Part shown: piece by piece, positions 1 through 64,000 of the stretch | How positions within the stretch are numbered: position 1 is the first letter of the stretch | Layout of the letters: each line of letters begins with the position of its first letter | DNA from: Cladocopium goreaui | Taxonomy: Eukaryota > Sar > Dinophyceae > Suessiales > Symbiodiniaceae | Length of the DNA: 64,000 bases | Assembly: GCA_947184155.2 (NCBI GenBank) | Contig: CAMXCT020001657.1 | Location: 437,574 to 501,573, forward strand | Direction of reading: 5' to 3' | Program-made: the position numbers and the translations under genes | The notes under the pieces: generated by a model | What the model saw: only the letters and a program-made list of their open reading frames with translations | The model's database searches: none | Told to the model about the DNA's origin: nothing

Positions 1-7952
<7,952 letters not shown>

Positions 7953-8355
7953 GAAGCATTGTCATGCCACCATTGAGTGCCCTTTGAGCACCTCGCTATC
8001 TATCCAAGAACCCCAAAGTTCCAAACTCAAGCTACTCAAGCCATGATCTCAGCAAGTATCCTATTATCTACATAACTCCATCATGTCCAATATTAGCTAA
8101 CCGCAGGGTTTAGTATTGGATATATTCATGACTTCGGGGCCCAGTCAAGGAGGGTATTGAATATACTTTAACATGATAGGGAGATGGGATTAATCTGGTT
8201 GATGGTTTCCACCAATATCCCCATTATATCCCCGTCTTTGGATTCATTTGTTTATCCATCGTTCACCATTTTTCATGCTTGATTTTTAATGTGTTGTTTG
8301 AGTTTTTCACCATGTTCGATGCTCAAATCCAAACCCCAGAAACTCAACCGCTACG

Positions 8356-11300
8356 CTACGGCGGTGCCTCTTCGGGCACCGTCTCGCCCTCCGCGGCCTC
8401 CCCTTCGGCGCGCTCGGCACCTTCGGCACCTTCGGCCGGCTCAGCTTCGCCGGGGATGTTGCCGTCTGGATAGACGCAGGGGAGGTAACCGGTCTCGGCT
8501 TTCCTTGGAGATGTCAGTTGCAAGATGGGCATGGCGTAGGGGCAATGCTAAAGGATTTCAGTTTAGACATGATATAAGATGATATGGGTATGGGTCAAAA
8601 TTAGGTACCCCAATAATTGGATTGTTAATATTAAACTAGACTAACATCTGTGGTCCCCTAGGTCTTCCATTTTGACCCACATCCATATAAGAATAAAATG
8701 ATAAAGGCCCTCTATTTTGATTGCCCAGTCTTGATAGGTAACATTGCAAAAACTAATATCTCCTGACGGGCATTGTCCCTAATTGGCACTTCTGGGACTA
8801 AGTGCGAAAAGTCCAGTCCAACAGGTTGATATGGCATATCGAGAGGAGATGTATTCGGATCATAGAACACAAACAAGTCCATATGATTCCATCATGAATA
8901 TTCCAATACCCATAGGATCCATGTATGGTATATATACTAACATTTGGGGTATATTGATGGTAAATGTTGCCATATATAGCATACATGGATCCTATGGGAT
9001 ATATTCCATATGTTTGCTGTTTTTGGACTCATAGACCCCAACAACCCAAAAGGATCCCCTTTTTTGAAGAACTGAGTTGCAGCAGCGTCTTCTTTAACGC
9101 TTTGGGTTCGATGCAGGTCCCGAGAAATTTCACCTCGGCGGGGATTCCCGGGAGGAACAGGAAGCCCTTTTTTCGTCTCCGCTGCAAGAACCAAGCTGAT
9201 TTTGCAAGTGTAGGCAGTGTAGGAGTGTAATGGAGTGTAGCATTCCAAGTTATCCAAGTTACTCAATCTCTCTTGATAAGTTCGAGGACATGTCCATCAC
9301 TTTGAGAAAAATGTTGCGACTTTTGCGATGCCACTAAAGACCTCTGAAGATACTTGAAGCATTTCGTACTCGTTTTCAGTGGGAGAGAAGCCCCAAAGTG
9401 ATACATCATGATACAACATGATACAATCACTAGATTACTAGGGAGGAGTTGGTGCAGGTCAAGTCACGGTATCACCTTCCTTCCAATGGAAGTTCTCTGA
9501 TCGCTTCTCATCGCACTGGAAGTCGTTCCCATCCTGGCCAGGTTGAAAGCTGCCATCAAAGTCACCTGGTAAAGGATGGTATAGCTATGTGGGTCAATGC
9601 TGGGCATATCAAATATTGCAGGAGTTCAAAGCAAAATTGTCGTCTGTGGGTCTCAACGTTGATTGTTTCAGTTTTGACCCATCACTTATGACCCGATTTT
9701 GATTGGTTCACACTTCCAGCTTCCTCACTAGTTCAATACAATCCCGTTCTTGCCGGCTGGAATTCCCTCCATCCCAAAGCCATCCTTGCAACGTCCCCCG
9801 GACTGGGCTTAAATTACACTAAGCAGCTGGAACGAGAACCTAAGTAGCTCTGCCGAGGATCTTCAGAAAGCTCTTTCTGCTCACATAATTCCCATTTGTT
9901 GCCTTCCTCCTCACAGTAGCGCGACGCCCGCATGTCACACCCAAACGTCCACTTTCAACTGTCGTTTCTTAGTCAAGGATCGAAACATCGGTCTTTTCGC
10001 ATACAGATTTCCCCGTGTCGCCTGTCAAAACAACTTCAAGAAACACCCTTACTTACATCAAGTTCAGGACTGAAAAGCAAACCGCATCTTTTAGCCGATT
10101 GAATGAAACAACCAGCAATTCTGCGCCACTGGTGTCAATGATATGTTCATTGCCATGTGGCAGCTCATTTCCAAATTCTTCACTATCAGTTCATCTGGTT
10201 GGCGCTTTGGCCTTAAACAGGTCATGTTAGTCATGGGGGATCATCCTGACAAATATGGTTACTGTAACAGCTTGTTTTTCACATAAAAAAAACAAACACC
10301 AACCGGAACAGATCAACCAAGGTCATGTACCATCATGTACCCGTTCTATCCCCATGATACCCCAGTTTTAGATGGTTAAATTCCAATTATATAAACACCC
10401 CCCAACAAGTTGCTGCTTCAAACCACATGATGCCAACAAAAATAGGCCTTGCTCACCTGAAACCCCGATAGGAAAGTGGTCTTTGCAGTCAAACGCGGCT
10501 GGAACATCCTCCAATTCGGTTCAGGGATTTCCAAGCCACGATTGCTGGAGGAAATCCATAGTCCAGTTCTCTTGTTGAAACACCACATCCTTTGTCGAGT
10601 TTTGTGACACAGCACATGTTTGCCTCTTTGCCACTTGAACCAACCTTTTTTGGTAATGCTAAAAACCCTCAAAACATCCAACATTCCCATGTTTTCATCG
10701 AAAAAAGATGTCCCCATTCGCCTTGAGACAGGCCAGAAAGCCGGAGTCCGGCCGTCCAGGGTTGTCAATCTGCACGTTGGCGCCGGCCTTGAAGAACTTC
10801 GGTGGCTCCTGGAGGATTTGATAAAAATGGTTTACGGCGATTCTTTGAGAGTCGTATAGGATCTATGTGATGTAAAGCTTAACCATAACTATAGTTATAT
10901 ATTGGTCAACATTGATATCTGTATATGAATATGTAATATATATATATTTATGTATATAATTATATATATGTATAGATATATATGCTGAATGCCCTACAGT
11001 AAGACCAAGATATTAACTTCACCTTGTATCGATGGGTGACCATGGTATACCATGGTTAAATCTGTTAAATCCGCAACAAGTAAACCAAGCTGAAGCGCCC
11101 GCAGATTCCGGGAACAATCAACGAAACACTTGGGACAAATGGTTTTGAGATACTCTCTGGTAAACAAACATAGCTATTGAAAATGGATGTACCCGTTAAA
11201 AAATGGTGATTTTCCATAGTTATGTTAGTTTACCAGAGGGTATCTCAATATACACCTTGATACTTCAAGCTATCCAAGCTATCCAACAATAGGGAATACT

Positions 11301-14300
11301 AGGGATAGAATACGGCTCTGTCTGAAAATGGGGGTCCAAAATGGTAATGTTCATCGGGGACATTATAAACATCAACTCCGAAGTATCCTATCTTCAGAGA
11401 AACTTCGCCAAGCATCTGCAAACGTCGTCTGGAAAGGATTCTCTCCATCAATGTCTGCAACCGTTATCCTGGACGCTGCAACGTGGTTGCATGATGTTAC
11501 ATGACGTCGGAGGAATCCGATATGTCAGTAGCTCTGTGGGGCACCGAATAGATTATGTCAGTTCCAAAACAAGTGGCTTCCACAGTGTGGATTCGCTGTT
11601 GAAATTTGAATTGCCTGGAACTTGCCGAACACTTACCTGCACTTGCCACCACACAGGCCGCAAAACAAGAGAAGACCTGGATTCTGGCGACTAAATCTAT
11701 GTGTAACCTATGATTGTGAAGTTCCGTTATAGACACATAGACAATGCACCGAAATGATAATGTCGTATGTTAGAACATATATGATGCAAAATAGATTCGA
11801 TATGCATCGATATGCGTCCAATATATGTGTTATATGACTTAAATCTACTGTGCAATGCACATCATACATGATCGATAGTGACATACACTTGATGTGTGAA
11901 ACCTATGAATACAACATTACCCTCTGGTAACATAACATAACTATGGAAAATCACCATTTTTAATGGGAAAATCCACTATAAATGGTCATTTTCAATAGCT
12001 ATGTTAAATTACCAGAGGGTATATGCATCTGATCTGGCATGTTGCGCAGCCTCCAACCCTCCATTTTTTCAAAACCACACCTTGTTGGCCAATAGCGTTG
12101 CTGAGTCAAAGTCCCAAGGTACATCAACTCCACTTTTACACTGCTCACTTGCTCCAGGTATTTTGTATGTACTGTATATAATTATTATATGTTATTATAA
12201 TATATTATTTTATATTCATGACAAATAGATAGGTGGATAGGTGGATGGATAGATCATGATAGACTGCTTACCATCCGGCACGTGATAGTAATTCCATGTC
12301 TGAGGTAAATCTTGGCGAAAACAGAGTTCATGGCACATTTCCTTCGGGCTGTATATAGAAAGAAAAAAAGGAACAACTTTGGCCACGATCATTTCACTGG
12401 GGTTTGTCACTGCGTCCATCTATAGGATCATTTAGGCATTCTCCGAGCGTCATTTTGGGTTCAAATTGACCTCGAAGTTTGTCCAAATCTTCTTCCAGCC
12501 GTTCTTGACGCTTGGTGAGCAATCGATCCGTGTTCTTACCTTGGCTTCAGCTTGATACCCTGGTGATGTTTGGCTGCTGGCGAAAGGGCGCTCTTTAAAG
12601 CCCCCGATTACCAGTTACCAGTCGGCAACACGTGACATTTCCCATCTTCAATCGGAGATCAAAAATTGCATCTTCATCTTGTCTCAGATAGTCTTAAGGC
12701 AAATTTTCCATCAAATTGGTCCTTCAAACTGAGACAAAATGTAAAAATGATTGAAAATTATCCAGATTGGATACCCGACTGTGTGTTTGCCCAGCTTGGT
12801 ACTCCCCAAGCCCCCCCCCCCGGGGCCGGCACCCAGCCCATCGAAAACCCAGGCACACTCATCGGACATATCCGCACCACCCGGGCGCAACTTTGGCTTC
12901 TGCAGTGCCTTGAACCGACAATTGGGGAAGGTAACTGCATTTTCCGGATATTTGATAGGCATTTTTTTGGGTGATTTCCCTGACCACCAGTTGCGGTGTC
13001 ATTTTTGGGGTTGGAAATGGTTGGAAGGCAAACAGTATCTGGAGAACGGTAGTCAATCTCAAGTCGGATTTGAGACGTTTTTTTTGAGTGGTTTCCCATG
13101 GTTTCCCTGTTACATGTTTATTGTAAAGCCATGAAACAGCAAAGAACGATATCCGTAACCTGGGTCCTAGGTGATTGTGTATGGGAGGACGTTAGGAACC
13201 TTGTTAGCATCTTCACCTTGAAAGGGAAGCAAGGTAACTTCAACACTAGGACACCATATATTAAACACATCAATCACATCCATAGAGGGCCACCAGGCCC
13301 ATCAGGCCCACGGAGGGCTACCACGCCCGAGGGCCACTGGGCCAGCCATAGAAAGGTTTAGATGTATATTCGTTCACTCAAAAAAACACAAGAAACATGT
13401 AAATGCATATATGTAGTTGTGTATGTATTTATATGTTTGTAGGTAGGCAGGCAAGCAGGCAGGCAGGCAGGTAGGTAGGTAGGGCCTGATAGGCCTAGTC
13501 CTGGTGGCCTTGGGGCCTGGTAGGCCCAGTGGCCCTCGGGCGTGGTGGCCCTCCATGGGCCTGATGGGCCTGGTGGCCCTCTATGGATGTGATTGAGGTG
13601 TTTAACATATGGTGTCCTAGTGCTGAAGTTACCTTGCTTACCCTTTCTTGATAGTTGAGATGTTTCTGCAAGATACTGCCTGAACCTGAGGTATCCAACA
13701 TATACATACATATGCTGGATTCCAAGCAGCAATACCTGCATCTAAGACTTCATCTTCCATGATAAGCTCTGAAACGAAGATATCACGACCACTATGAGCT
13801 GAGCTGCATGTCCTTCCGTGTTCAGCTCAGTCAAATCGTCAAAATAGCCTTTCTGCATGGGGAAGTACGACGACCTCAGCATGGAATGGCATTTTTCGGA
13901 AAGGGGCTACCGTTCAGCAAATGGGTTCTGGGGCCAGATGTTCCGTACATCCAGGGGTTTATGAAGTCGAGAGAATGGGATGCTGCACCAACATGCTTGG
14001 GGTCAAACACCAACTTTAGCTTGTTTTGGTGGGCATCAGTACTTCGAAGGTCTAGCTTGCTGTACATCTGTAGTGCTTGAGGAAACCCAAGCAAGTGCAT
14101 GAGCCAAGGAGATGGGTCAGCCCATTCAGAACCGATCCTTTGTCTTTGTTGTTTGGTTGATGCCCTGCCAAAAGTTTTACTTTTAGTGAAATGTGTGCAA
14201 AACCTGCCTCTAGACCAGAAACCAAAAATAAAATTCAAAATCTGAGCAACTACATATGGGTGTGTACAATCTCTACTTCTCATTCAATCACCCAGTGACC

Positions 14301-15150
14301 ACAAGGCCCTTCGCGCCAGTCGCATGTGGGCTCCGTGGAAGGCGGCATCAGCCACAGCGTCGGCCGCCCAGAGTTTGGGCATCACGGCTGTGAAATGGCA
14401 AAAAAATGCCAAAAAACTGGACATATCCTCTACATCCTGCAAAAGTTCCTGATCTAAACATGGGGGTTACAAGGAAAAAATCGAGGAAACCCATGGGTTT
14501 TTACCACTCAACATGCAGGGAGTTCCTCTTTGGCATTCACCATGCAATGATCATAGTCTAGGCAACATGTGGAACTGTTCGCGATTCGTGATTCGCCAAA
14601 GCCTGCAAAATGTGTGATGCGGGCTGTCCTCAAGAAATATGATTTTATCGGTTGCTGATATACAGGTGTTCAACCCCTCCCGAAAGAGAAACTGGTCCTA
14701 GGGAAGGATTTCCTGCCCAGATTTCGATCTGAGGAGGGTCTAAGTCGTCCTTTTTATCTACGCATAGATATGTTTCAAAACAAAAATGTGATATGCCCGT
14801 GCCATGTTCACAAGCAAATCGTAGTGAGTCAACGTCAATTGGCAAACTCTTTGAACACAGCTGCTTTGGCAATGTTTTTATTTTGCAATGGCTTCACTGT
14901 CACTGGAACCACAGGTTGCCTGCAGGGTGCAAACATGTGATCATTGTACCCTCAAGTAGGTTTTCACCTGCAAAAAAGAACGTGATTCATGATTAGTATA
15001 GGAATGTATGATACCAAATAATACTTGACAACTCAAATTTTGGGTTGTTAACCACATCCCAACATGACGACCACTGTAGCAACATGTGTTGGACTGTGAA
15101 CAGCATGGTGCCAGGGTTTTGACCCGTTCCAATATGGGTCAATGGTGACA
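8356..15150 (-). CDS. Unidentified spliced host gene (or genes), many short exons, terminal TAG at 8358
   Basis: Exon-like stretches with credible protein composition and splice signals run on the minus strand at about 15150-15020, 14872-14650, 14165-13925, 12932-12830, 12348-12272 (CAG acceptor, GTAAGC donor), 10819-10705, 10515-10460, 10200-10057 (GTAAGT donor), 9800-9745, 9565-9476 (CAG acceptor, GT donor), 9181-9058 and 8552-8356. The last exon ends at a TAG with a Glu/Ala/Gly-rich acidic tail (repeats of AEGAEG). Recognisable peptides include FKAGANVQIDN and GFLFLPGIPAEVKF, but I do not recognise a family. The stretch may hold more than one gene, and exon joins and phases were not proven. 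The TTLL start lies about 400 bp downstream in the same direction. The large element at 15153 sits right at the 5' side of the first listed exon. Confidence 0.5.
11151..11242. mobile_element. MITE-like element, family 3, copy 1
   Basis: About 92 bp bounded by TACTCTCTGGTAAAC and GTTTACCAGAGGGTA. The internal AACATAGCTATTG-AAAATGG and CCATAGTTATGTTA blocks are shared with 11918-12021 and 35961-36041. Confidence 0.75.
11918..12021. mobile_element. MITE-like element, family 3, copy 2
   Basis: 104 bp bounded by TACCCTCTGGTAA and TTACCAGAGGGTA, with the same internal sequence as the copy 0.7 kb to the left but in the opposite orientation. A TA target duplication is possible but not certain. Confidence 0.78.
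13221..13647. repeat. Long inverted repeat (foldback) with a GGCA/GGTA microsatellite loop
   Basis: The arms at about 13221-13343 and 13523-13647 are reverse complements over roughly 123 bp with few mismatches. Both read a GGGCCTGATGGGCC-type GC-rich core and an AAGTTACCTTGCTT end. The 179-nt spacer holds a (GGCA)n/(GGTA)n tract at 13440-13483 and an AT-rich stretch. A transcript would form a hairpin of over 120 bp. It is probably a foldback element within an intron. Confidence 0.75.
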
Positions 15151-15152
15151 CA

Positions 15153-15733
15153 CACACTAGACAAGAATGGATCATTATATGATCCGGCAGGAACTGAATC
15201 CTGAAACATGCAAACCAGCCTAGATTATTAGAGGAATAAAAGAGCCACATGAGGTACTTCTCGAAAACGAGGTAGGGCATCCGATACTGTCAAACGTAGT
15301 CATAACCAGATTTCATAGAGTTTTTTGACCAGCATGTTGAAATCCAAAATAATGTTTCGGCGATTGTTTCCCATAGTAACCCATAATTCGTCGGCGACAG
15401 GATCTCGGCGAAAATAGAAAAAACATAATACTGTCGGCGATGTGGTTTCGGCGAAAATCTGAGGAAGGTTCTGATGCATGTAAATGTCAAAATTGATTCC
15501 AGATTGCGACAACAGTGCAGCAAATTGTATAATATTGTGGTTGGGGTTCTAAGCTTGGCCCCTTGCTATGTCCGAAAAAAGCAGGTACGTGACAAAGGCG
15601 TCCCTTTGTCATATCACCATGGAAAGGCAGTGTCTTCGTTGGTGGATGACTGCCAGACCATGCATCCACCCCCTGCAAATTAGTGAAAACCAATAAGAAG
15701 TTTTACATCTGTTCAGATGGTACACACACACAC
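15153..15733 (-). repeat. Direct repeat (pseudo-LTR), left copy = element 3' side
   Basis: 581 bp, from CACACTAGACAAG to a (AC)n end, matching 27737-28317 with no difference noticed; all peptides derived from the two copies are the same. It does not have TG...CA ends. It contains an array of five TCGGCGA motifs. Confidence 0.92.
15357..15454. promoter_or_regulatory. Array of five TCGGCGA motifs inside the left repeat
   Basis: TCGGCGA occurs at 15357, 15391, 15405, 15434 and 15448 (minus strand TCGCCGA). Five copies of a 7-mer in 98 bp is far above chance. A protein-binding or structural role in the pseudo-LTR is inferred only. Confidence 0.5.
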
Positions 15734-15748
15734 CTCGCATATAGCGAG
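15734..15748. other. Short hairpin at the inner edge of the left repeat
   Basis: CTCGC-ATATA-GCGAG: a perfect 5-bp stem with a 5-nt loop, immediately inside the left direct repeat and not present at the right repeat. It could be a transcript 3' end signal of the element. Confidence 0.35.
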
Positions 15749-15841
15749 GTTGGATTTTTTGGAAGAACTTCGCTGGCGGAATCGGCAATACACCAGTGAG
15801 AGTGAACCTGTAATAACCTAATGTACAAACGGGCGATCACT

Positions 15842-16570
15842 TCAGTCAGAAGAAGAAGAATTCGGAGCTTGTAGAAGGACTTCGAAAGCATCGTGGAAGC
15901 TCATGCGTTCAACCATCGCCCACGTCTCATTGAATTCCCCAGATGCCGTAGCAGCCTTCAAGGCGTCAGAAAGATCCGTGGCTAATTCATGGATCCGGGT
16001 GGTAAGGCTCGGTTCATCTGCTGGAGATGTCGTCTCAATGGGCACATTGTGAAAAGGATGGTGTCCGTGTACAAGGGGAATCTCGAAATGATGTCGCCAA
16101 TAGTCCGCTGTACGCAGGGACCACTCCCAGTTGCCCGAAAGACCATAAAAGTAGTGTTCAGGGTCACGACATCGGGAATGCCCTAGCAAGGGGATTTCTT
16201 CAATGAATAGCTCCCTGGTGTTGTTGGAGTGGGTAATGACCTTGAATTGGATCTGGTGAACCACACGAGAAGAGAATTGAGCACGATGGAGGTAGTTGTG
16301 TGCAGAACTTGACTCCATTGGAAACGGGACGCAAGGAGGTGCTGGTCCTGAATATGTATCAGAATGGGCCATAGTACCCGTGGCAGGTGCCGTACTGTCA
16401 GTTACCAAAGGTGCCGACGTAGGGTTGGTCGTAGTGTCAGGAGCTCCTGAGTGACATAGTGCAGAAGTCTGGGCGTCTGGTACTTGAACTGGGTTGGTAG
16501 GAGCGAGTCCACGGGTAGGATTCGAAGGCCAAGACAAGCCAGCCACGGTCGCGTCTCGTTTGTGTTCCAT
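15842..16570 (-). CDS. Accessory ORF 8 of the Penelope-like element (paralogue of ORF 6)
   Basis: 242 aa from the ATG at 16570 (MEHKRDATVAG); the frame is open further upstream to 16696, but the inner ATG follows the pattern of the sibling ORFs. A low-complexity Pro/Thr/Ser N-terminal half is followed by a folded-looking part. The motif SLRTADYWRHHFEIPL corresponds to LRTTANHWRRYYDVPI in the ORF at 18298-17609, and the stretches before it align in length and pattern. The tail is Ser/Asp-rich. No known family recognised. It is the last ORF before the 3' direct repeat. Confidence 0.65.
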   Translation of the reverse strand: MEHKRDATVAGLSWPSNPTRGLAPTNPVQVPDAQTSALCHSGAPDTTTNPTSAPLVTDSTAPATGTMAHSDTYSGPAPPCVPFPMESSSAHNYLHRAQFSSRVVHQIQFKVITHSNNTRELFIEEIPLLGHSRCRDPEHYFYGLSGNWEWSLRTADYWRHHFEIPLVHGHHPFHNVPIETTSPADEPSLTTRIHELATDLSDALKAATASGEFNETWAMVERMSFHDAFEVLLQAPNSSSSD

Positions 16571-16833
16571 GGGTGAAACTGTCACAAATGCGAGAAATGG
16601 TGCAACAACGGCTGAGGCATCAAGAATTGCAGAAATAAGCCAAGCCCGAGAATGATAATATTCACAAAAATGATAAAAGTGAAGTCCAGTCCTCAATCAA
16701 GTGGTTCAATTGCGACGGAGAAGCCACAGCTCAAAGTCAAATAAAATAGAAATCGAAGAATCCTTTGTGTTGGTGGGGTGTCAAGGGAGAATTGAAAACC
16801 CTGTAGCATGGTCTTTTTTGGCCGGCTAGCGTA

Positions 16834-17427
16834 TCAGGGCAGGATCACACCGGAGCTAATTTTGTAGCATTGCAGACGTAGTACGAAAGGCTGTCTGGTA
16901 CCCGGAATGAGGAAAGAAGACTCGCGGGAGTTGTACTGCCGAAGTCGCCATTCAGGTCGGTATGCCTCCAAAAGCTGCAAGACCGTCATATCATTGGAGA
17001 CTTGGAATGTATCACCGTCCAGGTCGCAAAAGCGAAACTCCAGATTCGAGGGATCAATTTGGATGTCCCATTGGGACCTCAATCTTTTGGAGATACAGAA
17101 GCGAAGTTCGGCAATTGGGATGAGGCCGGCTTCAACTGGTTCCATCTGACGTGACCAGGTAAACAGAGCTGCAAGTTCATAGCCACTGACATGTCTAAAA
17201 TTGGAGCTCGCCAGAGCCATGTAGTGTTCACGGTCAGGTTCGCTTCGGTGAGTCAATGCCTGTAGGGGAGAGAAGTCAACCAAGATAAGGACAGGTCTGT
17301 TTGGAGGAGGGTTCACATCACCAGGAAGGCCTCGATGTCCAGCAATCCATCCAACGGTTCGTGTACCAAGCGGTGTCTCGATCGTGGATGTAGCGCGATA
17401 TGGATTGGGTCGAGAAGAACGAGCCAT
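16834..17427 (-). CDS. Accessory ORF 7 of the Penelope-like element (paralogue of ORF 5)
   Basis: 197 aa from the ATG at 17427 (MARSSRPNPYR), chosen because it gives a short basic N-terminus as in ORF 5; an upstream in-frame ATG at 17469 exists. The pattern PVLILVDFSPLQAL, then SQWDIQIDPSNLEF, then LLEAYRPEWRL lines up with PVIFQLDLKPMQQL, QRWSIHLPASEFYM and VLNWFYPRWKT in ORF 5. The family is unknown. The ORF 5/6 and ORF 7/8 pairs repeat in the same order, so this looks like duplication of a two-gene module. Confidence 0.65.
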   Translation of the reverse strand: MARSSRPNPYRATSTIETPLGTRTVGWIAGHRGLPGDVNPPPNRPVLILVDFSPLQALTHRSEPDREHYMALASSNFRHVSGYELAALFTWSRQMEPVEAGLIPIAELRFCISKRLRSQWDIQIDPSNLEFRFCDLDGDTFQVSNDMTVLQLLEAYRPEWRLRQYNSRESSFLIPGTRQPFVLRLQCYKISSGVILP

Positions 17428-17608
17428 TGCGTCGAATATGAAGTATCGAGGATAAAGCGAAAAGCCCAAGCTGCAAAATGGGTTGGAATGACCACAGAAA
17501 CAAGCTCAAAGTGTTGGAAATGGAAGAGAGACGGTGTACCTAGTAAATGGTCACACAAAGAGACGATGAATCACAGGTCTTTTTCCTGCCGACAAATAAT
17601 GTGGTATA

Positions 17609-18298
17609 TTACACACTTGAGTCCGACATATCCATCGGGTCAATATCGTTCGCATCCAGTGGACCAGGCACTTGTTGAGGAGGGACAGCGGGGCGAGTGA
17701 GATGTACAGTACGTTGTAGTGTTGCCGGTGGGGAAGAAGGTGGTGTAGACCGCCAAGGTGGCCAATATAAAGAGGTAGTAGTTCCTTGAGAATGGTGTTG
17801 GGCAGAGCGTCCCCAGCATGACTGCAAAATATGGAGGTGGTCCGGTATCGCTTCGTACGGCTGTGAGACGTAGACGTTGGAGTGTTCAGGGTGTGGTAAA
17901 ACGGGAACAGTGGTTGCCGTAGGGGAGGAGGATGATGATTGAATTGGTACGTCATAGTATCTGCGCCAATGGTTAGCTGTGGTACGCAGGGTCGCCTGGT
18001 CGTTGGTGAGGTGCATGTTCTCCAGAAATGTTTCCACTGGTTTCCACGTTTCAAGACCATCAAGTGTCCTTTCCACGATCCAAAGTTCATCTGAACGGTT
18101 AGACAAAGGATAGCTCAGCTTCTTGATGAAGACGGAGTGGACGGTGGTAGAGGTCGGAATCATTCGTGCTGCGCGAGGAATATAGGATGCCGAGGTAGGA
18201 TCATCAGGTGGCAAGTGTGAGGCAAGGCCATGTATGGATGTAGGTGGTGAACGGTGCGAGACCAATCGAGCAGGATCATCCGTGTTGGAGGTCATCAT
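17609..18298 (-). CDS. Accessory ORF 6 of the Penelope-like element
   Basis: 229 aa starting with two adjacent ATGs at 18298. A central motif LRTTANHWRRYYDVPI is shared with ORF 8. The C-terminal half is Ser/Thr/Pro-rich and ends with an acidic DPMDMSDSSV-type tail. No catalytic motif, membrane segment or zinc finger was seen. The gap to the next ORF is 181 bp. Confidence 0.65.
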   Translation of the reverse strand: MMTSNTDDPARLVSHRSPPTSIHGLASHLPPDDPTSASYIPRAARMIPTSTTVHSVFIKKLSYPLSNRSDELWIVERTLDGLETWKPVETFLENMHLTNDQATLRTTANHWRRYYDVPIQSSSSSPTATTVPVLPHPEHSNVYVSQPYEAIPDHLHILQSCWGRSAQHHSQGTTTSLYWPPWRSTPPSSPPATLQRTVHLTRPAVPPQQVPGPLDANDIDPMDMSDSSV

Positions 18299-18518
18299 GT
18301 ACGATCACAAGAGTATGATAACGAGAAATACTGAACTGAAGCCAAAAGGCCGTGGGGAAGGTCAATGATGAAGGAATAAATAACGAACATCACCCAATGG
18401 AAAACGAGAAAAGGATGACACAAGGGAAAATCAGAACCGGGGTGGTGGACATCATAACGAATGTTGTTCTTTTTTCCTCATAGACGTGAGCCTTGCCGGG
18501 ATCCATCAAGACAGCTAA

Positions 18519-19145
18519 TCACTCAGCGGCTTTAGTGTATCGGGTGGCCGTGACGAATGGATGCCCACGGGGAATCACTTGAACATGTACAGCAAAGCCT
18601 GTGTCTTGTGCATCTGGATGGGGTGTCAGCAGCAACGGTGAACACTCACGAGTCGTGAAGGCATCGAGATGTTGATGAGTTTTCCATCTCGGGTAGAACC
18701 AATTCAAAACATCCAGAAGAGAATGAGGAAGGTCGTCAAGCATCTGAGCTCCTTGATCGGTGTCAATCATCATGTAGAACTCTGACGCTGGTAGGTGTAT
18801 CGACCAGCGTTGTAGCAACGTGTCGGTGACTGCAGTTTTGAGGTCTGAAACGAAATGACTGCGAGCATAGTCCGGGTAGATCACCTTGAACGTCTGGAAC
18901 AGGCTGTCATAGGTGGCCGTAGGAAGGTTGCCCGCGACCTTGGGGGCCAAGATGTTGTAATAAGGGTTGCGTACGGCCAGTTGTTGCATCGGCTTCAGGT
19001 CCAACTGGAAAATAACCGGTCGGTGAGGTGTCGGAGGCGAAGACCGGTTGGGTGGGTGCTGAAATGACGTAGAGCCCATAGCGGAAGACGACGTCCTGGT
19101 TGGAGAGCGTGAGCGTCGTGTAGGTGAGATCCTCTCGTGGGACAT
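18519..19145 (-). CDS. Accessory ORF 5 of the Penelope-like element
   Basis: 208 aa from the ATG at 19145 (MSHERISPTRRSRSP), an RS-rich basic leader; the frame is open upstream to 19253. The body is globular-looking, with an YIPDYARSHF-like helix-rich middle and a W-containing C-terminal part (VLNWFYPRWKT). It is a paralogue of ORF 7. A nucleic-acid-binding role is suggested only by the basic RS leader. Confidence 0.65.
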   Translation of the reverse strand: MSHERISPTRRSRSPTRTSSSAMGSTSFQHPPNRSSPPTPHRPVIFQLDLKPMQQLAVRNPYYNILAPKVAGNLPTATYDSLFQTFKVIYPDYARSHFVSDLKTAVTDTLLQRWSIHLPASEFYMMIDTDQGAQMLDDLPHSLLDVLNWFYPRWKTHQHLDAFTTRECSPLLLTPHPDAQDTGFAVHVQVIPRGHPFVTATRYTKAAE

Positions 19146-19367
19146 AGCTCGCAGTTGGCAATAGCGGTCCAGGTGAATGCGGAGAGACATAATAAATGGC
19201 TGGCGGATTGTGTGATACGACGTGTCAGAATTCAATGGGGCAACAGCGCCCATGGTTCAGAAGATTAACAAGAAGAAAAATTCCCAAAAAGGAAAGCCAA
19301 CTGGTTGGTGAATCAGTAATACCGTGCCGCAAACTACCTTTTCCTTTTGGTTCGCATATGCCATTGG

Positions 19368-20000
19368 TCAGCCAAGTTGGTCTTTGATCTTATTCCACAT
19401 AGAGCGAACATCTTCTTCAGACTTGCCCATCTTGGTCGAGATCACCTTCCATGAAAATCGAGATTTCTCGTCAGCCTTCAGAGTGCGTAGTTTCTGTTTG
19501 TCTTCAGAGGTCCAGAGTGACAGTGGGCTCGAGGAGCGGGATCGGGATTGGTCACGTCGACGACGACGCTTGGCAGGAGCCTTTGGAGCGGATTTGGCTT
19601 TCTGTTTGCGACTTGGCGGTGATGGTGTTCTAGTAGAAAGCTTCGAAGGTGCAGGTAAAACATCAGGAGGCGGAGCAGCAACATGTTGGTGTGGCTCAGG
19701 GAGATGGGTTTCCACCAGTTCATCCATAAGTGTCTCTTCCTCCTCCAGATCCGGCGATGGGATGGGGGCATTGTCAATGAAGGCATTGGTCTGGTCCGAA
19801 TAATGTGGTCGTAGCCCATCAGGTTGATTCCATACGTCTGTACTGGGAAGAGGAGTAGGTTCAATGTTGGGAATGAGTGTGGGTGGTAGTAGCGCCATTG
19901 CTCGATGTAGTAGAAGGTAAGCATGGTGAACATCATGAAGAAATTGAAGAAACACTGGTTCTTGGATCGGAATTGACGTCGTAGGAGACGAGGAAGCCAT
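19368..20000 (-). CDS. SANT/Myb-domain protein of the Penelope-like element (ORF 4)
   Basis: 210 aa from the ATG at 20000 (MASSSPTTSIP); an upstream ATG at 20027 is also in frame. After a Pro/Glu-rich middle and a basic cluster (KRRRRRDQSRSRS) that could be a nuclear localisation signal, the last ~50 residues read as a single SANT/Myb repeat: LWTSEDKQKLRTL ... FSWKVISTKM ... DVRSMWNKIKDQL, with the spaced tryptophans of the family. Such domains bind DNA or histone tails. In a retroelement it could direct target choice or nuclear entry (inference). It follows the RT ORF with a 173-bp gap. Confidence 0.75.
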   Translation of the reverse strand: MASSSPTTSIPIQEPVFLQFLHDVHHAYLLLHRAMALLPPTLIPNIEPTPLPSTDVWNQPDGLRPHYSDQTNAFIDNAPIPSPDLEEEETLMDELVETHLPEPHQHVAAPPPDVLPAPSKLSTRTPSPPSRKQKAKSAPKAPAKRRRRRDQSRSRSSSPLSLWTSEDKQKLRTLKADEKSRFSWKVISTKMGKSEEDVRSMWNKIKDQLG

Positions 20001-20173
20001 GACAATGCGTCGAGTATGGGCCAACAAATAAATGAAGCCGAGTTTGAGGGTAAGCCAGCTGGAAAAGCATTATTCCGTGATCAAATAAATTCTAATAAGG
20101 TCCAAATAGGTGAAACGTTCAGCAAGGTGTGAGTAATGAAACGTAAGCGCCAGCGGCAAGACGGTTCAGGATT

Positions 20174-22945
20174 TTACCACAATGAGGAAACGTGCAAATA
20201 TTGACGGATCGGCTTGGCGGCAGCGAAAAGATCGGACTCGGTAAAACCTGCAGATCTGTACAAACGATGCAATGCGGCAAAACCTCGTGTTCGTTCATGT
20301 TCAGGGTGCGCGCATTTGGCGACCAGAAATAATCGTGAAACAAAGCCTGAAAGTTGGACGGCCAAAGGTGATGCGGAGAATGGCGCCATGACCTGGTTGA
20401 AGTCGCGTGGAGGGCTGTAGCGAAGGGCAAAAGGCTCGAACTCGATGCAAAAGCCCAAGAACTCCTGGTCCGGTTCCGTTTCCAAAATGATAGGATGGCC
20501 GTAGAACTCCGGGTGGAGGAAATTGGCGAAGCAAATTTCGTAATCCCAGCTGGGGTCCGACAAGCACAGTCTGTTGTCCACATAGCGAAGGAGGCGAGCT
20601 GTGAGATCCATGTTGCTAAGGGTGGTGCGGTAGGTTCGGTACCAGATTTCTTCAGACAGTGCAACAACCATCATGCACAAAGCTGGACTCAGTGGGGAGC
20701 CCATAGGGGATCCTCGGATTTGTTCAAAAGCCGTAGTGCCAATGGAGAATTGAGTCATCTTCAAAGACATGAGGATGATGCGTTCAATGTCCCGAATGAA
20801 GATCTTCCTGGTTACATTGAGTGTACGGCATGTGCGACCTTTTACTATGTCCCCTGTGTTGTTGCCCGGAGTTGCCTTCACGGAAATGATCTCATCGGGG
20901 TCGGTATTCATAAGGGTCGAGAGGAACTGCAAGGTCAGTCGCCAGCTAGCGATGAAGCGGTCAGTGTCAATGCTTGTGAAAAAGCCCGCAAGATCTTGGT
21001 TGTGTATTCGTGGAGTGGGGAGCGAATCAAAGTCAGTGTCCTTGAGGAGCTTGATGAGATCAAATACATCACCCCTTGCCAGGTTGTGGGGAAACGCTTG
21101 GGGTAGAAGGTTGTAGAGCAGCTTGGCAGTGCAGTTCAACATAGGTCGAAAAGGTGCCGTGAAGAAGCTGACAATGGGTCGCCCGGCCTGGAACTGTTTC
21201 TTCCGTTTGGGTAGGACATAGGCATTCGGCAGGTCTCGTCCAGCACCAAGTGCCCAAGGGTATGCTTTGCCAAAATGGCGGTTGATCTCGGCGATGGTCC
21301 GCTCGATGATGTCACTCGGGCTCTGCTCCAATTTACGAAATACCAACGGGTCGGCGAAGGTTGTGGTGAGGCACTGGAAGTAGAGTACGGGGCAGTAGAT
21401 TCGTAGGGATGTAGCTCGCTTGTCCTCGTTGTGGAAGACGGCTTCTGGAAAAAGACGTTTGAAGCGGCCGATGTCTTTGTGAGTGATGTGGTTGTTGAGT
21501 GTGTGGTAGTGGGAGTGAATAGAACGATGCCAGAGCTCATCAATATGGGACTTTTGTAAGGAAGGGAGTGAGTTTCGGGTAGTCCATGTCCGCAAAGCCA
21601 GGCGAAGCGATGTCTGGATTTCTTTGGAAGGTGGGAAGATTTTGTTTTGAAGCGAACCAGTCGCAATGGATGTGTGTGGGCCATCATCGAAACGTAGGTT
21701 GTCGCCGTCGAGGACCAGGTGGTGATCGGGTGGGAGACCACGAAGAGCATGAGGTCGCAAGGCATCACAGGCACACTTTGGGGTGTCGCCGTCAGCCCAT
21801 TTGGTAGCGGCTTCTTTGTGATTGCACAAGCTATCCATCACCGAGGGGAACTTTGTGAAGACAATAGCCGTGGAAGGAGTCTGCAATGTGGTGTTGTAGT
21901 GTCGAGTTTGATGAACGTGGGAGGTGAGCAGGCGTCGAAGATCCCGAGTCCAGTTGGGGCATAGTAGCCAAGGCGCACGAAGAGGAACCGGTTTTCTGAC
22001 TCGTTTAGCTTTCCAGAAGGTCAAAGCTCGGTCAACGGCATTGATGGCGTACGACCTTTGAGGTTCTCCAAGGTTGTTGGCAAGACGTCGGATAAAGTAG
22101 CAGCCTTGAACTCCAATTTCATTGGATCGTAGTTTCTTCTCCATGTGGAAGCGTCGAACGGAGTTACTGCCCAAATCCTGGATAATCTCCCAAAGTTGTA
22201 CTCGTCGATGGAAGAGAGGACTATGAAGAGCGTGTCGAACATGATGAGGTGTAGATCGCCAGCGAAGTTTCCGCCACAAGGAAAATGCTCCAAATTGTCG
22301 AGAGGTGGAAAACTTGGTACGTGCAATGAGTCCCTTTCGGCAATTGAAAAACTGGTAAATAAACGGGGTGTTCAATCGAGGTTGCCACAATTGAATTAAG
22401 GCCTGTTCCAAGGCCCAGAAGTTGGATTTATTGGTGTAGATCGGGAAAACAGACCACATCCAGAAATTGTCAAATCTGCACCAAAACCGTAAGGCAACTT
22501 CGGCCAGCACGAATTTATGTTGTTGCACTTGCAGAAATTTCCGATAGCGAGAGTGTTCGCGGTCCAAAACAAACGAAGATGTGGAACCAACATAAAACTT
22601 AGGTTGAAAATTAGCAATGTGGCTGAAACGAATATACACCGCCTGAGGGTGCTTGAAACATTGAAGGGCGACTGACAAGTCATCCCAGGATCTGCAAAAG
22701 AAAATACTCTGCATCGGGGTGCCTTTGAGCAAGGCTTGGAGTTTCGGATTGGACCGTGGATGTAATAACACATATTGGCCCATCAAGACCGTTTGGAGCA
22801 TCCGAAAAGCAAAAAAGACATCAACAGAAGGGGACAACGTGAAAGGAGTCAATAATGCAAGAACCAGAATACAAGAATGGGCCACGGCCAAAGTTCGCAT
22901 AATGTTGGCTGCTTTTGAGCCAGGTGCTTTCAAATAGGTTGCTAG
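20174..22945 (-). CDS. GIY-YIG-like endonuclease + reverse transcriptase, probably made by stop-codon readthrough
   Basis: The frame runs from the TGA at 22948-22946 to 20174 (923 codons; first ATG at 22900, giving 908 aa). The N-terminal part holds VYIRFSH ... FYVGSTSSFVLDREH, matching the GIY-YIG nuclease pattern of a tyrosine pair, YVGST and R-x-x-H. The RT core follows: NQDLAGFFTSI (motif A, near 21000), GSPMGSPLSP (motif B, near 20700) and RYVDN (motif C, 20573-20584). Motif C is YVDN rather than YxDD. N-terminal GIY-YIG ahead of an RT fits the permuted Penelope-like clade. The ORF is in the same frame as the 434-aa ORF before it. Whether translation starts at 22900 or reads through from that ORF is open. 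Confidence 0.82.
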   Translation of the reverse strand, partial: LATYLKAPGSKAANIMRTLAVAHSCILVLALLTPFTLSPSVDVFFAFRMLQTVLMGQYVLLHPRSNPKLQALLKGTPMQSIFFCRSWDDLSVALQCFKHPQAVYIRFSHIANFQPKFYVGSTSSFVLDREHSRYRKFLQVQQHKFVLAEVALRFWCRFDNFWMWSVFPIYTNKSNFWALEQALIQLWQPRLNTPFIYQFFNCRKGLIARTKFSTSRQFGAFSLWRKLRWRSTPHHVRHALHSPLFHRRVQLWEIIQDLGSNSVRRFHMEKKLRSNEIGVQGCYFIRRLANNLGEPQRSYAINAVDRALTFWKAKRVRKPVPLRAPWLLCPNWTRDLRRLLTSHVHQTRHYNTTLQTPSTAIVFTKFPSVMDSLCNHKEAATKWADGDTPKCACDALRPHALRGLPPDHHLVLDGDNLRFDDGPHTSIATGSLQNKIFPPSKEIQTSLRLALRTWTTRNSLPSLQKSHIDELWHRSIHSHYHTLNNHITHKDIGRFKRLFPEAVFHNEDKRATSLRIYCPVLYFQCLTTTFADPLVFRKLEQSPSDIIERTIAEINRHFGKAYPWALGAGRDLPNAYVLPKRKKQFQAGRPIVSFFTAPFRPMLNCTAKLLYNLLPQAFPHNLARGDVFDLIKLLKDTDFDSLPTPRIHNQDLAGFFTSIDTDRFIASWRLTLQFLSTLMNTDPDEIISVKATPGNNTGDIVKGRTCRTLNVTRKIFIRDIERIILMSLKMTQFSIGTTAFEQIRGSPMGSPLSPALCMMVVALSEEIWYRTYRTTLSNMDLTARLLRYVDNRLCLSDPSWDYEICFANFLHPEFYGHPIILETEPDQEFLGFCIEFEPFALRYSPPRDFNQVMAPFSASPLAVQLSGFVSRLFLVAKCAHPEHERTRGFAALHRLYRSAGFTESDLFAAAKPIRQYLHVSSLW

Positions 22946-22952
22946 TCAGGAT
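22936..22952 (-). promoter_or_regulatory. UGA-CUAG readthrough context between Gag-like ORF and RT ORF
   Basis: On the minus strand the first of the two in-frame ORFs ends CAA TCC TGA CTA GCA, after which the frame stays open into the RT protein. TGA followed directly by CTAG is the best-known efficient stop-readthrough context in viral and cellular genes. The arrangement is like the in-frame Gag-stop-Pol of some retroviruses. Confidence 0.6.
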
Positions 22953-24250
22953 TGCATCAATAACGCCACCGTCATGACCTTGAGGACAACTTCATCCGTG
23001 GAGGCCCCCTTGTGCTTGCAGGGGTCGATACCCATCGCCACGCTTGCGCGTTGGATAGTTTTCGAAGCCTCATCGGGTTGGTTTTGCCACCATTCATTGA
23101 CCTTTTCCAAGTTCTTCTCCAGGATGTCCTGTTTGGGCTGTGGTAGCTTCAAGGCTTTCAACCACTTGGTGTATTGAGTGTCCGACAATGATGTGGGTTG
23201 GTTGTCAACGAGCCAAGTGTTCACGGAGCCCGGAGAGATAAGCAGAGTTGAGGGGTCAAAGGTCGTAGAAGCGGCAGGTTGTCCTTGGAGTGCACGTCCA
23301 ATCGGTGTCGTGGCCGGAGTGGAGCCCGGAGGTGCCGTAGCTGGTGAGGTAGTAGCGGCCGATTTGACCTTGGCCAGTTCTGCCTCCAGTTCAAGAATGC
23401 GTTGTTGGCTGGCCACGTCAGCAGAAGGTTGAGTCGGGAGCCAAGATTGGAGAAGTTGAGCAACATCTTTGGCCATGTTTTGGGTGGCTTCCTTCTGGTT
23501 GAGACATTGGCCTGCTGAACGAGCTCGAAAGGTAGCAAGTTTGTCCAAGTCTACATTGCGGGTGCGTAGTTGTGATACCAATTCGGCCACAAATACTGTA
23601 GTGCCTATGTTGTCAAAAGGAAGGACGAAGGTTTCTCTTCCGTATGCAACTCGGCGAAGCCAAGTATTGTGTAAGCCCTGGTACAAGAACTTCCAGAGTG
23701 GGACTTGTAAAGGATCCATCCCTTCAATGTCCTTGTAGCTTGAAAATCTGCTCTGTCGGATTCTGGAAGGGAAGTCCAAACCATTGATCTTGTTGGAGTC
23801 GTGGAAGTCGACATCAGGTTTCCAGTTCTCAACTGGTGGGATTTCAATGGGTCTGCATGTATATCCGTCGTTGACAGAGGAACTTGCTCCTGGGGATGAC
23901 ATAGGTCTCGGTGATCTCGGTGTAAAAGGGTGACGTTGAGGTGCAAAGTTGGCGTTGTTGGGAGGTGTCTGTGAGCTCGGAGGCGGCGTGGGCGGAAAAG
24001 GTGCCGTAGGTGAAGTCCATGGTGGGCGTGTTGGGAACGATGGAGACGTAGGCGGCGGAGGCGGTATTCCGGATGGGTTCCAAAAGGGTCGATGGGTCGC
24101 CATGGCATAGTGCATCGGGCCACGGAACGCCGGTACTGCTTGGTGCCAACCATGTTGATGACGAGGTGGTGTGCGCGAGCGATCCGGCTGGGAAGGAGGA
24201 ATTCCATTCATATCCGCGCTGTATTGGGAGATCAGGTCCTGGGACGCCAT
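22946..24250 (-). CDS. Gag-like structural ORF of the Penelope-like element (ORF 2)
   Basis: 434 aa from the ATG at 24250 (MASQDLISQYSADMNG). The first ~170 residues are Pro/Ser-rich with PPTSPSFPTRPPW-type repeats. The middle is an alpha-helical stretch with a coiled-coil-like ILELEAELAKVKS segment. The C-terminal ~90 residues (WLKALKLPQPKQDILEKN, VNEWWQNQPDE) look globular. No zinc knuckle was seen. Its position just before RT, same frame and readthrough-type stop suggest the role of a nucleocapsid/Gag protein (inference). An in-frame upstream extension to 24448 is hydrophobic and Ser/His-rich and probably untranslated. Confidence 0.65.
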   Translation of the reverse strand: MASQDLISQYSADMNGIPPSQPDRSRTPPRHQHGWHQAVPAFRGPMHYAMATHRPFWNPSGIPPPPPTSPSFPTRPPWTSPTAPFPPTPPPSSQTPPNNANFAPQRHPFTPRSPRPMSSPGASSSVNDGYTCRPIEIPPVENWKPDVDFHDSNKINGLDFPSRIRQSRFSSYKDIEGMDPLQVPLWKFLYQGLHNTWLRRVAYGRETFVLPFDNIGTTVFVAELVSQLRTRNVDLDKLATFRARSAGQCLNQKEATQNMAKDVAQLLQSWLPTQPSADVASQQRILELEAELAKVKSAATTSPATAPPGSTPATTPIGRALQGQPAASTTFDPSTLLISPGSVNTWLVDNQPTSLSDTQYTKWLKALKLPQPKQDILEKNLEKVNEWWQNQPDEASKTIQRASVAMGIDPCKHKGASTDEVVLKVMTVALLMQS

Positions 24251-24595
24251 GATGTAGAGAGGGTCACGAGATAATAGGTCAAAATTCGCTCGAACTGCCG
24301 AATGAAAGCTGCGGGAAATGTCGAGGTGAGACAAGGATAGTGTGCGAATGAAAAAGTGTGAAACATAATACGAGGTCCCAGTGTGTGAAACGTAATGTGA
24401 AAACGAATCTTGCGAAAGGATCAACAATATGAGCATGCAGCGATTCACAAATCTTTTGAGGAAGAAGTGGCGGCAATACCGAATGTCGGGAGAAGCATTG
24501 TTACTCCAAAATGATCGGGCGGGGCCACTAGGCTCATTGTATCGCTGACGTAGAATAGTCGATACTTGCTCCGGTGCTCCTCAAGGGTAAATAGT

Positions 24596-27217
24596 TCACC
24601 AACGAGATCGAGAGTGGTGGGTCGAATGTCGAGAACGAGGTCGGCCTTCATGGTGCTGGTCACGAGAGTGGTCTTCATGGTAGGAGGATCGGCGATCTCG
24701 GTGGCTGTAGGTTGAATTGTCCCAAGAAGCATTGTCGTGCCAAGATCGGCGATCATAGTCCCGAGAGCCAGAGGCAGCGGTTTCGCGATGGCTTGGTGTG
24801 TCGCGAGAGTCGTCCGGGGGCGGCTCCGAAGGTTCGGGGGCGTCGGCAGAAGGGTCAGGTCGTACTGGACGTGCAGAATCATCAGGAGGTTCCGAAGGTG
24901 CATTGGTCTCTGCAGTCTGGTGTGTGATCAAGCCCGGGAAAACCGTGTGGGTGGAGGCAACGTAGCATATAGATGCGGCGCTTGAGTTCATAGCCGTTGC
25001 ATTGTCTTTGCCCTTGGCGATGCCCGCAAGGTTGCACAAGCGTTGGATTTGGTCATTTCCTCCAGCTAGGGCACGGATGCATTTGGGTGAGCGGCATATG
25101 GCCATTAGGCCTGATGGGTTTTGTCCTTTGCCTATTTTGTAGAGCTGAGAGGTACAGATCTTGACAGCATAGCCAGGTAGGTTGTCGATGTCTGCGATCT
25201 CAGAGGACATTCCGAAGAACCCGTAACATGGGTATTGAGTCGGTATGCCGGCTTCGTTTTTTGTCCAAGTTGCCGGGCGGATGCAGTCTTCCGCAAGAAT
25301 TTTGGCAACTGATTCCCAACTCGTTTTGTGGTAGATCAGGTAGGTGCCCATGTGTTCGCCACGGTAGATTGGTTTCTTCTTCAATCCTGTGGGAACCGTG
25401 ATGGTCAGCAAGTTCTCTGGCTCGATGTAGAAGGCTTGTGTTTGCCTTGCGAGTTCAATGTCCAGTAAGTCGGATTGTGCAAAGGCCCTGGCAATATTCC
25501 TGACGGTGGCTTGGCTTGCTTTGATGTAAATACGATGGTTGTTGACGGTGCGGTATGGTTGGGCCAACTTTTCGAACATCGCGTCCACAAATTGGTTGAA
25601 GAGCTGCGAGATAGCCGGGGTCAATGATCGGCGTAGGGGAACAACATGATCGGGGCCAAGCTCAGTCAGGCAACGGACCCTATGGGGGTCATTGGCCGCC
25701 GCCACCATTTCATCGAGGTCGATGTCATTCGTGTCAAACTTGGTGAGCGAAATTGTATCTGTAACCTCAGAATTTTCACTGTCGCCGTCCGGAACTCGGA
25801 AGGACACCGCGCCGAGTGGTGCTGAAGTGTGGGTTGGTGGGTTGGTTGGTGGTTCCGTTGGTGGTGGATCGGCAGGAGAATCGGGTCGAGTATCGTGGTG
25901 ATGGTAGTTGTCGGTGTAGTGACTGTCGTTCCATGTACCCCAGGTGTCATCAGCATCGGGAGTGGGGATGTAGTTCGGATTCGATGGGTTCGCAGCTGGT
26001 CGAAGTATGACTTCATGGCCTCTGGATCGGCGACGTGGTGTCGCGGAACGTGGACGTGGGCGAGATCGATGACGTCGAGGAACCACGGGAGAGCGGCGTC
26101 GTGGTGGGGAGCGTCGTCTGTATGGAGATGGGGTTCTGCGGCCCTTGTCGGGTTTCGTGGATGATCGATGACGAGGGAGAGGAGAACGAGGTCGCTCTGC
26201 ACGTGGAGGAGAATAGCGATGGCGATGAGAATGTACAGAAGGTCGATGGGAACGTGGTCGTGGAGTCCTAGATCTTGGTCGGCGTGTTGGGGATGATGGA
26301 ACTGGTAGTTGGTGAGGAGGAGCAATGGCTGGGGCGTGAACAATGCGAAGGTCCGGAACGTCAGGTTCGGTAGGTCTGGCTTTCGGTGCAGGTGGAGGCG
26401 TGGCGATCAATGGTGTTGGAGTTGTAGGTGGCGGTACCGGTGGTGTAGGATTCGGTGGAGGTTCATCTTGTTGAAGAAGGAGTTGACGTTGTTCTTGTGC
26501 TCGTTGAGAATCCATGATCAATAGTTGCTGAGCTTGAATAAGTCGAACAGATTCAGCCAGTTGTTGTGCAGTGGAACCCAGGGATGCAAGTTCAGGTGAC
26601 ACGGATGAAGTCGGTGCCGTCGTAGGTGCCGGTGGTGTAGCGTGAGGAGGGGTTTTCGGAGCGGGCCTGCGCGGTCGATCCGGTCTTTTGTCAGAGCGAT
26701 GCCTGGGAGCTGCCTTGACTGCTGGGGGCCGTGGTGAAGGCTCATTTGGAGGGACCGTCGATGCGTCCATCTGTAATGGAGGTTGAATGTGGTGAGGTGG
26801 GTATGGAGAACTGGGCAAAGGTGTCGGTGTCAAAGTCGATGTAGGTGGTGTAGTCGATGTAGGGCATGGAGCCGGAGGGGAAGGCCACGTGGGTGGAGCG
26901 GTGGGTGCCATAGGAGATGGAAACGTCGACGGAGCGGTGTGCACCATAGTTGGTTCAGGAGTCAAAGGCGAAGGCATGGTGGGTACTAGCTGTGGGCCTG
27001 GTACTGCATGAGGAGCCGAAGTCAAGGAGGTGAACGGCAACGATGTTGGTGTTGATGTAGACGGCATGAGCGAAGCTGAGGATGACCATGTAGGATGCAA
27101 AGCCGAGGGATGTCCAAATAGATGTGCATTCGGCGTTGATTGCTGCCACGTCGAAGGTGGGTTCGAAGGCTGCGGTGGAGCAGGCCATGACGTTGGCGGA
27201 GTGTTCCACGGATGCAT
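24596..27217 (-). CDS. Large Pro/RS-rich protein of the Penelope-like element (ORF 1)
   Basis: 873 aa from the ATG at 27217 (MHPWNTPPTSWPAPP). Residues ~1-250 are proline-rich. Residues ~310-395 are an Arg/Ser/Pro-rich block (SPYRRRSPPRRRSP) like SR-type RNA-binding tails. Residues ~480-780 are globular, and the C-terminus is again RS/HRD-rich. In the globular part, LIYHKTSWESVAKILAED followed by RPATW resembles the start of an ADP-ribosyltransferase/KptA-type fold (YHGT...I...G), but no further catalytic residue can be assigned, so this is tentative. RNA binding is likely from composition. It is the most 5' ORF, about 520 bp inside the right direct repeat. Confidence 0.7.
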   Translation of the reverse strand: MHPWNTPPTSWPAPPQPSNPPSTWQQSTPNAHLFGHPSALHPTWSSSASLMPSTSTPTSLPFTSLTSAPHAVPGPQLVPTMPSPLTPEPTMVHTAPSTFPSPMAPTAPPTWPSPPAPCPTSTTPPTSTLTPTPLPSSPYPPHHIQPPLQMDASTVPPNEPSPRPPAVKAAPRHRSDKRPDRPRRPAPKTPPHATPPAPTTAPTSSVSPELASLGSTAQQLAESVRLIQAQQLLIMDSQRAQEQRQLLLQQDEPPPNPTPPVPPPTTPTPLIATPPPAPKARPTEPDVPDLRIVHAPAIAPPHQLPVPSSPTRRPRSRTPRPRSHRPSVHSHRHRYSPPRAERPRSPLPRHRSSTKPDKGRRTPSPYRRRSPPRRRSPVVPRRHRSRPRPRSATPRRRSRGHEVILRPAANPSNPNYIPTPDADDTWGTWNDSHYTDNYHHHDTRPDSPADPPPTEPPTNPPTHTSAPLGAVSFRVPDGDSENSEVTDTISLTKFDTNDIDLDEMVAAANDPHRVRCLTELGPDHVVPLRRSLTPAISQLFNQFVDAMFEKLAQPYRTVNNHRIYIKASQATVRNIARAFAQSDLLDIELARQTQAFYIEPENLLTITVPTGLKKKPIYRGEHMGTYLIYHKTSWESVAKILAEDCIRPATWTKNEAGIPTQYPCYGFFGMSSEIADIDNLPGYAVKICTSQLYKIGKGQNPSGLMAICRSPKCIRALAGGNDQIQRLCNLAGIAKGKDNATAMNSSAASICYVASTHTVFPGLITHQTAETNAPSEPPDDSARPVRPDPSADAPEPSEPPPDDSRDTPSHRETAASGSRDYDRRSWHDNASWDNSTYSHRDRRSSYHEDHSRDQHHEGRPRSRHSTHHSRSRW

Positions 27218-27736
27218 CGCTTCAGTAGATCAAAACAAAAGTGAACAATCACATACAGGATTCAGTCCCTAACTGCCTAAAAAGTCGTGCGATTATTCCC
27301 TGCACCGGGACCGTGGTCAAGTCGTGCCGCAATGGCATAAAACAGCTTTCAAGTTCCAACGAATTAGATGCACAAAATGTTTCACCTCACCAGAGAACCA
27401 AAAGGAAGGAATACCACACCTGAAAGTCGTGTGCCTGCCTGATTCCTATAGCAAATGTTGTTGTCGTGAGTCATCAAAAGCAGCTGCGAAAATGAGAGGT
27501 TTCCGACGTTCAGCACGGCTTCACTTGAAAGAGCAGCTCACTGGGATCCCTGGGACCACAAGATCAGCGGGACAATCTCAAAAGGCTGGATAACCATAAG
27601 GCTGATTGTTGCCCTTTACTTAGACGAATTACTGAGTTAAAATGTGTTAATTCGGCAGTCAGGACAGTCATCACTCACCCTAAGAAGGGTTGCCTCAAAT
27701 GGCTCCATGGCACCATGTCGGAGCCACCATGGAAAG
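27218..27736 (-). other. 5' leader of the Penelope-like element, no ORF
   Basis: About 520 bp between the right direct repeat and the first ORF. No coding frame and no spliced-leader-like sequence were seen. A GGCTCC ... GGAGCC inverted repeat with an ATGGCACCATG core lies at about 27700-27730. Confidence 0.5.
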
Positions 27737-28317
27737 CACACTAGACAAGAATGGATCATTATATGATCCGGCAGGAACTGAATCCTGAAACATGCAAACC
27801 AGCCTAGATTATTAGAGGAATAAAAGAGCCACATGAGGTACTTCTCGAAAACGAGGTAGGGCATCCGATACTGTCAAACGTAGTCATAACCAGATTTCAT
27901 AGAGTTTTTTGACCAGCATGTTGAAATCCAAAATAATGTTTCGGCGATTGTTTCCCATAGTAACCCATAATTCGTCGGCGACAGGATCTCGGCGAAAATA
28001 GAAAAAACATAATACTGTCGGCGATGTGGTTTCGGCGAAAATCTGAGGAAGGTTCTGATGCATGTAAATGTCAAAATTGATTCCAGATTGCGACAACAGT
28101 GCAGCAAATTGTATAATATTGTGGTTGGGGTTCTAAGCTTGGCCCCTTGCTATGTCCGAAAAAAGCAGGTACGTGACAAAGGCGTCCCTTTGTCATATCA
28201 CCATGGAAAGGCAGTGTCTTCGTTGGTGGATGACTGCCAGACCATGCATCCACCCCCTGCAAATTAGTGAAAACCAATAAGAAGTTTTACATCTGTTCAG
28301 ATGGTACACACACACAC
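27737..28317 (-). repeat. Direct repeat (pseudo-LTR), right copy = element 5' side
   Basis: 581 bp matching 15153-15733 throughout. As the 5' copy for the minus-strand ORFs it should hold the promoter. No TATA-type signal can be assigned with confidence. Confidence 0.92.
27941..28038. promoter_or_regulatory. Array of five TCGGCGA motifs inside the right repeat
   Basis: Same five 7-mers as in the left repeat, shifted by 12,584 bp. In this copy they lie 5' of the element genes, where a regulatory role would matter. Confidence 0.5.
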
Positions 28318-28559
28318 ACATTTCACATATTTGTTGCTTGTGCCGTTGTGCCCCACAGTTTGTTGATTACATCCTCATATTATTATGTCATTCTATATAT
28401 TCATCCCTCTAATTATCTTCCCAAAAGAAAACTTCAATTTACTGTGCTGGTGGTTCTTTAACCCAGAAACATGCAGATGATAAAACAATATATATATATA
28501 TCTACACAGTACACATCATATATTTGCAACCAGTTTCGGCTTCCCCAGTCACACCAAGC

Positions 28560-28615
28560 ATCTTCTTGGCTCGGTCTGAGGCGCGTTTGCGCCGGCCTTG
28601 GGTCAATGATCTACC
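28560..28615 (-). CDS. Possible exon upstream of the insertion
   Basis: A short GC-richer stretch translates on the minus strand either as AGANAPQTEPRRCL (AAG acceptor, GTGTGA donor) or as RRKRASDRAKKMLGVTG in another frame. It is probably an exon of the host gene into which the 13-kb element inserted, but it is too short to be sure. Confidence 0.3.
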
Positions 28616-28657
28616 AAGGTGTGTCTCCAGTGCTGGGAAGTTTCGAAAATAGGATAT

Positions 28658-28753
28658 CTGGCTGGTGGTTTTAGCATTGAAACATATGAAAGTCAATGGG
28701 AAAGATCATCCCATATATATTGGAAAATAAACAATGTTTGAAACCACCAACCA
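28658..28753. mobile_element. MITE-like element, family 1, copy 3
   Basis: 96 bp bounded by CTGGCTGGTGGTTT and AAACCACCAACCAG, flanked by ATAT on both sides (possible target duplication). The internal CCCATATATATTGGAAAATAA matches the other copies. Confidence 0.72.
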
Positions 28754-28900
28754 GATATGAGATGATATGACTATAAGAAATCGATGGCCTATAGGTACAT
28801 TTTGAGACGCAACCATGAGCGGTTGAAGCTGCGAGATGCATCAGCGAATGATGGTGGTTGAGATGCCAATGAGATGACATGAAAGAACCCGTGCACAACT

Positions 28901-29400
28901 AAGTCAATGAACCAATGAACCATTGAATCGATGAATCGATGAACCAACGAATCAATGAATCAGTGAATCAATGAAGCAACGAAGCAATCACTCAATGAAT
29001 CAACCAACCTGTGAACCAATGAATCAATGAACCAACGAATCAATGAAGCAACAAAGCAATGACTCCATGAATCAGCCGACCAGTGAACCAATGAATCAAT
29101 GAACCAACGAATCAATAAATCAATGAAGCAGTGAATCAATCAATCAATGAACGTCATGAATCAATGAATCGATGAATCAGTACATCAATAAATGAATGAA
29201 GTAGCGAGTAGATGAATCAATAAATCAGCAATGATTCGGTGAATCAAGAAGCAATGAGCCGATGAATCAATGAAACGATGATTCAGTGAATCAGTGACTC
29301 AGTAAAACGGTGGTTGAGTGAACCAATGCACCGATGAATGACTGACTGAGTGAATCGATGCATCAATGAATCAGTGAATCGATGAATCACTGATTCAGGT
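28901..29400. repeat. ATGAATCA/ATGAACCA tandem repeat array
   Basis: About 500 bp of degenerate 8- and 12-bp units (AATGAATCA, GAACCAACG, AATCAGTG). Highly repetitive and noncoding. Confidence 0.85.
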
Positions 29401-30073
29401 TCAGTCAATTATATATATATACACATATATTTCCTGATTTGCATGATCAGCATGATCCATCATGATGTTGAGAATATCTGTATATATGTATGTGGCAGCT
29501 ATGATGGACCCGGGTAGCAGATTTCGCAGCCGTATTGGCTGTGAAACCCTGCGTCCTGTGCCCTTTTATTGGTTGGTCGCTGGGGATTCTTATAATATCT
29601 TATACAGCAATCGTCCCTGCATATCCAAAACATTCAACATCAAACGCGTTTTTGGAACTGGTATATAACTGTCAACATACACTTCTTTTTTTCAGTTGCT
29701 TTCATACTTGTTGGTGCATCTTTGCCCGCTTCTGGTGGTAAGCCTCCCTGAAACCATCAACCGAACATGCTCAAGTGACAGACCTCCAACCGGTCTCCAA
29801 ACTATATCTGCTATCTTAATCCCCTCTCCCTTGAAGTGATGGATTTTGAACCAGCTTGATTCATTTGTTTATCCATTTTGATCCATGTTCCACGATTCCA
29901 ACTTAGGAATCCCGAGTCTTGCCACCGAATTTCCATCATTCCATGATGGGTTTTTCAAGTTGTTAAACCGTGCTTCAACCAAACTGGTTCATAAATATTC
30001 TTATGCATAATATTCCTAAAAAAAAAGCCCATTAAACAGTCATTAAACCAGGTAGTACCATCCCCTTTTCCAA
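29401..30073. other. No gene seen
   Basis: AT-rich sequence with a short (AT)n run near 29412. I see no convincing exon, repeat or RNA gene. Confidence 0.5.
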
Positions 30074-30213
30074 TCAAAAGAGGTATTTCACATGGCTCCA
30101 GGGCCCCCCACTGGCCGCCGAGATCGCCGGCTCCGCTGCCGGGGCGCCGGGGGCACGAACCACGCGAGTTGTGGATTTGGGAGGCGCTGGCCTCGGTGGA
30201 AGAGGTTTCCATG
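30074..30213 (-). CDS. Probable C-terminal exon of an unidentified host gene, Pro/Ala-rich
   Basis: The minus-strand frame reads KPLPPRPAPPKSTTRVV, then an Ala/Pro/Gly-rich stretch and HVKYLF before a TGA at 30076-30074. The GC content is much higher than the flanking DNA, as in the terminal exon at 8356. No family recognised. An upstream exon may lie at about 32400-32525. The acceptor site was not fixed. Confidence 0.45.
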
Positions 30214-30246
30214 GGGATTTGCTGGGCACTCCATGGGGATTTTCAT

Positions 30247-30369
30247 ACAATGTGGGGCCCCCCAGTTATAAGTTGGTTTACAAGCCCCAGTAACTATAGT
30301 TATAAGTACCATAAACCATAGTTATTGGAGTTATAAACCAGCTTAGCTATCTTGGGAGCCTCACATTGT
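30247..30369. mobile_element. MITE-like element, family 2, copy 2 (inverted)
   Basis: About 123 bp, ACAATGTGGGGCCCC...TCACATTGT; it is the reverse complement of the element at 6117-6240 with few differences. It lies just upstream of the exon ending at 30074. Confidence 0.72.
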
Positions 30370-30419
30370 AATTTTCATGTACACTCTACGGTCAAAGGAC
30401 CGATCTGCAACCCGTTCAT

Positions 30420-30740
30420 CACCAGAATCGGATTTTCATGGGATTTCATGCGGAGTTTCAAGGGATTTCATGGGAATTCTCATGGGATTTAAGCATCAGC
30501 GATAGGGATTTGTAATGGGACTTCATGGGGATATGATGGCTTTGGGAACTAAACATGTCGATTTTATATGATTTTACCATGAACTATATGGTGTTTGATG
30601 AAGATTTCATTGAGATTTTTTGGGATTTAAGCACCAAAAATATGGATTGAATGTTTTATGTTTATTTAAAATGGGAAATAATGGTGTTTCAATGGATTTA
30701 AGGGGGATTTAACCATCAACATCATGGTTCATGGGACTTA
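30420..30740. repeat. Degenerate GGGATTTCATGG repeats
   Basis: Many imperfect copies of (A)TGGGATTT-CATGGG or TTAAG variants lie over about 320 bp. Low-complexity noncoding DNA. Confidence 0.6.
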
Positions 30741-32380
30741 ACGGGGGTATGATGGGATATATAACAAACTTATAATATGATTTGGTTTATGTTACCCACA
30801 TTAACTACTTCGATATATCTACAATAATCCCCACAGTTATTAAAGTTATGTTGACACACTCAACTAACTATTGGGCACCACCTTGTAACCAACAAAGTTC
30901 TGTTTTTTTGGTGGCAATGAACCATGGATATATTAGATATAAATAGATATAATGCATATATTTTTTGGGGGATACATCATACATCACCAATATTTTTTGG
31001 TGCGTCAAGTTGGTGGCTGATGGCCATCCCACATCCTGGGAATCCCACATAACCATCCCCTAAGGACTATACATAGCATCATGGTGAAGAGGGGTCATTT
31101 GCTATAGATCTACAGGATTTTCATGGGGATTCTCATTGCTATAGATCATTTGCTATATTAATTTTTCTATAGTCAGTTTAAAATGTCATGGAATTGTCTT
31201 AATTGTCTTGATTTGCTAAAGACTTTAGATCTATAGTCTATCTAAAAGGATTGAAATGGGGGTTTAGACCATCAGCAACAGGGATTCTTCACGGCATTCC
31301 ATGGGAGGTCCCCAAAAAACAACCCAGAATACAGTCTCTGCAGGGGTCATTTTCTATAGTCAGTCTACTATTAGTGTTTTTTTTACATACTAATCATTAT
31401 ATATATATAGTGGACACTATTTATTAATCCAAGGTTGGTCTACCCTATATAATATACAATAGTGCAATCTCTAGAGACTCTAGCTGCTTCGATGCCCCTG
31501 CAGGGGGAAAAGGAAGGCTGTACCCGAATTTTGAACAGTTGTCCCAAAAGCAATTCATCAACCACAAAATTTTACACATTTGCATCTTTCTTGGGGGTTC
31601 CTAGGTTTTGGGTTTCTAATGCAAGTGTGGGTTTTAATATGCTTTAATAATTTATGGCATATCAATTTGTTTTTTGGTGAGAATTTGGTATACAATAAAC
31701 ATTGGGGTAAATTCATACCACGGAATAAACTTGGATTTGGGGCATCCTTTTAATGTCTGAACATGAGCTTTCTTGAACATCCTTGAACATTATTGAACAT
31801 ATGTTTACAACATATATCTCAGGTACAAACTTATGAGAATCCTCCGGACTTGGGGGAACCCTACAAACATACACGATGAAATCAACCTAAGTTAAATCGC
31901 CAGCAGAACCACCATTCCACGACATGAAAGACCATTGATATCTGGGGTCTGAAATGGTCTGAAAATGAGGTACCTCCAACTCAAAAGGTTTCGGCAGCAT
32001 ATTTCCCATTGTTTCGTGGCCATACATTGGTGTATAACTTCTATAATATCAATCTGTTAAAATAGAAATTCATATAAATTCCCACTGGGTCAATGAACCA
32101 ACAACAATGTGGATGAAACCAACCAAAATCAAGACTTTCCCAAACATGTTGGGCACCCAAATGGACCCTCATCATTACGATATTTGACTCCAACTGGTTT
32201 TGTTTTGCTTTTTCAATGAATCTTTGTTGTGATTGACAACACCTTCATTTGCGTGTAGGATGATTTTGAGTGAACACCTCAATCTTGACGATTTCAATCG
32301 GTCTGTGGCTTGGTTGATCGCATGTTTATCGACTTAGACAAATCTTTGGGATGGGTGGCACTTCGCAATGCTTCACTATG
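30741..32380. other. No clear gene
   Basis: AT-rich DNA. A stretch around 31480-31600 could be a minus-strand exon (VVDELLLGQLFKIR), but it has no supporting neighbour. Nothing else was seen. Confidence 0.4.
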
Positions 32381-32399
32381 CTTCACTGCTCCTCATAGC

Positions 32400-32525
32400 A
32401 GATTTTCTGTCTCAGTGAACACCTGATGGCACTGAATTTCTTCCCCAACTGCCCCAACTGTTTCCCTTTTTTCGGTAAGCCACGAAGCGACCGCCAATCG
32501 GGATCCCTCCTGGAAGCCGCGTAAA
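32400..32525 (-). CDS. Possible exon of an unidentified host gene
   Basis: GC-richer minus-strand stretch with frames reading DPDWRSLRGLPKKGKQL or EGSRLAVASWLTEK, and a CTTCCAG acceptor-like site. It may belong to the gene ending at 30074. Frame unresolved. Confidence 0.3.
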
Positions 32526-32699
32526 GATGGTGATTTTCTCTAGCCTCAACTAATCCAGTTTCTTTTTCCGTCCAGATACTTTTCAGGATTTTATTTGAGA
32601 GCTGGGGACTGTGAGCGTGCGCTTTTTTAGACATTTCAAGATGCTGAGTATCTTCAAGTGTCAGTTGACACATGCCTCGAAGCCAAAACCCTCATATTG

Positions 32700-35430
32700 A
32701 CGAGATGTCCATCAAATGTATGACTAAAAAATAACGTTAAAGATGGTTGAAAACAAAACACAACTAGTTCTTCACATGCGCAAGCAACACAATACATAAT
32801 TGGTGACAGAACTGCACAGATAAAGACCCTCGTGAGATGAGATTACCGAGATAAATTTATTGTTCAGAAGTTCAGATCCTTACTTCTTCTGCTTCATGCA
32901 CTTCTTCTTCTTCTTCATGGCCACTTGCTCAAAACACAATTTCTGCAGAATATGCTAGATGACTCAAATAATTACAACATCGCCATACCTGTCAACAAAT
33001 GCAGTATTCAAAACAAACATACCCTTCTGAATAAGAGTAATCTTCCTTTGGGGAAATGCCGTGTGTTTTTTCAGGGGCAATATCCAAACAAAATATGAAG
33101 TATTCCTTGAAAAGTTGCGCTATGCCCTTTGAAGGAGTGCAGTGTGCATTTCCAGATATCTAACCCTCCTTTCAAAGGAGCAGTACCCCTTCTAGAAAAG
33201 TCAATATTTCTGCATAATATATGCAGTATTATTGACATAGAGCATCCCTTTCAAAAGTGTAACATGTTTGAAACTGTGAGCACTATTAAAGAATGCTCTT
33301 TCGCTTCTTACCACTGAACAACAGAATATTGTCCTGTATGGCAAAAAAAACTTGTGAAGAAGCAGCATTCTGGGAAAACTGGATTACTTTTGTTTGAAAT
33401 GTGTACTCTTCCCCTTGGTCGATCAGTCCAGCCTTCATTTAGACAACTCTCACTTAAAGAAATGTTTTCAATACAATCCAACAATAATGTTTTCGCTTAA
33501 GCAAATATCTCACTCATATCAAGGGGGTTTGTGCACAAATTCAACAACAAATTCTTCAAGGACGACCATACTCTTTCAACAGAGTGCTACATGCACACAA
33601 TATACAATATGTTCAAACAATGTTTGATTGTCTTAAGATTTAAAGATGCACATTCTTCAAATTACAAGATTTTTCAAGAGGAGAGCTGCCAACACCAAAT
33701 GGTGTTATTCCCAAAATATGGTTCGTTGTCTTGGAAGAATATCAAATTATGCATTCAGAAAAATGGCGCGCAATTGTGAAGGACATAGTTTACGTGCTTA
33801 CATGTACCATGCGGTCTCCATTTAAGAAAATATATTGTGGAAAGAACATTACATGTGCAAGAGGGTTCATTTTTGACATAGAATTAGACTAAGACATGAC
33901 CTACTTCAATGGGATGCTCTCCATTTTAAAAGAAATGCGCTTGTTGAAGGGAACACTCACTTCAAAGAGATGCATCACTCCTTTTCAAGGGAATCATAGG
34001 GAATCCTTCAAAGTGTTTGAATATGTGTTAACTCAAGGGTTTGAACCAACAATGTCAATATATGTCAATATCAAAATCAATTCTACACATTCATTGGCTG
34101 CCTATGTTTTTGCATTTGTTCAACACAGTTTTGAAAAATTATATAAACATACAAAATTGCCTAATCTGTGTCCCAAGCCCCCCAAGCTTCCTCCAGTGAT
34201 ACCTGCATTTTGCCATTGTTTTTTTTTACATGGTTTTCTAATGGAACCACAGGCCCAAAGCAACCAATAAAATCTACCAAAAGCAAGTTTGCAACCCCTA
34301 AAGTGGGAGAACTGGCAAAGAGCGAGGTCTAGGTCCTTCACTTTTGTGTTGCTTTGCCAACCCTTCAAAAAACCAACAACGAACCAGAAAACCAAGAAAC
34401 CAAGAGGCCCAAAAAAAAAACCAAAAAAACAAGAAACCAAAAAAACAAAAAAAACAAAAAACAAATCCCAACCCCAAGGAACCCAATCTTTGTTACTTTC
34501 ATGAGTCGTTTTTTTCCCCCCATTTTCCTTTCCGCTTTGCAGCAGATTGGCATAGGCCAACAGACATGCAGCAGATAAATAATTGTTTTTCTAGATAATT
34601 TGAGAACGGCTATTGCAAAATATTGCAAATTTGTGCACGCTGGTGGTGCCCTGTTCTGTTTTATTTTCGGGATACATGCCTGCATAGCTGGAGATGCTAA
34701 TAAGATGAGCGTTTCGCTTTTTTAATTGTTTTTAATATTATACAATACTGAACAACGTGAACCGAATGCGGAAGCAAATAGCCTTACGATGTGATAAGAT
34801 GACATGACCAAGGATGTGGCAAATACAGCCAACAAATTGCTTGATAACACAAACACGTCATAGCATTTTATAGCTACTACTTGTACTCCATTTCCCGGGA
34901 AATGGAGTTAGCATGGCTCAAATGGTCAGAATTTATGACCTTGAAGAAGCGGTTCACAAGATATATTCTTGGGGGAAAATTATTTTCCTCCATGCACCCC
35001 AACAAAAAATACCAATACTTAAATAACAAATAAGCTGATAATCAAACCAATCATTGTCATTGAATATCGATTGATTCTTAATGGTTGGCTTGAATTAACC
35101 ATCACTGATTGTCAAGTGTGAATAACAAACCAAGGTGGTGTCCTGACGATAGCGTTCAGTTGGTGCAAATAACTCCAATGACTAGGACTTATGGTATATA
35201 TATATATACATATGTATAATTATATATATATATATCGAACGAGTTTCTGGTTTTCATGGGTTTATTTCACAAATTTTAAACCAATTGTAACCGTGGGGCA
35301 CCGGGCACCACACTGTTGCTGGCTAAAAACTTTTTGGCAAAACTTGGCAAGGGCTTGTCCTATCCCAAACTGGGCAATCTCGTGATTTTGTGGACAGCAA
35401 ATAACAAACCACTAGTCCAGCCACCAATTA
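32700..35430. other. Noncoding DNA, low-complexity tracts
   Basis: Between 33000 and 34000 short AAAGGAGTGCAGT-like motifs recur loosely. 34370-34475 is an A-rich AAACC/AAAACAA tract. 35190-35240 is (AT)n. ORFs here are low-complexity (Lys/Asn/Phe) and not credible. Confidence 0.5.
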
Positions 35431-35435
35431 CCAAC

Positions 35436-35605
35436 AATTGGTTATACTATGTTATACTGTTGGTTTCTTTTAGTCATGGGTAATAACATGTAAGAACCAA
35501 TAATATCCAATAATCAATTCAATTGGTTATGCTATGATAATACTGTTGGTTTGTTTTAGTCATGGCTAATAACATGTAATAACCAATAGTTACCAACACA
35601 ACCCA
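35436..35605. repeat. Two tandem copies of an ~85-bp unit
   Basis: 35436-35520 and 35521-35605 both read AATTGGTTAT-CTAT, then TACTGTTGGTTT, TTTTAGTCATGG, TAATAACATGTAA and AACCAATA, with several differences. The second copy abuts a terminal exon. Confidence 0.75.
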
Positions 35606-36306
35606 GTGGTCACTGCAGTGGCCTCGTCTTCCGGCACGATGTCAGGCGTGAAGAGCTGCTCTTCGCTGAAGACATTCTCATGAACGTCCGCTGCCTCGGT
35701 GTCGGAAAAACCGGGTTGTGGGTAACAGGGGTCAAACGTGGCTTTGGATCCGGTTTGTTATTTGGGTATGGATCAATACCTATGAAAATACCATTTTTAG
35801 GGGGATGAACATCCAGCTAAACCAGCTATTTTTTGATGTGAACTACAGGGGTACAAGGTTTTGACACACTGCCATTTGTATCCTTTTTGTCACATTGGCC
35901 ATAGATCAGTCTAATTATCTCAATGTTCCAATGATATTTTCTAGGTTTCAAAAGCATTTACTTTCTGGTAAACTAACATAGCTATTGAAAATGGTCATTT
36001 ATAGGAGATTTTCCCATTAAAAATGGTGATTTTCCATAGTTCTTTTCAATGTCCAATGATATGTTCTAGGTTTCAAACGCATTTAACACTTATAGATCAT
36101 TAGCATTTATGCTTAGACATTATTGACTAATTAGCACTTATATATACAATTCTTTCAAACGCATTTGTAGATCTGTCTGAATTTGACACACTTTGGAAAG
36201 ACCTGACCATGGAATGTGCGATTTCATGAAGGGCTAACCTCACGTTGAAGACGGGCCGCTCCATTGTTATCACCATTGGGCCAACTTGCGACACGAACAT
36301 AGCATG
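35590..36306 (-). CDS. Last two visible exons of an unidentified host gene
   Basis: Exon 36306-36244 (AAG acceptor, GTGAGG donor) reads MFVSQVGPMVITMERPVFN. Exon ~35735-35590 reads an acidic tail with DVHENVFSEEQLFTPDIV and ends at TAA 35592-35590. The GPMVITMER segment is loosely like the pre-S1/S5-type segments of TRP-like channels, but that is a weak resemblance. A family-3 MITE remnant lies in the intron. Upstream exons would lie beyond the tyrosine-recombinase element inserted at 36476. Confidence 0.45.
35961..36041. mobile_element. MITE-like element, family 3, truncated copy
   Basis: TTTCTGGTAAACTAACATAG ... CCATAGTT matches the left end and body of the 11918 element; the right inverted repeat is missing. 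Confidence 0.65.
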
Positions 36307-36475
36307 CTTGCAGGTGGGTGACTATAGGGATGAAAGTCAATGGGGATGTTCTGGAGGAACTCTTGGTTGATCAATCTGATCACCCCAACAAAAATCACAA
36401 GATAAGTGTTTGTATTGTTTGTGTAAAGAATGGGAACGCCCCGAAATTCCAATGTTTTATCGTATTGTCCCTATT

Positions 36476-36607
36476 AACAACTCCGGCAGCAAACCAATCT
36501 CCAATACCTTTTCAGATGGTGGAGCCTGAGTCTGTGCCAGCTTGGTTGCCTTCTGCTTTGCAACCAGCTGGGGTTGTTGGATACTTGATCGCATCCATCT
36601 TACCTCA
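36476..36607 (-). repeat. Split direct repeat A, outer copy
   Basis: 132 bp from AACAACTCCGGCAGC to CATCTTACCTCA; same as 36761-36892. It forms the 3' terminus of the element. Confidence 0.92.
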
Positions 36608-36630
36608 CCACATTGGGTGGGTGGGAGTGG

Positions 36631-36760
36631 TTCAAAAATTGGTGGGGGAATCTCACCACCAGCTTGAGCCAAAATGGCACAAGTGATGAGATTCCACCCA
36701 CCATCCCCTGTGCTACCTGCTTTGTTCGGCAGGAAATTCCGGAACTACATTTCCTTTTCC
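36631..36760 (-). repeat. Split direct repeat B, inner copy
   Basis: 130 bp from TTCAAAAATTGGTGGG to CATTTCCTTTTCC; same as 44106-44235. A 23-bp unique spacer separates it from the outer A copy, while the inner A copy follows directly. Confidence 0.92.
36663..36678 (-). other. Spliced-leader-like 16-mer in inner repeat B
   Basis: Minus strand GCCATTTTGGCTCAAG equals the last 16 nt of the conserved dinoflagellate spliced leader. It is a copy of the one at 44138-44153. Confidence 0.6.
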
Positions 36761-36892
36761 AACAACTCCGGCAGCAAACCAATCTCCAATACCTTTTCAG
36801 ATGGTGGAGCCTGAGTCTGTGCCAGCTTGGTTGCCTTCTGCTTTGCAACCAGCTGGGGTTGTTGGATACTTGATCGCATCCATCTTACCTCA
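36761..36892 (-). repeat. Split direct repeat A, inner copy
   Basis: 132 bp, same as 36476-36607. The last 8 bp of the recombinase ORF, with its TAA, run into it. Confidence 0.92.
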
Positions 36893-38324
36893 TTTGCAAT
36901 TGCGCGATCTCGGTGCACTTCTTGCAAACCTTCCCGCCATCCTCTGACCAGACGAACATGTAGTCAGCCTTGTGGTAGTGCCAGCCGCACAAGGTTTTCC
37001 AAGCGAGTGGCGGGGTGCAGCTCGTCATGTTCCAATTGTGGTGGATGATCCTGCTGTTCAAGGCTTGGATGTAGGGCGGCAGTTTCCCATTGTTCCTGTC
37101 GCTCCTCTTTTTCAGGGATTCGACTTCGAAATCCATGGCCTTGAGGGCACGTTCCTGGTGTTCCCTCGCCAACATCAGCTCGGCCAGGAGATAGTCGCGG
37201 ACCTCTTCCACATCTTTGGCTCTGTAGAAGACTGGCCCACCGTCGTTGTCCTTCGTGCCGTAGAGGTCAGAGATGAAAGCCCTGTTGGTGTTGACGGGGA
37301 GGGACTCAAGGGCCTCTGCCGCGTACTGGTAAATCACGTCGGACTTCCAGCGGCCCAAATAGGCTACTTGGGGGATGGCCCAACCGTGCCTGATGTACCT
37401 CAGTGCCCCCGTTCGCCTGGTGGAATGGCCTGATGTCTCGCTGCCGTAAAGCTTCTGCCATTCCTTCACCAACTGCGACTTCTTGGCTCTTTTCCCTTTC
37501 GACGTGACCGAAGCATAGTGAAGGTTCCTGTCCTCCATGCCAAAGACCAACATCGCCGAGATTCTTAAGGGGCAGCCTGTTGCACATTCTTTTCCCTCGC
37601 ACAGGCACTGCAACATCCTCGTCATTGACTGGGCCTCCTGGTCCGTCTTCGATACCGGGATGGTTAGGACCACCCTCCGGTGCTCAACGTCCACTTTCAG
37701 ATGGCCCTTCGTCACGTGGGACAACTCGATCTCGCGCAGCATCCAAATGACTCCAAACTCAAACAGTTCCCGGGCTAACGGGACCACCTTCGGTTTCTTG
37801 TTGGTCACTGCCGGAACGAAAACCTTCCCTGTCTCCATCACCGCCACCTCTTTAGCTTTCTTGGCTGGACCCAGGGCTCTCGTTGTCGATCTCTTGCACA
37901 GCTTCAGGGCTCTTTCCATTTGGTCGGTCCACTGGTGCCCTTCTTCAATCACCATGATCTTGTACTCCCCGAGGTATTGCGGGGCTGCCCTGTAGTGAGC
38001 TTGTTTGAGGACTGCCGCAAGTACCTTCAGCTTGTCCGTGGTGGGCGGCCCGGGAGGTTCATTCCTTGCTTCCTTGATGATCTTCGTCACCGTCGCCCTC
38101 ACCGCTTTCTTTGCTGCCCGGGACGACTTTGCGTTGAAGCCTTCCTCCAGCTCGGTGATGGCTTTCCTGTTTCTGCTGGCCCTCCTCGCCAGTTCCAGGA
38201 CATTGGACGCCTTCCTCTTCCGCGTGTTGTGCGATGCTGCTCCTCCATCCAGGTTGAGCTTGGGCATCTCCGTTCTATCCGCCGGGTCCTCCTTTGCCTT
38301 CACATGTTCTACACTGACTTGCAT
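36885..38324 (-). CDS. Tyrosine recombinase of the split-repeat retrotransposon
   Basis: 479 aa. Tyrosine recombinases cut and rejoin DNA through a covalent 3'-phosphotyrosine and here would integrate the circular cDNA. Visible catalytic blocks are MLREIEL (Arg I), a beta-hairpin SKTD (Lys), GHSTRRTGAL (His-x-x-Arg) and YLGRWKSDVIYQYA, with Trp/His-position GRW and the likely nucleophile Tyr at the end. A Cys-containing insert (CLCEGKECATGC) lies between the first Arg and HxxR. The N-terminal 150 residues are Lys/Arg-rich. The start at 38324 overlaps the end of the preceding small ORF by 16 nt; the ORF ends in repeat A. The full catalytic set suggests it could be active. Confidence 0.88.
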   Translation of the reverse strand: MQVSVEHVKAKEDPADRTEMPKLNLDGGAASHNTRKRKASNVLELARRASRNRKAITELEEGFNAKSSRAAKKAVRATVTKIIKEARNEPPGPPTTDKLKVLAAVLKQAHYRAAPQYLGEYKIMVIEEGHQWTDQMERALKLCKRSTTRALGPAKKAKEVAVMETGKVFVPAVTNKKPKVVPLARELFEFGVIWMLREIELSHVTKGHLKVDVEHRRVVLTIPVSKTDQEAQSMTRMLQCLCEGKECATGCPLRISAMLVFGMEDRNLHYASVTSKGKRAKKSQLVKEWQKLYGSETSGHSTRRTGALRYIRHGWAIPQVAYLGRWKSDVIYQYAAEALESLPVNTNRAFISDLYGTKDNDGGPVFYRAKDVEEVRDYLLAELMLAREHQERALKAMDFEVESLKKRSDRNNGKLPPYIQALNSRIIHHNWNMTSCTPPLAWKTLCGWHYHKADYMFVWSEDGGKVCKKCTEIAQLQMR

Positions 38325-38818
38325 GTGTCCGAGGCGATGCGTAGTACCCTGCTGAGTGCAGGGGTTGACCCAAAGAGTCCATTTGCGTTGTTGGACATCT
38401 GCTTTGGGCTTGTTCTGTCTCCTTGACTGGGTGCCATCGTGCCGTACTCGCCCTCAGCGGTAGGAGGTTCCCTGCTGACCAGGGTAGTTCTTTCAAGTTT
38501 CCAAAACTCCGGCCCTAGTGCTTCGTTTGGTGTGGTTCCCCATGTTCCTTGGTATGGGTCTCTATTGAAGACCCCTCCCATGGAAATCTCAGGGCATGCC
38601 ACTATGTCACCTTCGTTGCCGCGTTCTCGACGACCTCGGCCCAAAGTCTCACCCATGGTCAGCCTCTGCGGTTTGCCCCTCCCTGCGGGGTTCTGCGGTT
38701 CACCAATCCTGATAGACCCCTGCTCGTCCTCATTTCCGCATTGTCCTGCCTCTGATGACGTTGTCGCGGAACTTCTGAGAAGTCTTGAGATCGATGTCCC
38801 GGGTGCATTTCCTGCCAC
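38309..38818 (-). CDS. Small ORF of unknown function before the recombinase
   Basis: 169 aa from the ATG at 38818 (MAGNAPGTSISRLLRSS). Rich in Gly/Arg/Glu/Thr, with no recognisable domain; it overlaps the recombinase start (ATGCAAGTCAGTGTAG shared in two frames). Either a real small protein, perhaps Gag-related, or the decayed N-terminus of the recombinase ORF in another frame. Confidence 0.45.
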   Translation of the reverse strand: MAGNAPGTSISRLLRSSATTSSEAGQCGNEDEQGSIRIGEPQNPAGRGKPQRLTMGETLGRGRRERGNEGDIVACPEISMGGVFNRDPYQGTWGTTPNEALGPEFWKLERTTLVSREPPTAEGEYGTMAPSQGDRTSPKQMSNNANGLFGSTPALSRVLRIASDTCKSV

Positions 38819-39105
38819 ACGCCCACACGCGGCCAGCTTCGACCCGATTGCACGGGGTGAAAGGGCAAATTGGGACTCGCCTGCAGCAGCGATGACAGGC
38901 CCAAACCAAGGCTATCCCGTGGCAGACGACGCCTGTCAGAGCCATCCATTGGATGAAAAGGCCCAGGGGTGTGTCGGGGGACATTTTGAGCCCAAAAGTG
39001 ACCTACGAAGCCGGGTCATCGCCTGAAACATGTTTCAAACATCACCTCAGCAAGCAAAGTAAATGTTCCTTCAACCCTCCAACATCTGCGACGCAGCCGA
39101 TTTCT

Positions 39106-40212
39106 TCAGCCTAGCCACGACATCCAGGGTCCTGTCAGATCTGTCTCATCTGACTTGCCCCAAAGGTCAGGGCGCCGGCCCGGAGTTGGAAGTGGATAGA
39201 ACTCGTCATCCCGGACGGCACTCACCGAGATGGTTCCTTCCTTGATCTCGGGTGGTCGGGGCGAGTCCTTCCATGTTGAAGGCCGACTTAGGTAGTCGGC
39301 TACCTTGTTGGCAACGCCCGGGATGTGCTGGAGCTTTGCGTCCTCAACTCTGTACCGCTCCAACAGCACACCCAGCACGGCGCCACAAAAGTTTTGGGCA
39401 GGCGATGCGCCTGACTTCTTAAGGGTGGTGGACAGCGCGGTCACCGAGTCCGATTGGATCGTGATCACGACGTTCATGCCCGCGAGCTTGTTGCCCCAAT
39501 GTTGCAGCGCCATAATGATGGCCAGGGCTTCCACCACCCCTTGAGAAGAGGATGCTCCCCATTCGAATCCCAAGCCCTTCGCGTCTCCCTCGGTTACCGG
39601 GGACGCCACTGTGTCGATGACTTGGTCATTGATCACCAGCACCGCGCCCAGTCCCTCCGGGGAGGCATCTGTAATCAGGGCCACCTTCGCCTTGTTTCGG
39701 CTGGTCAGGGATATTTTCCGTGAGGGCCTCTCCTTCGTCACGTTGAGGTACTCCATCAGCGCCAGCCTGGGCCCTTCCAGTCGCTTCACGACAAAGAGTC
39801 CGCTTTTGTTCCTCGAATCAGCCCTTCCTTCTCTCCTTGTTGATTCCTTTCCAGACCTGACTTCCTCCTCTCTGTCGGCCAAGACAGCGTAGAAGACCCG
39901 GAGGATCCACTTCGTCCTCGGCAGGATGCCTGAGAGCCAGGATAGTTTGCCCGTCACCGTTCTCAGCTCGGCTATCGGGGCCATTCCTCTGTTTTCCCAT
40001 TCCTTCAACCTGCCTTGGAGATCCACAATGAACTTCTCCGGCAAGGTGACGAGGATTTCCGTCTCGGATAGGAGTCTGAACTCCACACCTGCCCATGTTA
40101 CGGACGCTCCTCGTTCTCCTTTTCCAACAGAAAGTTTGAAGCCCAGGGCGGACATGGTGTGGAGTACGAACCCCAGCAGCAGATTCCGTCGTGAGTTCCC
40201 TGGAGTGCCCAC
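39106..40212 (-). CDS. RT thumb and RNase H of the split-repeat retrotransposon
   Basis: The frame 40212-39106 continues the reverse transcriptase after its YLDD box (SALGFKLSVGKGERG, VTWAGVEF) into an RNase H. The RNase H has LITDASPEGLGAVL (first Asp), GVVEALAIIMAL (Glu), IQSDSVTAL (Asp) and KVADYLSR (last Asp). RNase H removes the RNA strand during cDNA synthesis. It lies in a different frame from the preceding RT ORF, with a 115-nt overlap, so it is either reached by frameshifting or separated by a mutation. The ATG at 40212 is probably not a natural start. Confidence 0.82.
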   Translation of the reverse strand: MGTPGNSRRNLLLGFVLHTMSALGFKLSVGKGERGASVTWAGVEFRLLSETEILVTLPEKFIVDLQGRLKEWENRGMAPIAELRTVTGKLSWLSGILPRTKWILRVFYAVLADREEEVRSGKESTRREGRADSRNKSGLFVVKRLEGPRLALMEYLNVTKERPSRKISLTSRNKAKVALITDASPEGLGAVLVINDQVIDTVASPVTEGDAKGLGFEWGASSSQGVVEALAIIMALQHWGNKLAGMNVVITIQSDSVTALSTTLKKSGASPAQNFCGAVLGVLLERYRVEDAKLQHIPGVANKVADYLSRPSTWKDSPRPPEIKEGTISVSAVRDDEFYPLPTPGRRPDLWGKSDETDLTGPWMSWLG

Positions 40213-42659
40213 AACGAGTCATCCAGGTAGGTCTGGTGTTGTGCCTCCTCCTGCGGCAGACACGACTGCAGCATCCTCGATGTCCACGCCGCCATCCGGG
40301 ACCATCGCAACGGGGCCGTCCGGAACCCAAACAGCAAGGCTCTGAAGAGCAAGAAGCCGTCTCCTTCGATGTCCGGAGTAAGGGTGTGCTCGAGTTCCTT
40401 CTCATGCACTGGCAGATGTGGAAAGGCGTCGGCGATGTCGATGAGGGTGAGCTCACGCGACCACTTCCCATGCTGTTCCTCCACTGACGTCTGTGGGTGA
40501 AGCCGGTGCATAGCCCTCGCCATCTCCACTGCGTCCATGGCCCTTGGTAGGACTATCTTCTCGTCTAACCTCGCCTTACTGTTGCCACCCGACCGGCGGA
40601 GGTCGATGATCAGCCTCCTCTTCCGTGTTCCGTCCGGCCTTGTCTTGACAATGATGGCCAGCTTCGAGATGGTGCCCTGCGAGAAGTGTTCGTCGACCTG
40701 CTCCTTTGACACCTTCATCACGTAGCCCAGCTCCAGGAGTCTTCTGATCTCTTCCTTGGAGTCTTCCAGGTTGTCCGTGATGCTGATGTAGTTCGTGATG
40801 GCTCCCCTGGCAATCTGCAGGCTTGCGTCCATCATGACTTCGGGGTCACCTTCTTTGTCTGCAGGGGGGAAGACGCCCTTCGGCTTGATGTCGAGGTTCA
40901 CACCCAGCGGCGTTCCTTCATCCACCCAGTCTGCCAGGTCGGTGTCTGGGTCCCCAGCCTTCCTCGTCCAGGCCCGTATGAGGTCCGACTCCAAGGGGGA
41001 TCTGTACCTCCACCTGGATTGAAGCTTCACGGTACGTTTGCCCTGGCTCCCCACTAGCCTTCGGAGCTCCACTTTCCATCTGTCGACCGTTGCTTCATCC
41101 AGCTTGCAGTCGGGGGTTCCATATGCTGCCGCTGCTTCACCTGCCAGTCGGTTGCTCTTGTAGAACCTTTCCCATGATGCGAGGATCCTCATTCCGAGGT
41201 TGAGGGCTCCTGGCATGCCGGCCACCGTGGTTACAGGGTTTCTCATGCCCCCCACGAAGTTGAGGTTGGCTGGGTTGTTGCCCTTCGACTTGGACTCCTT
41301 CAGCATGCCGTAGTTGCCACCGCCGCCAGCCCAGGGCTTCAGTCGAACCTTGCCCTGTTCTGCTTTGACCTCTACCTTCGTGTCACCCTCGTCTTCCGTC
41401 TCGTACTCATAGGTGTATTCGTCCTCCTCCTTGGGTTTCGCCTTGGACTTGGAGGTGGCCGCACTGTCGGCTTTGGCCTGAAGTTTTTCCTCTTCCTTCG
41501 TCTTGATGTGCTCGCCTTTGACTCCTCTCTCCGGAGTTGGGGAGGCTTGACGTTTGGTCCTTCCCCTCAGCTCTTCCACCTCCTTCTTCAAGTCCGATTC
41601 CCTCTTGGCATAGAACTCGGCTGTTGCCAGCCTGCGGAAGTGCTGTATGACCAACTCGGCATACTTGTCGCACAACTCCTGGGGGTAATGTCCTGACGAC
41701 ACAGATCTCTGCTTGCCGATCACCGGGATGTGGTCTGCATCACCGCACGGGCACGAGCCTGCCAGCGACCCCAGGCCAAGCAGCGAGCCCGCAAACATCT
41801 GCGGCTTGTAAGTCCTCTGACCTGCTGCGACCTCCCTCTGGTAGTGGCACGTAGTGAAGTTGACCTTCGTCCAGTCCATCTTCTCCACCGCGCTGTCCAC
41901 TTCCGGGAGTTCCCATGCTGAGCAATGATGTGCGTGGTCAGATGGGGGAGGGTTCTCAACCGTCACAGCAGGTTTGATCCGGTCTTCGGGTCTGGAGTTC
42001 AAAATGACTTCACCCATCATTATGGATCTGGAGGCATGTAATGTACCCTGATCACATTCATCTTGCAACTTTTGGGTGTTGCTGGGCAGTCCATAAGGGT
42101 GCCTTCGAGAACGACAGGGCCCAGGGTAACCCTTCATTTCCCTCCAACGCAATTTCGAAAATGAAGTACATGGGAACCCTGCATGAAACCCATCCCACAA
42201 CCCCCTCCTGGCTCTATCAAGAAGCTCGGAGTAGGGTTCTTCGGCCAGTAGGTTGACTCCATCTCTGTCCCTGTCGAAGCTCTCGACTGTCACCTTCATC
42301 TTGTGCCTTCGTGCCGCTCTCGAGAGTGCTGAGCCAAGTGGGTCCTGAGGTCCAGAGTACAAGTGCAAAAAGAAAAACCGTCTCTTCATCAAATAGAGGT
42401 CCAATGTCATCAATTTCCCATTGAACTCCGCCTTGTCCTGATTGTCCTTGTTTGGACGTCTATGGGACCTGCTTCTTCGGTCTCTCCCTTGTTCTTCTTT
42501 GTCTTCTCTGCCCTCGCTTTCAGACCTTCGCCGCCTCGTTGATCTCGACCTCGCCCAGCTCCAGATCGGCGGAACTTGTGCAAAGCTTGGCTCATCAGCT
42601 TCTTGCCACCTTCGTCTTGTTGTGGGAGTCCTGCAATGCCAGTCCCGCTTCAGCTCCAT
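40098..42659 (-). CDS. Methyltransferase-like + reverse transcriptase ORF of the split-repeat retrotransposon
   Basis: 853 aa from the ATG at 42659 (MELKRDWHC), 2 nt after the Gag stop; the frame is open further upstream, but that part is antisense to sense in the Gag region. After an RS-rich leader, residues ~90-250 show a C5-methyltransferase-like set: FLHLYSGPQDPLG (motif I), VESFDRDRDG (II), GFPCTSFSKLR (IV, the PC-x-x-x-S nucleophile loop) and VTVENPPP (VI). A Lys/Glu-rich linker follows. The DIRS-like RT has RRLIIDLRRSGGN, LTLIDIADAFPHLPV (motif A), FGFRTAPLRWSR (motif B) and TYLDDSLW (motif C). The RT catalytic pair is intact. Methyltransferase activity is inferred from motifs only. 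Confidence 0.82.
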   Translation of the reverse strand: MELKRDWHCRTPTTRRRWQEADEPSFAQVPPIWSWARSRSTRRRRSESEGREDKEEQGRDRRSRSHRRPNKDNQDKAEFNGKLMTLDLYLMKRRFFFLHLYSGPQDPLGSALSRAARRHKMKVTVESFDRDRDGVNLLAEEPYSELLDRARRGLWDGFHAGFPCTSFSKLRWREMKGYPGPCRSRRHPYGLPSNTQKLQDECDQGTLHASRSIMMGEVILNSRPEDRIKPAVTVENPPPSDHAHHCSAWELPEVDSAVEKMDWTKVNFTTCHYQREVAAGQRTYKPQMFAGSLLGLGSLAGSCPCGDADHIPVIGKQRSVSSGHYPQELCDKYAELVIQHFRRLATAEFYAKRESDLKKEVEELRGRTKRQASPTPERGVKGEHIKTKEEEKLQAKADSAATSKSKAKPKEEDEYTYEYETEDEGDTKVEVKAEQGKVRLKPWAGGGGNYGMLKESKSKGNNPANLNFVGGMRNPVTTVAGMPGALNLGMRILASWERFYKSNRLAGEAAAAYGTPDCKLDEATVDRWKVELRRLVGSQGKRTVKLQSRWRYRSPLESDLIRAWTRKAGDPDTDLADWVDEGTPLGVNLDIKPKGVFPPADKEGDPEVMMDASLQIARGAITNYISITDNLEDSKEEIRRLLELGYVMKVSKEQVDEHFSQGTISKLAIIVKTRPDGTRKRRLIIDLRRSGGNSKARLDEKIVLPRAMDAVEMARAMHRLHPQTSVEEQHGKWSRELTLIDIADAFPHLPVHEKELEHTLTPDIEGDGFLLFRALLFGFRTAPLRWSRMAAWTSRMLQSCLPQEEAQHQTYLDDSLWALQGTHDGICCWGSYSTPCPPWASNFLLEKENEERP

Positions 42660-42661
42660 GA

Positions 42662-44179
42662 TCAGCCTTCCTTCTGAGGGCATTGGCTTGAAGGGTGTCC
42701 CACAGAGCCACACTTTGTGCAGATGTGGGCTCTTTGAACTCTTCCTTGGCAGGCGGCACCTGGTGGTAAGCCAGCACAGGCCCCATTGTTGTTGTTCCAG
42801 GCGTAGCAGGCTTGGGTCTTCTCTTTTCCCTTGCCCTTGCCCTTGCCTTCGCCTTTCACCCTTTTGGGGTCTGCTTGGCCTTCTGTGTCGGCCTGTCTTT
42901 TCTTTGCCTCCTTCCTCCTCGCATTCCGTGTCCTTCTTGTCGAAGCCGGTGTCCCCGTTGAAGTTTCTGTGTCCGGCTTGATTGCACTGATGCCACCCTG
43001 AATGGAGGAGGTGGCAATGGCTTCCGCCGGTGTCAGCGGTCTTCCCTTCGATCCATGCGCCAGCCATGCATTGGCAGGCACGTGAACTTGCTCTGCCCAG
43101 AAAGCTGCATCCTTGATCAGCAGCCGGAAGAGGCTTTCCCAGGGGTTTTCCTCTGACCACCCCATTGGTTCCTTCGTGCCGTTGGCGATGTCCATGTTGA
43201 CCGACACCTTCAGTCGTACAAGATGCTCGGATCTTGCAAGATCGTCTGCGCCCACGATGAGGTGCCATGCGCCCGGGTATAACCTGTCCAGCTTTTCGAT
43301 GTGGGCCTCGTAGGCAACGCACGTCGCCATCGTCAGGATGTCGAGCATGAGGAGTGCCGTCCTGTAGACCCTGAAGCTTGACCTCCATTGGTCGTAGGTG
43401 CTCGGTCCTGGGATCTCCTTCGTGATGTACCCGCCCATGACCGGGATGTAGGACCGGTACTTCTGCGTCCTGTGGGCCTTCTTGCCGTAGGGCAACCAGA
43501 CCGAGAAGTCGGCGTATGGAGAGCCCCCCGCATTGATCCTCCTCAGGAGGGCTGAGATCTGCTCCGTCGAGGGTTCCTCTTGCTCCAGTGGTAGCCCTCC
43601 GGTTTGCTTCACAAAGTTCTCCAGCCACCTCTGCTTCTGCTCCTCGGAGGATATGATGAACTCCGATTCGTCCCCTTGATCCAGGACTGCAGAAAACTTC
43701 ATCTTCCGTTCCGTCGAAACCTTCGGCACCTCCTTGAACTCCATGGCCCCAGGGGCGATCGCCGGGCTTTCTGCCCACGGGTCTGGGTCGACCCATAGCC
43801 TCAGGTCCAATCCCGAGTCCAGATGTAGTTTCCGCCTTGCTAGACGGTAGACCAGCCCCAGTTGTGCAGCTTGGACCACGGTGAGATGGGATCCATCCTC
43901 CAAAGTCGCGGCCTCCGATGTCGCCGCAACTGCCTGGGGTGGAAGCGCGGCCAACAGCCTGTAGTCGTCCGAAGGATCTCCTGCTGCTCGGACGAAGGCG
44001 CTCCACACCTGATCGTCCACCCCAAAGTAGGCCCTGCACGCCCGCAAGGATCCAAAGGGCGCCAATTCCGTGGGCCACGCCATGCGCAAGGCGACCCATT
44101 CCCTTTTCAAAAATTGGTGGGGGAATCTCACCACCAGCTTGAGCCAAAATGGCACAAGTGATGAGATTCCACCCACCAT
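42662..44179 (-). CDS. Gag-like protein with a CCHC zinc knuckle
   Basis: 505 aa if started at the ATG at 44179, but the first ~25 residues are coded by the terminal repeat and read through the spliced-leader-like sequence, so a downstream Met is possible. Globular N-terminal ~330 residues are followed by a Lys/Arg/Gly-rich tract (GEGKGKGKGKEK) and a zinc knuckle CTKCGSVGHPSSQC (C-x2-C-x4-H-x4-C) just before the stop. This is the composition of retroelement nucleocapsid proteins that bind RNA. The stop TGA is followed 2 nt later by the ATG of the methyltransferase-RT ORF, as in termination-reinitiation. Confidence 0.8.
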   Translation of the reverse strand: MVGGISSLVPFWLKLVVRFPHQFLKREWVALRMAWPTELAPFGSLRACRAYFGVDDQVWSAFVRAAGDPSDDYRLLAALPPQAVAATSEAATLEDGSHLTVVQAAQLGLVYRLARRKLHLDSGLDLRLWVDPDPWAESPAIAPGAMEFKEVPKVSTERKMKFSAVLDQGDESEFIISSEEQKQRWLENFVKQTGGLPLEQEEPSTEQISALLRRINAGGSPYADFSVWLPYGKKAHRTQKYRSYIPVMGGYITKEIPGPSTYDQWRSSFRVYRTALLMLDILTMATCVAYEAHIEKLDRLYPGAWHLIVGADDLARSEHLVRLKVSVNMDIANGTKEPMGWSEENPWESLFRLLIKDAAFWAEQVHVPANAWLAHGSKGRPLTPAEAIATSSIQGGISAIKPDTETSTGTPASTRRTRNARRKEAKKRQADTEGQADPKRVKGEGKGKGKGKEKTQACYAWNNNNGACAGLPPGAACQGRVQRAHICTKCGSVGHPSSQCPQKEG

Positions 44180-44235
44180 CCCCTGTGCTACCTGCTTTGT
44201 TCGGCAGGAAATTCCGGAACTACATTTCCTTTTCC
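44106..44235 (-). repeat. Split direct repeat B, outer copy (5' terminus of the element)
   Basis: 130 bp, same as 36631-36760; followed on the right by the ATT flank and AT-rich satellite. Confidence 0.92.
44138..44153 (-). other. Spliced-leader-like 16-mer near the 5' end of the element
   Basis: Minus strand GCCATTTTGGCTCAAG, 82 nt from the element's 5' end. It matches the final 16 nt of the dinoflagellate trans-spliced leader; the bases before it (CACTTGT) differ from the leader's first six. Confidence 0.6.
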
Positions 44236-44400
44236 ATTAAGTTGTGTTATATTATATTATTATATTATGTTATGTTGTGTTATATTATAATATATTGTGT
44301 TGTGCTATATTAGATTATGTTATGTTATATATTGTATTATATTATCTTTTCTTATGTTATATTATATTATATTATATTATATTTAAATACATTAGCAATT
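44236..44400. repeat. TTATA/TATTA microsatellite
   Basis: About 165 bp of degenerate (ATTAT)n/(TGTTA)n directly flanking the tyrosine-recombinase element. Noncoding. Confidence 0.85.
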
Positions 44401-44564
44401 ATATATAATCATATCATGTGTATTCATATGTATATATGTCAAGTGCTCAATACAATGCAATAACTGAAAACATCATTCATAAGCTGATCAATCACACACA
44501 AAATTCCAAAACCCGCGGCTCAAGACTTGTATGACCGTCAGCATTTGGGCGACAGCACCGAGCT

Positions 44565-44777
44565 TCAAACTGGAACATGATCGGTAGTCTTTGCTGCATC
44601 TCTTCGTCTTAACAAAGAGATGCCAAACGAACCCCCAGAGCCATCCCCTGCAACTGAATCATCCTGCCTTCGTTCAGCCTTTGGCGGCGGTTGAGGTACA
44701 TCCACGCTCAACTGTTGGTCGCCTGATGTTGCAATTTGGTGGCGACAAATGGGTTCGGTAAAGCATCCTGTGCCCAT
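44565..44777 (-). CDS. Possible terminal exon of an unidentified gene
   Basis: 70 codons open on the minus strand, with DVPQPPPKAERRQDD and GGSFGISLLRRRDAAK and a stop at the low-coordinate end. The composition is plausible for a disordered C-terminus. No family and no confirmed acceptor. Confidence 0.3.
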   Translation of the reverse strand: MGTGCFTEPICRHQIATSGDQQLSVDVPQPPPKAERRQDDSVAGDGSGGSFGISLLRRRDAAKTTDHVPV

Positions 44778-47519
44778 CCCTGCAAACTTCCACCTGGTGC
44801 GACTTTTGAGGCATCCTCATCTGAGACTTTTTGCCTCCAGCCAAAATTGGGTTTTGTCTCTTGAACTTCGGCTAAACAGCTAAACAAAACGAGTCGAATA
44901 CATCGAATACGAAATCATTATAATTCATTCAAATATCAAAGCCTGAAGTCTGTGTTCAAAAACGGGTTAACGGTTAAGGCTGATGTCAGAACAGCAACTC
45001 GATATCCAAAACCATCGCTGCGCAGCCTCCATCCCTCTTGGCTTCCAGAGCTCTCATCGCTTGAGCCTACTGTTCACCCAGGTAATCGTAATCGACTTTC
45101 ACGTATGAGGAACTAGACAAAAAAGATACCGTGTAGGCAATGAATTATCATTAATTAACGTTATTAACGTTGAATTGTATAATTATCAACGTATCTGTGT
45201 GTGTGTGTCACAATTTTGAGTGCGAAAGTTCGACAATCAGAGAACCACACATTTTGGAAATGTGTTCAGATGAGTTGCGACTGCCAAAAAAATCACTCCG
45301 ACCCAAGCGCTTTGCGCGCTCTGCCTGACTCCCTGGGCCGAATCTTCGAGGCCTGCACCTCCTGAGTGCTACCGGGTTTTCAGGGTTGCGGGCCTTTTAT
45401 GACTTATGACCTGTATAATCTGTTCGTTGTAGTGGTTTGAATATGTTTGAGTACACCAAGATTGAGACAAGAAATCATGGACAGCAAGTTTCAGCCCCAG
45501 TCTAGATTGGCAAAGCTAACCCTGCTTCTTTTGACCTCCTTTTAGAGGACTAAAATCACCATGAGTCTCATGTCCTCAGCTGCAACTGCTTTAAGACATT
45601 GAGCTTCAGGCAGAGGAGAGCCACACGCCAGGCCGCAAATCGATCATCACCCGGCCAAAGGTATCTGTGTCTATGATGGTCGCTGGGAGCCACTCCTCAG
45701 CAAAGCTGAGATGCTGAACAAATCTGCACGATCTGAACCATCCAATGGTCCAATGCCCTCAGGGAGTCGGACGCCATGCGTTACCGAGTAGTACTCCACT
45801 ACATCGTCTTTCCTGCGTGTCAGAACGTGGTTGAACAGTCAGACTCATGTTTGCCAAGTGCCTGCCTCTGCATAAAGGCATTTAATTCAATGTGAATCCT
45901 ATTCGGGCACTTCAAATTTTGGAATGCGCAAATTCTTGGAGGTTCAAGGAAGCCCAGCAACAAAGCGTGTGCCATGCGATCAAATGGAAAAAGGCACAAG
46001 AGAAACCAAAGAAACTGGCGCACAAACTGTGCGTCAAGCTGAATGCCGTGAATTTGGTCTGCTTTTACTTGTGCAAAATTTACGTCCTGTAGGAGCCAGT
46101 AGGAGCTGTGGCAGTTACTGCCTTGGCTTTGCGCTCCTCAAGAAGCGATTGTGATCACCCGTGTTCCAGTATGGTCCAGTACCATACTGACAGCAGTGAC
46201 TCCCCATGGCATCTATAGGAATTGTTCGCGAAAGATCTCTTCACAACTGAAAAACCATGCAGCTGCACGTGTCCTGTTGCTGGAGGGAGCGCACCTGCCA
46301 GGCAATTTTGAAAGGCCGGAATGCCTGATGATTTGCGGGAACTGAACAGAAGGAGTCCTCTAGATGTTCTCTGCATACTCTGGTCTTGCAGCACCAAGAG
46401 CAGCTACATCTAGATTTGATCCCAGTGAGAAAACAAGTCTTTGATTTGCACCCTTTGCTCGCCTCTTCTAACATCTGTCGCACGACCTTCTGAATCTCCG
46501 GCAGTTGCAGCACCTTACTGTGGGGTGCAGTGGGGCTGCAAGGCTGGATAGGAGCAACTTAGGATTTGTGAAGACAAATGACTGTTGATCGACTATGAAT
46601 TCCCGACTGCAAGCACTTCCAACGGCCGAAATAAAGACCGGTTCCACATGGTTCCACCACTTCAGCTGCCACCACCAAGCTCCTTTTTAGCTAATGAAAA
46701 TATGCTCAGAACACTCTCAACCACAGCCGTTGTAGCCGCAGTTAACTGCCTCAGCTTGATGTGATTTTGGTGGTTTAGGAATGTCAAACTTACCTGGGGA
46801 TGTGTGTTGGAGTATGCTCAATTGAAAGCTGCCAATCATGGATGGATAACTCATCACATAACTTTCTCCAGCTTTTTCTCCTCCCTTTCACTCTGCAATC
46901 TTCAGCATTTCAACATCTCGACGCTTGTTGTCATCCACCAAAACTCAGCAAAGCAACTCAAGCTAAGGCGAAACTCCCGACAATCTTGCCCAGAGTTTGA
47001 TATCGGTTCCCGTTCGTCCACAGCAAACCTCAAATTGGGCAGGGATGGACGAACACCAAAACAAAACAAGTCACACAAGTCACTTCATCCTGTCGCTTCA
47101 GGAAATTGTTTGATATCCTCCGTGCACTGTGTGACCACCGGAGCCGCAGTACCCGGCCTGGAGCACGGGTGAGCACTGTGCAGAGGAGCTTCTGTGAACC
47201 TTTGTTCACCAACGCATAGAGGATGTACCTTGGCCAGTTGCCCACAAGTCATCACAAGTCCCCTGCGCTATACTTAGTAATATGTTACTATTAGTATCTA
47301 TTAGTCTTACCATGGGGGTGGTATTTTGGCTGCAGAATCCTAAGGTGGCTTATGTGGCCATACCCAAACAGTCTCTGTGTTGGCGCTGTTTTGCCAACAG
47401 TCATCCCACATCGTCAGCCCCCACATTGTGTCCATGCTGTCCATGCAACGGTCCAACCGAAGTCCACAAACTTCTACCAAATGAGTTGTGGCGGATTTAT
47501 GGCAGAATGACATCAAAAA
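44778..47519. other. No confirmed gene; isolated exon-like stretches
   Basis: A minus-strand stretch at about 46511-46455 (VLQLPEIQKVVRQMLEEASK, acceptor-like CAGTAAG) looks coding. Others near 47230-47170 (YILYALVNKGSQKLL) and 46020-45830 are weaker. They could be exons of a gene downstream of the one ending at 47520. Confidence 0.35.
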
Positions 47520-50500
47520 CTAAAGCTCGTGTGCACTCCCAAGCCGCTCGTGAATCTTATCGTTCACAAACTCAAAGCGATATGCGTCAACCCCTTCCAG
47601 CTTCTCAACCTCAGACGTTAAAGGATCCTGGATGATGGGATCAGATTTCTTGGTCCAAGATGGAGTCAAGCTAGAGCTAGCAACGCGTGACTAGAAGTCA
47701 AACAGAGTCAAGAACTGCACCACGAAGTGTTTTGTTGTGTTTTGTTTCTCTTCAGAGGCTGACCACCAGCATCTCTGTATGAGTAGCTGCAGGGGCAGTC
47801 AATCTCAATTAGTTTGTATGATTTTATCATAAATCCCTAACCTGATCTGTTGGGCTGTGAAATTGATGGTGTCACATAACGATCATTGATGGGTTCCGGT
47901 TGGAACTGTTTCCATGAAGCCAAGTTGCACCCATAAAATCGGATCCACCGAATGGTCGCTTGTTGGAAAGCCTCAATTCCCACTAACAGCTCATTAATCT
48001 CCAAGAACTGCCGAAAAGCATTGGACAAATGGACTTCGGAACCAATATGACCCATGGTTTTTGGACAACATCCAAGAGCGTCGGAGCTAGAATATGCTGG
48101 TTCTCTGAGTCGTTTGATCTCTGACTTCACTGCAGATATGTTCACCACTGGCAATTTCTCCAGATATGTAAACATCACTGTTAATATTCCATTCTATTCC
48201 CATTCTATCCCCATTCAGCAGGACTTAGGATTCTTTCCAAGCAGCTGTTCTCCGATATCACGAAGGCTCTTTCCATCCATCCCTAGGGCCTTCTCCAGAG
48301 TGTCCTGCCGAACCAATTGGACATACTGACTAAATCTGACTAATAGTTGAAGTATGTTGAAGTTGAGAATTTTCTGAAATGATGTGATCGGATCCCATCC
48401 TGGATATTCAACAATAATATTGACGCTCCACACCGAGCGACACCCTCCTCCTCGACCACTTTGGCCTGTGCAACCATGGTATTCAGCTCGCCTTGCCTCG
48501 CACAGGCGGGAACAATGGCACAGGTCGCTTCTACTTGTTTTAACTTGAGTCAATGGGATTTTATGGAGGTTTACTGGAGGACTTAATGGAGGTTTATTGG
48601 CTGTATTGGTGAAGATCAGATTAGGTATGGATACAGAATCCTCGCAAGCTTTCTTTCAACAAGCCTAACCTCGCCAGTGCTGGTTGTGTTCTGGTGAAAG
48701 AATGTTCAATAAAGGGACTTTCCTCTTTCGTCAGAACTTGTCTTTTTCCGCTGTCATTCCCTGCCACTGCATACGTTGCCCTGCCTATCGCCCTGCCAAA
48801 CCGTCTTCATGGGCTGCTGCTCCAGCACCTGACGACAGACCCTCGGACCCGCAGCTGTTTTGTAGGGCAGGAAGCCACACGACTTGAAGACATTTGCGGA
48901 ATGTCTCATCAGGTTGGATTGATTCCAAGATTCGAAAGCCATTCCAAGCTCTGAAATTGCTTTGGGACCTACTCATTTGAAACCTCTGTGGCTGAAAACA
49001 ATCGGAACAGTGGCCCAAAGTGCTTGAATGAGATCCTAATCTACTTCTGCTCAAATCTGGAGCCTTCCACCCGCGTTTACTTGACAACCTTTCAGCTTGA
49101 CAACTCCAGTTCTGCATGGCACCTTGTAGTTGTCTGGCATCGAGACCTGAACATCCAACTCTATCCCACGCTTCTCCAATCAAATCGTAATTAAGGAGCA
49201 AAATCATCCTCTCTACTTCACCAGGCTTGTTCGCAGACTTTTCGCAGCCCAAGCTCCAACTATTTTTTCACCAAAAATAAAAACCCCAGAAACTTGCTGA
49301 GGAGTTAGCCACCAGGTTAGCAGGTCATCGGCCATCGGGGGTTAGGTCGGGCCTTGAAGGCATCTGCCACAGTGTACTCCACGAAGCCACCGGACCAGCC
49401 CAAGGGATTCTTCAGCGCAAGTCCCGCGTGGGCCGCTTGCGGCAAGGCCAGCGGCAGAAGGCCGCCCAACTCAGCAATAAAAAACACGCGCTTCTCTTTT
49501 TGGGTTACAACATGCTACAACATGTTGCCACTTGTAATCCATTCAGAAGCCATATGATTTATATGTTTTTACAAATCCATGTGTGGAACATGTATAATGT
49601 GGGATTGTGACTAGCCCACTGGGACGGTTAAAGATTAGAGATGTTGGGATGCCACGTAAGAGGCATAGTCTCTCATCGGCGGTGACTGTCATGCCGAGCA
49701 ACCACCATCTCGCGGCGGGGGCCCGAAGCAGGTGCAGACAGGAAAACCAAACCTGTGCGGATGCGAGACTCCGCTGGAAGTATACATGGAATACATACTG
49801 AATATTGCTGGATCATGTTGGTACCTAAAAAGAGCACTGCAGAAGTTGGTTTAACATTGGAATTTCATGAAGTCCGACAAAGCAGGCGTTTTCCCTGCAT
49901 CCCAGGAGCTGTGCCACGTGGCCAATGCCAAAAGTGCAGCGGCCAGCAGCCGACTCTCCTTGTCCACGGGGCCACTCAAAGAAGAGACACAACAGCAATC
50001 TGAAATGTGGCAAAGGCATCCTTTCCAAACATCTCATTGAGATTTTTGAGATCATTAACTCATCCAAATGCATCAAGTACCACTGAAACTCGTTTCGGAA
50101 CCGAACACCACAGCTCCATCCTGTCGACCTGCAAGCACCATGGCACGCCGCTGCGAAAGCACGCAGCCACGGCCAGCCATGGCTATGTGACTGCAATGAT
50201 GTCTCAACGTCATGGTCAGCTCAAAGCTTCATGCCCATCATGTCCATCATGTCCATCATGTCCATCATGTCCCACCAAGCTGGGTGCGGTAGTGCCAGTT
50301 GTGCCACTCGATTTCAGAAAGCCAATATGGAAGTTCTGAGACGGTCTAAGACGCAGTATGATCAGTTCGAGATCTGCGACAGCTGATTCATTATGGTTGT
50401 AAACTTGCATGCAGTTGTCGCATGAGTCGCATGTCCTCTTTTCTGGTTTGACTCTTGAAAAGCTGCAGGTGACAAATATTATATATAATGTAGTGTATCT

Positions 50501-51142
50501 ATGTGTATGTTATGTTCATTTATTTTCCAGATAGTCTCATGTTTTTTATTCAGGTCTTGGTGAGAGCCCCATAGAGTTGGTCGTTTTGAGTCTATGACGA
50601 TTCAAGTTTGCGGCTGCGCCAGAGCCAATTCTAATGTCAACCATCAGCTGTTACACCTAAACCTGCATTTCTTGCCAGTCAAAACCCCAACTTTTTAGAC
50701 ACTCAATTTATGACTCGTTCATGTCCCACTATATTGCTGGTGAAAGCATGTCTTTTGGTTGCTACAAAGATGTCTTCTATGTAAACTTAAACCACATTTG
50801 TCGTTCCTTTCATAGCTGATGAAGTGCCACCAGCAAAAATATCCCTAGGTCCGCTGACTATCCCGCACTGTTGCTGGCTAACCTCCAATGTCTTCTGCCG
50901 TTTCATTCCCAATCATCAGTTTGTTTTTTACATAATCTCACCATGTCTGGCATAAAATCCTTCTCTCCACTGGGGAAAAATCATGTGAAATCCCATTGTT
51001 ACCCGCAGTTTTCCAACGGTTCAAACTGCTCAAACCCAGTGCTGCTGGTTCAACACCCAGCTGATCCCAGCCCACTAAGGTTCCCACCTCATCGGCCGAG
51101 GGCCTCTTCTTGGGATCTCGGTCCAAAAGCTGCCGGCAGAGC
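47520..51142 (-). CDS. 3' part of a spliced host gene with a protein-kinase exon
   Basis: The exon at 51142-51088 (AAG|G acceptor, GTGGGA donor) reads LCRQLLDRDPKKRPSADE, the subdomain XI signature that ends eukaryotic protein-kinase domains (invariant Arg in KRPS). Downstream minus-strand exons look real: about 48540-48400 (TCAIVPACARQGELN), 48330-48240 (RQDTLEKALGMDGKSL), 48150-47850 (EIKRLREPAYSSSDALG) and 47648-47520 (EVEKLEGVDAYRF, FVNDKIHERLG, stop TAG 47522-47520). Weaker ones lie at 50.1, 49.2 and 48.9 kb. The earlier kinase subdomains are not in the window between 51142 and the Copia element; they may lie beyond 64000 or be lost. Joining all these exons into one gene is an inference. 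Confidence 0.5.
50225..50275. repeat. Four copies of a 9-bp CATCATGTC repeat
   Basis: A short perfect minisatellite in an intron of the kinase-containing gene. Confidence 0.8.
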
Positions 51143-51149
51143 CTTCAGC

Positions 51150-51810
51150 GTTACAAGCGTTACTGTTTGACAGGCGAAACAGCCTAAAGACTACAGCAAG
51201 TGCACGCTTGTTTCTTGAGCCATAAGCACAGTATAGTATGGATGAATTAGGGTATATGTACAGTAGTATACATGAAAAACACCCCCCGCCGCCCGCAGAT
51301 TTCCGCGGAGGACGGAAGGCTAACCACGTACGCCAGAAGTGACCTGAGAGCGGACGGGTTGAAACAAGACATCACTGTACATGATTACCTACCATCTGTG
51401 CTATGTGGTCTCAGCTCGAATGCATGAGGCAAAATGAGAAAAGGTCGGATGCATTAACTTTTCAATCCATGGCAGGGCACGTGCTTGAAGAGACACAAAA
51501 GTGAAGTTGGCCTGGCTTCCGCCAAGGCATAGGAACATTACCATTCCTTTCAATTGCCTTTGGTTCGGAAACTACTGTATCAGGCTAACCTACACGGCAT
51601 CTGTACACGTGCAACTACCGCAGAGGATCGGATGCTGGTGTCAATCTCATTGAATAAATTGAGAAAAGTTTTTCAAGTTAATCAAGTTGGAATTTCAAGT
51701 TTTGGAAATGTGTGCAATTCGATTGAACTGAATGACCATGGGTCAGCTTTCATCCAATCGGCCAAACCTTCCGGTAGGCATAAAAAATCATGGCACAGGA
51801 TGTGAAACAT
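51150..51810 (-). other. Noncoding DNA downstream of the Copia polyprotein, probably including its 3' LTR
   Basis: No coding frame. It lies between the polyprotein stop and a host kinase exon, so the 3' LTR and insertion border should be here. The 5' LTR is outside the window, so the LTR cannot be delimited. No clear polypurine tract was seen. Confidence 0.4.
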
Positions 51811-54800
51811 CTACCAAGATTCAAACTCTACCGTCCCATCATTGTAGGTGCGCTTGAAGTGCGGCTGGCCGTTGATCTCGCAGTACTCCTCAGCAATCAC
51901 AACTGGTGCACGAGGCACCTGTCGTGGATGCTCTGTTGCAGGAGCTGATCCAGAGGCAGCTTGGGCAGAATCGCCAGCAGCTGGTGTTGTGTCAGGCACA
52001 GGCGTCGCTGTTGATGGTGGCCGCACTGGCTCCGGAGGAGCTGCCGAGGAGCTTGATGCTGTAGATCTTCCCCAAGGATCAGCAGTCCAACCTCGGCCAG
52101 AGTAGCCCTGATTCCAATTCCAGCTTTGCCATTGGGCCTGCCCTCCCGAGCGGCTTGAGTAAGATCCATACGAACCCCACTGTTGCCCTCGGTTCCATCC
52201 ACTGCGGCACTCAAAGGATTTGTGGCCATACTGACCGCACTTCCAGCATTCAATGGCCTGCTGAAAGATTGGTCGCTGTTGTTGACCATAGCCCTTGCCT
52301 TTGCCCTTGGCTGGCTTCTGAATCGGGTCAAAATGACGCCGGTATCCTTCTCGCCCTTCGCCAGTACCCGTCTTGGAGGATCTTGCCAATGGAAAATCAG
52401 CCACATCTGATGCAGTGGCTTCATCCACGAAGGAGTGTTCTTCACCCTTGATGTTATTGTATTGTTCCTTCCACTGCCTCTTCGCGAAATCGACGAGGTC
52501 GAAGAAACAATCTTGGGCTGACCCTTGATCCACAGGCATCATTGAGCCAGACCAACCAAATAACATCGGCGTGGGTTCCCCCCTCGCTTTCAGCAAGTCC
52601 GCAGCAAGAACAGCAAATTGTGGGAGTGTAAAAACTCGTGCATGATGTGCAACCATGGCTTCCTTTGTAACGTCCAACGGGAGTCGGATGTCTCTGTTGA
52701 AGTCTGGCATAAAAATCAAACGAGTGCTGACACCTGTTCCCAGCTGCTTTTCTCGCTTCTCTCGGGTACGGCCGACATCAGGGGCAATGCATTTTGCCAA
52801 GTCCTCCAAAAATTGGCAACAGTCGGGAGTGATCTGGCCGACCGCATTGTTGAACAAATAAAATGGGTCCTTCTCCATGCGGTCCTGGATCGACTTGAAG
52901 CCGAGCTTCGTGTATCTTCCCGCATGTGTCTGAGCAGCGTCCTTGAGATTTCCGAAATTGCTTCGTCCAGCTCGACGTTGATCTGCTCGGGTGCGGTCGG
53001 AGACTCGCTGAGCTCGAGGCTGCTTCTCAAAGTCGATTTTGTCCAGAGAAAATACCTTGTTGGTTTTCTTGGCCGAGATTTCCATCCGGCATACCTCTGT
53101 CGCAATTCTTCCATCCGACCAAGCAATCAGCCATTTGAAGCACGACTGACATTTGTGGGTGCCCTCAATGTTCTGTTCGCCGCAGAAGTGGCATCGGACC
53201 TGTTGCATCTCAATCTTTGAGCTGTAGATGTAATCCTCAGCATTTGTTGAGCGCTGGGCCTGCCCTCCCGGGCGGCTTCCTTTTCCCTTGCCTTTTCCCC
53301 GGCCCTTGCCTTTGCGAATGGTTTCGGCATTGGACAAGGCACCAAAGGAGGCCATCTTCAACGTCACTTTGTCCTCGAAGGGTCCTGAAGTTCCTTCACG
53401 TCGACGAAGAAGTGGGGGAAGCTCTTCTGGAGAGTCGGTCACCTGCATCTGGCCGGGTCGAATGGACTTGCCGCTCATGAGGTAGGCCTTCAAACTGTCC
53501 CTGGCGTTGGCATACGGGCTCTTTGACAGTGCTTCTCTCTTCGGAGTGTCCTGGTCCTTGTGGGTCTTCATTTTGTTGTTGTACCCCACACGCGTGATCT
53601 CATAGGGGCGATTCACCCAGGCAAACTCCCTGTTGACAGCATCATATGTGCAAATGATGTTCTCGTTGGAGATCCAGTCAGGGCTTATGATTGCTTCGTC
53701 TGTACGAAACAATCGGCAGCCGCTTTGGACGATGAGCTCGGTGTCAAAGGCAATGTAGTATTGCTTCCCGGCTCGCGTTCCCGCGAGCTTTCTGCCACCG
53801 ACCGAATCATCCCATGGATGTGACGCAATAAAGAAATTATGCGCCCTTCCTGTCCTTTGGGGCCAGCCACCTGGGATGAGACCATGTTCAACTATCTTGT
53901 CCATAGCGAGCCTGTCGCAGCTATGGTAGATAACCCTTGGAAGTGCAGCCAGCATCTCCGGCACAAGGTCTGGACGAAGGTTTGTCCTTGGCAACTTGGG
54001 CGTGTCGAGGTCGGCCTTGGTAAAGGTTGGATCCAAAGTAAACACTTCCTTCACCAGCGATGAAATTTTGGCATTTTCCACCACTGCACGGTTGTGTCCT
54101 TGGACAGCTCTGATGGCGACAACCTTCCATGGCAAACCCTTCCAGGTTGCATCAGGCAAATCGGGCTGAGCCACTTTCACCTGAAAGCGCCTGGTGTCAC
54201 TGTTGCGCACGATGGACAGGACCTCACTGATCTTCGGGTAGGAGACGTAGTGGGCCATCGTCTTCATCACCGCCTCGAAATCCATCGAAAGATCCATGGG
54301 ATCGATGTCTGGGCTGCGAGCACCATAGCTCAATGCGTGCCCCCGGAGAACATAAGATAACTTTGTGGAAAGAAATCTCAGTCGCCCTTGGCCGCAATAC
54401 TCCTTGGGAATCCTGTTGATCATGTCATTGGGGTCCAACCATACTGATCCCTCTTGGCGTTCCGTCGCTTCTTCCAATTTGCGAAGGGCTGCATCAGCTT
54501 CGACACTGAGTCGCGGCGCTTTCTGTCTGGGCTGCGCTTTTGACTCTGGTGCCTTTTGCTTTTCACTCTTCGGCATTTTCTTTTCGGCCGGCTTTCCAAC
54601 TGGCTTGTCAACCTCCACCTTCTTCTCGGTCTTGGTCAGGTCGACAATGGCAGTCTTGTCAGCAGGCTGTTCGGAAGAAGCAGAAGCCTCAGGAACTGCA
54701 GCATCAGTCGGCACACCCTCCCGGGCAGCATCAGCACCTTCCTTCTTCTCAGAGTCAACGTCCATGGCAGTGGCTTCAGATCCACCAACCTCGGTCCAAG

Positions 54801-56031
54801 TTGAGATCCTGGAAGAAGTCATGTCGCTGGGCTTGGATTCATCACCACCAACCACACTCCAAGTTGAAATCCTCGATGAAGTCATGTCTTCCCCTCCTTG
54901 GTCAGCCTTTGCGGGTGCATCTTTTGCAGCAGCAGGGTCATCGGCCGACGTTCCCGAAGGCTTTGCCTCAGCGGATGTGATCTCGATGATCTTGTTGAGA
55001 TCTTCAACCTCCTTGGCTCTTTCCTCCGAGATTTCATCTTCCTTGACCTTCTCGTCATGGGGATTGACAATGATCTTCTCATCAAGGATCACGTCCCACT
55101 CATCAAACTCGGGAACGACTTCAACATCATCATCGACATCAGTGTTCTCCGGATTGATCTCGATCGACTCAATGGTTGTAGTTGAGAAACCATCAGCAAC
55201 GGCCTGATTCAAATCTTCTTGAAGGTATTGTCGGGCCCTGACTTCTTCGGTTTCGTAGTCCTCGATCGAAGGGTCAATTGGGACGATGGAGCTGATCTCT
55301 TCATCAGTGAAAGCAGTGGGCATCGGCCTTCCCTCCCGGGTGGCTTCCTCGTTGGCCTCAAGAATTCCTGCATGGACCCACATGAGGATCTCCTCATCTG
55401 CCTCGTCGAAGACCTGGGCAGGGGTTGCCGTTTTCTTCTCGGTGGAGACGGCTTCCATGACTTCTTGAGTGCCGAGCAAAGCCAAACGAAACTGAACCAT
55501 CGTGGGGAAGAGATGGACCGCGGCCACACGATCTTGCTCGTTGCTGATGAACTCCTTCACAAAGTACTTGAGATCGTCCTGCTTCGACATGAGCTCAACG
55601 TATTTGAGGTGGAAGGTGATGGCTCCTCTCAAGAAACGATAAACCAGTTTCCGGTTAAATTGGTGGTCGTGCAGGTGGTAGTTGTCGTATTTCCCACCCT
55701 GAGCGAGCATAGTGGAGTTCACACATTGAATGCCACGCTCTGCCAGCCAATTGATGTGCTTGCCCATCTCACGGTTGTAAGATGGCGGCAATGAGTATCC
55801 GGAATGGTCACCGTTCCCGATGACTTGCACAGACATGACACGGGGGTCCTTGGAAATCTCAACCAGTCCTTCCAGTGATCGCTGCACCTTCTTGTACTGC
55901 TTGTCGACGTACTCGGCAGCGACCTTCCGGTCGGCTTCTGACTTCGTGAGATTGGATTGGTGAATCCATGTACACCCTTGGTATCCAAAGTCCCCGTGCA
56001 CATCGTTCCCCGCCCATCCGACGACGACCAT
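51811..56031 (-). CDS. Copia polyprotein, third segment: SGNH end, KptA/Tpt1-like domain, zinc knuckle
   Basis: 1406 codons in the same frame as the two segments upstream. Residues 1-135 complete the SGNH-like domain (VVVGWAGNDVHGD, block III GxND; DNYHLHDHQFNRK, the last catalytic His). About 230-545 is acidic, low-complexity. About 545-790 is KptA/Tpt1-like: an N-terminal winged-helix part (LSTKLSYVLRGHAL, IRAVQGHN), then an ADP-ribosyltransferase-type part (IYHSCDRLAMDKIVEHGL, GRAHNFFIAS, GTRAGKQYYIAFD, CRLFRTDEAIIS). Tpt1 removes the 2'-phosphate left at tRNA ligation junctions, using NAD+. Three arginines match the catalytic set, but the usual Arg-His pair reads Arg-Gly-His. Then come a GK-rich tract (~905), a C4 ribbon (RCHFCGEQ...CQSC) and CWKCGQYGHKSFEC near 1260. 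The first Met is only the first after the TGA, not a proven start. Confidence 0.8.
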   Translation of the reverse strand: MVVVGWAGNDVHGDFGYQGCTWIHQSNLTKSEADRKVAAEYVDKQYKKVQRSLEGLVEISKDPRVMSVQVIGNGDHSGYSLPPSYNREMGKHINWLAERGIQCVNSTMLAQGGKYDNYHLHDHQFNRKLVYRFLRGAITFHLKYVELMSKQDDLKYFVKEFISNEQDRVAAVHLFPTMVQFRLALLGTQEVMEAVSTEKKTATPAQVFDEADEEILMWVHAGILEANEEATREGRPMPTAFTDEEISSIVPIDPSIEDYETEEVRARQYLQEDLNQAVADGFSTTTIESIEINPENTDVDDDVEVVPEFDEWDVILDEKIIVNPHDEKVKEDEISEERAKEVEDLNKIIEITSAEAKPSGTSADDPAAAKDAPAKADQGGEDMTSSRISTWSVVGGDESKPSDMTSSRISTWTEVGGSEATAMDVDSEKKEGADAAREGVPTDAAVPEASASSEQPADKTAIVDLTKTEKKVEVDKPVGKPAEKKMPKSEKQKAPESKAQPRQKAPRLSVEADAALRKLEEATERQEGSVWLDPNDMINRIPKEYCGQGRLRFLSTKLSYVLRGHALSYGARSPDIDPMDLSMDFEAVMKTMAHYVSYPKISEVLSIVRNSDTRRFQVKVAQPDLPDATWKGLPWKVVAIRAVQGHNRAVVENAKISSLVKEVFTLDPTFTKADLDTPKLPRTNLRPDLVPEMLAALPRVIYHSCDRLAMDKIVEHGLIPGGWPQRTGRAHNFFIASHPWDDSVGGRKLAGTRAGKQYYIAFDTELIVQSGCRLFRTDEAIISPDWISNENIICTYDAVNREFAWVNRPYEITRVGYNNKMKTHKDQDTPKREALSKSPYANARDSLKAYLMSGKSIRPGQMQVTDSPEELPPLLRRREGTSGPFEDKVTLKMASFGALSNAETIRKGKGRGKGKGKGSRPGGQAQRSTNAEDYIYSSKIEMQQVRCHFCGEQNIEGTHKCQSCFKWLIAWSDGRIATEVCRMEISAKKTNKVFSLDKIDFEKQPRAQRVSDRTRADQRRAGRSNFGNLKDAAQTHAGRYTKLGFKSIQDRMEKDPFYLFNNAVGQITPDCCQFLEDLAKCIAPDVGRTREKREKQLGTGVSTRLIFMPDFNRDIRLPLDVTKEAMVAHHARVFTLPQFAVLAADLLKARGEPTPMLFGWSGSMMPVDQGSAQDCFFDLVDFAKRQWKEQYNNIKGEEHSFVDEATASDVADFPLARSSKTGTGEGREGYRRHFDPIQKPAKGKGKGYGQQQRPIFQQAIECWKCGQYGHKSFECRSGWNRGQQWGSYGSYSSRSGGQAQWQSWNWNQGYSGRGWTADPWGRSTASSSSAAPPEPVRPPSTATPVPDTTPAAGDSAQAASGSAPATEHPRQVPRAPVVIAEEYCEINGQPHFKRTYNDGTVEFESW

Positions 56032-56091
56032 GATCGGGAGTGTTGCTCTGTCAAGAAGGCGATTTTCTCGTTCGACCTTCTCAATCAGCTC

Positions 56092-58530
56092 TCAGATCTG
56101 GTGATTGATGGCGCTGAGGCCCTTACCCCATTTCAGTCCTGGGTAAACGGACCTGATCTGGCCAATGGCATACTCCTTGCTCTGTAGCAGTTCACCAAAG
56201 GAAAGCCTGGAGCAGAGCACAGGGTTGTCGTGGTTGGCCACAAGTGCGAAAGATGAGTCACCAACAATGATCAAGTCGGCCTCACCTTCCGGTGGGCATT
56301 CAACGGCACCAAACAAAGCAGCAGGGATGTCCTTCACCAAGTCGACAATGTCACAGTAGGTCCTCTGCGTTTCGTTGGTGTCCTTCCCGACGAGACCATC
56401 AATCACGTCACCAATCGGGATTTGCCCACTTCCAATCTTGTTTGCACCTTCATAGCCATCAGGAAAGATGCATGCCACACATGAGCCTCGAATTGTAGCC
56501 AGTTTCTTTTCCCATTGGAGAATCCTCTCATAGATCGTCAAGCGATACTCCGGAGCGATCTGCTCCACCTGGAAGTTCGCATCCTGGCGCCAATTGGCAT
56601 GTTCCGAACCTGGCCGACCTTCCGGAAGACGTACCCCAGCTTGAGCTGCTTCCGTCACATGAGGAGGAAGAGACACCGAAGCGGAAGTAGCATCCAACAT
56701 CACGGCAAAGACAGGCAGGTCGGAGACGGCGATCAAAGCACACGCGAATGTTCGAGCAGATTGAGCTGCCCGGTCAAAAGCTCTGTGCACACAATCAGTA
56801 AAAAGGTATGAGTAACTTTCAGTTTCTTTGAGTGGCTTGCCTCTCCCTTGCACGTGGTCATGTGACTCGTCGCATTGGTATTGTGACAATTCCAAACCAA
56901 TTTCATCAACTGTAGTAGCGACAGTCCAGGGCTTTTTGATAGGAATCCCTTCGTGGTCTTTTGTGCCGAGCATACATCCATGGAAATCATATCTCTTCAA
57001 GGAGAATTTATGGATAAACTTGAGTACTCTCGGGAATTTCCAGTACCGACAATTTTGAGGCCATTCAATTGCAACTTCAAAGTCTCTGGTTAGCCGATGA
57101 ACAAATCTTTCAAAAGCTTTCCATAACTTTTTCATAGTCTTGACATGTTTCATGACCTTCTTAGCGGCACTTGGGATTTTCAAGTTCACATGAGACCACG
57201 ATGTGCCCCCCGTGCAAGGGAGGCTCAGCCACAAAAGGACATCTTTGGACACTGGAAAATCGTTCACAATGCTTGCAACATACAGTTGATAATCTTCGTC
57301 CAACAGACTATGCTTCTCGGTAAACTGAATCACTCTACATCCAACGGCGGCTTCTCTGGAAACATCACTCAACTTGGACATGGGACTGCAGCAAATTTCC
57401 ACTAGCAAACGATTGGGGTTCAGGCTGGCTCTCGGTTCCCCGGAGCTTCGACTGGATGCCATAGCCTTGGGCCGTGGGGTACCAGTCGTTGCACGATTAG
57501 AACCGGATGAGCTGGCCTTACTACTCTTGGGTGCTACGTGGGACATGAGGGCCAGTGCAAATCGCCATTTCTCTGCATTAGTGAAAGGCTTAGTCAAGAT
57601 GTCTGCAACCTGCATTTTAGATGGTCCATATGTCAAATCATACCATCCCCTCTTATACTGCTCTGATAACCATGACAAGTTGATCCGTTGGGTTTTGTCT
57701 GTATGACGAAACGATGGTGACTTACCGTTCTCCAAGATTCTGATGGTGGCTTGGTTGTCTTCGACGAAGATTCCACGGATGCTCTTGGGAGGGAAGAGTG
57801 ACACCATGTAATCACCCATTTTCTCTTGCCCTACAAATTCAAAATCAGTAAGTGCTTCCCGAACTTCCGATGATTCAACTTCATAATCACTATCATAGGG
57901 TCCAAAAACACGGAAGAAGGTCTTTCCGGTCCATTGTTTATCAACAGGTCTTGTTCCACGTCTTTTCCAATTGTCCTGGATGAAGTCCATCATTCCTGAA
58001 GAAATAAAAATGGTTGTTCTGGCATATCCAATGCGCTTGATTGGGATTGGAATGGTCTTGGACTCAGTCGGATTGAAAAGGTGGGCCCTGTTCTTGGGAT
58101 GAACACGGACAAGCAATCTCCTATCTCGTAAAAACTCCCAGTACTCACCGTTACCCTCAGGTTGGGTCTTGATACTTTCTCTTGGCAAACCTCCCGGAGT
58201 GCTTGATCCCCCCCCCGCGTTCTGGAGGTAGGCCCATAAACCGGATGAAGGCAGTCCTACAGCGCGGAGGGAAATGTTTGCAGCAACTACTTCGGCTTCA
58301 GTGCTAGAAACTGACACTGATGTTTGCTTCTTAGAGAATGCAGTGAGTGGGAAATAAGTATTGGGACCTATTAGGACTAAGAAACATCCAGTAGTACTTT
58401 TGTTGTCGTACTCACCGGCATGATCGGCGTCGGCAAAACACCAAAGTTTGCACTCTTGAATTCGATCGCCAACGAAGGCTTTGAGCTTGTGATCCAATGT
58501 AGAATGTATGTAACAAATTAATCTATGCAA
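56092..58530 (-). CDS. Copia polyprotein, middle segment: RNase H, methyltransferase-like, SGNH start
   Basis: 812 codons between the in-frame TAG (58554) and TGA (56094); the listed start codon is a TTG and the frame continues upstream to the TAG. Residues ~30-80: RNase H (CFADADHAGEYD, SVSSTEAEVVAA). Residues ~230-320: the second half of RNase H, with VEDNQATIRI and the KTQRINLSWL helix, then DILTKPF, the usual Copia end. Residues ~370-545: a Rossmann-type methyltransferase-like domain, LVEICCSP (I), LSLPCTGGTSW (PC loop), AIEWPQNCRYW, GIPIKKPWTVATT. Residues ~750-812: LIIVGDSSFALV, the Ser block of an SGNH hydrolase, cut by the TGA. The methyltransferase assignment rests on motif order only. 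Confidence 0.75.
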   Translation of the reverse strand: MHRLICYIHSTLDHKLKAFVGDRIQECKLWCFADADHAGEYDNKSTTGCFLVLIGPNTYFPLTAFSKKQTSVSVSSTEAEVVAANISLRAVGLPSSGLWAYLQNAGGGSSTPGGLPRESIKTQPEGNGEYWEFLRDRRLLVRVHPKNRAHLFNPTESKTIPIPIKRIGYARTTIFISSGMMDFIQDNWKRRGTRPVDKQWTGKTFFRVFGPYDSDYEVESSEVREALTDFEFVGQEKMGDYMVSLFPPKSIRGIFVEDNQATIRILENGKSPSFRHTDKTQRINLSWLSEQYKRGWYDLTYGPSKMQVADILTKPFTNAEKWRFALALMSHVAPKSSKASSSGSNRATTGTPRPKAMASSRSSGEPRASLNPNRLLVEICCSPMSKLSDVSREAAVGCRVIQFTEKHSLLDEDYQLYVASIVNDFPVSKDVLLWLSLPCTGGTSWSHVNLKIPSAAKKVMKHVKTMKKLWKAFERFVHRLTRDFEVAIEWPQNCRYWKFPRVLKFIHKFSLKRYDFHGCMLGTKDHEGIPIKKPWTVATTVDEIGLELSQYQCDESHDHVQGRGKPLKETESYSYLFTDCVHRAFDRAAQSARTFACALIAVSDLPVFAVMLDATSASVSLPPHVTEAAQAGVRLPEGRPGSEHANWRQDANFQVEQIAPEYRLTIYERILQWEKKLATIRGSCVACIFPDGYEGANKIGSGQIPIGDVIDGLVGKDTNETQRTYCDIVDLVKDIPAALFGAVECPPEGEADLIIVGDSSFALVANHDNPVLCSRLSFGELLQSKEYAIGQIRSVYPGLKWGKGLSAINHQI

Positions 58531-58551
58531 TGCCTTATCGCAATCTACTGA

Positions 58552-61500
58552 CTATTTTGTTACTCTAGCTGCAAGTCCTTGCACGGCTCTAAGCAAGTCA
58601 TATCTTGCCATACGGGCGGCAAATAGGATCTTCATCAAAACCCTTGCAGCTATTGGAGCAAGTGCACCCTTCGGTTCGGACTCCCCTTCCAGAGGTCTTG
58701 CAATCCTCTCTTCATGAAAAGGAGTGGATACCTGCTTAAGGGGTTTGGCGTCTTTACCGGCAAGTGACTGGTATCGGTCAATACATGATTGCAAAAAGGG
58801 TTGCATGTCGTATGTCATTACATTCACTGGCTTGGACATACAAGGTTGATCTTTGAACAATTGGTCCATGTATCTGAAACCTTGAGCTCTTGCTTTCTTC
58901 TTGGCATCGTTTTTATCTCTTTTAAGTGATGCAACTGCAATTTTGGGATCTTTGCAAGTCTTGGTGAATAGGTAAGTGGCACCTACCCATAATGCAGGCT
59001 TTCTCTTCCCTTGTGCATAGCCCCCCGTTTCATCAAGGTACTTGTCCCATTCAGAAACGGCATCGTCTTCCGACGTGCTTTGCACAAAGTCAGTAAACCT
59101 AACATCAGTCAAGTTACATGCAGTTATGATTTCTTCATCTGGAACATAGAATCCCTTTCTTGGTTGACAGTGATGTCTGATGTAGACTCCTTTGGATGCG
59201 TCAACTTCCCAAAAGTCCTGAGTCCTCTCCGCTGCTGCGGCCTCCTTGGCGGCGGGATCAGGAAGGGACTTGTCGAAGAGGTGAGCGAAAGGGTGATCAT
59301 GAACCGTCAGCTTAACTTGAAGTTCTTGAACATGATCACATCCAAGATATCGACCAATGTCAGTGGGGACATCCATATCGATTCTGGATCCAACTAACTC
59401 CCATCCTTTCGGCATCGACTCTTTAGGACCTGACATTTTGAAGTCATCTACATACACTACCAAGAGGAGCTTCAATTCAGGATGAAAGAACACTGATGGC
59501 CACCCTTCCGGGTCAGGCATTATGAACCCCACCGCTATGAGCATCCTTTCGCAGTGAATTTCCCAAAGTCCCCCCGAGTCAGGGTGACCATATAAGGCAA
59601 TGCGAAGGAGTACAACGGGGCGTCTATACTTGCCTACCCAATGTTTGGGCCATCTATCAACTGGAAGTTCCACCCAGGTTTCAATCCCTTCCATTAGTGC
59701 TTGAGTATATGCTTGGACACCGTCATTCTGTTGAGTTATGTGTCCGGGCTGAGAACCATATGCATCCACAGCTTTACCAGCCTCCATGGTCGCAGGCGAT
59801 GAGCCTAGCTCGGAGAAAAGAGCAACATCGGCGTTCTCATCACGGACATTGTTGCCCTGGAATACCGTTCTACCCTTAAATTTCCTAAGCTTGTGGCCCA
59901 CTGGAAGTTCACTACCCTTTTCAACACAAATTTCAAACACCTTTCCAACATGTACTTTCTTCCCTTTCTTTTTGGCACCATCGGAGACTACGCTCCACTC
60001 TTGTACGGTATCGTACAACCAGGCAGTTTTCTTGACGAGCTTATTCCACTCGATGTCAAGAGATTCCTGAGCTTTAGGGTTGGAACTTATCTCCTTCTTG
60101 TTGACTGGCTGGGCCACAAGAGTGTTGATGATCTTTTCCCCGCTCATTATACTAACCCGGGCGCACTTAACCCGATGCCTATCTTGGGAATACTTACAAG
60201 TGGGCATGGTTGGAAAATCATCCTCTGAGTGATATGCATGATGGAGTTGATTGATGATGCTTGCAACACCCTTCTTGGATTTCTCAAGTCTCGCAAGTTC
60301 TTGTTCGGCTCTAACGGCCCGTTTCTTCTCAGCTCCATCTCTGGCTAACTTCATTTGTTCTTCTCTGATTGCTTCTCTTCTGGCTTTCACAGACATGGAC
60401 TGCCAAACAAATGATGGGATGTCCATTGGTTTACTTGATCCCTTGTACCTTCTTGTTTTGAATCCATCTGCACTATAATACTGGGGGTCATCTCTTCTTA
60501 TTTTCTCAACATCACCAGTGGAAGGATTGATGACTTCGATTAGATCCTTATCCTTCGGATCATCCCCAGGGATAGCTTCGTCTACTGTAATTTCCGGCTC
60601 CGTCCTCTCGCGAAGGTCAATGATGTCCTTATGGAAGATTGTGAGCATGACCTCACATGGAGCGATGGTCTCGTTCCAGGCCTCGTATTTTGGCCAGAGG
60701 ATGAAGTTTTGGTCTAAGATGAACCAGGCATCGTCCTTCCTATGGCATGTTGTCCGATAGGGATACTCTTCAGTCGAAATCTTGCTGTTAGGAGAAATGT
60801 AATGATCACAATCTCTTCTCACGTTGACGTGACAATCAGCATATTCGTACCATCCCTCTCGGTCTTTTATATGTCTCATGAAAGGTAGCCATGTTTCATC
60901 GTGGACAGCATGGGCAGTAGATAGTTGGAAACTTTCTTCCTGGGATTCCTCGTCATCATCATCCATTTTAGCATCCTGATCCTCCAAAGCCGGCTCTTGG
61001 TTCCCCAGAGCTTCGGAAAGTCCCGGGTCATCTTTCCCAAAAGTCGTTCGGCCTTGGAGAGGAAATTGCGTATCACTCGGTTTGCTGATCTTGATTACCC
61101 GCAGGATTGATGCAGTACCATTGGATTCATTTTCAATAAGATCCTTTGTAGGTACAACCATGAATTCTTTTCTCCACATGAATTCGGGGTGAATGGCATA
61201 GCCAAGGAATAAACCAGGGCTCGATGTTGGGTCGAAGCGGAGTCCATCCTTGTTCTTCTTTCTTGGTCCATTCCAATAGTCGACAAGACAACCAAAAGGA
61301 ATGAGGGGACCGTCAAATCTCGATCCAAAACGTAATTCCCATGGTGATTTGTCTCCCCCCGTTGCAATGACATTCTGCATGAAGCACCAATGTCGGGCAG
61401 CATGTGGCCAGTGCCAATGATTCAAACCTGCCTGGAGCAGATTGACATGAGTGCCTTCAAGGACTGACCGAACCGCTCTCTCGGCTTGGGCGTTGGACTT

Positions 61501-63999
61501 GGATATGTAGTCCCTACTTAAGACATGACGGCACTGAAGGATCTTCATTGCTGAGATCAACTCGGGTGCATTGTCACTGTAGAAAACTCCTATCTTATCT
61601 TCATGTCCAACAAAATGTTTAATTGCCAAGATAGCAGCATTGGTGGTTCGTCTGGCATTGGGGTAGACATACATAAATCCTGTTGCTATGTCCTTCACTA
61701 CGAGTGCACTTTTCTCTTCATCGATTCCCAACTCATCTTCATCTCTGGTGACAATAAAATCAGCAGTGATGTGGTCACCAAATTTCTCAGCTTTAACTTT
61801 GGTTGATCCGCCTACAGCTCTTGAGGGTGGCTTGAACATCTTAGCTCTGGTGCATATGTCACAAAAAGGGTTCTTAGGGATGTGAGTCAGCATATGTCGA
61901 ATAGACTTAGCTTCTTCTTTCAAATCTTTCTCCCCTAGAGACCTTTTGTGAGCGCCATCATCATGGACGTTACTACTGCTACCCTTGGATCCTTCCACAG
62001 GCGGCTCAACCTCCCGGTCGGCATCAGGAACATCAACCTCCTCAGCCTCCAAGGGCTGGGGCTCCGGTAAGTCAACATTAACACCCATGGGGTCATCACC
62101 AATGATTTCAATGTCCCCATCGGGCTCCGGAGATTGTTGAGCTTCATCTGATGCCGGGGTGGCAATACTTGGTCTAGGCTGAGTTGATGGAGTGGAAATC
62201 GTCTTTGAATTGTTTGCAAAGTAGGGTACGTAATCTCTGACAACTAACTCGATGCGTTCCCCATTTGGTTTGACCATGTAAGGAGGTTCACCTTTGGAGC
62301 CTCTCCATATGAAGTCGTAACCATCATCAATGCATCTCATCCCGACTGAAATGACAGGAGGTGAGCTTCGAACAAGATATGGGTCAATGGTCTTGCCTAA
62401 CTTCGGAACAAATACTTTCCCTTGTTTCGATGACGAACTTTCACCATTGGCAGTAATCATGCGAATGGGATTGTTGGAGTAGTATCCATAGTCATCTGGC
62501 AATTCGCTATCATTGACAAGATCTTGAGCACTCCCCGTATCTGCAATCCAGTCAAGTTCGAGGTTGATCGCTCCCTTCACGTCTTCTCTACATTCCGCAG
62601 GGGTGACTTTGATTCCCTTTGGGATACATTCATTGCAACCAAAATCTGTGTCACATAAATAGGCACATTTGCATTCTATTCCCCGAAGACAATTGGAAAC
62701 AGATCCTGCCAGCATGGTACCGGTCAAAGCGGCATCATTCACAGCAAGTTGATCAACTTCAAACTGATGTCCCCATGGAAAGGTAACCTTATCCTTGGTG
62801 ACTGCGTTTCCAATTGGCCTCAAGTTCCCTCGGACTTTAACATGAGATACGTCCGGTGAATCATCAAAACGAATCGATGGACAAAATACTCTTGGTTGAG
62901 GGATACAAAATGCCTGAGACACGGATGCAAGCATGGATGCAACAAGACAAACTGCGGCAGGAGACGGCTTAGATGAACTGGCCCCGGATCCTTTAGACTT
63001 CGGGGACTTCGGGCTCTTGGGGCTCTTAGAGCGGCTAGAGCTTCGGGATCCCTTCCTTTTCGGGTTCTTGGGATTCTTCTTTTTATTTTTGTTTTCGCTA
63101 CTGGCCGAACGGGCAGGAGTAGCTTGTCTTGGTTTTCCCACTGAACCCTCATGAAGGAATTTGCAATCAGCTCCTCTATCGCAACGTCCCTGTTTCCAAA
63201 ACTTGCAAATCTTCTTACCTTTCCCCTTTGGTCTGGGAGAACCAGAACGTTCATTTGAGCGACCTCTGGTTTTGCTGGGTTTGCGACTTCTATCACGTGG
63301 CTTGGGGACTTCATGCTTGTAAGTACAGTTGTCCTTGCTACAGCCTCCCTTATTCCATGCCACACAATACCCCTTGGGGATGAATCCTGTCTTGCCCTCG
63401 ACTGCGGGAGCGGAGGGACGACCGGAACCCGAAAGACCTTTGGCAACTCGATCACGATTTGCCTCCAACCTCTCACGGTCAAGGTGGCGTCGCACGGCAG
63501 AAACAAGGAAACTGTAGTTCCGTTTTTCGGTTCCTTCATCAGCTCTATGATACTCATTCATGTCATGTTGGATGGCCTTACAATTCTTCACTTGTTTGTA
63601 GAAGAGTGTCTCCAATACACTTTCATCAGGAGTCTGGACGATACCAGCCAACACTTGATCCCAGTTCGAAATGAAAGACTTCAAATTCTCCCCACGCAAT
63701 TGGACACTGAACAAATCTTGAAGGGCATAAGTAGCTCCGTGCTTGATGTTGGTACTAAAGTGGTCATGCAACATGAACAAAACTTGTCTCCCTCTTACAA
63801 TCCGTCCAGCGGTGGCTTCAGTCTCTTTGAAGGTATCTACCTTACGGGCGAAGTCACCAGTGATTATATTGGTGAGCGCAGAAAGTAACTTTGCATCAAG
63901 TGTCGCAAACGGCGCAACCTTCCGGAGCGCTTCAAGGGTCTGTTCTTCTTTCCAAGAATCACTAATCCACTTGAAAGCACTATCGGGATCGGTTGATGC
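58552..63999 (-). CDS. Copia Gag-Pol: CCCH fingers, protease, integrase, reverse transcriptase (5' partial)
   Basis: Open from the window edge (1,815 codons visible; the first in-frame start-type codon at 63780 is not the true start). Gag: a helical N-terminus, two CCCH fingers (CVAWNKGGCSKDNCTYKH near 63385-63320; CKFWKQGRCDRGADCKFLH near 63215-63150) and a Ser/Arg/Pro/Lys tail. Protease: DWIADTGSAQDL near 62545. Integrase: HMLTHIPKNPFCDIC zinc site (~61870), then catalytic DHITADF, FYSDNAPEL and NAQAERAV (D, D, E). RT: VYVDDFKMSG near 59450. It ends RVTK then TAG, at a place where relatives commonly have Trp (W is one base away). CCCH fingers instead of a CCHC knuckle in Gag are unusual outside dinoflagellates. 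Confidence 0.88.
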   Translation of the reverse strand, partial: ASTDPDSAFKWISDSWKEEQTLEALRKVAPFATLDAKLLSALTNIITGDFARKVDTFKETEATAGRIVRGRQVLFMLHDHFSTNIKHGATYALQDLFSVQLRGENLKSFISNWDQVLAGIVQTPDESVLETLFYKQVKNCKAIQHDMNEYHRADEGTEKRNYSFLVSAVRRHLDRERLEANRDRVAKGLSGSGRPSAPAVEGKTGFIPKGYCVAWNKGGCSKDNCTYKHEVPKPRDRSRKPSKTRGRSNERSGSPRPKGKGKKICKFWKQGRCDRGADCKFLHEGSVGKPRQATPARSASSENKNKKKNPKNPKRKGSRSSSRSKSPKSPKSPKSKGSGASSSKPSPAAVCLVASMLASVSQAFCIPQPRVFCPSIRFDDSPDVSHVKVRGNLRPIGNAVTKDKVTFPWGHQFEVDQLAVNDAALTGTMLAGSVSNCLRGIECKCAYLCDTDFGCNECIPKGIKVTPAECREDVKGAINLELDWIADTGSAQDLVNDSELPDDYGYYSNNPIRMITANGESSSSKQGKVFVPKLGKTIDPYLVRSSPPVISVGMRCIDDGYDFIWRGSKGEPPYMVKPNGERIELVVRDYVPYFANNSKTISTPSTQPRPSIATPASDEAQQSPEPDGDIEIIGDDPMGVNVDLPEPQPLEAEEVDVPDADREVEPPVEGSKGSSSNVHDDGAHKRSLGEKDLKEEAKSIRHMLTHIPKNPFCDICTRAKMFKPPSRAVGGSTKVKAEKFGDHITADFIVTRDEDELGIDEEKSALVVKDIATGFMYVYPNARRTTNAAILAIKHFVGHEDKIGVFYSDNAPELISAMKILQCRHVLSRDYISKSNAQAERAVRSVLEGTHVNLLQAGLNHWHWPHAARHWCFMQNVIATGGDKSPWELRFGSRFDGPLIPFGCLVDYWNGPRKKNKDGLRFDPTSSPGLFLGYAIHPEFMWRKEFMVVPTKDLIENESNGTASILRVIKISKPSDTQFPLQGRTTFGKDDPGLSEALGNQEPALEDQDAKMDDDDEESQEESFQLSTAHAVHDETWLPFMRHIKDREGWYEYADCHVNVRRDCDHYISPNSKISTEEYPYRTTCHRKDDAWFILDQNFILWPKYEAWNETIAPCEVMLTIFHKDIIDLRERTEPEITVDEAIPGDDPKDKDLIEVINPSTGDVEKIRRDDPQYYSADGFKTRRYKGSSKPMDIPSFVWQSMSVKARREAIREEQMKLARDGAEKKRAVRAEQELARLEKSKKGVASIINQLHHAYHSEDDFPTMPTCKYSQDRHRVKCARVSIMSGEKIINTLVAQPVNKKEISSNPKAQESLDIEWNKLVKKTAWLYDTVQEWSVVSDGAKKKGKKVHVGKVFEICVEKGSELPVGHKLRKFKGRTVFQGNNVRDENADVALFSELGSSPATMEAGKAVDAYGSQPGHITQQNDGVQAYTQALMEGIETWVELPVDRWPKHWVGKYRRPVVLLRIALYGHPDSGGLWEIHCERMLIAVGFIMPDPEGWPSVFFHPELKLLLVVYVDDFKMSGPKESMPKGWELVGSRIDMDVPTDIGRYLGCDHVQELQVKLTVHDHPFAHLFDKSLPDPAAKEAAAAERTQDFWEVDASKGVYIRHHCQPRKGFYVPDEEIITACNLTDVRFTDFVQSTSEDDAVSEWDKYLDETGGYAQGKRKPALWVGATYLFTKTCKDPKIAVASLKRDKNDAKKKARAQGFRYMDQLFKDQPCMSKPVNVMTYDMQPFLQSCIDRYQSLAGKDAKPLKQVSTPFHEERIARPLEGESEPKGALAPIAARVLMKILFAARMARYDLLRAVQGLAARVTK

Positions 64000-64000
64000 T

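Follow-up and report, generated by a model that had tools for sequence, protein, structure and literature searches.

Does a retrotransposon of Cladocopium goreaui encode an enzyme domain of the Tpt1/KptA family, and what would such a domain contribute to its replication? The question is raised by a stretch of 64,000 nucleotides (contig CAMXCT020001657.1, positions 437,574 to 501,573; referred to as the window), for which a sequence-only reading had claimed an RNA 2'-phosphotransferase-like domain inside a Copia polyprotein. Profile and structure searches were proposed there as checks, and lack of any significant match to the family by profile or fold, or confinement of the domain to this single copy, was named as evidence against the claim.

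A Tpt1/KptA-like domain in a Copia-like element

The domain is carried by a Copia-like element of ~14.6 kb, whose polyprotein is a single frame interrupted by two in-frame stops. Three open stretches on the reverse strand share this frame and are separated by single stops. The stretch at 58552-63780 contains gag CCCH zinc fingers (Pfam zf-CCCH, 23 bits, cut-off 20.5), an integrase-like region and reverse transcriptase (RT) regions, and that at 56092-58530 copia-type RNase H motifs together with methyltransferase-like and SGNH-like stretches, with no Pfam match. RVT_2 scored 19.6 bits (E 7.7e-4), below the cut-off of 31.6, and the integrase and the RNase H were assigned by eye. The third stretch (51811-56031, 1406 aa) holds the Tpt1/KptA-like domain and, near its C terminus, a CCHC zinc knuckle (52204-52251, reverse strand; PF00098, 18.9 bits, just below the cut-off of 20.8). 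The frame and the motifs quoted in the sequence-only reading were recovered as described.

A 3' LTR of 118 bp (TGT...ACA) was located at 51164-51281 on the reverse strand. The 5' LTR, at 503264-503381 of the contig and thus past the end of the window, is identical to it at 118 of 118 positions. A 5-bp target-site duplication, GTAAC, is found at 51159-51163, with its second copy preceding the 5' LTR. The LTRs, the duplication and a primer site adjoining the 5' LTR, as expected of a Copia element, are thus all present, and the element is a recent insertion.

The Tpt1/KptA-like domain spans residues 535-800 of the 1406-aa frame (53632-54429, reverse strand). It comprises the two lobes of the Tpt1/KptA fold, a winged-helix-like N lobe and an ADP-ribosyltransferase (ART) lobe. 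PF01885 (PTS_2-RNA) matched frame residues 554-781 over profile positions 6-172 of 177 with 28 bits (E 2.6e-6), above the gathering score of 26; when the domain was searched alone, the score rose to 35 bits (E 1.9e-8). The profile-profile alignment (hhalign) gave a probability of 98.6% and spanned both lobes. The predicted structure, of moderate quality and poorest around Arg195 and Arg219, was compared with the PDB by Foldseek, and all 21 matches at E<=1e-3 were Tpt1/KptA proteins; VIA matched as well.

Of 816 candidates obtained with residues 535-800 as query, 29 proteins reached E<=1e-3 (43-94% identity), and a profile search added 79, so this copy is not the only carrier of the domain. PF01885 matched all 11 aligned relatives at E<=1; its match to P0024 was weaker (17.5 bits). 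This database protein carries the RNase H motifs and KptA on one uninterrupted chain. Pattern searches of contig collections gave 7 matches for viral and 14 for prokaryotic sequences, none of which was confirmed as a relative, and the plasmids gave just one weak bacterial KptA match (E 0.3). Profile, fold, conservation and the unbroken relative together support the window domain as a Tpt1/KptA homologue fused into a Copia-like polyprotein, as the earlier reading had it.

Upstream of the domain, a stretch with the SGNH fold and GDS, GxND and DxxH blocks was found at approximately 55603-56286 (reverse strand), interrupted by the in-frame stop at 56092-56094. Motifs resembling C5-cytosine methyltransferases (LPCTGGTSW, EWPQ) were recognized by eye at approximately 56720-57414 on the same strand and are kept in P0008, P0011, P0024 and P0027; this stretch matched no Pfam family, and no structural match reached E<=1e-3, M.MpeI appearing only with E 0.31. 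If real, the methyltransferase would contradict the statement that Copia elements lack any DNMT (PMC5890265).

Two further regions of the window, both on the reverse strand, resemble retroelements. A DIRS-like element at 36885-44179 contains a tyrosine-recombinase-like ORF (PF00589, 20.9 bits, below the cut-off), a zinc knuckle and, by eye, DNMT-like motifs. In the region 20174-27217, an RT-like ORF (RVT_1, 13.3 bits, weak) contains a GIY-YIG-like stretch recognized by eye. An ORF further upstream (24596-27217) carries a YHKTS motif but found no support as another KptA, scoring 3.4 bits against 0.7 for the best of 200 shuffles and matching no Pfam family.

Active-site residues and their conservation

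Motifs were counted over 26 of 30 aligned rows, with the domain-truncated P0015, P0025, P0029 and P0030 excluded. In the window's lineage, RRF, QGH and GTRAG were conserved in all 26 rows, LRGH in 25 and YH in 24; the one row deviating from LRGH was P0014, which reads VQGH. In CthTpt1, the catalytic tetrad consists of Arg18, His19, Arg68 and Arg121 (PMC6333775). By alignment, not by superposed coordinates, the three tetrad arginines correspond to Arg29 (LRGH, 25/26), Arg81 (TRRF, 26/26) and Arg195 (GRAHNFF, 26/26). Furthermore, His169 (YHSCD) aligns with the histidine of the YHGT motif and Arg219 (GTRAG) with the arch arginine.

The position of the tetrad histidine is occupied by glycine in the window domain, with a histidine one place further (R-G-H). 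The sequence-only reading had noted this change correctly, but it is a trait of the lineage and not peculiar to this copy, as LRGH occurs in 25 of the 26 rows. The VHLS histidine, too, aligns with Phe, Tyr or His across the lineage. Replacing the tetrad histidine has had unequal effects in characterized enzymes: H41A in human TRPT1 abolishes RNA ADP-ribosylation (PMC6582358), and H17A in RslTpt1 carries a threefold cost in step 2 (PMC6333775). Judged from the sequence, the displaced histidine suggests altered kinetics or an altered substrate, and catalytic activity of the domain should not be assumed. Because of the glycine at this position, we refer to the domain as Tpt1-derived and avoid classing it as an established 2'-phosphotransferase.

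Comparison of P0008 with P0027 showed how conservation is distributed along the polyprotein. In the two C-terminal blocks of 50 residues, the domain was identical at 27/50 and 31/48 positions, and the three blocks of the RNase H end were identical at 31/50, 37/50 and 33/50, whereas the N lobe reached ~31-40% and the linker ~18-42%. In this pair, the ART half thus matches the RNase H end in conservation, the N lobe falls below the ART lobe and the linker is far lower.

Other carriers and selection on the domain

The assembly (1.166 Gb, 6202 contigs) yielded 1496 PF01885 candidates, the best 150 of which were scored. All 150 exceeded the PF01885 cut-off, and the window's own copy was absent among them. 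Twenty-eight of the 150 were read: 3 stand-alone ORFs, 5 DIRS-like copies, 11 copies of the Copia lineage c1, 5 copies of a group termed c2, and 3 + 1 in further contexts. The top copies were also considered as members of the window's lineage, which was rejected, as those read were only 22-28% identical to the window domain.

The stand-alone Tpt1-like ORFs are L012 and the bacterial KptA-like L013 and L014. For the latter two, gene transfer and contamination are both possible origins. Among the DIRS-like carriers (L015-L019), the copy at C2112 combines RT/RNase H, KptA and tyrosine recombinase in one open frame, with motifs identified by eye. Motifs of the same DIRS-like type (RT/RNase H and tyrosine recombinase) were seen, by eye only, in L030 and L031. 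The Copia-like nature of c1 was apparent from a tblastn match of the window pol in L020 (39% over 286 residues, E 1e-67) and additional gag-pol matches in L020, L022 and L026. LTR matches of 170-174 bp with 99.4-100% identity were found in five c1-type copies. Divergent KptA-like domains retaining LRH occur in L032, L033 and L035, which represent one extra context, and in L037, which represents another.

The triplet at the tetrad histidine differs between lineages, reading R-G-Q in c1, R-G-H in c2 and LRH in the DIRS-like copies. Such natural Tpt1 variants (R-G-H, R-G-Q) make the role of this histidine directly testable.

Selection on the domain was estimated as dN/dS according to Nei-Gojobori, leaving out pairs with saturated or very small dS. 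The median was 0.072 for c1 (55 pairs, range 0 to 0.98), 0.077 for c2 (8 of 10 pairs) and 0.075 for the DIRS-like copies (7 of 10 pairs), the pairs being non-independent. The c1 member L039 deviates at its N terminus. Purifying selection acts on the domain in these groups, among them the sister Copia lineage c1.

A tree was calculated from 26 rows, and all 11 Copia domains in it clustered together (97/97; recovered in 98% of 200 bootstrap trees). Outside this cluster, the two DIRS-like domains were placed beside L032 and L012, at a weakly supported position for which the program warned of long branches meeting. As the tree splits Copia from DIRS-like domains, it favours two separate captures, which are supported but unproven from the sequences.

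Candidate roles and relation to known systems

The best explanation, and on balance a probable one, is that a Tpt1/KptA-type NAD+-dependent ART was captured by a Copia ancestor, kept by selection as part of the polyprotein, and acts on phosphorylated RNA or DNA ends. The domain would process such ends during element replication in an NAD-dependent manner. Tpt1 itself strips the RNA 2'-phosphate in two NAD-dependent steps (PMC6333775), and human TRPT1 ADP-ribosylates 5'-phosphates of RNA and DNA (PMC6582358). If a single job is to be named, the likeliest would be to free the primer RNA of cDNA synthesis from a 2'-phosphate.

This job is favoured because the site next to the 5' LTR resembles that of Copia elements primed by a half-tRNA (the hemivirus type), where cleavage lies in the anticodon arm and the resulting end needs a clean 3'-OH. 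The core of the primer site, GGTTATCAGCCGTA, directly follows the 5' LTR in the window element and in 5/5 c1 copies, and its complement folds as an anticodon-arm-like hairpin when the 3' side is completed by hand. A cut tRNA half is often phosphorylated at its 3' end. Tpt1-like activity could help to clear this phosphate. The putative primer would be a tRNA 5' half complementary to GGTTATCAGCC and ending near nucleotide 40, close to where the half-tRNA primers of some Copia relatives stop (nucleotide 40; PMC1181622).

A tRNA matching the primer site was searched for in the genome. Contiguous patterns gave 0 matches, and a split pattern matched at 20 places (9 forward, 11 reverse; 2 and 0 for the reversed-pattern control). 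An intron-containing tRNA was rejected as the primer: the flanks of 8 loci were unlike tRNA, and the split pattern had matched a dispersed repeat. When 6 split-pattern loci were scanned by ARAGORN in its intron-tolerant mode, none contained a tRNA at the matched place, and only a tRNA-Ser ~600 bases off was detected in L053. The repeat (L053-L067) contains TACGGCTGATA...ACCGTA and thereby looks like the complement of the primer site interrupted by an insert. The primer model is weakened, since no matching tRNA gene was found and the sole split match is this repeat. Priming by a tRNA is, moreover, not expected in a DIRS-like element, and the DIRS-like carriers therefore argue for a role broader than primer maturation. 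We tentatively propose, with less than even confidence, that reverse-transcribing elements captured the domain at least twice (Copia and DIRS-like) and that NAD+ is consumed in one step of retrotransposition so as to clean or cap primer, template or cDNA ends.

The domain might also halt after step 1, so that the 5'-phosphorylated ends of the element's cDNA or RNA would carry ADP-ribose, capped for protection or signalling. Such a role would be compatible with both element types, Copia and DIRS-like, and is in line with the 5'-phosphate ADP-ribosylation by human TRPT1 (PMC6582358). Loss of one tetrad arginine in RslTpt1 likewise affects step 2 much more than step 1 (PMC6333775); however, that arginine, aligned with Arg81, is kept in 26/26 rows, and H41A blocks 5'-phosphate ADP-ribosylation in TRPT1 (PMC6582358). 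On the whole, we regard such a cap as unlikely. By analogy with phage and RNA-virus KptA, which have been interpreted in this way (PMC9503650), the domain might instead act in counter-defence, repairing or modifying host RNAs such as cut tRNAs under stress or host attack. Its presence in two unlike element types would agree with this, but stand-alone Tpt1-like ORFs already exist in the host genome (L012 and the bacterial-type L013 and L014) and no RNA ligase partner came to notice in a non-targeted reading of the element; we regard this role as quite improbable.

A non-catalytic relic that merely binds RNA or forms a structural part of the particle appears similarly doubtful. Both the tetrad and the VHLS histidine are changed in Copia, to the extent of R-G-Q in c1, yet conservation is highest at the residues that in Tpt1 contact phosphate and NAD, and the DIRS-like copies retain LRH. 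That the whole finding reflects chance similarity, a host exon beside the element or an assembly artefact is hardly conceivable: the window copy does contain two in-frame stops, but profile and fold match, one frame runs between matching LTRs with a target duplication, and relatives are present on other contigs. Chance and a host exon are excluded by this one-frame fusion, the LTRs, the duplication and the relatives.

In the literature searched, which included few subscription papers and no preprints, no report of a Tpt1-type domain in a retrotransposon was found, and the combination looks new. In young elements, selection on such a domain would point to a step of end chemistry during retrotransposition that is apparently undescribed. 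With Tpt1, KptA and TRPT1 (PF01885), the window domain shares both lobes, the three tetrad-aligned arginines, the YHGT histidine and the arch arginine. It differs in residing within a retrotransposon polyprotein, in insertions between and within the lobes, in the glycine at the tetrad histidine with a histidine one place on, and in the replaced VHLS histidine.

The sequence-only reading had taken known Tpt1/KptA proteins to be stand-alone enzymes, which is contradicted by the KptA domains in the polyproteins of Beihai picorna-like virus and Botrylloides leachii nidovirus (PMC9503650). As in these viruses, the window domain is part of the polyprotein of a mobile RNA-based replicator, but the replicators are unrelated and the viruses are not retrotransposons. 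Another comparison is with the dinoflagellate elements SymbioLINE-Dnmt and SymbioDIRS-Dnmt3, in which a DNMT is carried by Symbiodinium LINE and DIRS elements with Ka/Ks below 0.2 (PMC5890265). These, too, are retroelements with a nucleic-acid-modifying domain under purifying selection; they differ in element type (LINE and DIRS) and in the enzyme, a methyltransferase, and the main text of PMC5890265 never mentions a phosphotransferase. Extra domains have been described as rarely becoming fixed in LTR retrotransposons (PMC9289625). The same source reports an AlkB m6A demethylase domain, active in vitro, in orchid Ty3/Gypsy elements, where an RNA-modification enzyme domain has likewise become fixed in LTR retrotransposons, although with another enzyme, in another superfamily and in a separate ORF.
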